DNA of 46,672 nucleotides from NCBI GenBank assembly GCA_938005475.1, contig CALLNY010000072.1, forward strand, positions 1-46,672, read 5' to 3'. A program made the translations under genes and the position numbers. This DNA comes from an uncultured Bacteroidia bacterium (GTDB lineage: Bacteria; Bacteroidota; Bacteroidia; J057; CALLMJ01). The first letter of the stretch is position 1; each line of letters begins with the position of its first letter. Of this stretch, positions 1 to 46,672 are shown in pieces. Under the pieces are notes generated by a model. The model was not told the DNA's origin. It worked only from the letters and a program-made list of their open reading frames with translations, and searched no databases.

Positions 1-1
1 A

Positions 2-904
2 CGTGCTGATGAAATAGAAAAATGGTTAATGAGCAACCGCGATAAAGATGGGATATGGACAGGTGCTACCCATTCTATTACTTATTCGCAAGGAATTGGG
101 CTCCAAGTAGAAACTACTGCTTTAGTAGGTTTAGCTATGCTCAAAAAACAAAATTTCAATATCATGGAATTAACCAAAGTTATCAAAACCTTACTAACCA
201 AAAAAACACCTTACGGGGGAATGTTCGGTACTACTCAAGGAACCGTTTTAACTATGAAATTATTAGCATTATTTGCTCAACAAACTAAAAAACCTCGTGA
301 AAATGGCACCTTAAACATTTATGTTAACGAAAAAAAAGTGGCTTCTCACGAAATCAAAACTTCTGATAACGGTCCTATTCAGTTCAGTTTGCCTACTGAT
401 GCTTTTAAAATCAATGCAGAGAATACAGTTAAGGTAGAATATGTTGGCATGAAAGAAGGAATTCCTTATACTTTGTATGTTCGTTATTCAGTAAAAGAAC
501 CTAAATCCGATAAAGAGTGTAAACTACAAATTCAAACGCAATTTGCACAAAAGGAAATTAAAATGGGCGATGCAGTTCGTTTGAGTACTACATTAAAAAA
601 TGTAACCCAAGAAGGTTTACCGATGAGTATGGCAATTGTAGGTATTCCTGGTGGTCTTTCCCCCCAGCCCCAACAACTCAAAGAACTTCAAGAAAAAGGA
701 ATTTTTGATTTCTACGAAATTAAAGACCAGTATATTGCTTTTTATTACCGTGCTTTAGCACCCAATGCTATAAAAAAAATTGATTTAGACTTAAAAGCAG
801 ATATACCAGGAACGTATGAAAGTCCGGCTAGCTATACCTATTTATACTATACACCGGAATACAGAAATTGGCATAGTGCAGGTGTTATAACCATTCAACA
901 ATAA
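2..904 (+). CDS. Alpha-2-macroglobulin family protein, C-terminal part (5' end outside window)
   Basis: The reading frame is open to the left edge (RADEIEKWLMSNRD...), so this is the last 300 residues of a longer protein and the internal ATG at 29 is not a start. Residues about 25-90 resemble the helical thioester-domain region of bacterial alpha-2-macroglobulins: a helix ending ETTALVGLAML, then GGMFGTTQGTVLTMKLLALF, equivalent to the usual G-[ST]-TQ-[DA]-T-V-x-ALxAL helix. The rest is beta-rich and matches the C-terminal macroglobulin domains, ending YYTPEYRNWHSAG. Family members are large envelope proteins thought to trap foreign proteases. The thioester CxEQ motif, bait region and signal peptide would lie upstream and cannot be checked. 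A hairpin terminator follows within 35 bases, so it is the last gene of its transcript. Confidence 0.75.
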   Translation, partial: RADEIEKWLMSNRDKDGIWTGATHSITYSQGIGLQVETTALVGLAMLKKQNFNIMELTKVIKTLLTKKTPYGGMFGTTQGTVLTMKLLALFAQQTKKPRENGTLNIYVNEKKVASHEIKTSDNGPIQFSLPTDAFKINAENTVKVEYVGMKEGIPYTLYVRYSVKEPKSDKECKLQIQTQFAQKEIKMGDAVRLSTTLKNVTQEGLPMSMAIVGIPGGLSPQPQQLKELQEKGIFDFYEIKDQYIAFYYRALAPNAIKKIDLDLKADIPGTYESPASYTYLYYTPEYRNWHSAGVITIQQ

Positions 905-907
905 ATT

Positions 908-936
908 TTAGTCTCGTGGCTTACGGGACTTTTTAG
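908..936 (+). terminator. Rho-independent terminator after the macroglobulin-like gene
   Basis: The stem is AGTCTCGT (910-917) with ACGGGACT (923-930), one T-G wobble, loop GGCTT, followed by TTTTTAG. It lies a few bases past the stop codon at 904. Confidence 0.75.
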
Positions 937-972
937 TTTATCGATTCTATAAATAAATGGAGTAAAAAAATA

Positions 973-1003
973 TTGTTACGTTCAAAAAATTTTTATATTT
1001 TTG
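973..1003 (+). promoter_or_regulatory. Bacteroidota-type promoter of the PKD-repeat protein
   Basis: TTG at 973-975, 20 bases, then TATTTTTG (TAnnTTTG) at 996-1003. Transcription would begin near 1010, just ahead of the ATG at 1021. The in-frame TTG at 973 is therefore the -33 element and not a start codon. Confidence 0.75.
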
Positions 1004-1020
1004 TGATTGGTTTTAGAAGA

Positions 1021-4000
1021 ATGCAATCAAAGAGAGTAATATTTTTCATTATACTTGCTTTAAGTAATTACGTTCAGGCTCAGCCGCCTTACTTTCCGAA
1101 TGGGGCTCCGCAAATTATAGCGAATCCCCCCGCACCATGGGCTCCTGGTACTACTGTAAACTTCTCTATCACCATCGATAATTACAATTCTAATCCAAAT
1201 GGTATTTCTGAATGGTTTCATGGGTTAGGGATTACACCGGGCAGTTGCTGGACAAACTTTACTTATGGACCTCCTCCTCCTGCTTATACCAATGGCGTAT
1301 GGCTCGTAGACTTAAATCCTTTACCTCCTAAAACGGGCGGTCCCGCTATTCCTGGATACTATTTTGATGGTACAGCAGGTTCTACTTCGGGTTTTATTGA
1401 TGGTATCACAAGCAATAACTGGGGAGATGGTTCTGGCTCAGGTCCCTGGACGTTTACTTGGTCTGCAACCGTGCCCTCGACCTTACCTAATCCTTGTGAT
1501 TTAAGTATGCAAGTAAATGTCTTTGGTGATGGTGAAACCGGTTCTTGGACACAACTACCTCCAGGAATTCAACCTCCTATAATTTATCAGGCTACTATTA
1601 CCCAATTCTGTACAGATAAGCCCGTAACCTTGCCTTTCACATTAGGTAATCCTAACCCCACCTATACCTATCAATGGAATTTAAATAATGCAACTCTATT
1701 GTCAGGAAATCCTAATAGCTATGGACCTATTACGGTTTCTTTTCCTAATCCCGGTAATCCCTTTGTAATAAGAAACGCATTTGACCTGCTTAACAATATT
1801 GTTGAAAGAGATACCTTTTATGTGAATGTCCTACAAAATCCGCAAGCATCTTTTACAATAAGTCAAGGAGCTATATGCGAAGGCGATACGGTTACGATTA
1901 CTTATACAGGTACTACGGGAACAGGCTTTAATTATAATTGGAACTTTTTGGGGGGTAATGTAATCAGTGGTACAGGTAACGGTCCTTATACGGTCGTTTT
2001 TAATAATGCTTTGGATGACTCTATCAAAGTTATTGTATCCAATTCAGTTTGTGTGGACTCGTTCAAAGTTCGTTTTATCGTAAAACCTATTCCCAATTCT
2101 AATTTTACGATTGCAGGTAATTTGTGTGCAGGTGATACCATTTGGTTTAACTATCCTTTTGGAGTACAACCAGGTATGAACTTTCAATGGAACTTCGGTA
2201 GTGGAATTGTAGTATCGGGGCAAGGTGCTGGTCCTTATCAAGTGATATGGCCAACACCTCAACAAGACTCCGCAAGTTTACTTTTAACATGGAATGGATG
2301 TTCTTCTTATACCTCTACCGTCTTCAATATAAAGCAAAAACCTATCGTAGATGCGGGTATTGACTATGTGAAGTGTTCTAATTCTCCTTGTGTTCCTTTA
2401 ACTGCTTCGCTCGTACAGGGCGGTCCAAATTGTAATTATCAATGGACACCTGCAATAGGATTGAGTAATCCTAATATTTTAAATCCTTGTGCAAGCCCCA
2501 GCGTTACTACTACTTACTATTTAATAGCTACTTGCGGCGGTTGCCCTTCTATTGCTGATAGTGTAACGATTTATGTTCACCCTGCACCTGTGGCTGATAT
2601 AACTGCTGATACAGTTTATGTTTGTCAAGGAAATGGTGTTACCCTGCCGGGGACTGTATCCGGAGGTACAGGAAATTTATCCGTGCAGTGGTCACCTATT
2701 ATTGGTTTGTCTAACCCTTTTATAGCTAATCCTTTAGCTATTCCCACAACCAGCATGATGTATTACATGACAATAACCGATTCTATGGGCTGTATTTCTA
2801 ATACTGATTCTGTATGGGTTCAAATTACGCCCTTACCTATTGTTGATGCTGGCAGAGATACTTTCATTTGTTCTAATTCTGCTAATGGTGTCCCTTTAAG
2901 TGCTTCTGTACTGAACGCTTCTCCTGGAGAGACTTTCTTTTATTCTTGGGCTCCCACCCAAGGATTATCAGATCCTAATATTTCTAACCCCGTTGCCAAT
3001 CCTTCTACAACAACTATTTATACGGTAACAGTAACCTCTTTATTAACAGGTTGTACATCAAGTGCTACTACCTTGGATTCCGTTGCAACGGTAACAGTTA
3101 CGGTTTTACCCGAAGTAATTGCTAATGCAGGTGTGGATAAAATTATTTGTGAAGGGCAAGGTACTTTAATTGGTGATTTGCCATCAGGTGGAGGTCCCAA
3201 TTATCAATATTTGTGGACACCCGCTACTGGTCTATCAGACCCTACTATCCGCAATCCATTTGCCAATCCTAATACTACCACTACTTACACTCTAACCGTT
3301 TTCTCTAATTCTTGTGTTTCTCAACCCGATGAAGTAACTGTAACAGTAATCAATGCCCCTACGGTAATCAACTTGCTAGATTTTACGCTCTGCCCTGGTG
3401 ACTCTCTGCTTCTAGACCCGGACGTTCAAACTGCATTACCGTATACGGTAAGATGGTCCCCTGGAAATGCTGTATCTGACTCAACTGCTCTTAATCCTTA
3501 TGCTAATCCCACTCAAACCACGACCTACCAACTCTACGTAAAAATTGATAGTTGTGAATTTCTGACCAAGACCTTTACTGTAACCGTTGTGGATACTCCG
3601 CAGGTAAATGCCTTTGTGGAAGGAGTTAAAGAGATAGTAATTTGTGAAGGACAGACCGTAAACCTAAATGGAGAAATATTGGGTAATTTTGATAGTTTTA
3701 TATGGACACCTGCGGCAGGATTGTCTGACCCTAATACTTTAAGCCCAACAGCTTCTCCGCAGATGTCTATGGTTTACTATTTTGAGGTTAGCTATCAAGG
3801 TTGTTTAAACAAGGACTCCGTGGTTGTAGCGGTGATGCCTCCTCTACAAGCTAATATACAGCCCGACAGTTTAGAATTATGTCAAGGTAAATCTTATACG
3901 TTAACAGCAGGTGGAGGAATAGGCTCTGCAACGTTTAATTGGTATGTTGAGGGAAATTTAGTAGGTACAGGAAATACGCTTAATATTACTCCCACAGAAA

Positions 4001-4830
4001 CCACTGAGTACCTATTGGAGGTTCGTGAAGGTTCCTGCGTAGCATATGATACGCTAAAAGTTCAGGTAAATCAGCAACCTACAGCAGGTATAATTCCTTC
4101 TACATTTAAAGGCTGTGTTGAATTGACCGTCAGTTTCATGAGTAATAGTATACAGGCGAATGGGTATCAATGGAATTTTGGGGATGGGGAAGTATCTAAT
4201 GAAGTAAATCCTGTTCATACCTATAGCGCACCCGGAAGTTATATTGTAGAGCTTATTACGCTAGGAACAGGAGGTTGTGCAGATACTACGTATGTGAATA
4301 TTTTTGTATCTCCAGCCGCAGAAGCGAATTTCTATACTCAACCTGATTATCAAGTCGGAACAGTCTATTTACCTAATGCACAAATATTTTTCATTGATTC
4401 TTCTTTGAATGCAATAAAATGGATGTGGGATTTTGGTGATGGTAGTATAAGTTTTGAGCAAAATCCTGTACATGAATATTTATTACCCGGCAATTACACT
4501 GTTACTTTGATAGTAGAAGATGAGGGCGGTTGTTTGGATACGATTTCAAAAGGTTCAATTACCATAGAAGAACCTACCTATATTCTACCGAATGTGTTCA
4601 CTCCAAATGGAGATGGGCAGAATGATGTATTCCGATTTGATTACAAAGGAAAAGAAAGTTTTATGTTTCAGATTTACGATCGCCATGGTATGAAATTATT
4701 TGAAACACAGCAAGCTAACGAAGGTTGGAATGGAAATACGAATTTTGGACCTGCTGTTGAAGGAGTGTATTTTTACGTTTTACAAATCGGTAAAAAGAAA
4801 ATAACAGGAAATGTGACGTTATTAAGATAG
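1021..4830 (+). CDS. Giant secreted PKD/repeat protein with type IX secretion (CHU_C) C-terminal domain
   Basis: The 1,269-residue protein starts at ATG 1021 with a signal peptide (MQSKRVIFFIILALSNYVQA, cleavage before QPPYF). A proline/glycine-rich N-terminal domain is followed by three Ig-like repeats with Y/F-x-W-N-F cores. Six repeats of consensus W-x-P-x-x-GLSDP-x-x-x-NP-x-A-x-P-x-TTTY follow, then two true PKD domains with WNFGDG/WDFGDG and NPVHTY/NPVHEY. The last ~85 residues (LPNVFTPNGDGQNDVF ... IYDRHGMKLFE ... GVYFYVL) are the gliding-motility-associated C-terminal domain, the type B sorting signal that sends proteins out through the type IX system. It is probably a cell-surface or secreted adhesin/structural protein; the ligand is unknown. 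Conserved Cys at repeat ends may form disulfides. It is a single-gene unit with its own promoter and terminator. Confidence 0.88.
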   Translation: MQSKRVIFFIILALSNYVQAQPPYFPNGAPQIIANPPAPWAPGTTVNFSITIDNYNSNPNGISEWFHGLGITPGSCWTNFTYGPPPPAYTNGVWLVDLNPLPPKTGGPAIPGYYFDGTAGSTSGFIDGITSNNWGDGSGSGPWTFTWSATVPSTLPNPCDLSMQVNVFGDGETGSWTQLPPGIQPPIIYQATITQFCTDKPVTLPFTLGNPNPTYTYQWNLNNATLLSGNPNSYGPITVSFPNPGNPFVIRNAFDLLNNIVERDTFYVNVLQNPQASFTISQGAICEGDTVTITYTGTTGTGFNYNWNFLGGNVISGTGNGPYTVVFNNALDDSIKVIVSNSVCVDSFKVRFIVKPIPNSNFTIAGNLCAGDTIWFNYPFGVQPGMNFQWNFGSGIVVSGQGAGPYQVIWPTPQQDSASLLLTWNGCSSYTSTVFNIKQKPIVDAGIDYVKCSNSPCVPLTASLVQGGPNCNYQWTPAIGLSNPNILNPCASPSVTTTYYLIATCGGCPSIADSVTIYVHPAPVADITADTVYVCQGNGVTLPGTVSGGTGNLSVQWSPIIGLSNPFIANPLAIPTTSMMYYMTITDSMGCISNTDSVWVQITPLPIVDAGRDTFICSNSANGVPLSASVLNASPGETFFYSWAPTQGLSDPNISNPVANPSTTTIYTVTVTSLLTGCTSSATTLDSVATVTVTVLPEVIANAGVDKIICEGQGTLIGDLPSGGGPNYQYLWTPATGLSDPTIRNPFANPNTTTTYTLTVFSNSCVSQPDEVTVTVINAPTVINLLDFTLCPGDSLLLDPDVQTALPYTVRWSPGNAVSDSTALNPYANPTQTTTYQLYVKIDSCEFLTKTFTVTVVDTPQVNAFVEGVKEIVICEGQTVNLNGEILGNFDSFIWTPAAGLSDPNTLSPTASPQMSMVYYFEVSYQGCLNKDSVVVAVMPPLQANIQPDSLELCQGKSYTLTAGGGIGSATFNWYVEGNLVGTGNTLNITPTETTEYLLEVREGSCVAYDTLKVQVNQQPTAGIIPSTFKGCVELTVSFMSNSIQANGYQWNFGDGEVSNEVNPVHTYSAPGSYIVELITLGTGGCADTTYVNIFVSPAAEANFYTQPDYQVGTVYLPNAQIFFIDSSLNAIKWMWDFGDGSISFEQNPVHEYLLPGNYTVTLIVEDEGGCLDTISKGSITIEEPTYILPNVFTPNGDGQNDVFRFDYKGKESFMFQIYDRHGMKLFETQQANEGWNGNTNFGPAVEGVYFYVLQIGKKKITGNVTLLR

Positions 4831-4856
4831 TTTCGTTCATCCAATACAAAAAAGCA

Positions 4857-4886
4857 AGAGCCCTTATCATATATGAGGGCTTTTTT
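4857..4886 (+). terminator. Rho-independent terminator after the PKD-repeat gene
   Basis: AGCCCTTAT (4859-4867) pairs with ATGAGGGCT (4873-4881) with one wobble around CATAT, followed by TTTTT. An upstream A-run makes it partly symmetric. Confidence 0.85.
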
Positions 4887-4952
4887 ATTGCAACTTTAAG
4901 TAGGATTGTAGTCAAAACACTTAAAAAATTTTATAAAACGAAAAGTTTTGTT

Positions 4953-4960
4953 TAATTTTG
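4953..4960 (+). promoter_or_regulatory. -7 box of the Gfo/Idh-lipoprotein-sugar transferase operon
   Basis: TAATTTTG fits TAnnTTTG and lies 19 bases before the ATG at 4980. I see no good TTG at the expected -33 distance, so this is a partial match. Confidence 0.5.
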
Positions 4961-4979
4961 GCATCCAAAGTTAGAAGAG

Positions 4980-5957
4980 ATGATTAGAATAGGGGTTATA
5001 GGTGCTGGGCATCTAGGGAAAATACATCTTCAATTACTAAAAAACAGTGCAAATTTTGAGGTAGTGGGTTTTTTTGATATTGATACAAGCGTATGCGAGA
5101 AAGTTTCCCATGAATTCCAATTACCATACTTTGATTCAATAGATAGTTTAATTAAGCAAGTTGATGCGGTAGACATTGTTACTCCGACGGTTTCTCATTT
5201 TGAAATAGCCCAAAGATGTATAAGACAATTAAAACATGTTTTTATAGAAAAGCCCGTAACCGAAACTTTGGAGCAGGCACGCAGTTTACACAAGTTAGTA
5301 CAGGAGGCGGGAATAGTGGCTCAAGTTGGGCATGTAGAACGATTTAATCCCGCTTTATTAGCTATTCAAAACCATACCTATGAACCTCTTTTTTTAGAAG
5401 TACATCGTTTAGCGCAATGGAATCCACGTGGTACAGACGTTTCTGTGGTGTTAGATTTAATGATACATGACATTGATGTAGTACTTAGTTTAGTGAAGTC
5501 CTCTGTAAAAAAAGTATTTGCGAATGGCGTTGCTGTCATTTCCGATACTCCTGACATTGCAAACGCTAGGTTAGAGTTTCATAATGGAGCCGTTGCCAAT
5601 TTAACTGCCAGTAGAATATCCATGAAAAATATGCGAAAATTAAGATTTTTTCAAAAAAATACTTATATCAGTGTCGATTTTTTAGACAAGAAAACGGAAA
5701 TTATTAGTATCCATGAAAATGAAAAAGATATCAAGAACTTGTCTATGTCTCATAAATTTGAATTTAATGGTAAAACAAAATATCTTGAATTAGAGTATCC
5801 CAATATTCCTGCAGTCAACTCTATTGGTTTGGAGTTAGAAGAATTTGCAACTTGTATTCAACAGAAAAGAGTTCCACGCGTAAGTTTAGAGGATGGTTAT
5901 AAAGCATTAAGTTTAGCTTATCAAGTGATAGAGAGCATTGAACATCATGCATTGTAA
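4980..5957 (+). CDS. Gfo/Idh/MocA family NAD(P)-dependent oxidoreductase
   Basis: The 325-residue length is normal for the family. An N-terminal Rossmann fold starts GVIGAGHLGKIH (GxGxxG). The family signature EKPVTETLEQA around residues 95-105 supplies the conserved Lys that binds cofactor/substrate. VGHVERFNPA and the later LMIHDIDVV carry the usual substrate-domain His/Asp residues. These enzymes oxidise or reduce sugars, sugar nucleotides or inositols; the substrate cannot be read here. It is followed, with an 11-base overlap, by a lipoprotein gene and then a polyprenyl sugar transferase, which suggests a role in making a surface-glycan precursor. Confidence 0.85.
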   Translation: MIRIGVIGAGHLGKIHLQLLKNSANFEVVGFFDIDTSVCEKVSHEFQLPYFDSIDSLIKQVDAVDIVTPTVSHFEIAQRCIRQLKHVFIEKPVTETLEQARSLHKLVQEAGIVAQVGHVERFNPALLAIQNHTYEPLFLEVHRLAQWNPRGTDVSVVLDLMIHDIDVVLSLVKSSVKKVFANGVAVISDTPDIANARLEFHNGAVANLTASRISMKNMRKLRFFQKNTYISVDFLDKKTEIISIHENEKDIKNLSMSHKFEFNGKTKYLELEYPNIPAVNSIGLELEEFATCIQQKRVPRVSLEDGYKALSLAYQVIESIEHHAL

Positions 5958-6807
5958 AGGGTTAGTATGGATTGGATTGCTCTTGCTCTTAAACAATGGG
6001 TGTAAAAATCAAAAAGCTTTAGTTCCTACCTATTTTTCAGTGAAAGAAACTCGTGTTGTACCCTTTCAATCTACTAATGAAAGAAATCAAACCGTAAAAG
6101 ATATATGGGTTTTTCAGTATCCTGAATATATTGGTACTTTTGAAAAACCAACAATTTTTCCTGTTATTCGTACTGATGAGAATCGTTTAATTCTTCAAGG
6201 TGGAGTATGGGAAAACAATAGTCCTATTTCTCGGGTTGCATATCCTTTTTGGAAAGCGGATACATTATTTTTTGATTTTCAACCAGGGGAAGTAAAAGAG
6301 ATTGTTCCCAAGTTTGAATATTTCATTGACACCTTGTTGATATTACCACTTAATGAAACTTTTGAAAATCAAGAAATTAAATTTCAATTATTTAATAATT
6401 TTTTGACAGATACCACTTCACTTTTAAGAACAACGGAAGATGTGTTTGATGGAATATATGCGGGTAAAGTGATTTTTAATGATACCAATAAAGTATTTGA
6501 AATTACTTCTATTCAGGATTTTAGTTTACCGAGAGCGAAAACACAAACTTGGTTAGAATTTTGTTATAAAAGCACTTTGAGTTTGAGAGTAGGATTGATT
6601 GTGAAGAGTTTTAATGATTTAAAAGTGGAAGCAAGTGATATGCTCACTTTTCGTGATGGGCAATGGCATACGATGTATATCAATTTAACTCCTATTGTTT
6701 TCAAGGCACAGCCCGATGCGAAATTTCAGTTGTTCATGTATGCTAATGGAAAAGGAGAAAATCATACTTTGTATTTAGATAATATTCGTATTATTTATTT
6801 TAAATAG
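5947..6807 (+). CDS. Predicted lipoprotein of unknown function
   Basis: The start is ATG 5947, overlapping the oxidoreductase stop by 11 bases; a TTG three codons earlier is possible but unneeded. The N-terminus MHCKGLVWIGLLLLLNNGC is a lipoprotein signal with lipobox LNNGC. The 286-residue protein is mostly beta-strand. Its C-terminal ~130 residues (FCYKSTLSLRVGLIV ... GQWHTMYINLTPIV ... LYLDNIRIIYF) look like a jelly-roll sandwich of the sort found in carbohydrate-binding modules; this is a pattern judgement, not a family match. It lies between two sugar-related genes, so a part in envelope-glycan handling is plausible but unproven. Confidence 0.7.
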   Translation: MHCKGLVWIGLLLLLNNGCKNQKALVPTYFSVKETRVVPFQSTNERNQTVKDIWVFQYPEYIGTFEKPTIFPVIRTDENRLILQGGVWENNSPISRVAYPFWKADTLFFDFQPGEVKEIVPKFEYFIDTLLILPLNETFENQEIKFQLFNNFLTDTTSLLRTTEDVFDGIYAGKVIFNDTNKVFEITSIQDFSLPRAKTQTWLEFCYKSTLSLRVGLIVKSFNDLKVEASDMLTFRDGQWHTMYINLTPIVFKAQPDAKFQLFMYANGKGENHTLYLDNIRIIYFK

Positions 6808-6809
6808 CC

Positions 6810-8216
6810 TTGAGAAAGAAAAATCAACACATTGCTTCATTTGTAATTTTAGATTTTATATTAAGCTACATAGTATGGTTCTTGTTTTGGTATTATCGTA
6901 AAAGCTATATTGAACAAGTACCTATCACAGAAGTTAATTTTAACCAATTCTTAATTTCTTTTACAATTTCATTAGGTTGGGTAGGATTATACGCTATTTT
7001 TGGAATTTACAATGAACCTATCAAAGTTTCTCGTTTAAAAACAATGGGTTTACAAATTCAAGCTACCTTGCTTGGCGTTATTGTAATATTTTTTGTTACT
7101 TTAATTGATGACCCTATTAGAGAGTATAATTCCTATCGTTATATGGTAGTGGTTTACTTTTTTTTACAATTGTTTTTAGTAAGTGTAGCAAGATTTTGGT
7201 TAGCTACGATTTATAAACATCGAATGTATAACGGGCTTATGGGATACGATACGGTAATTATAGGTAATGGGGAGTCTGCTGAAGCCATCTACAATAAACT
7301 AACTAGTATGAAACCTCTTGCAGGATACAATATAGTAGGTTATATTAGTATCCAGCCGCCGCAGGAAGGAAATCTATATGGCAAATTGAAACGTCTTGGT
7401 GATATAAAAGATTTAAAAGAAATACTCCAAAAACGAAATATAGAAGAAGTAATCATCTGCACAGAAGTGCATCAATCGGAACAATTGCTTTTACCGATCA
7501 TTTCGGAGTGTAGTAATTTAAACGTAACTTTAAATGTAATACCAGGGCTATATGATTATTTAGTGGGAAATGTAAAAATGTCTAATGTATTAGATGCACC
7601 TTTGGTAAAAATCAAACCGCACATTATTGCACCATGGGAAATGTTTGTTAAAAGAACAATGGATATTGTTTTTTCTATTGTGGCATTAGTGCTTTTATTT
7701 CCACTATTTATCATCATTGCTATTTTAATTAAACTAGATTCAGAAGGACCCATATTTTATTTACAAGAAAGAATTGGCAAGGGAGGTAAACCTTTTAAAA
7801 TTATTAAATTTCGTTCTATGTATGTAGATGCCGAAGCTAAAGGACCTTCTTTGTCTTCAAAAGATGACCCGCGTATTACACGAGTTGGTAAGTTTTTAAG
7901 AAAAACACGTATTGATGAAATTCCGCAATTTATTAACGTATTAAAAGGGGATATGAGTTTAGTAGGTCCTAGACCTGAACGCCAATTTTTTATTGACCAA
8001 ATCGTTAAAATTGCGCCACATTATCGCCATCTACATCGTGTAAAACCGGGCATCACCTCCTGGGGGCAGGTTAAATATGGCTACGCTGAAAATGTCCAAC
8101 AAATGGTTGAAAGATTAGAATATGACCTACTTTACATAGAAAATATGTCACTTGCTATGGATATTAAAATTTTAGCTTATACGATTTTGATTATCTTGCA
8201 AGGAAGGGGAAAATAA
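6810..8216 (+). CDS. Undecaprenyl-phosphate sugar-1-phosphate transferase (WcaJ/bac_transf family)
   Basis: This 468-residue integral membrane enzyme is predicted to transfer hexose-1-phosphate from a UDP-sugar to undecaprenyl phosphate, the first step of exopolysaccharide or O-antigen repeat assembly. Several N-terminal membrane segments (residues 8-140) lead into a Rossmann-like domain (DTVIIGNGESAEAIYNKL). The catalytic bac_transf domain begins at about residue 275: KRTMDIVFS, a membrane stretch, LIKLDSEGPIFYLQERIG, KIIKFRSM, TRIDEIPQFINVLKGDMSLV, GPRPE and the terminal RVKPGITSWGQV. All hallmark motifs are intact. The start is TTG 6810, two bases after the upstream stop; the first in-frame ATG would remove membrane segments. 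Confidence 0.88.
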   Translation: MRKKNQHIASFVILDFILSYIVWFLFWYYRKSYIEQVPITEVNFNQFLISFTISLGWVGLYAIFGIYNEPIKVSRLKTMGLQIQATLLGVIVIFFVTLIDDPIREYNSYRYMVVVYFFLQLFLVSVARFWLATIYKHRMYNGLMGYDTVIIGNGESAEAIYNKLTSMKPLAGYNIVGYISIQPPQEGNLYGKLKRLGDIKDLKEILQKRNIEEVIICTEVHQSEQLLLPIISECSNLNVTLNVIPGLYDYLVGNVKMSNVLDAPLVKIKPHIIAPWEMFVKRTMDIVFSIVALVLLFPLFIIIAILIKLDSEGPIFYLQERIGKGGKPFKIIKFRSMYVDAEAKGPSLSSKDDPRITRVGKFLRKTRIDEIPQFINVLKGDMSLVGPRPERQFFIDQIVKIAPHYRHLHRVKPGITSWGQVKYGYAENVQQMVERLEYDLLYIENMSLAMDIKILAYTILIILQGRGK

Positions 8217-8229
8217 TGAATTAATTATA

Positions 8230-8249
8230 TCAACTTACTCGCAAGTTAA
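8230..8249. terminator. Weak hairpin between convergent genes
   Basis: TCAACTT/AAGTTAA with loop ACTCGC lies in the 79-base gap between the sugar transferase (+) and iscA (-). There is no clear U-run on either side, so a terminator role is only possible. Confidence 0.3.
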
Positions 8250-8295
8250 TTTGTCCAAAAGCATTAAAAAGTTTATTATGAACTATGTAATTCAT

Positions 8296-8622
8296 TTATA
8301 CAGCAAAACTTTCGCCACAACCGCAGGTTCTTGTAGCATTAGGATTAGCAAAATGAAAACCTTTACCGTTTAAACCATCAGAATAATCTAGTTCTGTCCC
8401 TGCCAAATATAAATAACTTTTTAAATTACAAACTAATTTAATTCCATCATTATCAAAAACTTGGTCATTAGGAAGTAACTCATTATCAAAATCTAATTTG
8501 TAAGATAAACCTGAACAACCTCCACCTTGAACAGCTACTCTAAGGAAATAAGTATCATCAAGGTTTGCTTTCTGACGTAATTTTTGTAAGTGCTTCTTAG
8601 CTTTATCGGTAATGGTTATCAT
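8296..8622 (-). CDS. iscA: A-type iron-sulfur carrier protein (HesB/IscA/ErpA family)
   Basis: This 108-residue protein has the three conserved cysteines of A-type carriers: GGGCSGLSY in the first half and CGCGESF near the C-terminus. It accepts or ferries Fe-S clusters from the IscU scaffold to targets such as aconitase, which is also encoded in this window. It is the last gene of iscS-iscU-iscA, five bases after iscU. IscA and ErpA cannot be separated by motif alone, so the symbol rests on context. Confidence 0.88.
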   Translation of the reverse strand: MITITDKAKKHLQKLRQKANLDDTYFLRVAVQGGGCSGLSYKLDFDNELLPNDQVFDNDGIKLVCNLKSYLYLAGTELDYSDGLNGKGFHFANPNATRTCGCGESFAV

Positions 8623-8627
8623 ATTCC

Positions 8628-9038
8628 TTAAATTTTATTTTTTTTAATGGGCTCAAGTCCATTTTTTACTTTGTAATCATTGATAGCGGCTAGTATAGCA
8701 TCTTCTGCTAAAACGGAACAATGGATTTTTACGGGTGGAAGAGATAGTTCTTCTACAATATCCATATTATCAATTTCAAGGGCTTGTTCAATAGTTTTTC
8801 CTTTAAGCCATTCCGTTGCTAACGAACTAGAAGCTATAGCAGAACCGCAACCAAAGGTTTTAAATTTAGCTTCTTTAATAATTCCTGTCTCAGGGTCTAC
8901 TTCAATTTGAAGACGCATTACATCCCCACATTCAGGTGCGCCTACAAGCCCCGTTCCTACATTCTGTTTGCTTTTATCTAATGTACCCACATTTCTAGGG
9001 TTATTGTAATGATCGATTACTTTTTCTGAATATGCCAT
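8628..9038 (-). CDS. iscU: Iron-sulfur cluster assembly scaffold IscU
   Basis: This 136-residue protein is close in size to other IscU proteins (about 128). It begins MAYSEKVIDHYNNPRNVG and has all three cluster-ligand cysteines in order: APECGDVM, TFGCGSAIASSS and PPVKIHCSVLAEDAI. The usual LPPVK chaperone-recognition motif is present as LPPVK. Clusters are built on it from sulfur supplied by IscS. The gene lies 69 bases after iscS. That gap holds an operator-like palindrome and a candidate -7 box, so iscU-iscA may also be transcribed separately. Confidence 0.93.
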   Translation of the reverse strand: MAYSEKVIDHYNNPRNVGTLDKSKQNVGTGLVGAPECGDVMRLQIEVDPETGIIKEAKFKTFGCGSAIASSSLATEWLKGKTIEQALEIDNMDIVEELSLPPVKIHCSVLAEDAILAAINDYKVKNGLEPIKKNKI

Positions 9039-9042
9039 AGTT

Positions 9043-9050
9043 CAAAGTTA
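9043..9050 (-). promoter_or_regulatory. Candidate internal -7 box before iscU
   Basis: Read on the minus strand this is TAACTTTG, only four bases before the iscU ATG, which would give a leaderless mRNA. There is no TTG at the -33 distance. Weak. Confidence 0.3.
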
Positions 9051-9076
9051 TGTTTAATATATATACGTATAATTAT

Positions 9077-9091
9077 TTAGAATAGTTCTAA
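9077..9091. promoter_or_regulatory. Operator-like palindrome between iscS and iscU (site C)
   Basis: TTAGAATAGTTCTAA is a palindrome around a TAG centre (TTAGAA/TTCTAA). Its reverse complement matches site A ahead of iscS at 14 of 15 bases. Probably a transcription-factor site for the isc genes. Confidence 0.55.
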
Positions 9092-9107
9092 AAAAATGAA
9101 AAAAATT

Positions 9108-10322
9108 TTAATGTTCTACCCATTCAACTGATTTGAGGTCAATACCTTCTTTGTACATTTCCCAAAGAGGGCTCATTTCTCTTAACTGATGTACGGCTTT
9201 GATTACATGTTGAATAGCGTAATCAATTTCTTCTTCGGTAGTAAAACGACCTAACCCAAAGCGAATAGAAGAGTGAGCAAGTTCATCATCAACGCCCAAA
9301 GCTTTAAGCACATAAGAAGGCTCAAGAGAGGCAGAAGTACAAGCGGAACCTGAAGAAACTGCTAAATCTTTAATTCCCATGATTAAACCTTCACCTTCTA
9401 CATACTTAAAACTGATATTAGAAACATGAGGCAAACGTTGGGTTTTATGCCCGTTCAGGTAGGTCTCCTCAATTTTAAGGAGTTCATTTTCAAGTTTATC
9501 ACGAAGGTATTGAAGTCTTTTAGCTTCTTCATACATTTCTTTACTACAAATTTCTGCGGCTTCCCCAAATCCAACAATCCCAGGGACGTTTAAAGTACCT
9601 GAACGCATACCTCTCTCATGCCCACCCCCATCCATTTGGGCAGTAACTTTAACACGAGGATTTTTTCTACGCACATATAAGGCACCAACTCCTTTGGGTC
9701 CATACATTTTATGGGCAGTAAAAGCCATTAAATCAATTCCAAACTCATCCACTAAAATAGGAACTTTGCCTACGCCTTGCGTAGCATCGGTCATCAATAA
9801 AGCACCTCTAGAATGCGCAATTTGAGCAATTTCCTTTATAGGTTGTATAACCCCAATTTCGTTATTAGCAAACATGATGCTTACTAATACCGTTTTATCG
9901 GTTATAGCATCTGCCAATTGGTTTAAGTCAATTAAGCCATCAGTTCCTACGGGGAGATATGTAACTCTTGCTAAACCTTTTTTCTCTAAATTTCTACAAG
10001 TATCTAAAACTGCCTTGTGCTCAGTTACGGCAGTAATAATATGATTACCTTTTTTGGCATACATTTCCATTACTCCCTTTATAGCGAGATTATCAGACTC
10101 GGTGGCCCCAGAGGTAAAGATAATTTCTTTTGCATCGGCTCCTATCAATTTAGCGATTTGTTCGCGCGCATAATCTACTGCTTCTTCAGCTTTCCAGCCA
10201 TAAGGATGGCTCCTACTCGCCGCATTACCATAATGTTCTGTAAAATAGGGCAACATAGCTTGTAATACCCTAGGATCCACAGGTGTTGTGGCATTATGAT
10301 CTAAATAAATCGGAAACTTCAT
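9108..10322 (-). CDS. iscS: Cysteine desulfurase IscS
   Basis: This PLP enzyme converts cysteine to alanine and a protein persulfide that supplies sulfur for Fe-S clusters and tRNA thiolation. Landmarks are [19 protein letters not shown] at the N-terminus, [13 protein letters not shown] (PLP phosphate region), the PLP Lys in [11 protein letters not shown], and the catalytic Cys loop [20 protein letters not shown]. From ATG 10322 it is 404 residues, typical for IscS. The ATG at 10334 (four codons longer) would sit at the predicted transcription start and is less likely unless the mRNA is leaderless. It is first in the operon with iscU and iscA; no hscA, hscB, fdx or iscR is adjacent. Confidence 0.93.
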
Positions 10323-10341
10323 GTTTGTGTTCATTAGACTA

Positions 10342-10372
10342 CAAAATTAAATCCTTTTTAGAACTATTCCAA
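10342..10372 (-). promoter_or_regulatory. Promoter of the isc operon
   Basis: On the minus strand TTG (10372-10370), 20 bases, TAATTTTG (10349-10342): a full match to the Bacteroidota consensus. Operator site A (10358-10372) covers the -33 element, so a bound regulator would block this promoter. Confidence 0.8.
10358..10372. promoter_or_regulatory. Operator-like palindrome over the isc promoter (site A)
   Basis: TTAGAACTATTCCAA. It shares its pattern with site B (TTAGAATTAGTCCAA) 23 bases upstream and with site C in the iscS-iscU gap. It overlaps the -33 box. The regulator is not in the window; an Rrf2/IscR-type protein is an inference. Confidence 0.6.
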
Positions 10373-10380
10373 ATAACAAT

Positions 10381-10395
10381 TTAGAATTAGTCCAA
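10381..10395. promoter_or_regulatory. Second operator-like palindrome upstream of iscS (site B)
   Basis: TTAGAATTAGTCCAA matches site A at 12 of 15 positions, same orientation, 23 bases apart (about two helical turns), which suggests cooperative binding on one DNA face. Confidence 0.55.
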
Positions 10396-10429
10396 AGTTC
10401 AAATAAAAAAATTATTTTGAAAATGTTTT

Positions 10430-11194
10430 TTACACCAAAGAAAACTCTTTGAAATATTCTAAAGCCTTTAACATCCTCACCCCATACCAACTAAACATCT
10501 CGCCATTTACTTTCATAATTTTTGTATCAGGTAGTTCTTTCTGAAAAATTTTTATGTGTTTTTCCTGAAAAGGAAAAGGCTCAGATGATAAAAAAAGATA
10601 ATCCAATTGGGATTGCAGTAAGTCTTCCATAGTAATAGTAGGATAACGACCTTCTCGATTCTCAAAAAGGTTTAAAAATCCTAAATGATGTAAAAGGTCA
10701 TTGATGTAAGTATTTCGTCCAACTGTCATTATCGGATTAAACCAGATAAGATAAGCAATTTTTTGACCATGAGCAATTTTAAAAGGAGTTTTAGATAAAA
10801 TTTGAAACCATTGATTTACAATTTCAAAACGCCGAAAGATTTCTCCAAAATTTTTTAGCATTTGGAGCCCATCATTCCAACTTTGTACGTTTACCACATA
10901 AACAGGGTATTTTTTTGCTAAATTTTCAACGATTTCTTGCGTATTCTCTTCTTTTTCTGCGATAATCAAATCAGGCATTAAAGTATCTATTTTGTGGTAA
11001 TGGACCGATTTTGTACCACCTACTACAGTAATACTAGAAATTTTATTTTTAGGGTGAATACAAAATTTGGTTCTTCCTACTACGGGAACGTCCATTTCTA
11101 TTAAGGTTTCTGTAATAGAAGGGCACAATGAAATAACGCGTTTAGGAATATGAGGAATTTCTACTTTTCGGTTTAAATCATCTAAAAAGAGCAT
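10430..11194 (-). CDS. Helical-backbone metal receptor (BtuF-like binding protein) without signal peptide
   Basis: The 254-residue protein resembles the class III periplasmic binding proteins of cobalamin/siderophore ABC transporters: KRVISLCPSITETLIEM near the start, VVGRTKFC, IDTLMPDLIIAEKEEN (the P-D-L-I/V motif), and a second lobe around PTITMEDLLQSQLDYLFLSSEPF. It starts at once with the mature fold (MLFLDDLNRKVEIP) and has no signal peptide or lipobox, so as read it is cytoplasmic. It overlaps galK by 13 bases and is last in the lipB-galK operon, with no permease or ATPase nearby. Ligand unknown. The first ATG is used; an alternative upstream start would lie inside galK. Confidence 0.75.
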   Translation of the reverse strand: MLFLDDLNRKVEIPHIPKRVISLCPSITETLIEMDVPVVGRTKFCIHPKNKISSITVVGGTKSVHYHKIDTLMPDLIIAEKEENTQEIVENLAKKYPVYVVNVQSWNDGLQMLKNFGEIFRRFEIVNQWFQILSKTPFKIAHGQKIAYLIWFNPIMTVGRNTYINDLLHHLGFLNLFENREGRYPTITMEDLLQSQLDYLFLSSEPFPFQEKHIKIFQKELPDTKIMKVNGEMFSWYGVRMLKALEYFKEFSLV

Positions 11195-12258
11195 TCTTCT
11201 TTACCGATAAAAATATTAGGTTGTATATTAAATTTTTGGAAGTAAGCATGTTGAATACTTGGAAGTAGTTCAAGATTAAAATTTTTATTTATTAGCGCAA
11301 TAGCACAACCTCCAAAGCCCGCCCCCGTCATTCTTGCCCCTAAACATCCAGGTTGATTCTGAAGGTTCTCAACTAAAAAATCTAATGCATCGCAAGAAAC
11401 TTCATAATCGTACTTTAAAGACTGATGTGAAGCGTTCATGAGTTGCCCAAGTATTATAAAATCTTGATTATGAATAGCTTCAAACGCATTTTTTACTCTT
11501 GCTTGTTCTGTAATTACATGTCTTGCCCGTTTTTTGATACTATCATCTTGTAAAAATTCTAAATCCGTTATTTCCGCTTCTGCAAGTGTAGTAATATTTT
11601 TATAATGTTGAATTTGTTTGAGTGCTTCTTCACATGAAGTTCGTCTATCATTGTATGCAGAATGTTTAAGGCTACGTGGTATTTTTGTATCTAAAATTAA
11701 AATTTTGTGATTACCTAAATTTAAATTTACTTCTTTATGTATCAGATTTTTACAATCAATTAACAAAGCACTGTTCCATAAGTTGTAGGAAATAACATAA
11801 CTATCCATGATACCACAGTTTACACCTATATATTGATTTTCAATAAATTGTGAAATTTTGGCTATTGTTAAATTGTCCCAATTCAATTTTAATTCCTCAT
11901 TGAAAGCTTTTAAAGTTACGACTAACATAGCGGCAGATGATGATAATCCCGAACCTTCAGGTAAATTAGATTGATAAATAAATTCGTAAGTCTGTGGTAG
12001 AGTGAAATGTTGGTCTTTCAAATATCTTAATACGCTAATCGGATACTGAACCCAATCCTTTGTCTCTGAGAATAAATCTTTATCCTCGATAACGATTGTT
12101 TCATGATTATCAGAAGAAAAAAGCCATTTATCAGAGCTTGGCTTAAGCCATAAATAAATACCCAAATTTATGGTTGTTGGTAAAACAAGCCCACCGTTGT
12201 AATCTAAATGTTCACCGATTAGGTTAATTCTACCAGAAGCATGATAAGGTTTATTCAT
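11182..12258 (-). CDS. galK: Galactokinase
   Basis: GHMP-family kinase that phosphorylates galactose at C1 with ATP. Family motifs are in order: GRINLIGEHLDYNGGLVLP (substrate binding), LPEGSGLSSSAAM (ATP loop), the catalytic Asp in CGIMDSY (D152) and MTGAGFGGCAIALI near the C-terminus. At 358 residues it is slightly shorter than E. coli GalK (382), mainly because the N-terminus is trimmed, starting MNKPYHASGRINLIGEH. The ATG overlaps the lipB stop by four bases. No galT is present here; a galE is 9.5 kb away on the other strand. Confidence 0.9.
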   Translation of the reverse strand: MNKPYHASGRINLIGEHLDYNGGLVLPTTINLGIYLWLKPSSDKWLFSSDNHETIVIEDKDLFSETKDWVQYPISVLRYLKDQHFTLPQTYEFIYQSNLPEGSGLSSSAAMLVVTLKAFNEELKLNWDNLTIAKISQFIENQYIGVNCGIMDSYVISYNLWNSALLIDCKNLIHKEVNLNLGNHKILILDTKIPRSLKHSAYNDRRTSCEEALKQIQHYKNITTLAEAEITDLEFLQDDSIKKRARHVITEQARVKNAFEAIHNQDFIILGQLMNASHQSLKYDYEVSCDALDFLVENLQNQPGCLGARMTGAGFGGCAIALINKNFNLELLPSIQHAYFQKFNIQPNIFIGKEECSF

Positions 12259-12986
12259 GAGTAAGGAATAGGAAAGGTCTCTGAAATTAGCTCTATTTGG
12301 AAAACTTCAATGAATTTTTGTTTCATAATATCTATAATCTCTTGAAAATCAACACTTTGATTTATCTCTTTTTGAATAGACGTAACACCCTTATCTTGGA
12401 TACCGCAAGGAATGATATAATCAAAGTAGGATAAATCAGTATTCACATTGAGAGCTAACCCGTGCATACTCACCCATCGAGAACAACGTATACCAATAGC
12501 GGCAATCTTACGAGGTTGGTTTTCTATATCTACCCATACGCCCGTTAAACCTTTTATTCTATGCCCTTGAATACCATAATAAGCAATAGTCCTAATTATA
12601 ACTTCTTCAATATTACGTAAATAAATATTTAAATCTGTTTGGAAATTTTCTAAGTCAAAGATAGGGTAAACAACTAATTGTCCTTTACCATGATAAGTAA
12701 TATCTCCGCCCCTATTGATAGGATAGTATTCAATTCCTTTGGCGTGGCATTCCAATTCGGATAGTAATAAATTTTTGGGATTACCACTTTTTCCCAAGGT
12801 ATATACGTGGTTATGCTCACAAAAAATCAAATAATTAGGAGTCGGATGATGGGTATTATGGTTACGATTGTATAGTTTTAAAATAGCAATAGATTCAAGC
12901 AAAGCTTCTTGGTAATCCCAGGTTTGTTTATATGGGGCGTTCGGCAACCACAAAAAACTAACTTTCCTATTTTGAACAGAATACAT
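12255..12986 (-). CDS. lipB: Octanoyltransferase LipB
   Basis: Transfers octanoate from acyl carrier protein to lipoyl domains of 2-oxoacid dehydrogenases and the glycine cleavage H protein. Motifs are the RGGDITYHGKGQLVVYP segment, AIGIRCSRWVSMHGLALNV with the substrate-pocket SMHG-type motif, and the catalytic Cys in IIPCGIQDKGVTS. I start it at ATG 12986 (243 residues). The longest ORF begins at TTG 13004, only about 13 bases after the predicted transcription start and without conserved residues. First gene of a translationally coupled lipB-galK-metal-receptor operon. Confidence 0.9.
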   Translation of the reverse strand: MYSVQNRKVSFLWLPNAPYKQTWDYQEALLESIAILKLYNRNHNTHHPTPNYLIFCEHNHVYTLGKSGNPKNLLLSELECHAKGIEYYPINRGGDITYHGKGQLVVYPIFDLENFQTDLNIYLRNIEEVIIRTIAYYGIQGHRIKGLTGVWVDIENQPRKIAAIGIRCSRWVSMHGLALNVNTDLSYFDYIIPCGIQDKGVTSIQKEINQSVDFQEIIDIMKQKFIEVFQIELISETFPIPYS

Positions 12987-13023
12987 GTTAAAAGATAACT
13001 TCAATCCATGGGGAAAGAAGCTA

Positions 13024-13031
13024 CAAAATTA
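13024..13031 (-). promoter_or_regulatory. -7 box of the lipB operon
   Basis: Minus-strand TAATTTTG, 37 bases before the chosen lipB ATG. A TTG at the proper -33 distance is missing, so only the -7 element is supported. Confidence 0.45.
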
Positions 13032-13039
13032 AAAAAAAA

Positions 13040-13450
13040 TCAACAATATTCGTTGAAAGCGGCAATTAAATTGTCGGCAATCATTTGTGGGGTTCTTCCT
13101 TCAATATGTAATCTTTCTATAAAATGAACAAGTTTACCATCTTTAAATAAGGCCATAGAGGGCGAAGAAGGAGGATAGGGCAACATGTATTCACGAGCTT
13201 TTGCGGTAGCGGCTTTGTCTACTCCTGCAAATACAGTAACGATTTTATCGGGTAATTTGTGATTTTGGAGGGCAATTCTAACGGCAGGTCTAGCGCCGCT
13301 TGCGGCACAACCACATACCGAATTGATAATTACAAGTACTGTCCCTTTTTTGGAATCCAAAATTGCTTGCACTTCTTCGGGAGTAGTTAATTCTTGAACA
13401 CCTAACTCAATCAATTCTGCACGCATAGGTGCTACTAATGCTTCTGGATA
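13040..13450 (-). CDS. Bacilliredoxin (BrxA/BrxB, DUF1094 family)
   Basis: Small thioredoxin-fold protein that removes bacillithiol from proteins. The family CGC active site is in VINSVCGCAASGARPAV, followed by TVFAGVDKAATAKAREY and PPSSPSMALFKDGKLVHF. I start it at ATG 13450 (136 residues, MYPEALVAPMRAEL), the usual family N-terminus. The longest ORF begins at GTG 13480, upstream of the transcription start predicted from the -7 box at 13482-13489. Its presence suggests that the organism makes bacillithiol. Confidence 0.87.
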   Translation of the reverse strand, partial: YPEALVAPMRAELIELGVQELTTPEEVQAILDSKKGTVLVIINSVCGCAASGARPAVRIALQNHKLPDKIVTVFAGVDKAATAKAREYMLPYPPSSPSMALFKDGKLVHFIERLHIEGRTPQMIADNLIAAFNEYC

Positions 13451-13481
13451 CATATTTTTATATGTTTTACTTTCCAACACA

Positions 13482-13489
13482 CAAAAATA
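13482..13489 (-). promoter_or_regulatory. -7 box of the bacilliredoxin gene
   Basis: Minus-strand TATTTTTG, 31 bases before ATG 13450; no matching -33 TTG. It helps to reject the GTG start at 13480. Confidence 0.45.
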
Positions 13490-13527
13490 TAGATTTGTTC
13501 AAATAAAATGAACTTGGAAAAGAATTT

Positions 13528-16500
13528 TTATAAATTTTTAATTCTCCTAATTAATGCCAGACTAAAACCGATAGCTAAAATAAATGTTCCTAACCATAAT
13601 ACATTGATAAAAGGTTTTGCTAATGCTTTAATCGTGATACGGTCATCCGGCGGTAGTTGTTCAATTACTCGAATATGAATTTTTTCTGCTTTCGGGTCAA
13701 CTCCTATGAAGCCTATTTGCATTGCAAGGTGTGGTATCTCAAAAACCTCTGTTTTAATATTCCCCTGTTTATCTACTAAAAAGGTAGGTTTAGCTATAGT
13801 TTCTTGCTCTTGAGTAGAAATTTCTAATTCTGCTCTTGCAACTACTTCATAATTTTTATATTTAGGGTTATTTTGTACTCTGTAAAGTGCTTTTGCTACC
13901 ATCAAACTACCCGAAGCTAAAATCACGGTATCTCCGATAGCCATTTTGTATTCATTATCTGCGAAGCGTGGTTCTTGTTCATCGCTGGGTACAGATGTAA
14001 CATGGACATAAATATCTTTAAACCATTCTATCTTTCGGTCAGGATGAGCTAATAATCCCATTCTTTCGTTTATTTCAGCTTCGGGGTATAACAGTGCTTT
14101 ATCTTGAGAATCCTTTAAACTTGTAAATATCATAGCATACTGTTGACGGTTATTGATGAGTTTAGGTCGTAATAACCTCAAATTTTTAGATATGAAACTT
14201 TGTATTTTAAGTAAGTCCAATTCTTTATTAGATACGCTTTTGTAGAAGGCTTGGTTTGTAAGTTCAAAAAATTCAGCAGGAAAAGCTAACGCATAAACAT
14301 CCTTCAAAGAGTCTTTAAAAGCAATTTTGACGTGGGTATTATTTTGTTCAATGATGAACAAATCATTAAGTGGGAGTTTAGGTTGTTTAATACCCAAATA
14401 ATCGATTCGGTAACCATTTACGTATTTAGGTTTGTTACGAGACAAAAGTACATTATCTTTTTGGCTATTTGCAGGGAAGTTAGCTAACTCGGCGGGAGTA
14501 TAGTTTACGGAGACGGTCCATTCGTAGCCAGAAGAAAATAAAATACCTATCATCATTAGTGCAAAACCTATGTGAGCAAGGCTACCTCCCATATTTTTCC
14601 AATGCTTGACATTTTTTTTGAGTAAATATATCGCTACCTCTGCATTACAAAACAAAGCAAATAAAGAAGCTAAAAGCAAAATATCGTCTGCCACCATTAA
14701 AAAAGCAATATTGAGGTAGGTAAACCAACGGTTTAAGAAATTTTGGGTCTGTGCTAATTCTAAAATTTCGACATAGGTTTTTTGGTAAACAAATTCCCAA
14801 TCAAAGTATATTAGTAGAAGGGTTATGAACGTAGCAGCAAGCAATGCAGACCAGAAAGGGCGTAACAATGCTTTTCTTAAAGAATTTTTTTCTATTTGAA
14901 ACCAAAAATAAAATTGAGCTAATCCAGAAAAAATTCCTATCAATATACCAAACCAAACATTCCATTTATAGTAAAAGAAAGGTACATTAGCAGGCGGAGC
15001 AACGTTCGTTCCTAAAATTTTATTGAGTACGGGTGTAGAAGTGAAAAAGGTAATTTGTAGGGCGGCAAAACTGAAAATAGTAATTCCGATGAGTAGTAAT
15101 CCTTCTCTACTCCACCAATTAAAGGAGTCTTGAGAGGTATTGGCTTCTCGGATAGAGGAGTAACGTAGTAACCCTAAATAAATGATAGCGAGCAGGTATA
15201 AGAAGATAAAGGCGAGGAGTTGTCCTGATAGACCTAAATCGGTGAAGGTATGGACGGAAGCATCACCAAGGATACCGCTTCTATTTAGGAAGGTAGAATA
15301 AAGTACTAAAATGAAAGTAATTAAAGTTAGGAAGAGGGTGGAAGAGAGTTGTTTTTTTTGACTTTTCCAAATGAGCATGGCATGGATAGCGGCTACACCA
15401 GTAATCCATGGCACAAGAGAAGCATTTTCAACGGGGTCCCAGTTCCAATAACCACCGAAATTTAACGTTTCATAAGCCCAGTATCCCCCCATAATGATGC
15501 CAATCCCCAATACTAACGAAGAAAAAATTGCGAAAGGAAACGCAGGACTAATCCATTCTATTATCTTGTTTCGAATTAAACCAGCTAAAGCATAAGCAAA
15601 AGGTATCAAGCTACTCGCAAAACCTAAAAATAAAACAGGTGGATGTATTACCATCCAATAATTTTGAAGTAAAGGATTTAATCCATTACCGTTAGAAGGC
15701 ACAAAAGTAGGGTCCTGTGAAAAAATTGGGGCATTTGGCATTGCGTCTTTCAATAATGTAAAAGGGGAAGAACCTATTTTCCATTCTCCTACCTCAAAAA
15801 AGAATAGTATCCAACTTATTATTAATAAACAGTAAATACTCAAAAAATTTCTTGTGGATAACCTTTTTGTATAAATTTCAAACGTATAATATCCTGAAAC
15901 ACTTAACAGAAAGAATATGTAAGGGATAAATCCATAAATTTGAAATCCTTTGAATCCCATTCCTGTGTTACCTTTAAAAATTAAAGCAAATTGGAGAAAA
16001 ATCAGGCAAAAAGCTGTAATCCAATGATTTGGCTTGGAATAATTTTGTCTATAAATGAAATAAGCAATAAACAAAAGTAGAACAGTTATTAAAATAACAA
16101 CCCCAGTGATATTTAGTACTACCCCCAAAATCATTGAAGCTAAAATGACTTGTACGGATAATAAAATGGCTAAAACTAAGGGCTTCCATTCATCATTACG
16201 AAAATAAATCCATAATCCTAAAATAGCGTGCCAAATTAACCATAATAAGAAAGAGCCTTCTTGACCCTCCCAAAAGCAGGAAATCATAAAGTGTAAAGGT
16301 AGTTCATTACTAGAATGAGCCCAAACGTAATGATACTGATATTGGTGAGTGTAAATCAAGTAAAAAAGGGTAAAAAACGTACTAAAAACGCTAAAAACAT
16401 GTAAGAAGAAACCTATGTTTCCGAGAAGTTTCCATGCTCTTTGGTCATCGGGATTTTTATCGTAAAAAGAAAAAAAATAGGATAATGCTCCCATTCCCGA

Positions 16501-16560
16501 ACTTACAAATAAAAGATTGGTTAGCAAAAAACCGAGTTGTCCTCCGAAAGTAGAATACAT
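13528..16560 (-). CDS. ccmF: CcmF-type cytochrome c biogenesis protein (heme handling, CcsA/CcmF/CycK family)
   Basis: Polytopic membrane protein that takes part in attaching heme to apocytochromes c on the outer face of the cytoplasmic membrane. The N-terminal half matches CcmF: SNELPLHFM, WEGQEGSFLLW, MVIHPPVLFLGF, and the heme-binding tryptophan-rich motif GGYWNWDPVENASLVPW. The last ~330 residues form a large periplasmic domain with a final membrane helix. From ATG 16560 it has 1,010 residues, longer than E. coli CcmF (~650), in keeping with my recollection of Bacteroidota versions. The GTG at 16584 overlaps a -7 box and is rejected as start. No other ccm genes are adjacent. Confidence 0.85.
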   Translation of the reverse strand: MYSTFGGQLGFLLTNLLFVSSGMGALSYFFSFYDKNPDDQRAWKLLGNIGFFLHVFSVFSTFFTLFYLIYTHQYQYHYVWAHSSNELPLHFMISCFWEGQEGSFLLWLIWHAILGLWIYFRNDEWKPLVLAILLSVQVILASMILGVVLNITGVVILITVLLLFIAYFIYRQNYSKPNHWITAFCLIFLQFALIFKGNTGMGFKGFQIYGFIPYIFFLLSVSGYYTFEIYTKRLSTRNFLSIYCLLIISWILFFFEVGEWKIGSSPFTLLKDAMPNAPIFSQDPTFVPSNGNGLNPLLQNYWMVIHPPVLFLGFASSLIPFAYALAGLIRNKIIEWISPAFPFAIFSSLVLGIGIIMGGYWAYETLNFGGYWNWDPVENASLVPWITGVAAIHAMLIWKSQKKQLSSTLFLTLITFILVLYSTFLNRSGILGDASVHTFTDLGLSGQLLAFIFLYLLAIIYLGLLRYSSIREANTSQDSFNWWSREGLLLIGITIFSFAALQITFFTSTPVLNKILGTNVAPPANVPFFYYKWNVWFGILIGIFSGLAQFYFWFQIEKNSLRKALLRPFWSALLAATFITLLLIYFDWEFVYQKTYVEILELAQTQNFLNRWFTYLNIAFLMVADDILLLASLFALFCNAEVAIYLLKKNVKHWKNMGGSLAHIGFALMMIGILFSSGYEWTVSVNYTPAELANFPANSQKDNVLLSRNKPKYVNGYRIDYLGIKQPKLPLNDLFIIEQNNTHVKIAFKDSLKDVYALAFPAEFFELTNQAFYKSVSNKELDLLKIQSFISKNLRLLRPKLINNRQQYAMIFTSLKDSQDKALLYPEAEINERMGLLAHPDRKIEWFKDIYVHVTSVPSDEQEPRFADNEYKMAIGDTVILASGSLMVAKALYRVQNNPKYKNYEVVARAELEISTQEQETIAKPTFLVDKQGNIKTEVFEIPHLAMQIGFIGVDPKAEKIHIRVIEQLPPDDRITIKALAKPFINVLWLGTFILAIGFSLALIRRIKNL

Positions 16561-16583
16561 GAAAAGGTTACTCAATATAAACA

Positions 16584-16591
16584 CAAAAATA
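16584..16591 (-). promoter_or_regulatory. -7 box of the ccmF-like gene
   Basis: Minus-strand TATTTTTG, 23 bases before ATG 16560. Nearest upstream TTG is 23 bases away, longer than the usual 19-21. Confidence 0.45.
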
Positions 16592-16730
16592 CATCAAAAT
16601 ATTCCAATTAAAAACAAGGTATTTCATACATTCAATATGAAATAAAAAAGTTCATATGAAGTTCTATGATATCAAAAAGTGTTTTGTTATATAAAAGGTA
16701 TTGCTTTATTATGCATTCTTTTGTTTTAAA

Positions 16731-16763
16731 TTTGGTAATGTCTATTTATTTTTATTAACTTTG
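16731..16763 (+). promoter_or_regulatory. Promoter of the coaD-ligA operon
   Basis: TTTG (16731-16734), 21 bases, TAACTTTG (16756-16763). Transcription would begin near 16770, which rules out the longer coaD frame beginning at 16701. Confidence 0.72.
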
Positions 16764-16775
16764 CGTTTAAGTTTT

Positions 16776-19962
<3,187 letters not shown>

Positions 19963-19977
19963 TAATAAAAAATTATT

Positions 19978-19985
19978 TACTTTTG
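19978..19985 (+). promoter_or_regulatory. -7 box of dapB
   Basis: TACTTTTG. It contains the in-frame TTG (19983) that would extend dapB by six codons, so ATG 20001 is the better start. No -33 TTG at 20 bases. Confidence 0.45.
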
Positions 19986-20000
19986 AAAAAATTACAGAAC

Positions 20001-20750
20001 ATGCGTACAGCTTTAATTGGATATGGAAAAATGGGTAAAATGATAGAGAAACATCTCCTCTTAAAAGGTTATTCTATTTCTCAAATCATTGATATTGAAA
20101 ACTACTCTGATATTAAAAATATAAATCGAGAGAATACCGATGTTATCATTGAGTTTACCACGCCTGTTGAAGTAAGAAAAAATCTATCCAATGTTATACC
20201 TTTAGGGATTCCCATTGTTATAGGGACGACTGGTTGGTATACGCATTTAAAAGAAATAGAAAATTGGATAAGCCTAAATAATGGAACTTTAATTTATGGA
20301 ACAAATTTCAGTATTGGTGTGAATATCTTCTTTTTAGTAAATGAATTTTTAGCTAAAATCATGAATCGTTTCTCAGAATACGACGTATTTATTGAAGAAC
20401 GACATCATAATCAAAAAAAAGATGCACCAAGTGGCACTGCACTTACTTTAGCTAATCAAATCATTGAACTCATAGAACGAAAAACTGAAATAGCTACCAG
20501 TTTAGCGGAAAGAATACCTCAACCTCATGAATTAACTATTGGCACATTAAGATGTGGGGAGATTATTGGTAAACACTTAGTAGGTTACTCCTCAAAAATG
20601 GATTTAATAGAGATTTCTCATGATGCGCATAACCGAGAAGCATTTGCCTTAGGAGCTATTTTAGCCGCTGAATGGTCTCTAAAACTCAAAGGTGTTCATG
20701 AATTTAAAAACCTATTCCAACAAAAAATGTTAGAAGGTCTAGTTGAATAA
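20001..20750 (+). CDS. dapB: 4-hydroxy-tetrahydrodipicolinate reductase
   Basis: Reduces 4-hydroxy-tetrahydrodipicolinate in the lysine/diaminopimelate pathway. N-terminal Rossmann motif ALIGYGKMGKMIEKH, IPIVIGTTGWY, GTNFSIGVNIFF and the active-site region EERHHNQKKDAPSGTALTLA (catalytic His-His and Lys) are intact. 249 residues from ATG 20001, a little under the ~270 typical of proteobacterial forms. It seems to be transcribed from its own -7 box and is followed after 26 bases by a new candidate promoter. Confidence 0.93.
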   Translation: MRTALIGYGKMGKMIEKHLLLKGYSISQIIDIENYSDIKNINRENTDVIIEFTTPVEVRKNLSNVIPLGIPIVIGTTGWYTHLKEIENWISLNNGTLIYGTNFSIGVNIFFLVNEFLAKIMNRFSEYDVFIEERHHNQKKDAPSGTALTLANQIIELIERKTEIATSLAERIPQPHELTIGTLRCGEIIGKHLVGYSSKMDLIEISHDAHNREAFALGAILAAEWSLKLKGVHEFKNLFQQKMLEGLVE

Positions 20751-20759
20751 CATTTTATT

Positions 20760-20767
20760 TATTTTTG
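20760..20767 (+). promoter_or_regulatory. -7 box ahead of the epimerase genes
   Basis: TATTTTTG, nine bases before ATG 20777; no -33 TTG at the expected distance. As no later gap before atpA shows a good promoter, this could drive the epimerase-ATP synthase string. Confidence 0.4.
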
Positions 20768-20776
20768 CCTTGAATT

Positions 20777-21715
20777 ATGACAAAGACCAAGATACTCATT
20801 ACGGGGGGAGCAGGGTTTATTCCCAGTTCCTTAGCGGATAAACTATCTGCTAATCCAAATTATGAATTAGTTTTAGTGGATAATCTTTTAACTGGTAGAG
20901 CTTCCAATATTCCACAAAAATCTAATGTTCGTTTTATTAAAGCAGATGCAAATAATTATGATGAGATGGCGGCTATTATGCTATCCCAATCTTTTGATGT
21001 CGTTTTTCACTATGCCGCAGTTGTTGGAGTAAAAAGAACACTAGAAAATCCCATATCTGTACTAAACGATGTTAAAGGTTTTGATACTATTTTTCATTTA
21101 TGTAAAAATACAGGAGTAAAAAGAATATTTTTTTCCTCTTCATCCGAAGTTTATGGTGAGCCGGTTGAGTTTCCACAAAATGAAGAAACTACTCCGCTGA
21201 ATGCCCGTTTACCTTATGCAGTGGTAAAAAATATTGGAGAATGCTATTGCAAAGCTTTTTATCAAGAACATGGGCTTTCCTATACTATTTTAAGATTTTT
21301 TAATACCTACGGACCGAAACAAAGCACAGACTTTGTAATGTCCAAGTTTATTAGAGCCGCTCTCAAAAATGAGCCTATTACCGTTTATGGAGATGGTAAA
21401 CAAACTCGTACCTTTTGCTATATCGATGATAATGTGGACTTTACAATTATTTTGTTAGAAAGAAATATTGGAATTAATGAAATCTTTAATGTCGGAAATA
21501 GATACGAAATACCAATTATCGAGTTAGCTAAAAAGATTATTGCAATGACGAATTCAAAATCAGAAATTATACATCTGCCCGCACTTAAAGAAGGTGATAT
21601 GACGCGTCGTCAACCTGATACTACTAAAATGCAAGCTATATTAAACCGAGAAACTCCTTTGGAAGAGGGTATGAAAAAAGTTATTGAAATCGTAAAAAAT
21701 CAAATGTCATTATGA
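20777..21715 (+). CDS. NAD-dependent epimerase/dehydratase (extended SDR family)
   Basis: 312-residue sugar-nucleotide-modifying short-chain dehydrogenase. It has FFSSSSEVYGEP, the catalytic YxxxK as YAVVK, ILRFFNTYGPKQ, and DGKQTRTFCYIDD, a pattern seen in UDP-glucuronate decarboxylases and related epimerases. The dinucleotide motif reads TGGAGFIPSSL: the third glycine of GxxGxxG is proline (P16), which could alter NAD binding. The exact substrate cannot be read. Its stop overlaps the next gene by four bases, so both epimerases are probably made together for surface glycan synthesis. Confidence 0.82.
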   Translation: MTKTKILITGGAGFIPSSLADKLSANPNYELVLVDNLLTGRASNIPQKSNVRFIKADANNYDEMAAIMLSQSFDVVFHYAAVVGVKRTLENPISVLNDVKGFDTIFHLCKNTGVKRIFFSSSSEVYGEPVEFPQNEETTPLNARLPYAVVKNIGECYCKAFYQEHGLSYTILRFFNTYGPKQSTDFVMSKFIRAALKNEPITVYGDGKQTRTFCYIDDNVDFTIILLERNIGINEIFNVGNRYEIPIIELAKKIIAMTNSKSEIIHLPALKEGDMTRRQPDTTKMQAILNRETPLEEGMKKVIEIVKNQMSL

Positions 21716-22737
21716 AAAAAACGATTTTAGTTACAGGGGGGGCAGGTTATATTGGTTCTATCACTATTTTAGAACTTTTAAGAAATACCGATTTTGAGGT
21801 TGTTAGTTTAGATAATTACCTAAACTCTTCTCCTAAAACTTTTCAAAGAATAAAAAAAATTACAGGAAAGGATATTTTAAATTATGAAATAGATTTAAGG
21901 GATTTAAATTCGTTAAGAAAAGTATTTGAAAATCAAAAAATTGAAGGAATTATTCATTTTGCCGCACTGAAATCGGTCCCTGAATCGTTAGCGAAACCTC
22001 ATTGGTATTACGATAATAACTTTAATAGCCAATTAAACATTATGAAATGCTGTGAAGAATTTGGGGTTCAAAACTTGATTTTTAGTTCCTCTTGTTCGGT
22101 TTATGGAGAAGTTCAAAATTTACCTGTTGATGAAAATACACCGCTCAGTGAAGTTAAATGCCCTTATGCTCATACGAAGCGAGTAGGAGAAGAGATGTTA
22201 TCCTTTTGGGCTCATCAATCTGGGGTGAATACTATTGCATTGCGGTACTTTAATCCAGTAGGTGCAGACCCCTCTGGTTTATTAGGTGAAGACCCTCGTA
22301 ATACTCCAACGAATCTAGTGCCTGTCATTACGGGAAGTGCTATTGGAATACTACCACCTGTAAAAGTTTTTGGTTCAGATTATCCTACACGCGATGGCTC
22401 TTGCATTCGTGATTACGTACATGTAAACGATATAGCCGATGCACATATAAAAGCCTTAATTTATTTATTCGAACATAAGAACACTTCATTTTTCGATATT
22501 ATCAATCTAGGTACAGGTTCTGGAGTAACCGTTTTAGAAATGATACAGGCTTTTGAGAAAGTTACAGGTCAAAAACTTAATTACATTTTAAGTAATAGAC
22601 GTGATGGAGATGTTGCACAAATCTATTCGAATCCACAAAAAGCGAAGAAGCTACTAAACTGGATTCCCCAATACGATGTTAACCAAATGATGGAGACTGC
22701 ATGGAAATGGCAAATCAATCTTAAAAATGAAATTTAG
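21712..22737 (+). CDS. galE: UDP-glucose 4-epimerase
   Basis: Interconverts UDP-glucose and UDP-galactose with tightly bound NAD. 341 residues, typical length. TGGAGYIGSITILELL (GxxGxxG intact), HFAALKSVPESLAKP, FSSSCSVYGE, YxxxK as YAHTK, LRYFNPVGADPSG and RDGSCIRDYVHVNDIADAH are GalE signatures. The ATG overlaps the previous stop (ATGA), and the next gene starts 11 bases before its end. Confidence 0.9.
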   Translation: MKKTILVTGGAGYIGSITILELLRNTDFEVVSLDNYLNSSPKTFQRIKKITGKDILNYEIDLRDLNSLRKVFENQKIEGIIHFAALKSVPESLAKPHWYYDNNFNSQLNIMKCCEEFGVQNLIFSSSCSVYGEVQNLPVDENTPLSEVKCPYAHTKRVGEEMLSFWAHQSGVNTIALRYFNPVGADPSGLLGEDPRNTPTNLVPVITGSAIGILPPVKVFGSDYPTRDGSCIRDYVHVNDIADAHIKALIYLFEHKNTSFFDIINLGTGSGVTVLEMIQAFEKVTGQKLNYILSNRRDGDVAQIYSNPQKAKKLLNWIPQYDVNQMMETAWKWQINLKNEI

Positions 22738-23122
22738 TCCTCAAAAGTTTACTATTTTAAATGTTATCCTTTCTTTGTTGTTAGTACTTTTCTTTACATT
22801 TATTGCTTACAACAGAAATGAACCATTCGTCTTTTATGGTATTCCGCCGATGTTAGTAGGAATACTTTCCCAATTAGGTTTTTATTTTCTAAACCGGGCA
22901 ATCAAAAAAGAAAAAATCAAAGAATTTATCAATTTAGTTATTATATCAACATTTATTCGATTGATTATTGGCATTTTAACAAATGTTTTGGTTATAATTT
23001 TATGGAAGTCTCAAAGCTATATTTTTATTCTTTCCTACTTTTTTGCATATTTTTTTCTAACTTTTTTTGAAATTTACGCTGTTATGTCTAACTTGCGTGC
23101 CGATTCAAAAGATAAATATTAA
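22727..23122 (+). CDS. Small membrane protein ahead of atpB (possible AtpI-like)
   Basis: The 131-residue protein has four predicted membrane helices (about 9-30, 40-56, 66-88, 93-117), a basic loop RAIKKEKIKEF, and a charged tail NLRADSKDKY. No family motif is certain. Its position six bases before atpB is where F-type operons often carry atpI/atpZ-type assembly or Mg2+/Ca2+ transport proteins, so an ATP synthase accessory role is likely by context. The ATG overlaps the galE end by 11 bases. Confidence 0.6.
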   Translation: MKFSPQKFTILNVILSLLLVLFFTFIAYNRNEPFVFYGIPPMLVGILSQLGFYFLNRAIKKEKIKEFINLVIISTFIRLIIGILTNVLVIILWKSQSYIFILSYFFAYFFLTFFEIYAVMSNLRADSKDKY

Positions 23123-23128
23123 ATCTTT

Positions 23129-24214
23129 ATGTTTTGTAAACCAAATAATTACATAAGACCTTTTTTAATATTTCTATTTTCTTTCGTATTTAATTTTACC
23201 TTTATAAACGCAAAAGAAGAAAAAGCAAGCGATTTTAGTGTATCGGAACTAATGTTTCACCACATCAAAGATTCTCATGATTGGCATATCGCTGATATTC
23301 CCAGTGGTACAAACCCTGATGGTACTACTCGTTATATTCCTATTGCTATTCATCTTCCGTGGATTCTTTACAGTTCAGAAAAAGGTTTAGATATCTTTTT
23401 CGTGGAGGGGCATACTGAGGAAGAGCAGGCTAAATCAGCGGAGCAGAAAGGATATAAATATCATCATGGAGAAATTCATGAAACCTCAAGTGGGGTTCAT
23501 GTGCTTGATTTATCCATTACAAAAACCTCCTTACAAATGCTAATAGTAGCATTATTATTAATATTTTTGTTTAAAAGAGCGGCTAATCAGTATAACGAAA
23601 ATCCTCTACCCAAAGGATTTGCTTCTTTTATGGAGCCTATTATGGTTTTTGTAAGAGATGAAGTCGTAAAGCCTAATTTAGGTAAACATGCTGATAACTT
23701 TCTTCCTTACATGCTTTCTTTGTTCTTTTTTATTTGGTTTTGTAATCTCTTTGGATTAACACCTTTAAATTCTAATATTGCAGGTAACATTTCTGTAACG
23801 GCGGGATTAGCTATATTAAGTTTCCTGATAATAAATTTTAATGGTAAAAGAGATTACTGGGAGCATATATTTTGGTATCCTGGAGTTCCATTACCTGTAA
23901 AATTTATCATGTTACCTGTTGAACTGGTAGGTGTTTTTACAAAGCCATTTGCTTTAACTGTGCGTCTTTTTGCGAATATTTCCGCAGGACACTTTATGGT
24001 GTTAGGTTTAATTAGTTTGATTTTTGTTTTTTCTAAAGGAACTAGTATAAGTGCAGGTTTGGGAATAGCTCCATTATCCATTTTCTTCAGTTTATTTATT
24101 TTGTCCCTTGAGTTTTTGGTAGCTATTGTTCAAGCGTATGTATTTACATTATTGACGTGTGTGTTTTTAGGTAGTGCATTAGAAGAGCATCATCATGAAG
24201 AAGCACATCATTAA
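23129..24214 (+). CDS. atpB: ATP synthase F0 subunit a
   Basis: Proton-channel stator subunit. The essential arginine is in FALTVRLFANISAGHF (R279). The 361-residue protein carries a ~140-residue N-terminal extension with a signal-peptide-like start (PFLIFLFSFVFNFTFINA) and histidine-rich stretches (KYHHGEIHE), plus a His/Glu-rich tail (EEHHHEEAHH). Long N-terminal extensions on subunit a are familiar in Bacteroidota. It begins the F0 genes, six bases after the small membrane protein. Confidence 0.93.
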   Translation: MFCKPNNYIRPFLIFLFSFVFNFTFINAKEEKASDFSVSELMFHHIKDSHDWHIADIPSGTNPDGTTRYIPIAIHLPWILYSSEKGLDIFFVEGHTEEEQAKSAEQKGYKYHHGEIHETSSGVHVLDLSITKTSLQMLIVALLLIFLFKRAANQYNENPLPKGFASFMEPIMVFVRDEVVKPNLGKHADNFLPYMLSLFFFIWFCNLFGLTPLNSNIAGNISVTAGLAILSFLIINFNGKRDYWEHIFWYPGVPLPVKFIMLPVELVGVFTKPFALTVRLFANISAGHFMVLGLISLIFVFSKGTSISAGLGIAPLSIFFSLFILSLEFLVAIVQAYVFTLLTCVFLGSALEEHHHEEAHH

Positions 24215-24239
24215 ATAGCTTTTAATAACCTTAATATAA

Positions 24240-24488
<249 letters not shown>

Positions 24489-24498
24489 TTCTTTCTTT

Positions 24499-24527
24499 AC
24501 ACAGGCTAACGGTTGGTTAGTCTGTGT
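24499..24527 (+). other. Intercistronic RNA hairpin between atpE and atpF
   Basis: ACACAGGCTAAC (24499-24510) pairs with GTTAGTCTGTGT (24516-24527), 12 bp with one G-U, loop GGTTG. There is no U-run, so it is more likely an mRNA processing or 3'-protecting structure than a strong terminator. Confidence 0.65.
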
Positions 24528-24562
24528 AGTTTAACTTTAAAATTCTCAACTAATTAATATAT

Positions 24563-25057
24563 ATGGAAATCATATTACCTAAATTCGGTCTATTTTTTTG
24601 GACAGTTGTAATTTTCATTATTTACTACTTTATTATAGCAAAGTTTGCATGGAAACCTATACTTTCCGCTATTAAAAAACGCGAAGAAGGTATAGAAAAA
24701 GCATTACAAGATGCGGAATCCGCCAAGCAAGAAATTCAAAAAATGAATGAACTGACCGAAAAAATTCATAAAGAAGCGCTTGCAGAGAAATCCCGCATTA
24801 TTAAAGAAGCTGAAGAACTAGCTAATCAAAAAAAACAATTAGCAGAGCAAGAAGCTTCTAATATTAAAGCTAAAAAATTAGCGGAAGTAGAACAAGAAAT
24901 TACCATCATGAAAAATGCCGCTATAACGGAAATCAAAAATTTAGTCGGTTCACTATCGGTTGAAATAGCCGAAAAAATTTTAAAAGAACAACTTAAAAAT
25001 CCAAAAGAACAAGAAGCATTTGCCAAAGCAGAACTTGATAAAATCAATCTCAACTAA
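24563..25057 (+). CDS. atpF: ATP synthase F0 subunit b
   Basis: Peripheral stalk. One N-terminal membrane helix (FGLFFWTVVIFIIYYFIIAK) is followed by a long charged helix (residues ~40-150, rich in Glu/Lys/Ala) that dimerises. Length 164 is standard. WKPILSAIKKREEGI is the usual junction after the membrane helix. The stop shares its last base with the atpH ATG (TAATG). Confidence 0.93.
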   Translation: MEIILPKFGLFFWTVVIFIIYYFIIAKFAWKPILSAIKKREEGIEKALQDAESAKQEIQKMNELTEKIHKEALAEKSRIIKEAEELANQKKQLAEQEASNIKAKKLAEVEQEITIMKNAAITEIKNLVGSLSVEIAEKILKEQLKNPKEQEAFAKAELDKINLN

Positions 25058-25614
25058 TGGAAAACGAAAGAATAGCAAAAAGATACGCCAAATCTATTTT
25101 TGATTTAAGTAAAGAAAAAAATATTTTAGAAACCATCCATAATGATTTTAATAATCTAAAAACACTAGTTCAAGAATCTAAAGAATTACGTCTTTTGATA
25201 CAAAGCCCTATTATTAACTCTCTAAAAAAACTTGAAATGCTCAAAAAAGCCTTTTCTAACCATTTTCATACCCTTACTTTAACTTTTATGGATATTTTAT
25301 TCAAAAGACATAGGGAAGCTATTCTTCCAGATATTGTCGCAGAATTCATAAAACTATATCAAAAAGAAAATAATATCACGGAAGTTTTGTTTATTTCAGC
25401 CACGCAATTAAGTGATGATTTCATGCAACAAGTAAAAAATAAAGCTGAAAGTAAACTAAATACCCACGTAATATTTAAACATAAAATTCAACCTGAAATT
25501 ATTGGGGGATTTATATTACGATTTGAGGGTAAAGAATACGATGGATGCGTAGCCTCTAAATTAAATAAATTAAAAAGACAACTTCAAGATATAACTTTTG
25601 TAGACCAAATTTAA
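25057..25614 (+). CDS. atpH: ATP synthase F1 subunit delta
   Basis: 185-residue stalk subunit linking F1 to subunit b (OSCP homologue). Begins ENERIAKRYAKSIFDLSKEKN (the RYAxALF-type motif) and ends with IIGGFILRFEGKEYDGCVASKLNKLK, the usual GG..(I/V)..D.S...L C-terminal signature. Overlaps atpF by one base. Confidence 0.92.
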   Translation: MENERIAKRYAKSIFDLSKEKNILETIHNDFNNLKTLVQESKELRLLIQSPIINSLKKLEMLKKAFSNHFHTLTLTFMDILFKRHREAILPDIVAEFIKLYQKENNITEVLFISATQLSDDFMQQVKNKAESKLNTHVIFKHKIQPEIIGGFILRFEGKEYDGCVASKLNKLKRQLQDITFVDQI

Positions 25615-25630
25615 CAAAAAATAAAAAACA

Positions 25631-27205
25631 ATGATAAGACCAGACGAAGTTTCTCAAATATTAAGACAACAATTATCGGGATTAACATCAGAGACCGAGT
25701 TACAGGAAGTAGGTACTGTTCTTCAAGTGGGGGATGGTATCGCAAGGATTTATGGTTTAACTTCTGTTCAATCAGGAGAAATGATTGAGTTTGATAATGG
25801 CTTAAAAGGTATCGTTTTAAACCTGGAAGAAGATAACATCGGTGCGGTATTGCTAGGAGACTCAAAAGGAATCAAAGAGGGTTCTTCAGTAAAAAGATTA
25901 AACCGTATTGCTTCGATTATGGTGGGAGAAGGTTTAATAGGGCGTGTTATCAATACTATTGGAGAACCTATTGACGGTAAGGGACCCATTAAAGGAGAAC
26001 TTTACGAATCCCCATTAGAAAGAAAAGCGCCTGGTGTAATCTATAGACAACCTGTAAATGAACCTTTGCAAACGGGCATCAAAGCAATTGACTCAATGAT
26101 TCCCATTGGAAGAGGTCAAAGGGAGTTGATTATTGGGGATAGACAAACAGGTAAAACTACAATCGCTATTGATACCATCATAAATCAAAAAGAATTTTAC
26201 GAAAAAGGGAAACCGGTTTATTGTATATATGTAGCAGTAGGACAAAAAGCTTCTACGATTGCACAGACTGTAAGTGTATTGGAGAAAAATGGAGCTATGG
26301 CTTATACGACAGTGGTTGCGGCTCCTGCCTCAGCTCCGACACCTTTACAAGTTTTTGCGCCTTATGCTGGTGCCGCTATCGGTGAGTTCTTTCGTGATAC
26401 AGGGCGCCATGCGTTGGTAATCTATGATGACTTGTCAAAACAAGCAGTTGCTTATCGCGAAGTTTCTCTTTTGTTAAGAAGACCGCCCGGACGTGAGGCT
26501 TATCCCGGTGATGTGTTCTATCTACACTCACGTTTATTAGAAAGAGCCGCTAAAATCATCGATAACGATGAAATCGCTAAAAATATGAATGATTTACCCG
26601 AATCTTTTAAATCTCTTGTAAAAGGCGGAGGCTCTTTAACTGCTTTGCCCGTTATTGAAACCCAAGCAGGGGACGTATCCGCTTATATTCCTACTAACGT
26701 GATTTCTATTACGGATGGGCAAATCTTCCTTGAACAAGGGCTATTTAACTCAGGTGTAAAGCCTGCTATTAATGTTGGAATTTCGGTATCAAGGGTTGGT
26801 GGTTCCGCACAAATTAAATCTATGAAAAAAGTTGCTGGTACACTGAAACTAGATTTAGCACAGTTCCGTGAATTAGAGGCCTTTGCTAAATTTGGTTCTG
26901 ACTTAGACCCCGCAACCTTAGCCCAACTAGAAAGAGGTAAACGACTCGTGGAAATTCTTAAACAAAATGAGTTTAATCCTTTTAGGGTAGAACAACAAAT
27001 CGCTATCATCTATGCTGGTACTAACGGCTTATTAGATAGTGTTCCTGTCAAAGATATCAAAGCTTTTGAAAAAGAGTATCTTGCTTTATTAGATACACAA
27101 TACAAAAAAGAAATGGCTGATGTTGCCTCGGGTAATTTGACAGAGGAAGCTATTGCCGCATTTAATAAATGTGCATCAGAAGTCGCTTTAAGATATAAAT
27201 CCTAA
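25631..27205 (+). CDS. atpA: ATP synthase F1 subunit alpha
   Basis: 524 residues, nucleotide-binding non-catalytic subunit. P-loop GDRQTGKT at residues 169-176 (K175), VYVAVGQK-type segment as [14 protein letters not shown], the signature [17 protein letters not shown] (arginine finger region), and an intact C-terminal helical domain. Sixteen bases after atpH and three before atpG. atpD (beta) and atpC (epsilon) do not follow and must be elsewhere. Confidence 0.96.
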
Positions 27206-27208
27206 TTT

Positions 27209-28081
27209 ATGGCGAACTTAAAAGATATTCGTTTAAGAATAAATAGTATTAAAAGTACTCAGCAGACCACCAAAGCTATGAAAATGGTGTCTGCGGCAAA
27301 ATTAAGAAAAGCCCAAGATAACATCATTCGTTTAAGACCTTATGCAAATAAATTAAAAGATATAATTCATCACTTACTGCTCGGGCAACAAGAAATAGAC
27401 TCTCCTTACGTAAAATCAAGAGAAGTTAAGAAAGTTTTGCTTGTAGTAATTACCTCCAATAAAGGGCTTTGCGGTGCTTTCAATTCTTCTATTTTTAAGT
27501 TGGTTCAAGCTACGATCCAAGAAAAATATACTACACAATATAAAAATGGCAATCTTTATTTATTGTGTATAGGGAAGAAAGGCTATGAATTTTTCAAAAA
27601 ATCACATTCACTTATAGGTGAAAATTACGATTTATTTACAAAAATTTCATTTGAACAAACGGCTAGTATAGCAGAGATGGTGATGCAGGGTTTCATTGAG
27701 GAAAAGTGGGATAAAGTAGAAATTATCTATAATGAATTCAAAAATGTAGCAACGCAAATTCGTAAAGTTGAAACTTTCTTGCCTCTTGAAGTACCTAAAT
27801 CCGAGAAACAAAATTTTGTGGATTATATTTTTGAACCTAATAAAGAAGAGATACTAACAGAACTCGTTCCAAAAATTTTGAAAATTCAATTTTATAAATG
27901 TATTCTTGATTCTAATGCATCAGAGCATGGGGCAAGAATGGTGGCTATGGATTCTGCTACCGAAAATGCTTCACAGTTGATAAGCCAATTAAGATTAGTG
28001 TACAATAAAGAACGTCAAGCGGCTATTACCAAAGAAATCTTGGAAATCGTTGGCGGTGCGGAGGCGTTAGCAAGTAGCTAA
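27209..28081 (+). CDS. atpG: ATP synthase F1 subunit gamma
   Basis: 290-residue rotor shaft. N-terminal helix LKDIRLRINSIKSTQQTTKAMKMV contains the family start, with TSNKGLCGAFNS in the middle and the C-terminal ASEHGARMVAMDSATENA ... LVYNKERQAAITKEILEIVGGA signature. Last gene of the atp string; a strong terminator follows 20 bases later. Confidence 0.95.
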   Translation: MANLKDIRLRINSIKSTQQTTKAMKMVSAAKLRKAQDNIIRLRPYANKLKDIIHHLLLGQQEIDSPYVKSREVKKVLLVVITSNKGLCGAFNSSIFKLVQATIQEKYTTQYKNGNLYLLCIGKKGYEFFKKSHSLIGENYDLFTKISFEQTASIAEMVMQGFIEEKWDKVEIIYNEFKNVATQIRKVETFLPLEVPKSEKQNFVDYIFEPNKEEILTELVPKILKIQFYKCILDSNASEHGARMVAMDSATENASQLISQLRLVYNKERQAAITKEILEIVGGAEALASS

Positions 28082-28101
28082 TTAGGTTTCATAATTTTAA
28101 T

Positions 28102-28135
28102 AATAAAGCCGTCTAAAATTTTAGGCGGCTTTATT
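28102..28135. terminator. Bidirectional terminator between atpG and acnA
   Basis: A near-perfect 34-base palindrome: AATAAAGCCGTCTAAAA pairs with the following 17 bases with one T-G mismatch. A/T tails on both sides fit termination of atpG (+) and acnA (-). Confidence 0.9.
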
Positions 28136-28158
28136 ATATATCATTGTTTTTTAGTATT

Positions 28159-30855
28159 TTAATTCAAAAATCTTCTTAATACGAACTGCAAGATACCTCC
28201 ATTTTTTAGGTAGGCAATTTCTGCGGGAGAGTCTAATCTTGCTAAAACTTGAAACTCCACTTTTGTGCCATCGGGCTTATTGGCTACTACATTCAAAACT
28301 TTTTTTACAGTTAATCCTTCAGATATTCCTTGAATTTCAAAGGTTTCATGCCCTGTTAATCCCAGAGTTTCAACGTTTTGTCCATTTATAAATTGTAGAG
28401 GAAGAACTCCCATACCAACTAAATTGGAGCGGTGAATTCTTTCATAGCTTTCTGCGATAACTGCTTTAATACCTAATAAATTAGTTCCTTTTGCCGCCCA
28501 GTCGCGTGAAGACCCAGAACCATATTCTTTTCCTGCTAAAACAATTAACGGAACACCAGCCGCCTGATAATTCATAGACGCTTCATAAATTGTGGTCTCT
28601 TGACCATCATACAAAGTAAAACCTCCTTCTTTACTTACCAGTTTATTTTTTAATCTTACGTTCGCAAAAGTTCCACGAATCATAACTTCATGATTACCTC
28701 TTCGAGAACCATAAGAATTAAAGTCTTTGGGGTCTACACCGTTTTGAATGAGATATTGCCCTGCGGGGGAATTAGCTTTGATGTTTCCTGCAGGAGAGAT
28801 ATGGTCAGTAGTGATAGAGTCTCCAACACTCAATAAAACTTTTGCTCCTTTAATGTCTTGGGGCTCATTAACTGTCATAGAGATATTTTTAAAGAAAGGA
28901 GCTTCTTGTATGTAGGTTGATTTAGTATTCCATTGGAAAATTTTTCCTTCGGGGGCTTGTAATTTTTGCCAAGATTCATCGCCATCGAAGACGGTACTAT
29001 AAACTTTACGAAAGTCTTCGGGTAATAATACTTTTTGGATAACATCTTGGATTTCTTGTGGAGTAGGCCATATGTCTTTTAAGTAAACAGGTTGAAGATT
29101 AGGGTCGTAACCGAGGGGCTCATTGTATAAATCAATATCTATTCTACCAGCAATAGCGTAGGCTACTACTAACATAGGTGAGGCTAGGAAGTTCATTTTA
29201 ATGTTGGGGTGAATACGAGCTTCAAAATTACGATTTCCAGATAGCACTGCCGCTACGTTTAAATCGTTTTCTACGATGGCTTTGGTAATAGGTTCTAATA
29301 AATCACCAGAGTTTCCAATACAGGTAGTACAGCCATATCCTACCACATGAAATCTTAATGCTTCTAGATCTTCTAAAAGTCCTGATTTTTCTAAATAAGT
29401 AGTAACTACTTTGGAGCCAGGTGCAAGGCTCGTTTTTACCCAGGGTTTTACATTTAAGCCTTTTTGAATAGCTTTTTTCGCAACTAAACCTGCTCCCAAC
29501 ATCACCGAAGGATTAGAAGTATTAGTACAAGAAGTGATAGCCGCTAAAACAATCTGCCCGTCACTTATAGTATATTCTTGGTCTCCCGCAACTACTTTAA
29601 CGGTTTTTATTGCGTTCTCTACCACAGCAACATTAGTATTTCTTTCTGCTTTTTCAATAAATTTTCTTCCGAAGTTAGTTTCCAGGACTTTAGCAACCGT
29701 TGGTTTTACTTGGGTTAATAAAATTCTGTCTTGAGGGCGTTTTGGTCCTGATATAGCAGGAACAATCGTAGATAAATCTAAAATGATTTTATCGGTATAT
29801 TGGATACAGTCTTCATTTTCACGCCATAGAAGGTTTTCTTTGGCATATTTTTCTACAAGTTCAATTTGTTTATCAGAGCGAGCAGTGATTTTCATGTAGT
29901 TAAGAGTTTGATTATCAATAGGGAAGTAGGTAACGGTACAACCAAATTCAGGGGACATGTTGGAAATCGTAGCGCGGTCAGTAACAGCCAAGTTCTCTAA
30001 ACCTTTACCCAATACTTCTACAAATTTACCGACAACACCATATTTTCTGAGTAGCTCTGTAATAGCGAGTACTAAGTCTGTAGCAGTAGCTCCTTCAGGT
30101 AAATTACCTTTTAGTTCAAGACCGATAACTTCAGGTAGTTGCATGACAATGGGTTGTCCTAACATAGCGGCTTCTGCTTCAATTCCTCCAACGCCCCAAG
30201 CAACGACTCCTAATCCATTTACCATGGGTGTATGAGAATCTGTCCCTACCAAAGTATCAGGAAAAGCGTATCCATCACGGTTCGTAATCACTGAACATAA
30301 ATACTCTAAATTTACTTGATGGCAAATACCCATACCCGGAGGCACTACCCTAAAATTTTGAAAGGATTTTTGTGCCCATTTCAAAAGTTGATAACGCTCT
30401 AAATTTTGCTCAAATTCAATTTCTACGTTCTTCTGATAAGCATAAGCAGTACCTGAATATAAAACTTGTACGGAGTGGTCGATGACTAAATCAACAGGCA
30501 CTAATGGATTGATTTTGTCAGTGTCTTTTCCTTTTCTGGCTACTTCAGCTCTTAATGATGCTAAATCTACTACCGCTGGAACTCCAGTAAAGTCTTGCAT
30601 CAATACTCGAGAGGGCATAAAAGGAATATCTACATCTTCCGTTTTAGGTTTCCAATTCAAAATAGCGTGAAGATGTTCCTCCAAAATAGAAAAACCATCA
30701 TAATTTCTTAAAGCATTTTCTAATAAAACCCGTATAGAAAAAGGTAAGTGGCTAACTTTTTTGCCTTGTTTTTCTAACTCTCTCAAACTGAAATATTTAG
30801 ATTCCCCATGAGAGGTCTTTAGCGTTCTCTCAATTCCGAAAATATCTTTACTCAT
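28159..30855 (-). CDS. acnA: Aconitate hydratase (AcnA type)
   Basis: Tricarboxylic acid cycle enzyme that isomerises citrate to isocitrate on a [4Fe-4S] cluster. 898 residues matches AcnA/IRP1-type enzymes. Cluster cysteines are in AAITSCTNTSNPS and GYGCTTCIGNSG. TDHISPAGNI and KEYGSGSSRDWAAKG (active-site serine/arginine of the swivel domain), with IHRSNLVGMGVLPL, confirm the family. It has its own full-consensus promoter and a shared terminator. It needs Fe-S clusters, which the isc genes of this window could supply. Confidence 0.96.
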   Translation of the reverse strand: MSKDIFGIERTLKTSHGESKYFSLRELEKQGKKVSHLPFSIRVLLENALRNYDGFSILEEHLHAILNWKPKTEDVDIPFMPSRVLMQDFTGVPAVVDLASLRAEVARKGKDTDKINPLVPVDLVIDHSVQVLYSGTAYAYQKNVEIEFEQNLERYQLLKWAQKSFQNFRVVPPGMGICHQVNLEYLCSVITNRDGYAFPDTLVGTDSHTPMVNGLGVVAWGVGGIEAEAAMLGQPIVMQLPEVIGLELKGNLPEGATATDLVLAITELLRKYGVVGKFVEVLGKGLENLAVTDRATISNMSPEFGCTVTYFPIDNQTLNYMKITARSDKQIELVEKYAKENLLWRENEDCIQYTDKIILDLSTIVPAISGPKRPQDRILLTQVKPTVAKVLETNFGRKFIEKAERNTNVAVVENAIKTVKVVAGDQEYTISDGQIVLAAITSCTNTSNPSVMLGAGLVAKKAIQKGLNVKPWVKTSLAPGSKVVTTYLEKSGLLEDLEALRFHVVGYGCTTCIGNSGDLLEPITKAIVENDLNVAAVLSGNRNFEARIHPNIKMNFLASPMLVVAYAIAGRIDIDLYNEPLGYDPNLQPVYLKDIWPTPQEIQDVIQKVLLPEDFRKVYSTVFDGDESWQKLQAPEGKIFQWNTKSTYIQEAPFFKNISMTVNEPQDIKGAKVLLSVGDSITTDHISPAGNIKANSPAGQYLIQNGVDPKDFNSYGSRRGNHEVMIRGTFANVRLKNKLVSKEGGFTLYDGQETTIYEASMNYQAAGVPLIVLAGKEYGSGSSRDWAAKGTNLLGIKAVIAESYERIHRSNLVGMGVLPLQFINGQNVETLGLTGHETFEIQGISEGLTVKKVLNVVANKPDGTKVEFQVLARLDSPAEIAYLKNGGILQFVLRRFLN

Positions 30856-30871
30856 TTTTTGAAAATAACTG

Positions 30872-30903
30872 CAAATTTATAAAGAGAATCTGGGCTTTGC
30901 AAA
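30872..30903 (-). promoter_or_regulatory. Promoter of acnA
   Basis: Minus strand TTTG (30903-30900), 20 bases, TAAATTTG (30879-30872); start codon 17 bases on. Full consensus match. Confidence 0.82.
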
Positions 30904-31216
30904 GAAATGAACAGAAATCCCATTGTAAAACTTACTTATTTTGGTTACAAGAAAAGGAAAATAATTAGAGTTTACTGTAAACCAATATTTTTACAAATAA
31001 AAAATTTTATGAACCATTAGGTAACAAGTTGTTAATTTGATTTTAAAAAAGTTCTTTTAATAAAAACTAATTTTTCACTTTAAAGTAAACTATACTGTAA
31101 TCTGTTAATAATGATATCTTGTTCGTAATTTATTTAAAAACAAATAGTTATAGCATACCAAAATTCTATTCAACAAGAAAAATAAAGATACCTTCTAACC
31201 AATACGTAATAACTTG

Positions 31217-31224
31217 TATCTTTG
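31217..31224 (+). promoter_or_regulatory. -7 box of the KPVIYLYP protein gene
   Basis: TATCTTTG, 22 bases before ATG 31247. No TTG at the -33 distance. Confidence 0.5.
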
Positions 31225-31246
31225 CATATAATTTGTTCTTTGCATT

Positions 31247-32278
31247 ATGAAAGTCTTTTTGTTTCTATGTTTAGAGGTATTCGTTCTAATTCACGATTGT
31301 ATTGCCCAAAAAACTCGTTTTTCATGGGAAACTCAAACTCCTATCACGGATAATAGCCCAAAAACAGCCTTAAAAGTAAGTGCAGATACCACATTAAAAT
31401 TAGGTTTTTCTGCAGAACCATACGAAGGTAATTTAGATAAGATTGTTGTAAACTTTAAAAAGGATGCTGAACATCCCAAAAGCATCAAATTAAGAATTAT
31501 TTACGAATACGAATCAATTTCTGAAGATAGTGAATACATTAATTTAGTTATATTTTTAGATACAATCTTACCTGTAAAAGAAAATTCATTGATTTATAAA
31601 CACAACGATGATGATGATTTTTTAAAAAATGGAGAATTAGTCATTCAATTTTTTCCTAATAAAAATTACTCTGAAGAATATTGGATAGAGGATATTTTCA
31701 TAACAGGTAAAAATTTTCGTCAATATGAACAACCGGATGAAAAACCTGTGATTTATTTATATCCAAAAGAAGCTACTTACGTTACCGTAAAGCATCTAAA
31801 TTCAGAAAAGTTTACTTTTAGTTATCCAAATTACGAGCAGAGGTGGAATTTTAAGGTATATCCAAGCGGAGAAATAAAGGATAAAAACGGAAAACTTTAT
31901 CCGTATTTATTTTGGGAGGGTTTATCCAATATAAAAGCTTCTAACAAGATGGGTTATTGTGTTCATAAAGATAGTATTGTGATGTTTTTAGAAGAAAAAT
32001 TGAGTTATCAAGGTTTAAACGATAAAGAAATTACCGATTTTATTACGTATTGGGCTCCAAGGATGCAGAAATCTCCTTACTATCTCATTTACTTTGCTAA
32101 TCATGAATTTGAAAAGGAGTATCCAATTGAAGTAACTCCCAAGCCTGATAGTCAAATCAGAGTATTTATGGTTGCAAAACCTTTACCATATCCCAAGAAA
32201 CTTAAAGTTCAACCGTTAATGAAATCAGAAAGAAAAGGTTTTAGTTATGTAGAATGGGGAGGAAAACTTACTGAATAA
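31247..32278 (+). CDS. Secreted protein with KPVIYLYP-motif domain, function unknown
   Basis: The 343-residue protein has a signal peptide (MKVFLFLCLEVFVLIHDCIA, cleavage before QKTRF). Residues ~18-155 are a beta-rich N-terminal part. The second half opens with DEKPVIYLYPKEATYVTVKH and continues FSYPNYEQRWNFKVYPSGEI, LYPYLFWEG and ITDFITYWAPRM. I recognise this motif series from uncharacterised proteins of Firmicutes and other phyla, where an [EK]KPVIYLYP opening and YLFWE are constant; no biochemical role is known to me. Transcribed alone from its own promoter. Confidence 0.7.
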   Translation: MKVFLFLCLEVFVLIHDCIAQKTRFSWETQTPITDNSPKTALKVSADTTLKLGFSAEPYEGNLDKIVVNFKKDAEHPKSIKLRIIYEYESISEDSEYINLVIFLDTILPVKENSLIYKHNDDDDFLKNGELVIQFFPNKNYSEEYWIEDIFITGKNFRQYEQPDEKPVIYLYPKEATYVTVKHLNSEKFTFSYPNYEQRWNFKVYPSGEIKDKNGKLYPYLFWEGLSNIKASNKMGYCVHKDSIVMFLEEKLSYQGLNDKEITDFITYWAPRMQKSPYYLIYFANHEFEKEYPIEVTPKPDSQIRVFMVAKPLPYPKKLKVQPLMKSERKGFSYVEWGGKLTE

Positions 32279-32301
32279 AGATAGAAAAATTCGGTTCTGA
32301 A

Positions 32302-32332
32302 TTGGTAGTTCTACAAAGATTATGTAATTTTG
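32302..32332 (+). promoter_or_regulatory. Promoter of the O-antigen ligase-lgt-DUF481 operon
   Basis: TTG (32302-32304), 20 bases, TAATTTTG (32325-32332): full consensus. It overlaps the TTG at 32330, so translation must begin later. Confidence 0.8.
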
Positions 32333-32350
32333 CAGTTCATTAAACCTATT

Positions 32351-33796
32351 TTGGAAAAAATACAAAAGCAAATTAAAACTTTAGATATTAAACTTTTAGC
32401 TATTGTCTTTGCGATAGTTGTAACACTCTGTCTTATTTTTATTTGGATAGATAAATATTTATTGTTATTTGTTATTGGAGTTGCGTTTATTATAATCTCT
32501 TTTAGTTTTTTCAACTTCAAACCATTATGGTATTTAGGAATCTTTTGTATGCCTTTGAGTTTAGAATTAAGTCAATTTTTAGGAGATGCTGCACTAACTG
32601 TTCCCAGTGATTTAATTGTTGCTGGTTTTTCAATTTTATTTTTGATGAAAATTCCAAAATACAAAGAAGATTTACAAAAAATCTTTTCTCATCCCATAAC
32701 GGTTAGCATATTACTTTATTTTTTGTGGATGATAATCACCTCGCTTTTCGCAGAAAAACCTATTGTAGCTATAAAATTTACCTTAAATACTTACTGGTAC
32801 ACATCTGCATACTTTCTTTGGACTATATTATTCTTAAAAGATAATAAGAAAGATTTTTATAATTGGCTTTATATCATAGCAATACCTATTTGTTTTGTAG
32901 TAATTTATACGATGTATAAGCACAGCTTTAAAGGTTTTAGTAAGCAAGCCTCTTACTACATTATGGCACCATTCTATAAAGAACACACTGCTTATGCCGC
33001 CTCAATAGCAGTGCTTGTACCTATTTACTTTATACTTTCTATTTATAGTAATCTTAAAAAATGGGTAAAAGTTAGCTTTTTTTTCGTTTTTCTTATTTTA
33101 TTTTTAGGAGTGATTACTTCTTTTACGAGAGGAGCATGGTTAGGAGTATTATTTGCGGTATTTACTTTTTGGGCTTTAAAATACTGGGGTTTTACAAGAG
33201 TGATTATCCCATTTTCACTACCGTTTTTAGCTGGATTTTTAATTTTTTTTAGTGCTGATGTATTTTTTACTTTTTCTAATACTGGAAATTCAGTTGATCA
33301 AGGACTTAATAAGCATATTAAATCTATCATTAACCTAAGAACCGACGAGTCCAATAAAGAACGAATCAACAGGTGGGTTGCGGCAAAGAGTATGTTAGAA
33401 GAGCGCCCGATGACAGGCTTTGGTCCTGGTAATTACGCTATGACTTACGCGCCTTACCAGCAATATGAGTTCATGACATCTATTAGTACCTTTAAGGGTG
33501 ATGGTGGGACAGCCCATAGTGAATTTTTTTTAGCCGCTTCCGAAATGGGTTATCTAGGGTTGTTACTGGTTATCATTTGGTTTCTTACTACTATCATTAA
33601 AGGCTTTCAAGGTGTCTTAAAATCTAAATCTCGTGAAAATCTTTATCTTTATATGGCGGCTTTAACAGGTCTTATGACTTTCTTCATTCATGCTTTTTTT
33701 AATAATTTTTTAGACCAAGACAAGGTAGCTATCCCCGTTTATTTTTGTATGGCAATCATTGTAAGTTTAGATACATTCTATTCTCATGATAATTAA
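32351..33796 (+). CDS. O-antigen ligase/polymerase-like membrane protein (Wzy_C family)
   Basis: About 481 residues with roughly ten membrane helices. The large loop and following helix show family features: ITSFTRGAWLGVLFAVF, then NRWVAAKSMLEERPMTGFGPGNYAMTY and GTAHSEFFLAASEMGYLGLLL, with the conserved R, GxGxGxF-like and H residues. It would join or polymerise surface glycans on the periplasmic side. Start: the frame opens at TTG 32330, but that codon lies in the promoter. The next likely start is TTG 32351, about a dozen bases after the predicted transcript start; the first in-frame ATG would lose the first helices. Overlaps lgt by 11 bases. Confidence 0.8.
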   Translation: MEKIQKQIKTLDIKLLAIVFAIVVTLCLIFIWIDKYLLLFVIGVAFIIISFSFFNFKPLWYLGIFCMPLSLELSQFLGDAALTVPSDLIVAGFSILFLMKIPKYKEDLQKIFSHPITVSILLYFLWMIITSLFAEKPIVAIKFTLNTYWYTSAYFLWTILFLKDNKKDFYNWLYIIAIPICFVVIYTMYKHSFKGFSKQASYYIMAPFYKEHTAYAASIAVLVPIYFILSIYSNLKKWVKVSFFFVFLILFLGVITSFTRGAWLGVLFAVFTFWALKYWGFTRVIIPFSLPFLAGFLIFFSADVFFTFSNTGNSVDQGLNKHIKSIINLRTDESNKERINRWVAAKSMLEERPMTGFGPGNYAMTYAPYQQYEFMTSISTFKGDGGTAHSEFFLAASEMGYLGLLLVIIWFLTTIIKGFQGVLKSKSRENLYLYMAALTGLMTFFIHAFFNNFLDQDKVAIPVYFCMAIIVSLDTFYSHDN

Positions 33797-34604
33797 CCTT
33801 CTGAATTATGTAGTATGGAACGTAAATCCTGTAATCATTGAAATTCTGGGGCGTGAAATTCGTTGGTATGGGCTTCTTTTTGCGTTAGGGTTTGTGGTAG
33901 GACATTACATAATGTCTAAAATTTTTGAAATCGAAAAAATTGATATTAAAAATTTAGATGCATTGACTTATTATATGATTTTTAGTACAGTGATAGGTGC
34001 AAGGCTTGGGCATTGTTTTTTCTATGAGCCTGAATACTACCTATCTAACCCTGCGGAGATTATTGCTATCTGGAAAGGTGGTTTGGCTTCGCATGGTGCC
34101 GCAATAGGTATTTTGTTTGCTTTGTGGTTGTATTCACGCACTCGTCCCGAACAACCATTTCTCTGGATTGTAGATAGAATCGTTATTACTGTTGCTTTTG
34201 CAGGTATTTGTATTCGTTTAGGAAACCTTATGAACCATGAAATTATCGGTAAACCTACTGACCTTCCTTGGGCTTTCATATTTACCTTAGTAGATGATCA
34301 ACCTCGCCATCCTTCCCAATTATACGAAGCTATTTGCTATACTTTTATTTTCATTTTTTTGTATCGCCTCTATTTTCGTAAATATACTACAAAAACTCCC
34401 AAAGGATTACTTTTTGGTTGGTTTTTAGTACTAATTTTTGGTGTGCGTATCCTCATTGAATTTTTAAAAGAAGATCAAGTCGTTAACGAGCAAGATTTAG
34501 TGCTTATACCCGGCTTGAATATGGGTCAAAACTTAAGTATTCCTTTCGTTTTGATTGGTATTTATTTGATTTATAAGGCATATAAAAATAGAAGGGAATA
34601 CTAA
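33786..34604 (+). CDS. lgt: Prolipoprotein diacylglyceryl transferase
   Basis: Transfers diacylglycerol from phosphatidylglycerol to the lipobox Cys of prolipoproteins. 272 residues, about seven membrane helices. Motifs: IRWYGLLFALGF, GARLGHCFFYEPEYYL, WKGGLASHGAAIG (essential His), GICIRLGNLMNHEIIGKPTD (the GNFINGE-type signature, Asn-Glu kept), HPSQLYEA and FGVRILIEFLKEDQ. It would act on the lipoproteins encoded in this window. Confidence 0.93.
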   Translation: MIINLLNYVVWNVNPVIIEILGREIRWYGLLFALGFVVGHYIMSKIFEIEKIDIKNLDALTYYMIFSTVIGARLGHCFFYEPEYYLSNPAEIIAIWKGGLASHGAAIGILFALWLYSRTRPEQPFLWIVDRIVITVAFAGICIRLGNLMNHEIIGKPTDLPWAFIFTLVDDQPRHPSQLYEAICYTFIFIFLYRLYFRKYTTKTPKGLLFGWFLVLIFGVRILIEFLKEDQVVNEQDLVLIPGLNMGQNLSIPFVLIGIYLIYKAYKNRREY

Positions 34605-35474
34605 ATGGTTAAATTTATTAGGTTAGGTATACTTATCACATCAGCATATAGATGCTATTGGTTCCAAATCCAACTTCATGTTTTAGTTTTTTTATTTTTT
34701 ATTTTACATTGTTTTTGTTTGTTATCACAAGAAAAAGTTATAACCAAAGATACCATTCTAACAGGTATCCAAAAGTTGATAAAAAAAATGAAATACAAAT
34801 GGGTCAACGATGCTATATGGCAAACAGGTAATATAGAACGTTTTCTTTACAATACCAATTTTGAATGGCTTTATGTGGATAGCCTTTGGGACTATGAAAT
34901 TAAACCTCGTTTCAGTTATGGAGAGGTTACTCAAAAACAAAATGACGAATTAGTTCGTGGGGTAGTGCAGGAAAGAGAGCAAGGATTAGACTTGCATTTG
35001 GGATTGTTTTCTCAAAGACTTTTTTATAGCTTTGGTTATGGTACGTTAGAAAGAAGTAATTTACGAAAAATAGACTCACGTTGGTTAGCAGGAATAGGGG
35101 TAGGCTGGCATGTATTAAGAACATCCGATAAGAAAAATCGTGTCAATTTGACTGCCGCCCTATTGCGTGAAGAAACTGATTTTGTTAATCCTAAACAGCC
35201 TGATTACCAAATTTTTAGAGCTTCTTTCAGAATAAAAGGTTTTCACGAATTATTTGATAAACACTTGAGGATTTCTTATCTGTCTACTTACATGCCATCT
35301 ATTGCTTTTGATAAAAACAAACGTTTAGTTGCAAATATTACAATAGAAGTACCTATTAATAAAAACTTCCAATTAAGAAGTGCTTTTGATTATACCTACG
35401 AGGGAATTGTACCAGCTATCGTAAAAAAGGTAGATACTCGCACTATGATAGGTTTTGTAATTACGAACTTATAA
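34605..35474 (+). CDS. Outer-membrane beta-barrel protein, DUF481-like
   Basis: 289 residues; ATG follows the lgt stop without a gap. An uncleaved or late signal segment (LHVLVFLFFILHCFCLLSQ, residues ~26-44) suggests that the true start may be downstream, although no closer ATG exists. The body alternates short strands with aromatic ends (RFSYGEVTQKQN, LDLHLGLFSQRLFYSFGYG, WLAGIGVGWHVLRT, VNLTAALLREE, RASFRIKG), as in DUF481/YdiY-type barrels, and ends IGFVITNL. Function unknown. Confidence 0.65.
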   Translation: MVKFIRLGILITSAYRCYWFQIQLHVLVFLFFILHCFCLLSQEKVITKDTILTGIQKLIKKMKYKWVNDAIWQTGNIERFLYNTNFEWLYVDSLWDYEIKPRFSYGEVTQKQNDELVRGVVQEREQGLDLHLGLFSQRLFYSFGYGTLERSNLRKIDSRWLAGIGVGWHVLRTSDKKNRVNLTAALLREETDFVNPKQPDYQIFRASFRIKGFHELFDKHLRISYLSTYMPSIAFDKNKRLVANITIEVPINKNFQLRSAFDYTYEGIVPAIVKKVDTRTMIGFVITNL

Positions 35475-35484
35475 ATTTAAAATT

Positions 35485-38400
35485 TTATTTTTTATACCGA
35501 ATTCCTATAACCATGATGTCATCCACTTGCTCAGCAGATGATTTCCAATTTAAAATTTCATTTTGGAGGATGACCTTTTGGGTATTCAAGGGTTCTTGAT
35601 GGATTTCTAATAGTTTTTTTCGGAAGCGTCCTAATTGATATTTTTCGCCATTAGGATTAAACTGGTCTGCATAACCATCAGAAAATAAATAGAAAATATC
35701 CCCATTTTCTAGGAAGAGTTCGTGGGTAGAAAATTGTTTTTCGGGTTCTCTTCCACCGATAGATTTTTTATCACCCTTATAAACAATCAATTCATTGTCT
35801 CGGATTAGATATATGGGGCGCATAGCAGAGGCAAAAGTCAGTTTGGCAAGGTGGGGCTCATAAAGTACTAAGGCAATATCCATACCATCAAGTACTTGAT
35901 TATCGGTACCTTGTTTCAAAGATTCATGAATTTCTTTATGTAAAGCAGATAAAATTTTAGCTGGGTCAACGATGTTGTTATCACGAATTCTATTTAATAA
36001 GGAAATACCAATCATGCTCATTAAAGCACCAGGCACCCCATGCCCTGTACAATCCCCTGCCGCAATCAACAATTGATTATCTTTTTCATGTATCCAATAA
36101 AAATCGCCACTTACAACATCGCGAGGCATGTATAAAACAAAACAATTATGCTCGAAGATGCTTTTTATTTGTTGTTCTTTCGGAAGCATTGCTTGCTGTA
36201 TCCTTTCTGAATACCGCAAACTATCCATAATTTCTGTATTCTTTTCTTCAATAATTTTCTTTTGTTCTGCAATTTCTTTGGTACGCTCTTGAACTTTTTG
36301 CTCTAATATTTGATTTTCTTCTTCAATTTTTCGTTTTTCTTCTTCTAATTTACGTAATTTATAACGAGTATAGGAGTAAGCCGCCGCTGAAAAAAACATA
36401 ATCAATAAAAAGTAGAACCACCAACTTCTCCAAAAAGGTAAAGCTACTTTTATGTTAAAATAATAGTTTTCTGTCATTTCACCGTTAGGAAGACGAGCTC
36501 TTAAAGCAATAGCATAATTCCCTGCGGGCAAATTGTATAATATCCAGTTTGTACCTTCAATTAAATTCCAATTTCCGTTGTTGATACTTACGAAGTATTG
36601 TACCGCATCAGGATTGAATAGATCAGAAGTTGATAATTTTACGTGAATGTTGTAATCACCATAAGCTAAATAAAGCGGGTGTTCGTAGATTAGGGAGTCT
36701 TTGAAAACAGTACCCCAGAAAGATTTTCCTGTAACCGAAAAACCTCTTACATACACTTTGGTGGTATTACTACTTGGGCTTTTTTGTTTAAATTTTAAAA
36801 TAGCTTTCTTACCTGTTAAAAGGTGTTTATCTTCTTCTACAATAATAAAAGAGGGCACATCATCTAATAACCGAGCGTAATACAACGTATCAAAGGAATT
36901 TTTTTCATTCAAGGAAAGTATCAAAGATTTTGAAAAAAGAAATATTCCCTGATGCGAGGGTATGATTTGATAGTTATCAGGCAAAGTAATATTTAAAGGA
37001 GTAGGTTCATTTTTTATTTGATAAATTTGTTGAGAGGTTAATGCAAACACTTGGTTTTTAAAATTTTGTATAGTTATATTACCATAATCTACTAAAAACC
37101 ACTTTGGGTTTTCAAGATATAAATTCGTTTTAAAAAAACCCTTTACAGTGCCACCGACCAAATAATTATCTTTTATTACAAGGCTATTGATGTAACGGTT
37201 GAGATTTAATGATTTTGTTATTTCCCATGTTTTACCATTTTTTTGAAGTTTTAATACTTTTTGATTACTACTAATCCAAATATTACCTTGATGTTCAATG
37301 ATTTTATTAGTTAAGACAGGCAATTTGAATTCAATTTTTTGATTAACAATTTCATAGAAACCTTTTTGCGTACCTACATAAACAGCATTTTGCCCAAATT
37401 GTATATCGTATACTATCTCTGAAATCCCTTGTATCGGTTTGAATACTAAATATTTCCTATAACTTTCTGATGATTTAATCGCTATTTGATTTACCTTTTC
37501 TTGGTAAGTATAACGATTTTCTACAATAGTATTACTTTGCTGTTTGGGTTGTTGAGGACTTTCATTTTGCGGCTCTAACTTTTCATCGCTACTTTCTTCG
37601 GTATTGGTTTTGTCTTTTTTATTTTTTTTAGAGAATAGTTTTTTAAGAAATCCTTTCTTTTCTTTGGAGTTTTGAGGGTTGATAGTTTTATTTTCTGTAT
37701 TTGATTTGTTATGTGTACCGGTATTTTTATTATCGGTATTTTGTGTATTGGAATTGTCAAATTGAGGTACTACTACGCGTTTAACTATTGTTTTACTTAC
37801 TGTAAAATTTACCATTTCTGACTCCTTAGGAATCTCATAAGACAAGTAAAACAAACCGTTATCAGTACCGACCCACAATTGTTCATGTTTTTTGGCTAGG
37901 CAGTGAATATTACCAATCAAACCTACTGCATTAGAATAATCTTCAAATTTTTTACTCCAATAAATGCGAGAGAAGATAAATGGATGAGCTAACCATATTC
38001 CTTGGTGATTATCTAAAAATATAGCATGGCTTTCATTATCAGGTAAACCATGTATAGTAGTAATTTGTTGCAATATTTGACCGTTCTTTCGGTTAATGAC
38101 TAATAAACCTTGGTTGTTTGTAGCGGCGATTATTTCCTCATCAATAACGGTAATTCCATAAATATAGCTATTTTTTGCGGAATTATACTGTCCTAGTAAC
38201 CTAAATTTGGAACTTTCATAAACATAAATGGCATTATCAAGGGTTACCAAATAAAAGGCTTCAGAAGTAGCATAGTAATTTTGGATATATTGGTTTTCAA
38301 GGATTTCTCCACCTGCAACAGTTTCAAATTCTAAAGTTTTGTTATTGATTTTTAGCATTCCAAATGAGGGTTCTGCAATCCATATTTCCTCTTTAAACTT

Positions 38401-38874
38401 TATCATACCCCCCATAGGTCCATCGCCTGGTGCTTTAATCGATTTATGTGTATTTTTTTCAATATTAATGTTCAAAATTTCTTCTTCGGAGAAGAGAAAA
38501 ATATTTTGGTTAGTGATTTCTAATTGTTTAAAAGATGCTTGAAGCTCTAAGTACTTTTCAGTTTGGTAGGGGAGACGAGTTAAATCAGATATTTTTCCTA
38601 AGTATTTATCGGTCAAATAAAAAAGTTGATTTTGAACAATTTTTAGGTCAAAGACGGGGCTTTCTACAGGAATATTGAACCAATTTTTTCCATCATAAAC
38701 AAGAATACCTTGGGAATTAGATGTAAAAATTACACCGTTATCAGCGATGGCAAAAGCTCCTAGATGATTAGTTTCTTTTTGGTAATCGGTTTTAAACGTT
38801 TTTACGTAATAATACCCGTTCTGAGCAAAAGTTAACTCAAAATAAAGCAACAATAGAAGTAAAAAAAATCTCAT
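35485..38874 (-). CDS. Membrane sensor: beta-propeller/Y_Y_Y domain with cytoplasmic SpoIIE (PP2C) phosphatase
   Basis: 1,129 residues. A signal peptide (MRFFLLLLLLYFELTFA) leads a periplasmic two-component-regulator propeller (~20-730), a Y_Y_Y domain (~735-810), one membrane helix (WRSWWFYFLLIMFFSAAAY), a coiled coil (KLRKLEEEKRKIEEENQILE..., ~840-890) and the linker RYSERIQQAMLPKE. The C-terminal SpoIIE phosphatase (~900-1129) shows MPRDVVSGDFYW, AGDCTGHGVPGALMS and LFSDGYADQ with metal-binding aspartates intact. It probably dephosphorylates an anti-sigma-factor antagonist or similar target in response to an external signal. An unusual Asn/Lys-rich insert lies at ~373-451. One base after the Cas6-like gene, so co-transcribed with it. 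Confidence 0.9.
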   Translation of the reverse strand: MRFFLLLLLLYFELTFAQNGYYYVKTFKTDYQKETNHLGAFAIADNGVIFTSNSQGILVYDGKNWFNIPVESPVFDLKIVQNQLFYLTDKYLGKISDLTRLPYQTEKYLELQASFKQLEITNQNIFLFSEEEILNINIEKNTHKSIKAPGDGPMGGMIKFKEEIWIAEPSFGMLKINNKTLEFETVAGGEILENQYIQNYYATSEAFYLVTLDNAIYVYESSKFRLLGQYNSAKNSYIYGITVIDEEIIAATNNQGLLVINRKNGQILQQITTIHGLPDNESHAIFLDNHQGIWLAHPFIFSRIYWSKKFEDYSNAVGLIGNIHCLAKKHEQLWVGTDNGLFYLSYEIPKESEMVNFTVSKTIVKRVVVPQFDNSNTQNTDNKNTGTHNKSNTENKTINPQNSKEKKGFLKKLFSKKNKKDKTNTEESSDEKLEPQNESPQQPKQQSNTIVENRYTYQEKVNQIAIKSSESYRKYLVFKPIQGISEIVYDIQFGQNAVYVGTQKGFYEIVNQKIEFKLPVLTNKIIEHQGNIWISSNQKVLKLQKNGKTWEITKSLNLNRYINSLVIKDNYLVGGTVKGFFKTNLYLENPKWFLVDYGNITIQNFKNQVFALTSQQIYQIKNEPTPLNITLPDNYQIIPSHQGIFLFSKSLILSLNEKNSFDTLYYARLLDDVPSFIIVEEDKHLLTGKKAILKFKQKSPSSNTTKVYVRGFSVTGKSFWGTVFKDSLIYEHPLYLAYGDYNIHVKLSTSDLFNPDAVQYFVSINNGNWNLIEGTNWILYNLPAGNYAIALRARLPNGEMTENYYFNIKVALPFWRSWWFYFLLIMFFSAAAYSYTRYKLRKLEEEKRKIEEENQILEQKVQERTKEIAEQKKIIEEKNTEIMDSLRYSERIQQAMLPKEQQIKSIFEHNCFVLYMPRDVVSGDFYWIHEKDNQLLIAAGDCTGHGVPGALMSMIGISLLNRIRDNNIVDPAKILSALHKEIHESLKQGTDNQVLDGMDIALVLYEPHLAKLTFASAMRPIYLIRDNELIVYKGDKKSIGGREPEKQFSTHELFLENGDIFYLFSDGYADQFNPNGEKYQLGRFRKKLLEIHQEPLNTQKVILQNEILNWKSSAEQVDDIMVIGIRYKK

Positions 38875-38875
38875 T

Positions 38876-39583
38876 TTATTTTATGATGTCAATCATTCCT
38901 AATCCGAAATCAGTATATTCTCCGAGACCTGCTTCCCAAGCAAATTCTATAAGTTCTTTAGAACCTGAGAGTTTCATTTCAAATTCAAAACCTCTGACTT
39001 TAAGCCCGGGTTCTACTGATTCTAAATTTATCATGATAGTACGAGAAAGCATTTCTTTCACTTCACAATGAAAGTCGTCACTTTGTGGAAGTTTGCCATT
39101 GATTTTTTGGTATTTATCAATCAAAGAATTTTTTATGAGTTCTTCGTAATTATTATAATTCGGGCTCATAAATAGTGTTCTATCCTCTTCATTTTTTTTA
39201 GTAGCACAAACTGGAGTTACCGTCCTAAAAATGAGTTCATTATTAAAGTTAGGTTTAGGTATCCATTCAACACTATCTATCCATAGCTCACAATCTGAAA
39301 ATTTATCTTTAAAAATTAATTTCTTTCCTACAAAAACGCTAGGGTCTATATTTTGGTTAGTAGCAATAGAAAATATCCAGTAAATAGGTAGTTCATAAAA
39401 TTCATTCCTATCTAATCTTTTTTGAAAGTTATTGGAAAAGGGCTTACCAAAGTTAAATGCTTTATAATCAATTTTTTGTTCTTTAAGAACACTCTCAAAC
39501 CAAGATTTAATTTCAGCATGGTAGTAAATAGGTAATATTGCTGGTTTTTGATAGCTCTGGAAATGAAATTTAATTCTCATCAT
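38876..39583 (-). CDS. cas6: Cas6-like CRISPR RNA endoribonuclease family protein (orphan)
   Basis: 235 residues matching Cas6 along its length: MRIKFHFQS start with LPIYYHAEIKSWF (first beta-strand and helix), FNFGKPF, YWIFSIAT, FRTVTPVCATKK, LFMSPNYNNYEELIKNSLIDKY (the L-SP-x(n)-L-x(3)-NL-x-x-KY region) and a C-terminal second ferredoxin fold ending in the Gly-rich loop AGLGEYTDFGLGMIDI (residues 218-233). Cas6 cuts CRISPR precursor RNA inside repeats. No array or other cas gene is in the window. The His normally found around residues 35-50 is absent; H22 or Tyr20/21 might substitute. Start at 39583 or the adjacent ATG 39580. One base ahead of the SpoIIE sensor gene. Confidence 0.82.
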   Translation of the reverse strand: MMRIKFHFQSYQKPAILPIYYHAEIKSWFESVLKEQKIDYKAFNFGKPFSNNFQKRLDRNEFYELPIYWIFSIATNQNIDPSVFVGKKLIFKDKFSDCELWIDSVEWIPKPNFNNELIFRTVTPVCATKKNEEDRTLFMSPNYNNYEELIKNSLIDKYQKINGKLPQSDDFHCEVKEMLSRTIMINLESVEPGLKVRGFEFEMKLSGSKELIEFAWEAGLGEYTDFGLGMIDIIK

Positions 39584-39604
39584 TTTTTTAAACTGTTTGA
39601 ATTA

Positions 39605-39635
39605 CAAATTTATAACTTTTACACTTACAAAAATA
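39605..39635 (-). promoter_or_regulatory. Candidate -7 boxes of the cas6-like/sensor operon
   Basis: Two minus-strand matches to TAnnTTTG: TAAATTTG (39612-39605) and TATTTTTG (39635-39628), 21 and 44 bases before the start. Neither has a TTG at 19-21 bases. Confidence 0.4.
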
Positions 39636-39882
39636 CAGATTATTTAAGTAATGTGGATAAAATAAATTTTTTCGTTAGTAGACTGTTTGTGGAATTATTT
39701 TTTAATGTATTGATTATCAATATTTTAAAAATTGCTTTTTGTTTTGCTCACAAATTAACAAGAGTAAATAAGAAACTACAATCGTAATGCACTTGTAACC
39801 TACAAAAGTGAGTTTATCTAATAGTATATTAAATTTTAAAATATTATAAATCAAAAAGTTATAATTTTTTATTTGTATAGAT

Positions 39883-39913
39883 TTGGAAAGTTGAGTTCGG
39901 TATTGTAATTTTG
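39883..39913 (+). promoter_or_regulatory. Promoter of a short RNA unit/leader
   Basis: TTG (39883-39885), 20 bases, TAATTTTG (39906-39913), full consensus. Transcription would start near 39920, only about 40 bases before a strong terminator hairpin. Confidence 0.75.
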
Positions 39914-39919
39914 TACACT

Positions 39920-39988
39920 GTTTTTTAAACGACTGAATGAAGTGCAATTTGAGTAATAAGAACTACTTAGTAAAAGTAGTTCTTTTTT
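39920..39988 (+). ncRNA. Putative small RNA or attenuated leader (~70 nt)
   Basis: Bounded by a full-consensus promoter and an 11-bp terminator hairpin, giving a predicted transcript of about 70 nt. It could be a free small RNA, or the leader of the ABC permease gene at 40021, whose expression would then need read-through. A 22-codon ORF (39937-40005, MKCNLSNK...) runs through the hairpin and may be a leader peptide or chance. It matches no RNA family that I recognise. Start inferred from the promoter. Confidence 0.45.
39958..39988 (+). terminator. Strong hairpin with U-run inside the permease leader
   Basis: AAGAACTACTT (39958-39968) pairs perfectly with AAGTAGTTCTT (39974-39984) around AGTAA, followed by TTTTT. 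Lies 33 bases before ATG 40021. Confidence 0.85.
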
Positions 39989-40020
39989 TATTAGGGTTAT
40001 CGTAGAACTTTTTAATTATA

Positions 40021-41019
40021 ATGAAAATTGCACGTAGTATTTTTTTTACGGTCAGCGTAATATGGGGTTTATCTACGATTTTATTTATCTTATTTAGATG
40101 GGTCATTGACCCCACTCAAATGTTGGCAGGGCAAAGAGTTGACTCCCAAACCTTACAAAACATTCGTAGAGAATTGGGTTTAGATTTGCCTTTATACCTC
40201 CAATACCTGAATTACCTAAACGATTTATCTCCAATAGGAATTATAAAGGATTACCATCAAGGTTATGGTTTTATAGGAAGTTTGGGAATTAAATTCCCTT
40301 TTTTAGGAGTTTCTTTCTTCTACAAAGAAAATGTATGGAACTTATTTACTCAGCATGTCTTTGCTACCTTTTTATTAGCAACGCTTGCAGTTATTCTTGC
40401 GTTTTTTGGGGCTTATTTTACAGGTAAATTTTTGTATTTAAGGAACATAATCTGTTGGACTTCTATCGTCAAATCCGTCAGTAATTTTCTTATTGCTTTA
40501 CCGTCTTTTGTGATAAGTATTTTATTGCTATGGTGGTTTAGTTTAGAATGGAACTTATTTCCAATATCAGGTTATTTTGTACAAAAAGATGTTTTAACTT
40601 TAAGAAACTATGTAGATTTATCGTATTTGGTTTTACCGATTATAGCTTCCGCTTTAAGACCATATGCTATATTCTTGCTGATGCTCCTACAACTTTTAGA
40701 GGAAGAGGAACAAAAAGAATATGTAAAAACAGCAAAATCAAAAGGTTTGAGCCGCTCTGCCATTTATGAGCAACATATTTTTCCTAATATATTGCTTACT
40801 TTAATTAGTGTATTTTTTAATTGGTGGGCATCTTTGTTAGCAGGTAGTTTTTTTATTGAATATATTTTTGATTATCCTGGAATCGGAAAATTGTTAGTAG
40901 AGTCTATTCTTCAAAACGATTATCCTATGGTTTCAGGGCTATGTCTAATAACGGCTGTAATGTTTTTAATCATCAATACTATCAATGAAATTTTGGTAAT
41001 TCGTTATCGTGTTAGCTGA
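40021..41019 (+). CDS. Oligopeptide/dipeptide ABC transporter permease (DppB/OppB family)
   Basis: 332 residues, six membrane helices. N-terminal signature RRELGLDLPLYLQYLNYL, the EAA loop EYVKTAKSKGLSRSAIYEQHIFPN that contacts the ATPase, and FFIEYIFDYPGIGKLLVESILQNDYPMVSG are diagnostic of the B-type peptide permease. Partner permease (C), ATPases and binding protein are not adjacent: the next genes are pyrR and pyrB. It sits behind a promoter-terminator leader and may be regulated by read-through. Confidence 0.88.
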   Translation: MKIARSIFFTVSVIWGLSTILFILFRWVIDPTQMLAGQRVDSQTLQNIRRELGLDLPLYLQYLNYLNDLSPIGIIKDYHQGYGFIGSLGIKFPFLGVSFFYKENVWNLFTQHVFATFLLATLAVILAFFGAYFTGKFLYLRNIICWTSIVKSVSNFLIALPSFVISILLLWWFSLEWNLFPISGYFVQKDVLTLRNYVDLSYLVLPIIASALRPYAIFLLMLLQLLEEEEQKEYVKTAKSKGLSRSAIYEQHIFPNILLTLISVFFNWWASLLAGSFFIEYIFDYPGIGKLLVESILQNDYPMVSGLCLITAVMFLIINTINEILVIRYRVS

Positions 41020-41099
41020 ATTACAACCCCATTTTGTTCGTTCTTTTTAGGCGTTTCACTATATGGAACATCAGTTTCTATCCTTTTATGTTTTTTTAT

Positions 41100-41107
41100 T
41101 ATTTTTG
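41100..41107 (+). promoter_or_regulatory. Candidate -7 box of pyrR
   Basis: TATTTTTG only four bases before ATG 41112, implying a nearly leaderless message; no -33 TTG. I see no PyrR-binding attenuator upstream. Confidence 0.35.
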
Positions 41108-41111
41108 CGTT

Positions 41112-41645
41112 ATGGAATCTCGTGAATTAGCGATAGAACGTTCAACGTTCGTAGAAATTTTAAAATCACTATCCCAACGAGTTGCAGAAGACTACAGAAC
41201 TGAAAAAGAGCTAGGTTTTTTAGGTATTCAAAAACGAGGTTCAGAGCTACTTAACTTGTTAAAACCTCTATTAAAAGACCTATTAACAGATTCTATACTC
41301 TATTTTGGGGATTTAGATATTACATTTTTCAGAGATGATTACAGAAAATCAGGGGCATTACTTAAACCTAATACTACGCATATTCCTTTTTCATTGGAGC
41401 AAAAACCTATTATTTTAGTGGATGATGTCCTTTTTACAGGGCGAACGGTACGTGCCGCATTAGATGCTATGCTAGCCTACGGAAGGCCTTCCTCCGTAAA
41501 ATTGTTAGTTTTAGTGGATAGAGAAGGCTTTCGCCAGCTACCTATTGAAGCTCAGTATATCGGAAAGAAAATAATCACTCGTCAGAATCAGCGTATAATT
41601 TTAGATTGTGAAAATTATCAAGTTTGGATTGTCAACCATGAATAA
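41112..41645 (+). CDS. pyrR: Bifunctional pyr operon regulator/uracil phosphoribosyltransferase PyrR
   Basis: 177 residues from ATG 41112 (MESRELAIERSTF), the normal PyrR size. The frame is open 26 codons earlier, but that part is hydrophobic and unlike the family. PRPP-binding motif IILVDDVLFTGRTVRAALDAM is complete, with LGFLGIQKRG and LDITFFRDD. PyrR makes UMP from uracil, and in Firmicutes binds pyr mRNA. Overlaps pyrB by eight bases, so the two are co-expressed. Confidence 0.9.
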   Translation: MESRELAIERSTFVEILKSLSQRVAEDYRTEKELGFLGIQKRGSELLNLLKPLLKDLLTDSILYFGDLDITFFRDDYRKSGALLKPNTTHIPFSLEQKPIILVDDVLFTGRTVRAALDAMLAYGRPSSVKLLVLVDREGFRQLPIEAQYIGKKIITRQNQRIILDCENYQVWIVNHE

Positions 41646-42594
41646 TAACCAAGAGACTACCCTAAGTACAAACCATTTATTAGATATCAGGACGTTACCT
41701 GTAAATGATATCACCATTTTGTTGGATACTGCAAAATCATTCAAAGAAATCTTACAAAGACCTAACAAGAAAGTTCCAGCATTAAGAGATATTACCATTG
41801 CCAATTTATTCTTTGAAAATTCTACGCGTACGCGAATTTCTTTTGAATTAGCAGAAAAAAGACTTTCAGCGGATACTATCCATTTTAGTGCAACAGGTTC
41901 AAGTGTAAAAAAAGGGGAGTCTTTGTTAGATACTGTGAACAACATATTAGCAATGAAAGTGGATATGATAGTGATACGACATGAGCAAAATGGCGCTCCT
42001 CATTTTCTCAGTCAATATATTCCTGTACCTATTATCAACGCAGGGGATGGTACGCATGAGCATCCTACCCAAGCCTTATTAGATGCCTTTTCTTTATTAG
42101 AAAAGTTTGGTTACCTTAAAGGACTAAAAATTGCTATTATTGGTGATATTTTACATTCTCGCGTAGCGCGTTCTAATATTCATTTACTAAAAAAGATGGG
42201 AGCAGAAATCACCGTTTGCGGACCACCTACGTTAATTCCTAATCATATTCAAGAACTCGGTGTTCAAGTCCATTATAATCTCATAGAAACTTTACAATGG
42301 TGTGATGCGGCTAACTTTTTACGTATTCAATTAGAACGCCAAAATATCAAATATGTCCCAACATTACGCGAGTATGCCTATTTATACGGATTGGACACTA
42401 CGAAATTCAAATCGTTAAATAAAAAAATAGTCATTTTACATCCTGGACCAATCAACCGAGGAATTGAGCTTAGTTCTGATATAGCAGACAGTGAACACGC
42501 TATTATTTTAGACCAAGTAGAAAACGGGGTTGCTATCAGAATGGCTGTGTTGTATCTATTAGGACAGAAAAATAAAATTCCTGTGCGAGCATAA
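41638..42594 (+). CDS. pyrB: Aspartate carbamoyltransferase catalytic subunit
   Basis: First committed step of pyrimidine synthesis. 318 residues from ATG 41638, which overlaps pyrR; the GTG at 41608 lies deeper in pyrR and is rejected. FFENSTRTRISFELAEKRL (carbamoyl phosphate STRTR), the loop Ser/Lys in SSVKKGESLLDT, IRHEQNGAPHF, NAGDGTHEHPTQALLDA and HPGPINRGIEL are intact. No regulatory pyrI follows. Confidence 0.94.
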   Translation: MNNNQETTLSTNHLLDIRTLPVNDITILLDTAKSFKEILQRPNKKVPALRDITIANLFFENSTRTRISFELAEKRLSADTIHFSATGSSVKKGESLLDTVNNILAMKVDMIVIRHEQNGAPHFLSQYIPVPIINAGDGTHEHPTQALLDAFSLLEKFGYLKGLKIAIIGDILHSRVARSNIHLLKKMGAEITVCGPPTLIPNHIQELGVQVHYNLIETLQWCDAANFLRIQLERQNIKYVPTLREYAYLYGLDTTKFKSLNKKIVILHPGPINRGIELSSDIADSEHAIILDQVENGVAIRMAVLYLLGQKNKIPVRA

Positions 42595-42616
42595 TTCGTC
42601 TAATTTTTTTATATAT

Positions 42617-44824
42617 TTAATTGGTTCTCTCTTTTTTAATTTCGTTTTTGAGGCAATTTAGTGAGATTTTGTGTTGAGGATTTTTGTAGAAAGATCGGTC
42701 TGGGAGGTTTATAGTAGGATCATGATAGGCAGATTGCATAAATTCTCCCCATATAGGTAAACACATAAATGCGCCTTGTCCGTAATAATAAGATTTAAAG
42801 AAGACCCTTCTATCAACACAGCCTGCCCAAATAGCAGTAACCATATTAGGAGTTATTCCAACAAACCAACTATCTGCATGACTTTGAGTTCTACCGTTCA
42901 TACCTGCGATGTCGGTGGGTATTCTGTAATTACTTCTTGCTTCAAAAGCAGTTCCATTGTTAGCAGTGTAACGTAAGCATTCTAAAGTGAAACGTGCACT
43001 TTTTTCTGATATAGCTTTTCTTTTGTGGGTAGTAAAATCAGCAAGAAGATTACCATTTTTATCTTCAATTTTGGTAACAAAGGTGGTTTGGTTCCAAATT
43101 CCTTGGTTAACAAAAGGCGCATAAGCAGATACTAATTCAAAAAGGTTTAGGTCTGCGGTGCCCATTCCTAAGGAAGGAACCGATTTTAATGGTGAAGTAA
43201 TTCCTAATTTCCCTGCAATATCAATTAAAAAATCAACTCCAACTTTCTGGGTTAATCTTGTGACGACGATATTATACATCATAGAAAAGGCTTGAATTAG
43301 GGGTAAAGGTTCCGTAATCCATCCTCCAATATTTTTGGGGGTCCATAAATCACCTTCTTGGGTTTTAATTGAGATAGGAGTATTTTGTTCTATGGAGCAG
43401 GGCTCTAAACCTTTTTCAAAAGCGGCGGCATAAACAAAAGGCATAAAAATAGTACCAGCTTGCCTTCTTTCTTGTTTAACTAAATCCATCGGAAAAAAAC
43501 GGTAATCAATACCTCCTACATAAGCTAAAATATGCCCGTTGGAAGGGTCAATGGTAATGAGTCCTGTATGAATTAATCCTGCATAATATTTTAGGGAGTC
43601 CCAAGGAGTTAAAACTGTATCTTTTTCGTAATTAGGAGATTTCCAATCAAAAACTTTCATTAACACATGTCTATCAAAAGATTTACGTATTTCTTCTTCC
43701 TTCAAGCCTGCATTTTTAGCGATATGATATCTTGGAGAGCGTTTCATGGCGGCAATTAAAATTTGTTCGTTTTTTTCCCAAGGTTTGCGTGTTTTAAGCT
43801 CCTGATTTAATAAATCTTGTAAATAAGGAATACGATTCTGTATAGCTCTTTCTGCATGCTCTTGTAAGCGTGAGTCTAATGTGGTATAAATTTTAAGACC
43901 ATCAGTATAAAGGTTATAATTATTTTTTTCGCACCATTCTTTTAAGAATTGTTGTAGGGCTTTTCGGAAATATAAAGCGGTTCCCTGAGGAACATAATCT
44001 TCATAATAATTTTTTTGAACCACACCAAGAGGTAAGCTTTTATATTTTTCGTATTCTTCTTTTGAAAGATATCCATATTTGTTTAATTGAGCTAGAACTA
44101 TGTTTCTACGTTCTAATGCTTTTTGGGGTTTTTTGATGGGGTGATATAAACTAGGTCCTTTTAAGATACCAACCAACAAAGCGCATTCATGCGGTTGTAG
44201 TTCATTCGCATTTTTATTGAAGTAGGTTTTTGCGGCTGTTTGTATTCCATGAATATTTCCACCGTAGTTAACTGTATTAAAATAAAACAGGATAATCTCT
44301 TCTTTTGAATAGTTACGCTCTAATAACCAAGCAACGATAGCTTCTCTGAGTTTTCTAAAAATACTTTTTTTCCTTCCTATGTTATCAAATAGATTTCTTG
44401 CTAATTGCATGGTTATAGTAGAACCTCCGCGTACTCTTCCCTCCGTCATTTCTACAAAAACCGCCCCTAACGCTCTCGTATCCACACCTTGATGATGATA
44501 AAAACGTATATCCTCCGTTGCTATTAACGCATTGATTAACGTTTTGGGTAAGTCTTTATATCGTATGTTAATACGAAACTGCTCATCATAAAAATTACCC
44601 AATAATTTACCATCTCTTGAATATACCTGACTAGATACCGCTAAATGGGGATTTTCTAAAGTCCTTAAAGATGGTATATCCCAAATTAATATCAGTAAAA
44701 AAAGGAACTGGATGATAATAATTCCTATTAAAAACTGAAATATTCTTTTTCTAAAATAATAAAAACGATGTTTCGGATTGAGAACTATATTGATTTTATG
44801 CTTAATATGCCTAATGAACTGCAT
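42617..44824 (-). CDS. Class A penicillin-binding protein: active glycosyltransferase, degenerate transpeptidase
   Basis: 735 residues. One N-terminal membrane helix, then a GT51 transglycosylase domain with catalytic motifs intact: ATEDIRFYHHQG (EDxxFxxHxG), RVRGGSTITMQLARNLF, RKLREAIVAWLLERNYSKEEI and YFNTVNYGG. The transpeptidase fold is recognisable, but all three active-site motifs are changed: SxxK is TIFM (458-461), SxN is MYN (516-518), and KTG-T is MNG-R (642-645). The flanking family sequence is kept (RRQAG...PFVYAAA, SHADSWFVGITPN). It should polymerise glycan strands but not cross-link peptides or bind beta-lactams covalently. Diverges from the ArsR-type gene. Confidence 0.9.
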   Translation of the reverse strand: MQFIRHIKHKINIVLNPKHRFYYFRKRIFQFLIGIIIIQFLFLLILIWDIPSLRTLENPHLAVSSQVYSRDGKLLGNFYDEQFRINIRYKDLPKTLINALIATEDIRFYHHQGVDTRALGAVFVEMTEGRVRGGSTITMQLARNLFDNIGRKKSIFRKLREAIVAWLLERNYSKEEIILFYFNTVNYGGNIHGIQTAAKTYFNKNANELQPHECALLVGILKGPSLYHPIKKPQKALERRNIVLAQLNKYGYLSKEEYEKYKSLPLGVVQKNYYEDYVPQGTALYFRKALQQFLKEWCEKNNYNLYTDGLKIYTTLDSRLQEHAERAIQNRIPYLQDLLNQELKTRKPWEKNEQILIAAMKRSPRYHIAKNAGLKEEEIRKSFDRHVLMKVFDWKSPNYEKDTVLTPWDSLKYYAGLIHTGLITIDPSNGHILAYVGGIDYRFFPMDLVKQERRQAGTIFMPFVYAAAFEKGLEPCSIEQNTPISIKTQEGDLWTPKNIGGWITEPLPLIQAFSMMYNIVVTRLTQKVGVDFLIDIAGKLGITSPLKSVPSLGMGTADLNLFELVSAYAPFVNQGIWNQTTFVTKIEDKNGNLLADFTTHKRKAISEKSARFTLECLRYTANNGTAFEARSNYRIPTDIAGMNGRTQSHADSWFVGITPNMVTAIWAGCVDRRVFFKSYYYGQGAFMCLPIWGEFMQSAYHDPTINLPDRSFYKNPQHKISLNCLKNEIKKERTN

Positions 44825-44838
44825 ACAATTGCTTTATG

Positions 44839-44846
44839 CAAAGGTA
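44839..44846 (-). promoter_or_regulatory. -7 box of the PBP gene
   Basis: Minus-strand TACCTTTG, 15 bases before the ATG at 44824; no -33 TTG at 20 bases. Confidence 0.45.
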
Positions 44847-44903
44847 TATGTTTTTTCAATTTTAAATGTACTACCTATTTTACAGTTATTATAAAATTAT
44901 TTG

Positions 44904-44911
44904 TATATTTG
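44904..44911 (+). promoter_or_regulatory. -7 box of the ArsR-type regulator
   Basis: TATATTTG, 15 bases before ATG 44926; rules against the longer frame from 44866. No clear -33 TTG. Confidence 0.5.
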
Positions 44912-44925
44912 TGAAAGAAATTTTA

Positions 44926-45243
44926 ATGAAAAAATCTTTTACTAAAGAGCAAGAACAAATTGCAAGATTTGCTAAAGCATTGTCACATCCTGCAAGAATT
45001 GCTATCTTACAATTACTTAACTCCCAAACCTGTTGTTATCATGGAGATATGGCCGAAGAATTGCCAATTGCGAAATCTACTCTTTCTCAACACTTGAAAG
45101 AACTTAAAGATGCAGGATTGATTCAAGGAAATATAACTCCGCCGACAGTTAAATATTGTATTAATAGAGAAAATTGGGAAACTGCCAAAGCCCTCTTAAA
45201 TGCTATCTTTGACAGCCCATTGAACGAAAATAATAATAAATAG
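44926..45243 (+). CDS. ArsR/SmtB-family winged-helix regulator
   Basis: 105 residues. KALSHPARIAILQLLNSQTCCYHGDMAEELPIAKSTLSQHLKELKDAGLI is the standard ArsR DNA-binding unit: alpha-helix, recognition helix KSTLSQHLKEL, then the wing GNITPPTVKYCIN (all positions shown in pieces). A CCYH cluster near residue 38 could bind metal or sense oxidation, but the classical CxCxxC of ArsR is absent. It is divergent from the PBP gene and convergent with a glycosyltransferase, so its target is not obvious; autoregulation is likely for the family. Confidence 0.85.
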   Translation: MKKSFTKEQEQIARFAKALSHPARIAILQLLNSQTCCYHGDMAEELPIAKSTLSQHLKELKDAGLIQGNITPPTVKYCINRENWETAKALLNAIFDSPLNENNNK

Positions 45244-45261
45244 TTAATTTTCAATAACTTG

Positions 45262-46338
45262 TTAGATAGAATTTTTTAAGTTTAATAATTCTCTGTAAAG
45301 TTTGACAAATTCATTTACCGTTGTTTGCCAATTAAATTGTAAGGAATAATCTTTTACTTTCTGTGCTTTTAAAGGATTATGATAAAACTCATTTACTTTC
45401 TCTATAAAGAAATCAGCCATATTTTGTGGCTCTTCGGTTGACCAATAATACGCAAAATCTTTACAAAATTCAGGGATACTGGCGTTTGGAAAGACAAAAA
45501 CAGGTTTACCAAACCGCATAGCTTCTAATGGTGGCATACCCATTCCCTCTAATTTGGAAGGAAAAACAAAAGCGTAACAATCACGTAGCAAATAAAATTT
45601 CTGCTCCTCACTTACTCTTCCGAGCCATTGTATACGATTCTCAAGTCCTTCTCTTCTGGCTTGTTCTTTTAATTTTTGGGCATAGTCTGTTTGGTCATCC
45701 CCCGCTAAAACTAAAAGGTATTCCGAAGGTAGTCGCTTGATAAAGGGCAGTAAAACTTGCCAATTCTTTTTGGGATGGATAACTCCAATCCCTAATATAA
45801 ATTTATGACTCCCTAAATAATATGATGTTACTAAATTTCTAGGTTCCGATACTTCTATACCATTATATATTACCTCAATCGGTAGAGAGATTTTTAAATT
45901 TTTTAAAATCTCATTTTTGGAGTACTCCGATATAGTCGTAACCCTAATACTCCTTTCTACCTTTTTTTGTAATCGCTTTAACCTTTTTTGAGCTTTATAA
46001 GTACTTTTTTCCTTTAAAAAATTTAAATCATGAATGGTAAGTAAATATAAAGTTTGAGAATTTCTTGGAAAAAAATTACTGTCCTGATGGACAGCATGCC
46101 ACAAATCGTATGACTTCATCCACCATGAAAAATAACGCCTACGCCAATCTGTAACCTCATATTCCACTTGTTTACCAAAATATCCTACATATTTACAAGG
46201 CACTAAAAAAGTAAATTGTATATCTTCATGCTTCTGTTGAGCTAAATATTTACCGTATTGTAGCGCAAATTGTCCTAATCCATTAAATGGATTTTTTAAG
46301 CGGTCTAAATCAATTAGAACGTTCTTCTTTTTTTTCAT
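45262..46338 (-). CDS. Glycosyltransferase family 4 (GT-B fold)
   Basis: 358 residues. N-terminal LIDLDRLKNPFNGLGQFALQYGK (acceptor-side glycine loop), HAVHQDSNFFP, TIHDLNFL, TTISEYSKNEIL, and the donor domain ILGIGVIHPKKNW, VLAGDDQTDY, RIQWLGRVSEEQKFYLLRD, then the E-x7-E motif FPSKLEGMGMPPLEAMRFGKP that binds the nucleotide sugar. It likely adds a sugar to a surface glycan or lipid; donor and acceptor cannot be told. Confidence 0.88.
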   Translation of the reverse strand: MKKKKNVLIDLDRLKNPFNGLGQFALQYGKYLAQQKHEDIQFTFLVPCKYVGYFGKQVEYEVTDWRRRYFSWWMKSYDLWHAVHQDSNFFPRNSQTLYLLTIHDLNFLKEKSTYKAQKRLKRLQKKVERSIRVTTISEYSKNEILKNLKISLPIEVIYNGIEVSEPRNLVTSYYLGSHKFILGIGVIHPKKNWQVLLPFIKRLPSEYLLVLAGDDQTDYAQKLKEQARREGLENRIQWLGRVSEEQKFYLLRDCYAFVFPSKLEGMGMPPLEAMRFGKPVFVFPNASIPEFCKDFAYYWSTEEPQNMADFFIEKVNEFYHNPLKAQKVKDYSLQFNWQTTVNEFVKLYRELLNLKNSI

Positions 46339-46351
46339 CTGTTTATTAACA

Positions 46352-46359
46352 CAAATTTA
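46352..46359 (-). promoter_or_regulatory. -7 box of the GT4 gene
   Basis: Minus-strand TAAATTTG, 13 bases before the ATG; nearest TTG is 24 bases upstream, longer than usual. Confidence 0.45.
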
Positions 46360-46541
46360 CTGTATTTTTTATTTCCTTGCGTTCAAAAAGTGTTGCTTCT
46401 AATTTTAATATGGAATATTAGATGGTTAGGGGCTATCTGTAATACTTAACTGATTGCTTATCAAAAATACATAATTTTCAAACTATTTAAATACTTTTGG
46501 TAGTATATGCATAAAATGGTTTCGTTTATTTAACTTTTCTC

Positions 46542-46549
46542 TATCTTTG
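46542..46549 (+). promoter_or_regulatory. -7 box of the Rpn-type gene
   Basis: TATCTTTG, four bases before ATG 46554; no -33 TTG. Confidence 0.4.
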
Positions 46550-46553
46550 CAAT

Positions 46554-46672
46554 ATGCTTATCGCTAATCCCATTTACGATGCCGTCTTTAAGTACTTGAT
46601 GCAAGACAAAAAAAGTGCTAAAATCTTGCTTCAAGCCATCCTTGAACTACCTATCCTTGATTTAGAACTTTC
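46554..46672 (+). CDS. Rpn/PD-(D/E)XK nuclease-family transposase, N-terminal fragment (3' end outside window)
   Basis: The 39 complete codons read MLIANPIYDAVFKYLMQDK and continue KSAKILLQAILEL. The NPxYDxVFKYLM-x-D-x-x-x-A-x-x-LL-x-x-I opening is the typical N-terminus of Bacteroidota Rpn/PDDEXK transposase-family proteins (recombination-promoting nuclease group). The catalytic residues lie beyond the window edge. It is usually a full-length gene of about 300 residues, and intactness cannot be judged here. Confidence 0.72.
   Translation, partial: MLIANPIYDAVFKYLMQDKKSAKILLQAILELPILDLEL

Follow-up and report, generated by a model that had tools for sequence, protein, structure and literature searches.

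A Cas6-family protein without the canonical catalytic histidine segment is conserved beside a SpoIIE-type sensor phosphatase in a genus of Bacteroidia

Cas6 is the enzyme that matures crRNAs, and Cas6 proteins that act in trans are known. Type II-C systems use RNase III and not Cas6. A full-text literature search returned no described Bacteroidota propeller/SpoIIE sensor that shares an operon with a Cas6 gene, and nothing relevant on stand-alone Cas6 or on Cas6 with SpoIIE. Some crenarchaeal Cas6 enzymes cleave without any histidine; one of them, Sso1437, is active on CRISPR repeats via a network of basic residues and works with CRISPR arrays (PMC3652601). The locus described here pairs a histidine-segment-deficient Cas6 with a sensor phosphatase. 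It lies in the window, which is the whole stretch of DNA analysed and corresponds to one entire contig (C72, 46,672 bp) of a 2.63-Mb genome in 105 contigs (G000). The comparison genome (G001) is a MAG of the same genus, CALLMJ01, and the evidence for the gene pair comes from these two genomes, G000 being fragmented.

The orphan cas6 gene (38876..39583, minus strand) encodes 235 aa and the sensor gene (35485..38874, minus strand) encodes 1129 aa, and a single base (38875) separates the end of cas6 from the start of the sensor gene. The sequence-only reading had described two ORFs on the same strand, one base apart, which is borne out at the coordinates it gave. Its assignment of the smaller product to Cas6 is confirmed by Pfam PF01881 (7.6e-23, 82.1 bits, cut-off 23), NCBIfam TIGR01877 (74.4 bits, cut-off 58.65), and PADLOC Cas6b (7.2e-33, residues 2-235 of 235). 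The protein is full-length, as the Cas6b model spans it and the glycine-rich loop near the C-terminus is present. This loop, GLGEYTDFGLG (residues 219-229; 38897..38929, minus strand), belongs to the second RAMP domain, and its glycines are invariant in the alignments. The further statement that no repeat array or other cas gene lies within 39 kb to the left or 7 kb to the right holds for the 46,672-bp contig, in which the array scan found no CRISPR-like array and the PADLOC models no other cas gene; it does not extend to the genome, which has a type III-A operon and a nine-repeat array. Besides Cas6, the PADLOC matches in the window are a cysteine desulfurase (DndA/SspA match), a weak PDC-S48 match, and a small HTH protein that matches only part of Csa3. 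An AT-rich element of about 60 bp (31113-31173) has about 20 dispersed matches in G001 (79-88% identity) and is not repeated in the window; it was considered as a hairpin RNA target and rejected, as it has no stable fold (z -0.15) and had no repeat copies in the sequence sampled for that test. The last 138 bases of the window (46535-46672) match four G001 contigs at 85-91%, in three of the four near the contig start, which suggests that the contig breaks at a multi-copy element.

In typical Bacteroidia relatives of this Cas6, an LHExGY-like segment contains a histidine and, in a profile alignment, falls in the region of Pyrococcus furiosus (Pfu) His46. In a 17-sequence alignment, a 17-column gap replaces this segment in the Cas6 proteins of both the window and G001. 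The place where the 'LHExGY' segment, with the catalytic histidine of ordinary Cas6, is absent corresponds to residues 37-41, KIDYK (39461..39475, minus strand), in this alignment and in the profile alignment to Pfu Cas6. In both proteins, the stretch that follows the first helix is without the catalytic histidine (Pfu His46). By alignment only, the conserved tyrosine of 'SSWIY' (Pfu Tyr31) is replaced by Glu30 in the window Cas6, and Lys41 possibly matches Pfu Lys52. The only histidine nearby is His22 (39518..39520, minus strand) at the start of helix alpha1, which is kept in G001; at this position, typical relatives in the 17-sequence alignment have glutamine or other residues. His22 is a possible substitute catalyst. 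A structure prediction from the two sequences was too poor for use (pLDDT 47.6). The loss of the histidine is no proof of lost activity because crenarchaeal Cas6 cuts without it (PMC3652601), and with His22 nearby and Lys41 perhaps equivalent to Pfu Lys52, activity by other residues is therefore possible. To judge from the sequence, the loss of the catalytic segment would make processing less likely than binding.

The partner gene encodes, from profiles and sequence reading, a signal peptide, beta-propeller repeats, a Y_Y_Y-like domain, one TM, a coiled coil, and a SpoIIE phosphatase; the signal peptide, TM and coiled coil are those read from the sequence. The SpoIIE (PP2C-type) phosphatase domain (35494..36081, minus strand) matches PF07228 at 2e-23 over residues 932-1127, and its metal-binding motifs GDFYW, DCTGHGVPGALMSM, FSDGYAD, and DDI were all read from the sensor sequence. 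A SpoIIE domain, Asp motifs (DCTGHG among those read), and an N-terminal propeller are thus found in one protein, as in a SpoIIE-type sensor. Among the sensor domains named in the sequence-only reading, the propeller (Reg_prop, PF07494) and SpoIIE stand above their Pfam cut-offs, whereas Y_Y_Y stays below its own (14.9 vs 26.6 bits).

The pairing is not unique to this strain. In G001, the Cas6 ortholog is 81% identical and the orthologous sensor, 67% identical, follows directly. Pieces of the window from 27001 to 46672 map to many separate G001 contigs and nearly all neighbour adjacencies are broken; the groups kept together are O-antigen ligase-lgt-DUF481, a gene pair at 41034-42594, and cas6-sensor, which are likely operons. 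The genes flanking the cas6-sensor pair differ on both sides between the two genomes. A block of about 50 bp right before cas6 is near-identical in both species and bears TAAATTTG, which fits the Bacteroidota -7 consensus, while the remaining intergenic region is not conserved. Within this region, the promoter-like block TTTTTGTAAGTGTANAANTTATAAATTTGTAATTC with the Bacteroidota -7 box (TAnnTTTG) lies about 15-50 bp before cas6 (39599..39633, minus strand) and is also present in G001; its exact sequence occurs at a single place within the sequence sampled. The position of the promoter-like block, immediately before cas6 in each of the two species, makes it probable that a real operon starts with cas6. 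The proposal that cas6 and the sensor gene share one operon is strengthened by the survival of the pair among broken adjacencies and by the conservation of the block upstream of cas6 only. Between the two genomes, cas6 has a dN of 0.109 and a dS of 1.66, giving a dN/dS of about 0.07, a rough ratio as dS is near saturation, and the orphan gene is under strong purifying selection. The operonic cas6b of the same genomes (dN 0.115, dS 1.51) is under about the same constraint. Neither species has a frameshift or stop in the orphan cas6.

A RAMP search of G000 found a complete type III-A operon on another contig (C31:28200-36035) and no further RAMP cluster. The operon comprises a Csx1/Csm6-type CARF-HEPN gene, csm5 (assigned by RAMP match and position), csm4, csm3, csm2, cas10 with GGDD, and cas6. 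The Cas6 of this operon belongs to another family, Cas6b_N plus Cas6b_C, with its FHHH motif intact (PF17262, 4.3e-28). No CRISPR-Cas locus lacking a cas6 of its own was found elsewhere in the genome: the sole class 1 effector operon found carries this separate Cas6b with an intact HHH motif, and pre-crRNA processing at III-A therefore needs no orphan cas6. The operon is preceded by two 36-nt repeats (C31:36576-36611 and 36642-36677), 66 bases apart and 19% different. In the same place, G001 has an array of ten full 36-nt repeats, truncated where its contig begins, and then the same III-A operon. Read from these repeats, the III-A array of G000 is a remnant, because G001 has ten full repeats there and G000 two diverged ones. 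The III-A genes of C31 stay intact despite the two-repeat array and the lack of Cas1 in the assembly. Searches of the G000 genome gave no Cas1, and no Cas3 match passed the cut-off.

About 33% of G000 was scanned for arrays, with the beginning of almost every contig in the sample. CRISPR is present in this genome, which holds the III-A operon and, in the sampled part, one live-looking array besides the two diverged III-A repeats. This array (C54:5318-5982, L127) has nine repeats of about 47 nt (GTTGTGATTTGCTTACGAATCTTTGAAATTGTTATCTTTGCAACA...) and 30-nt spacers, and runs off the contig end; no cas genes for it were found in the sampled sequence. Repeats of 47 nt with this look are typical of Bacteroidota type II-C. 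The candidate repeats in L113, L116, L104, L161, and L178 proved to be coding or tandem repeats instead of arrays, and L197 was rejected by its likeness to L178. In G001, contig C129 (L064) carries cas1-cas2 together with a TPR-like gene of 589 aa and three repeats of 30 nt, GTTTTAATCGAACCATAGTGGAATTGAGAC; this repeat type is not that of the III-A array in G001. The base composition of C129 fits the G001 MAG, and a binning error is possible. In G000, the sampled 33% contained no copy of the 30-nt repeat.

Beyond the genus, the window lineage groups with typical Bacteroidia Cas6 in the 17-sequence alignment and tree, on a long stem of 1.61 changes per site with short tips of about 0.1 beyond it. 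In a search of 395 genomes of the class, the next-best match scores 67.7 bits vs 529 for G001, and a profile of the two-species Cas6 matched the genus mate only. No relatives were found in viral contigs, plasmids, or phages. The gene-neighbourhood survey supports the pairing within the genus, where both species keep it; in the loci examined outside the genus, no SpoIIE gene lies next to a Cas6 relative. Lone Cas6-family genes occur among housekeeping genes in G042 (L006:1498-2232) and G059 (L007:1498-2253). Both pass the TIGR01877 cut-off, both lack the catalytic histidine, and they form a separate clade with full support in the 17-sequence tree. G042 encodes a Cas9-sized protein with RuvC motifs, followed by Cas1 and Cas2, and has no Cas10 and no Cas3 above the cut-off; its CRISPR-Cas appears to be type II only. 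Because its locus is type II-like and Cas10 and Cas3 are missing at these cut-offs, the Cas6 of G042 has no class 1 system to serve. In G092 (L068:1432-2901) and G015 (L042), two different Cas6-family genes, one typical and one shorter, are close together; in G092, they are direct neighbours, with cas5-like and HD genes after them.

The best explanation, with a probability of about 0.45, is an orphan Cas6 that probably does not cleave and is retained, in an operon with the sensor, for RNA binding. A Cas6 of CRISPR descent would have left the cas loci and lost the segment with the canonical catalytic histidine, and selection would keep it at the head of a two-gene operon whose other gene encodes an envelope SpoIIE-type sensor phosphatase. 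Such a Cas6 may be non-cleaving or very slow, its RAMP domains gripping a small hairpin RNA, and the ligand would probably be a host RNA rather than the III-A pre-crRNA. The shared transcript would set the dose of Cas6 together with that of the sensor. The phosphatase itself presumably has a separate protein partner as its target, for which a STAS-type regulator would be typical, and would not act directly on Cas6. From the operon alone, we infer a coupling of Cas6 to an envelope signal. The main rival is a second, trans-acting Cas6 that binds or processes the CRISPR transcripts of III-A or of an unseen array while being encoded away from the cas loci, and it is possible, although we lean against it. 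The III-A operon has been kept in the genus and looks intact, G001 has a 36-nt III-A array of ten repeats, and the different 30-nt repeat on its cas1-cas2 contig could suit a Cas6 of the window kind; yet the III-A operon has its own Cas6b, and just two III-A repeats, with 19% divergence, are left in G000 while the orphan cas6 is strongly constrained. An array could be missed in a scan of about 33% of the genome, but the 30-nt repeat is absent from that part of G000, no Cas1 was found in the genome, and the live-looking array has 47-nt type II-like repeats that need RNase III and not Cas6. Action in trans has precedent. Cleavage without histidine also has one in crenarchaeal Cas6 (PMC3652601), against which stands the loss of the histidine segment in the orphan protein.

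The same crenarchaeal active site (PMC3652601) is the precedent for an active endoribonuclease that would cut a non-CRISPR RNA via His22 or Lys residues, with its abundance coupled to the sensor operon. Both species share His22 and Lys41; however, these are two sequences only, and typical relatives have glutamine or another residue at the His22 position, so that this explanation is unlikely. A leftover cas6 of a lost CRISPR locus, drifting before the sensor gene by chance, would fit the degenerate active site, the stem branch of 1.61 changes per site before the two-species split, and the decay of the III-A array in G000. Such a relic is nevertheless disfavoured by the dN/dS of about 0.07, and also faces the 81% identity, the reading frame free of frameshifts and stops in both species, and the conserved promoter block; we consider it very improbable. 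The retained, probably non-cleaving RNA-binding Cas6 can be set in a wider proposal, in which Cas6 was taken out of CRISPR to become a non-cleaving RNA-binding regulator with an envelope-sensing SpoIIE phosphatase, and G042 and G059 represent a second, independent exaptation; this is offered tentatively and is rather doubtful as a whole. If true, the locus would clearly exemplify a Cas protein recruited into host RNA biology, in a genome that also encodes a separate and seemingly intact Cas6b. If the protein serves CRISPR in trans instead, crRNA handling would be placed under a signalling operon.

Compared to Pyrococcus furiosus Cas6 (TIGR01877 / PF01881; PDB 3i4h/3pkm), the window Cas6 has the same two-RAMP architecture, the glycine-rich loop, and a score above the curated cut-off. 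In contrast, it lacks the catalytic histidine segment and the catalytic tyrosine, and its gene, which is remote from arrays and other cas genes, shares an operon with a sensor phosphatase gene. The best PDB sequence matches of the window Cas6 are the Pyrococcus Cas6 proteins 3ufc and 3qjp/3qjj (PH0350), which are archaeal and distant, the single-sequence alignment covering residues 74-234 only. We take these to include proteins described as non-catalytic. Like the crenarchaeal Sso1437 (PMC3652601), the window Cas6 is without the canonical catalytic histidine. Its partner is similar to the two-component-propeller / SpoIIE sensors of Bacteroidota in having a signal peptide, propeller repeats, a TM, a coiled coil, and a SpoIIE domain with Asp motifs.
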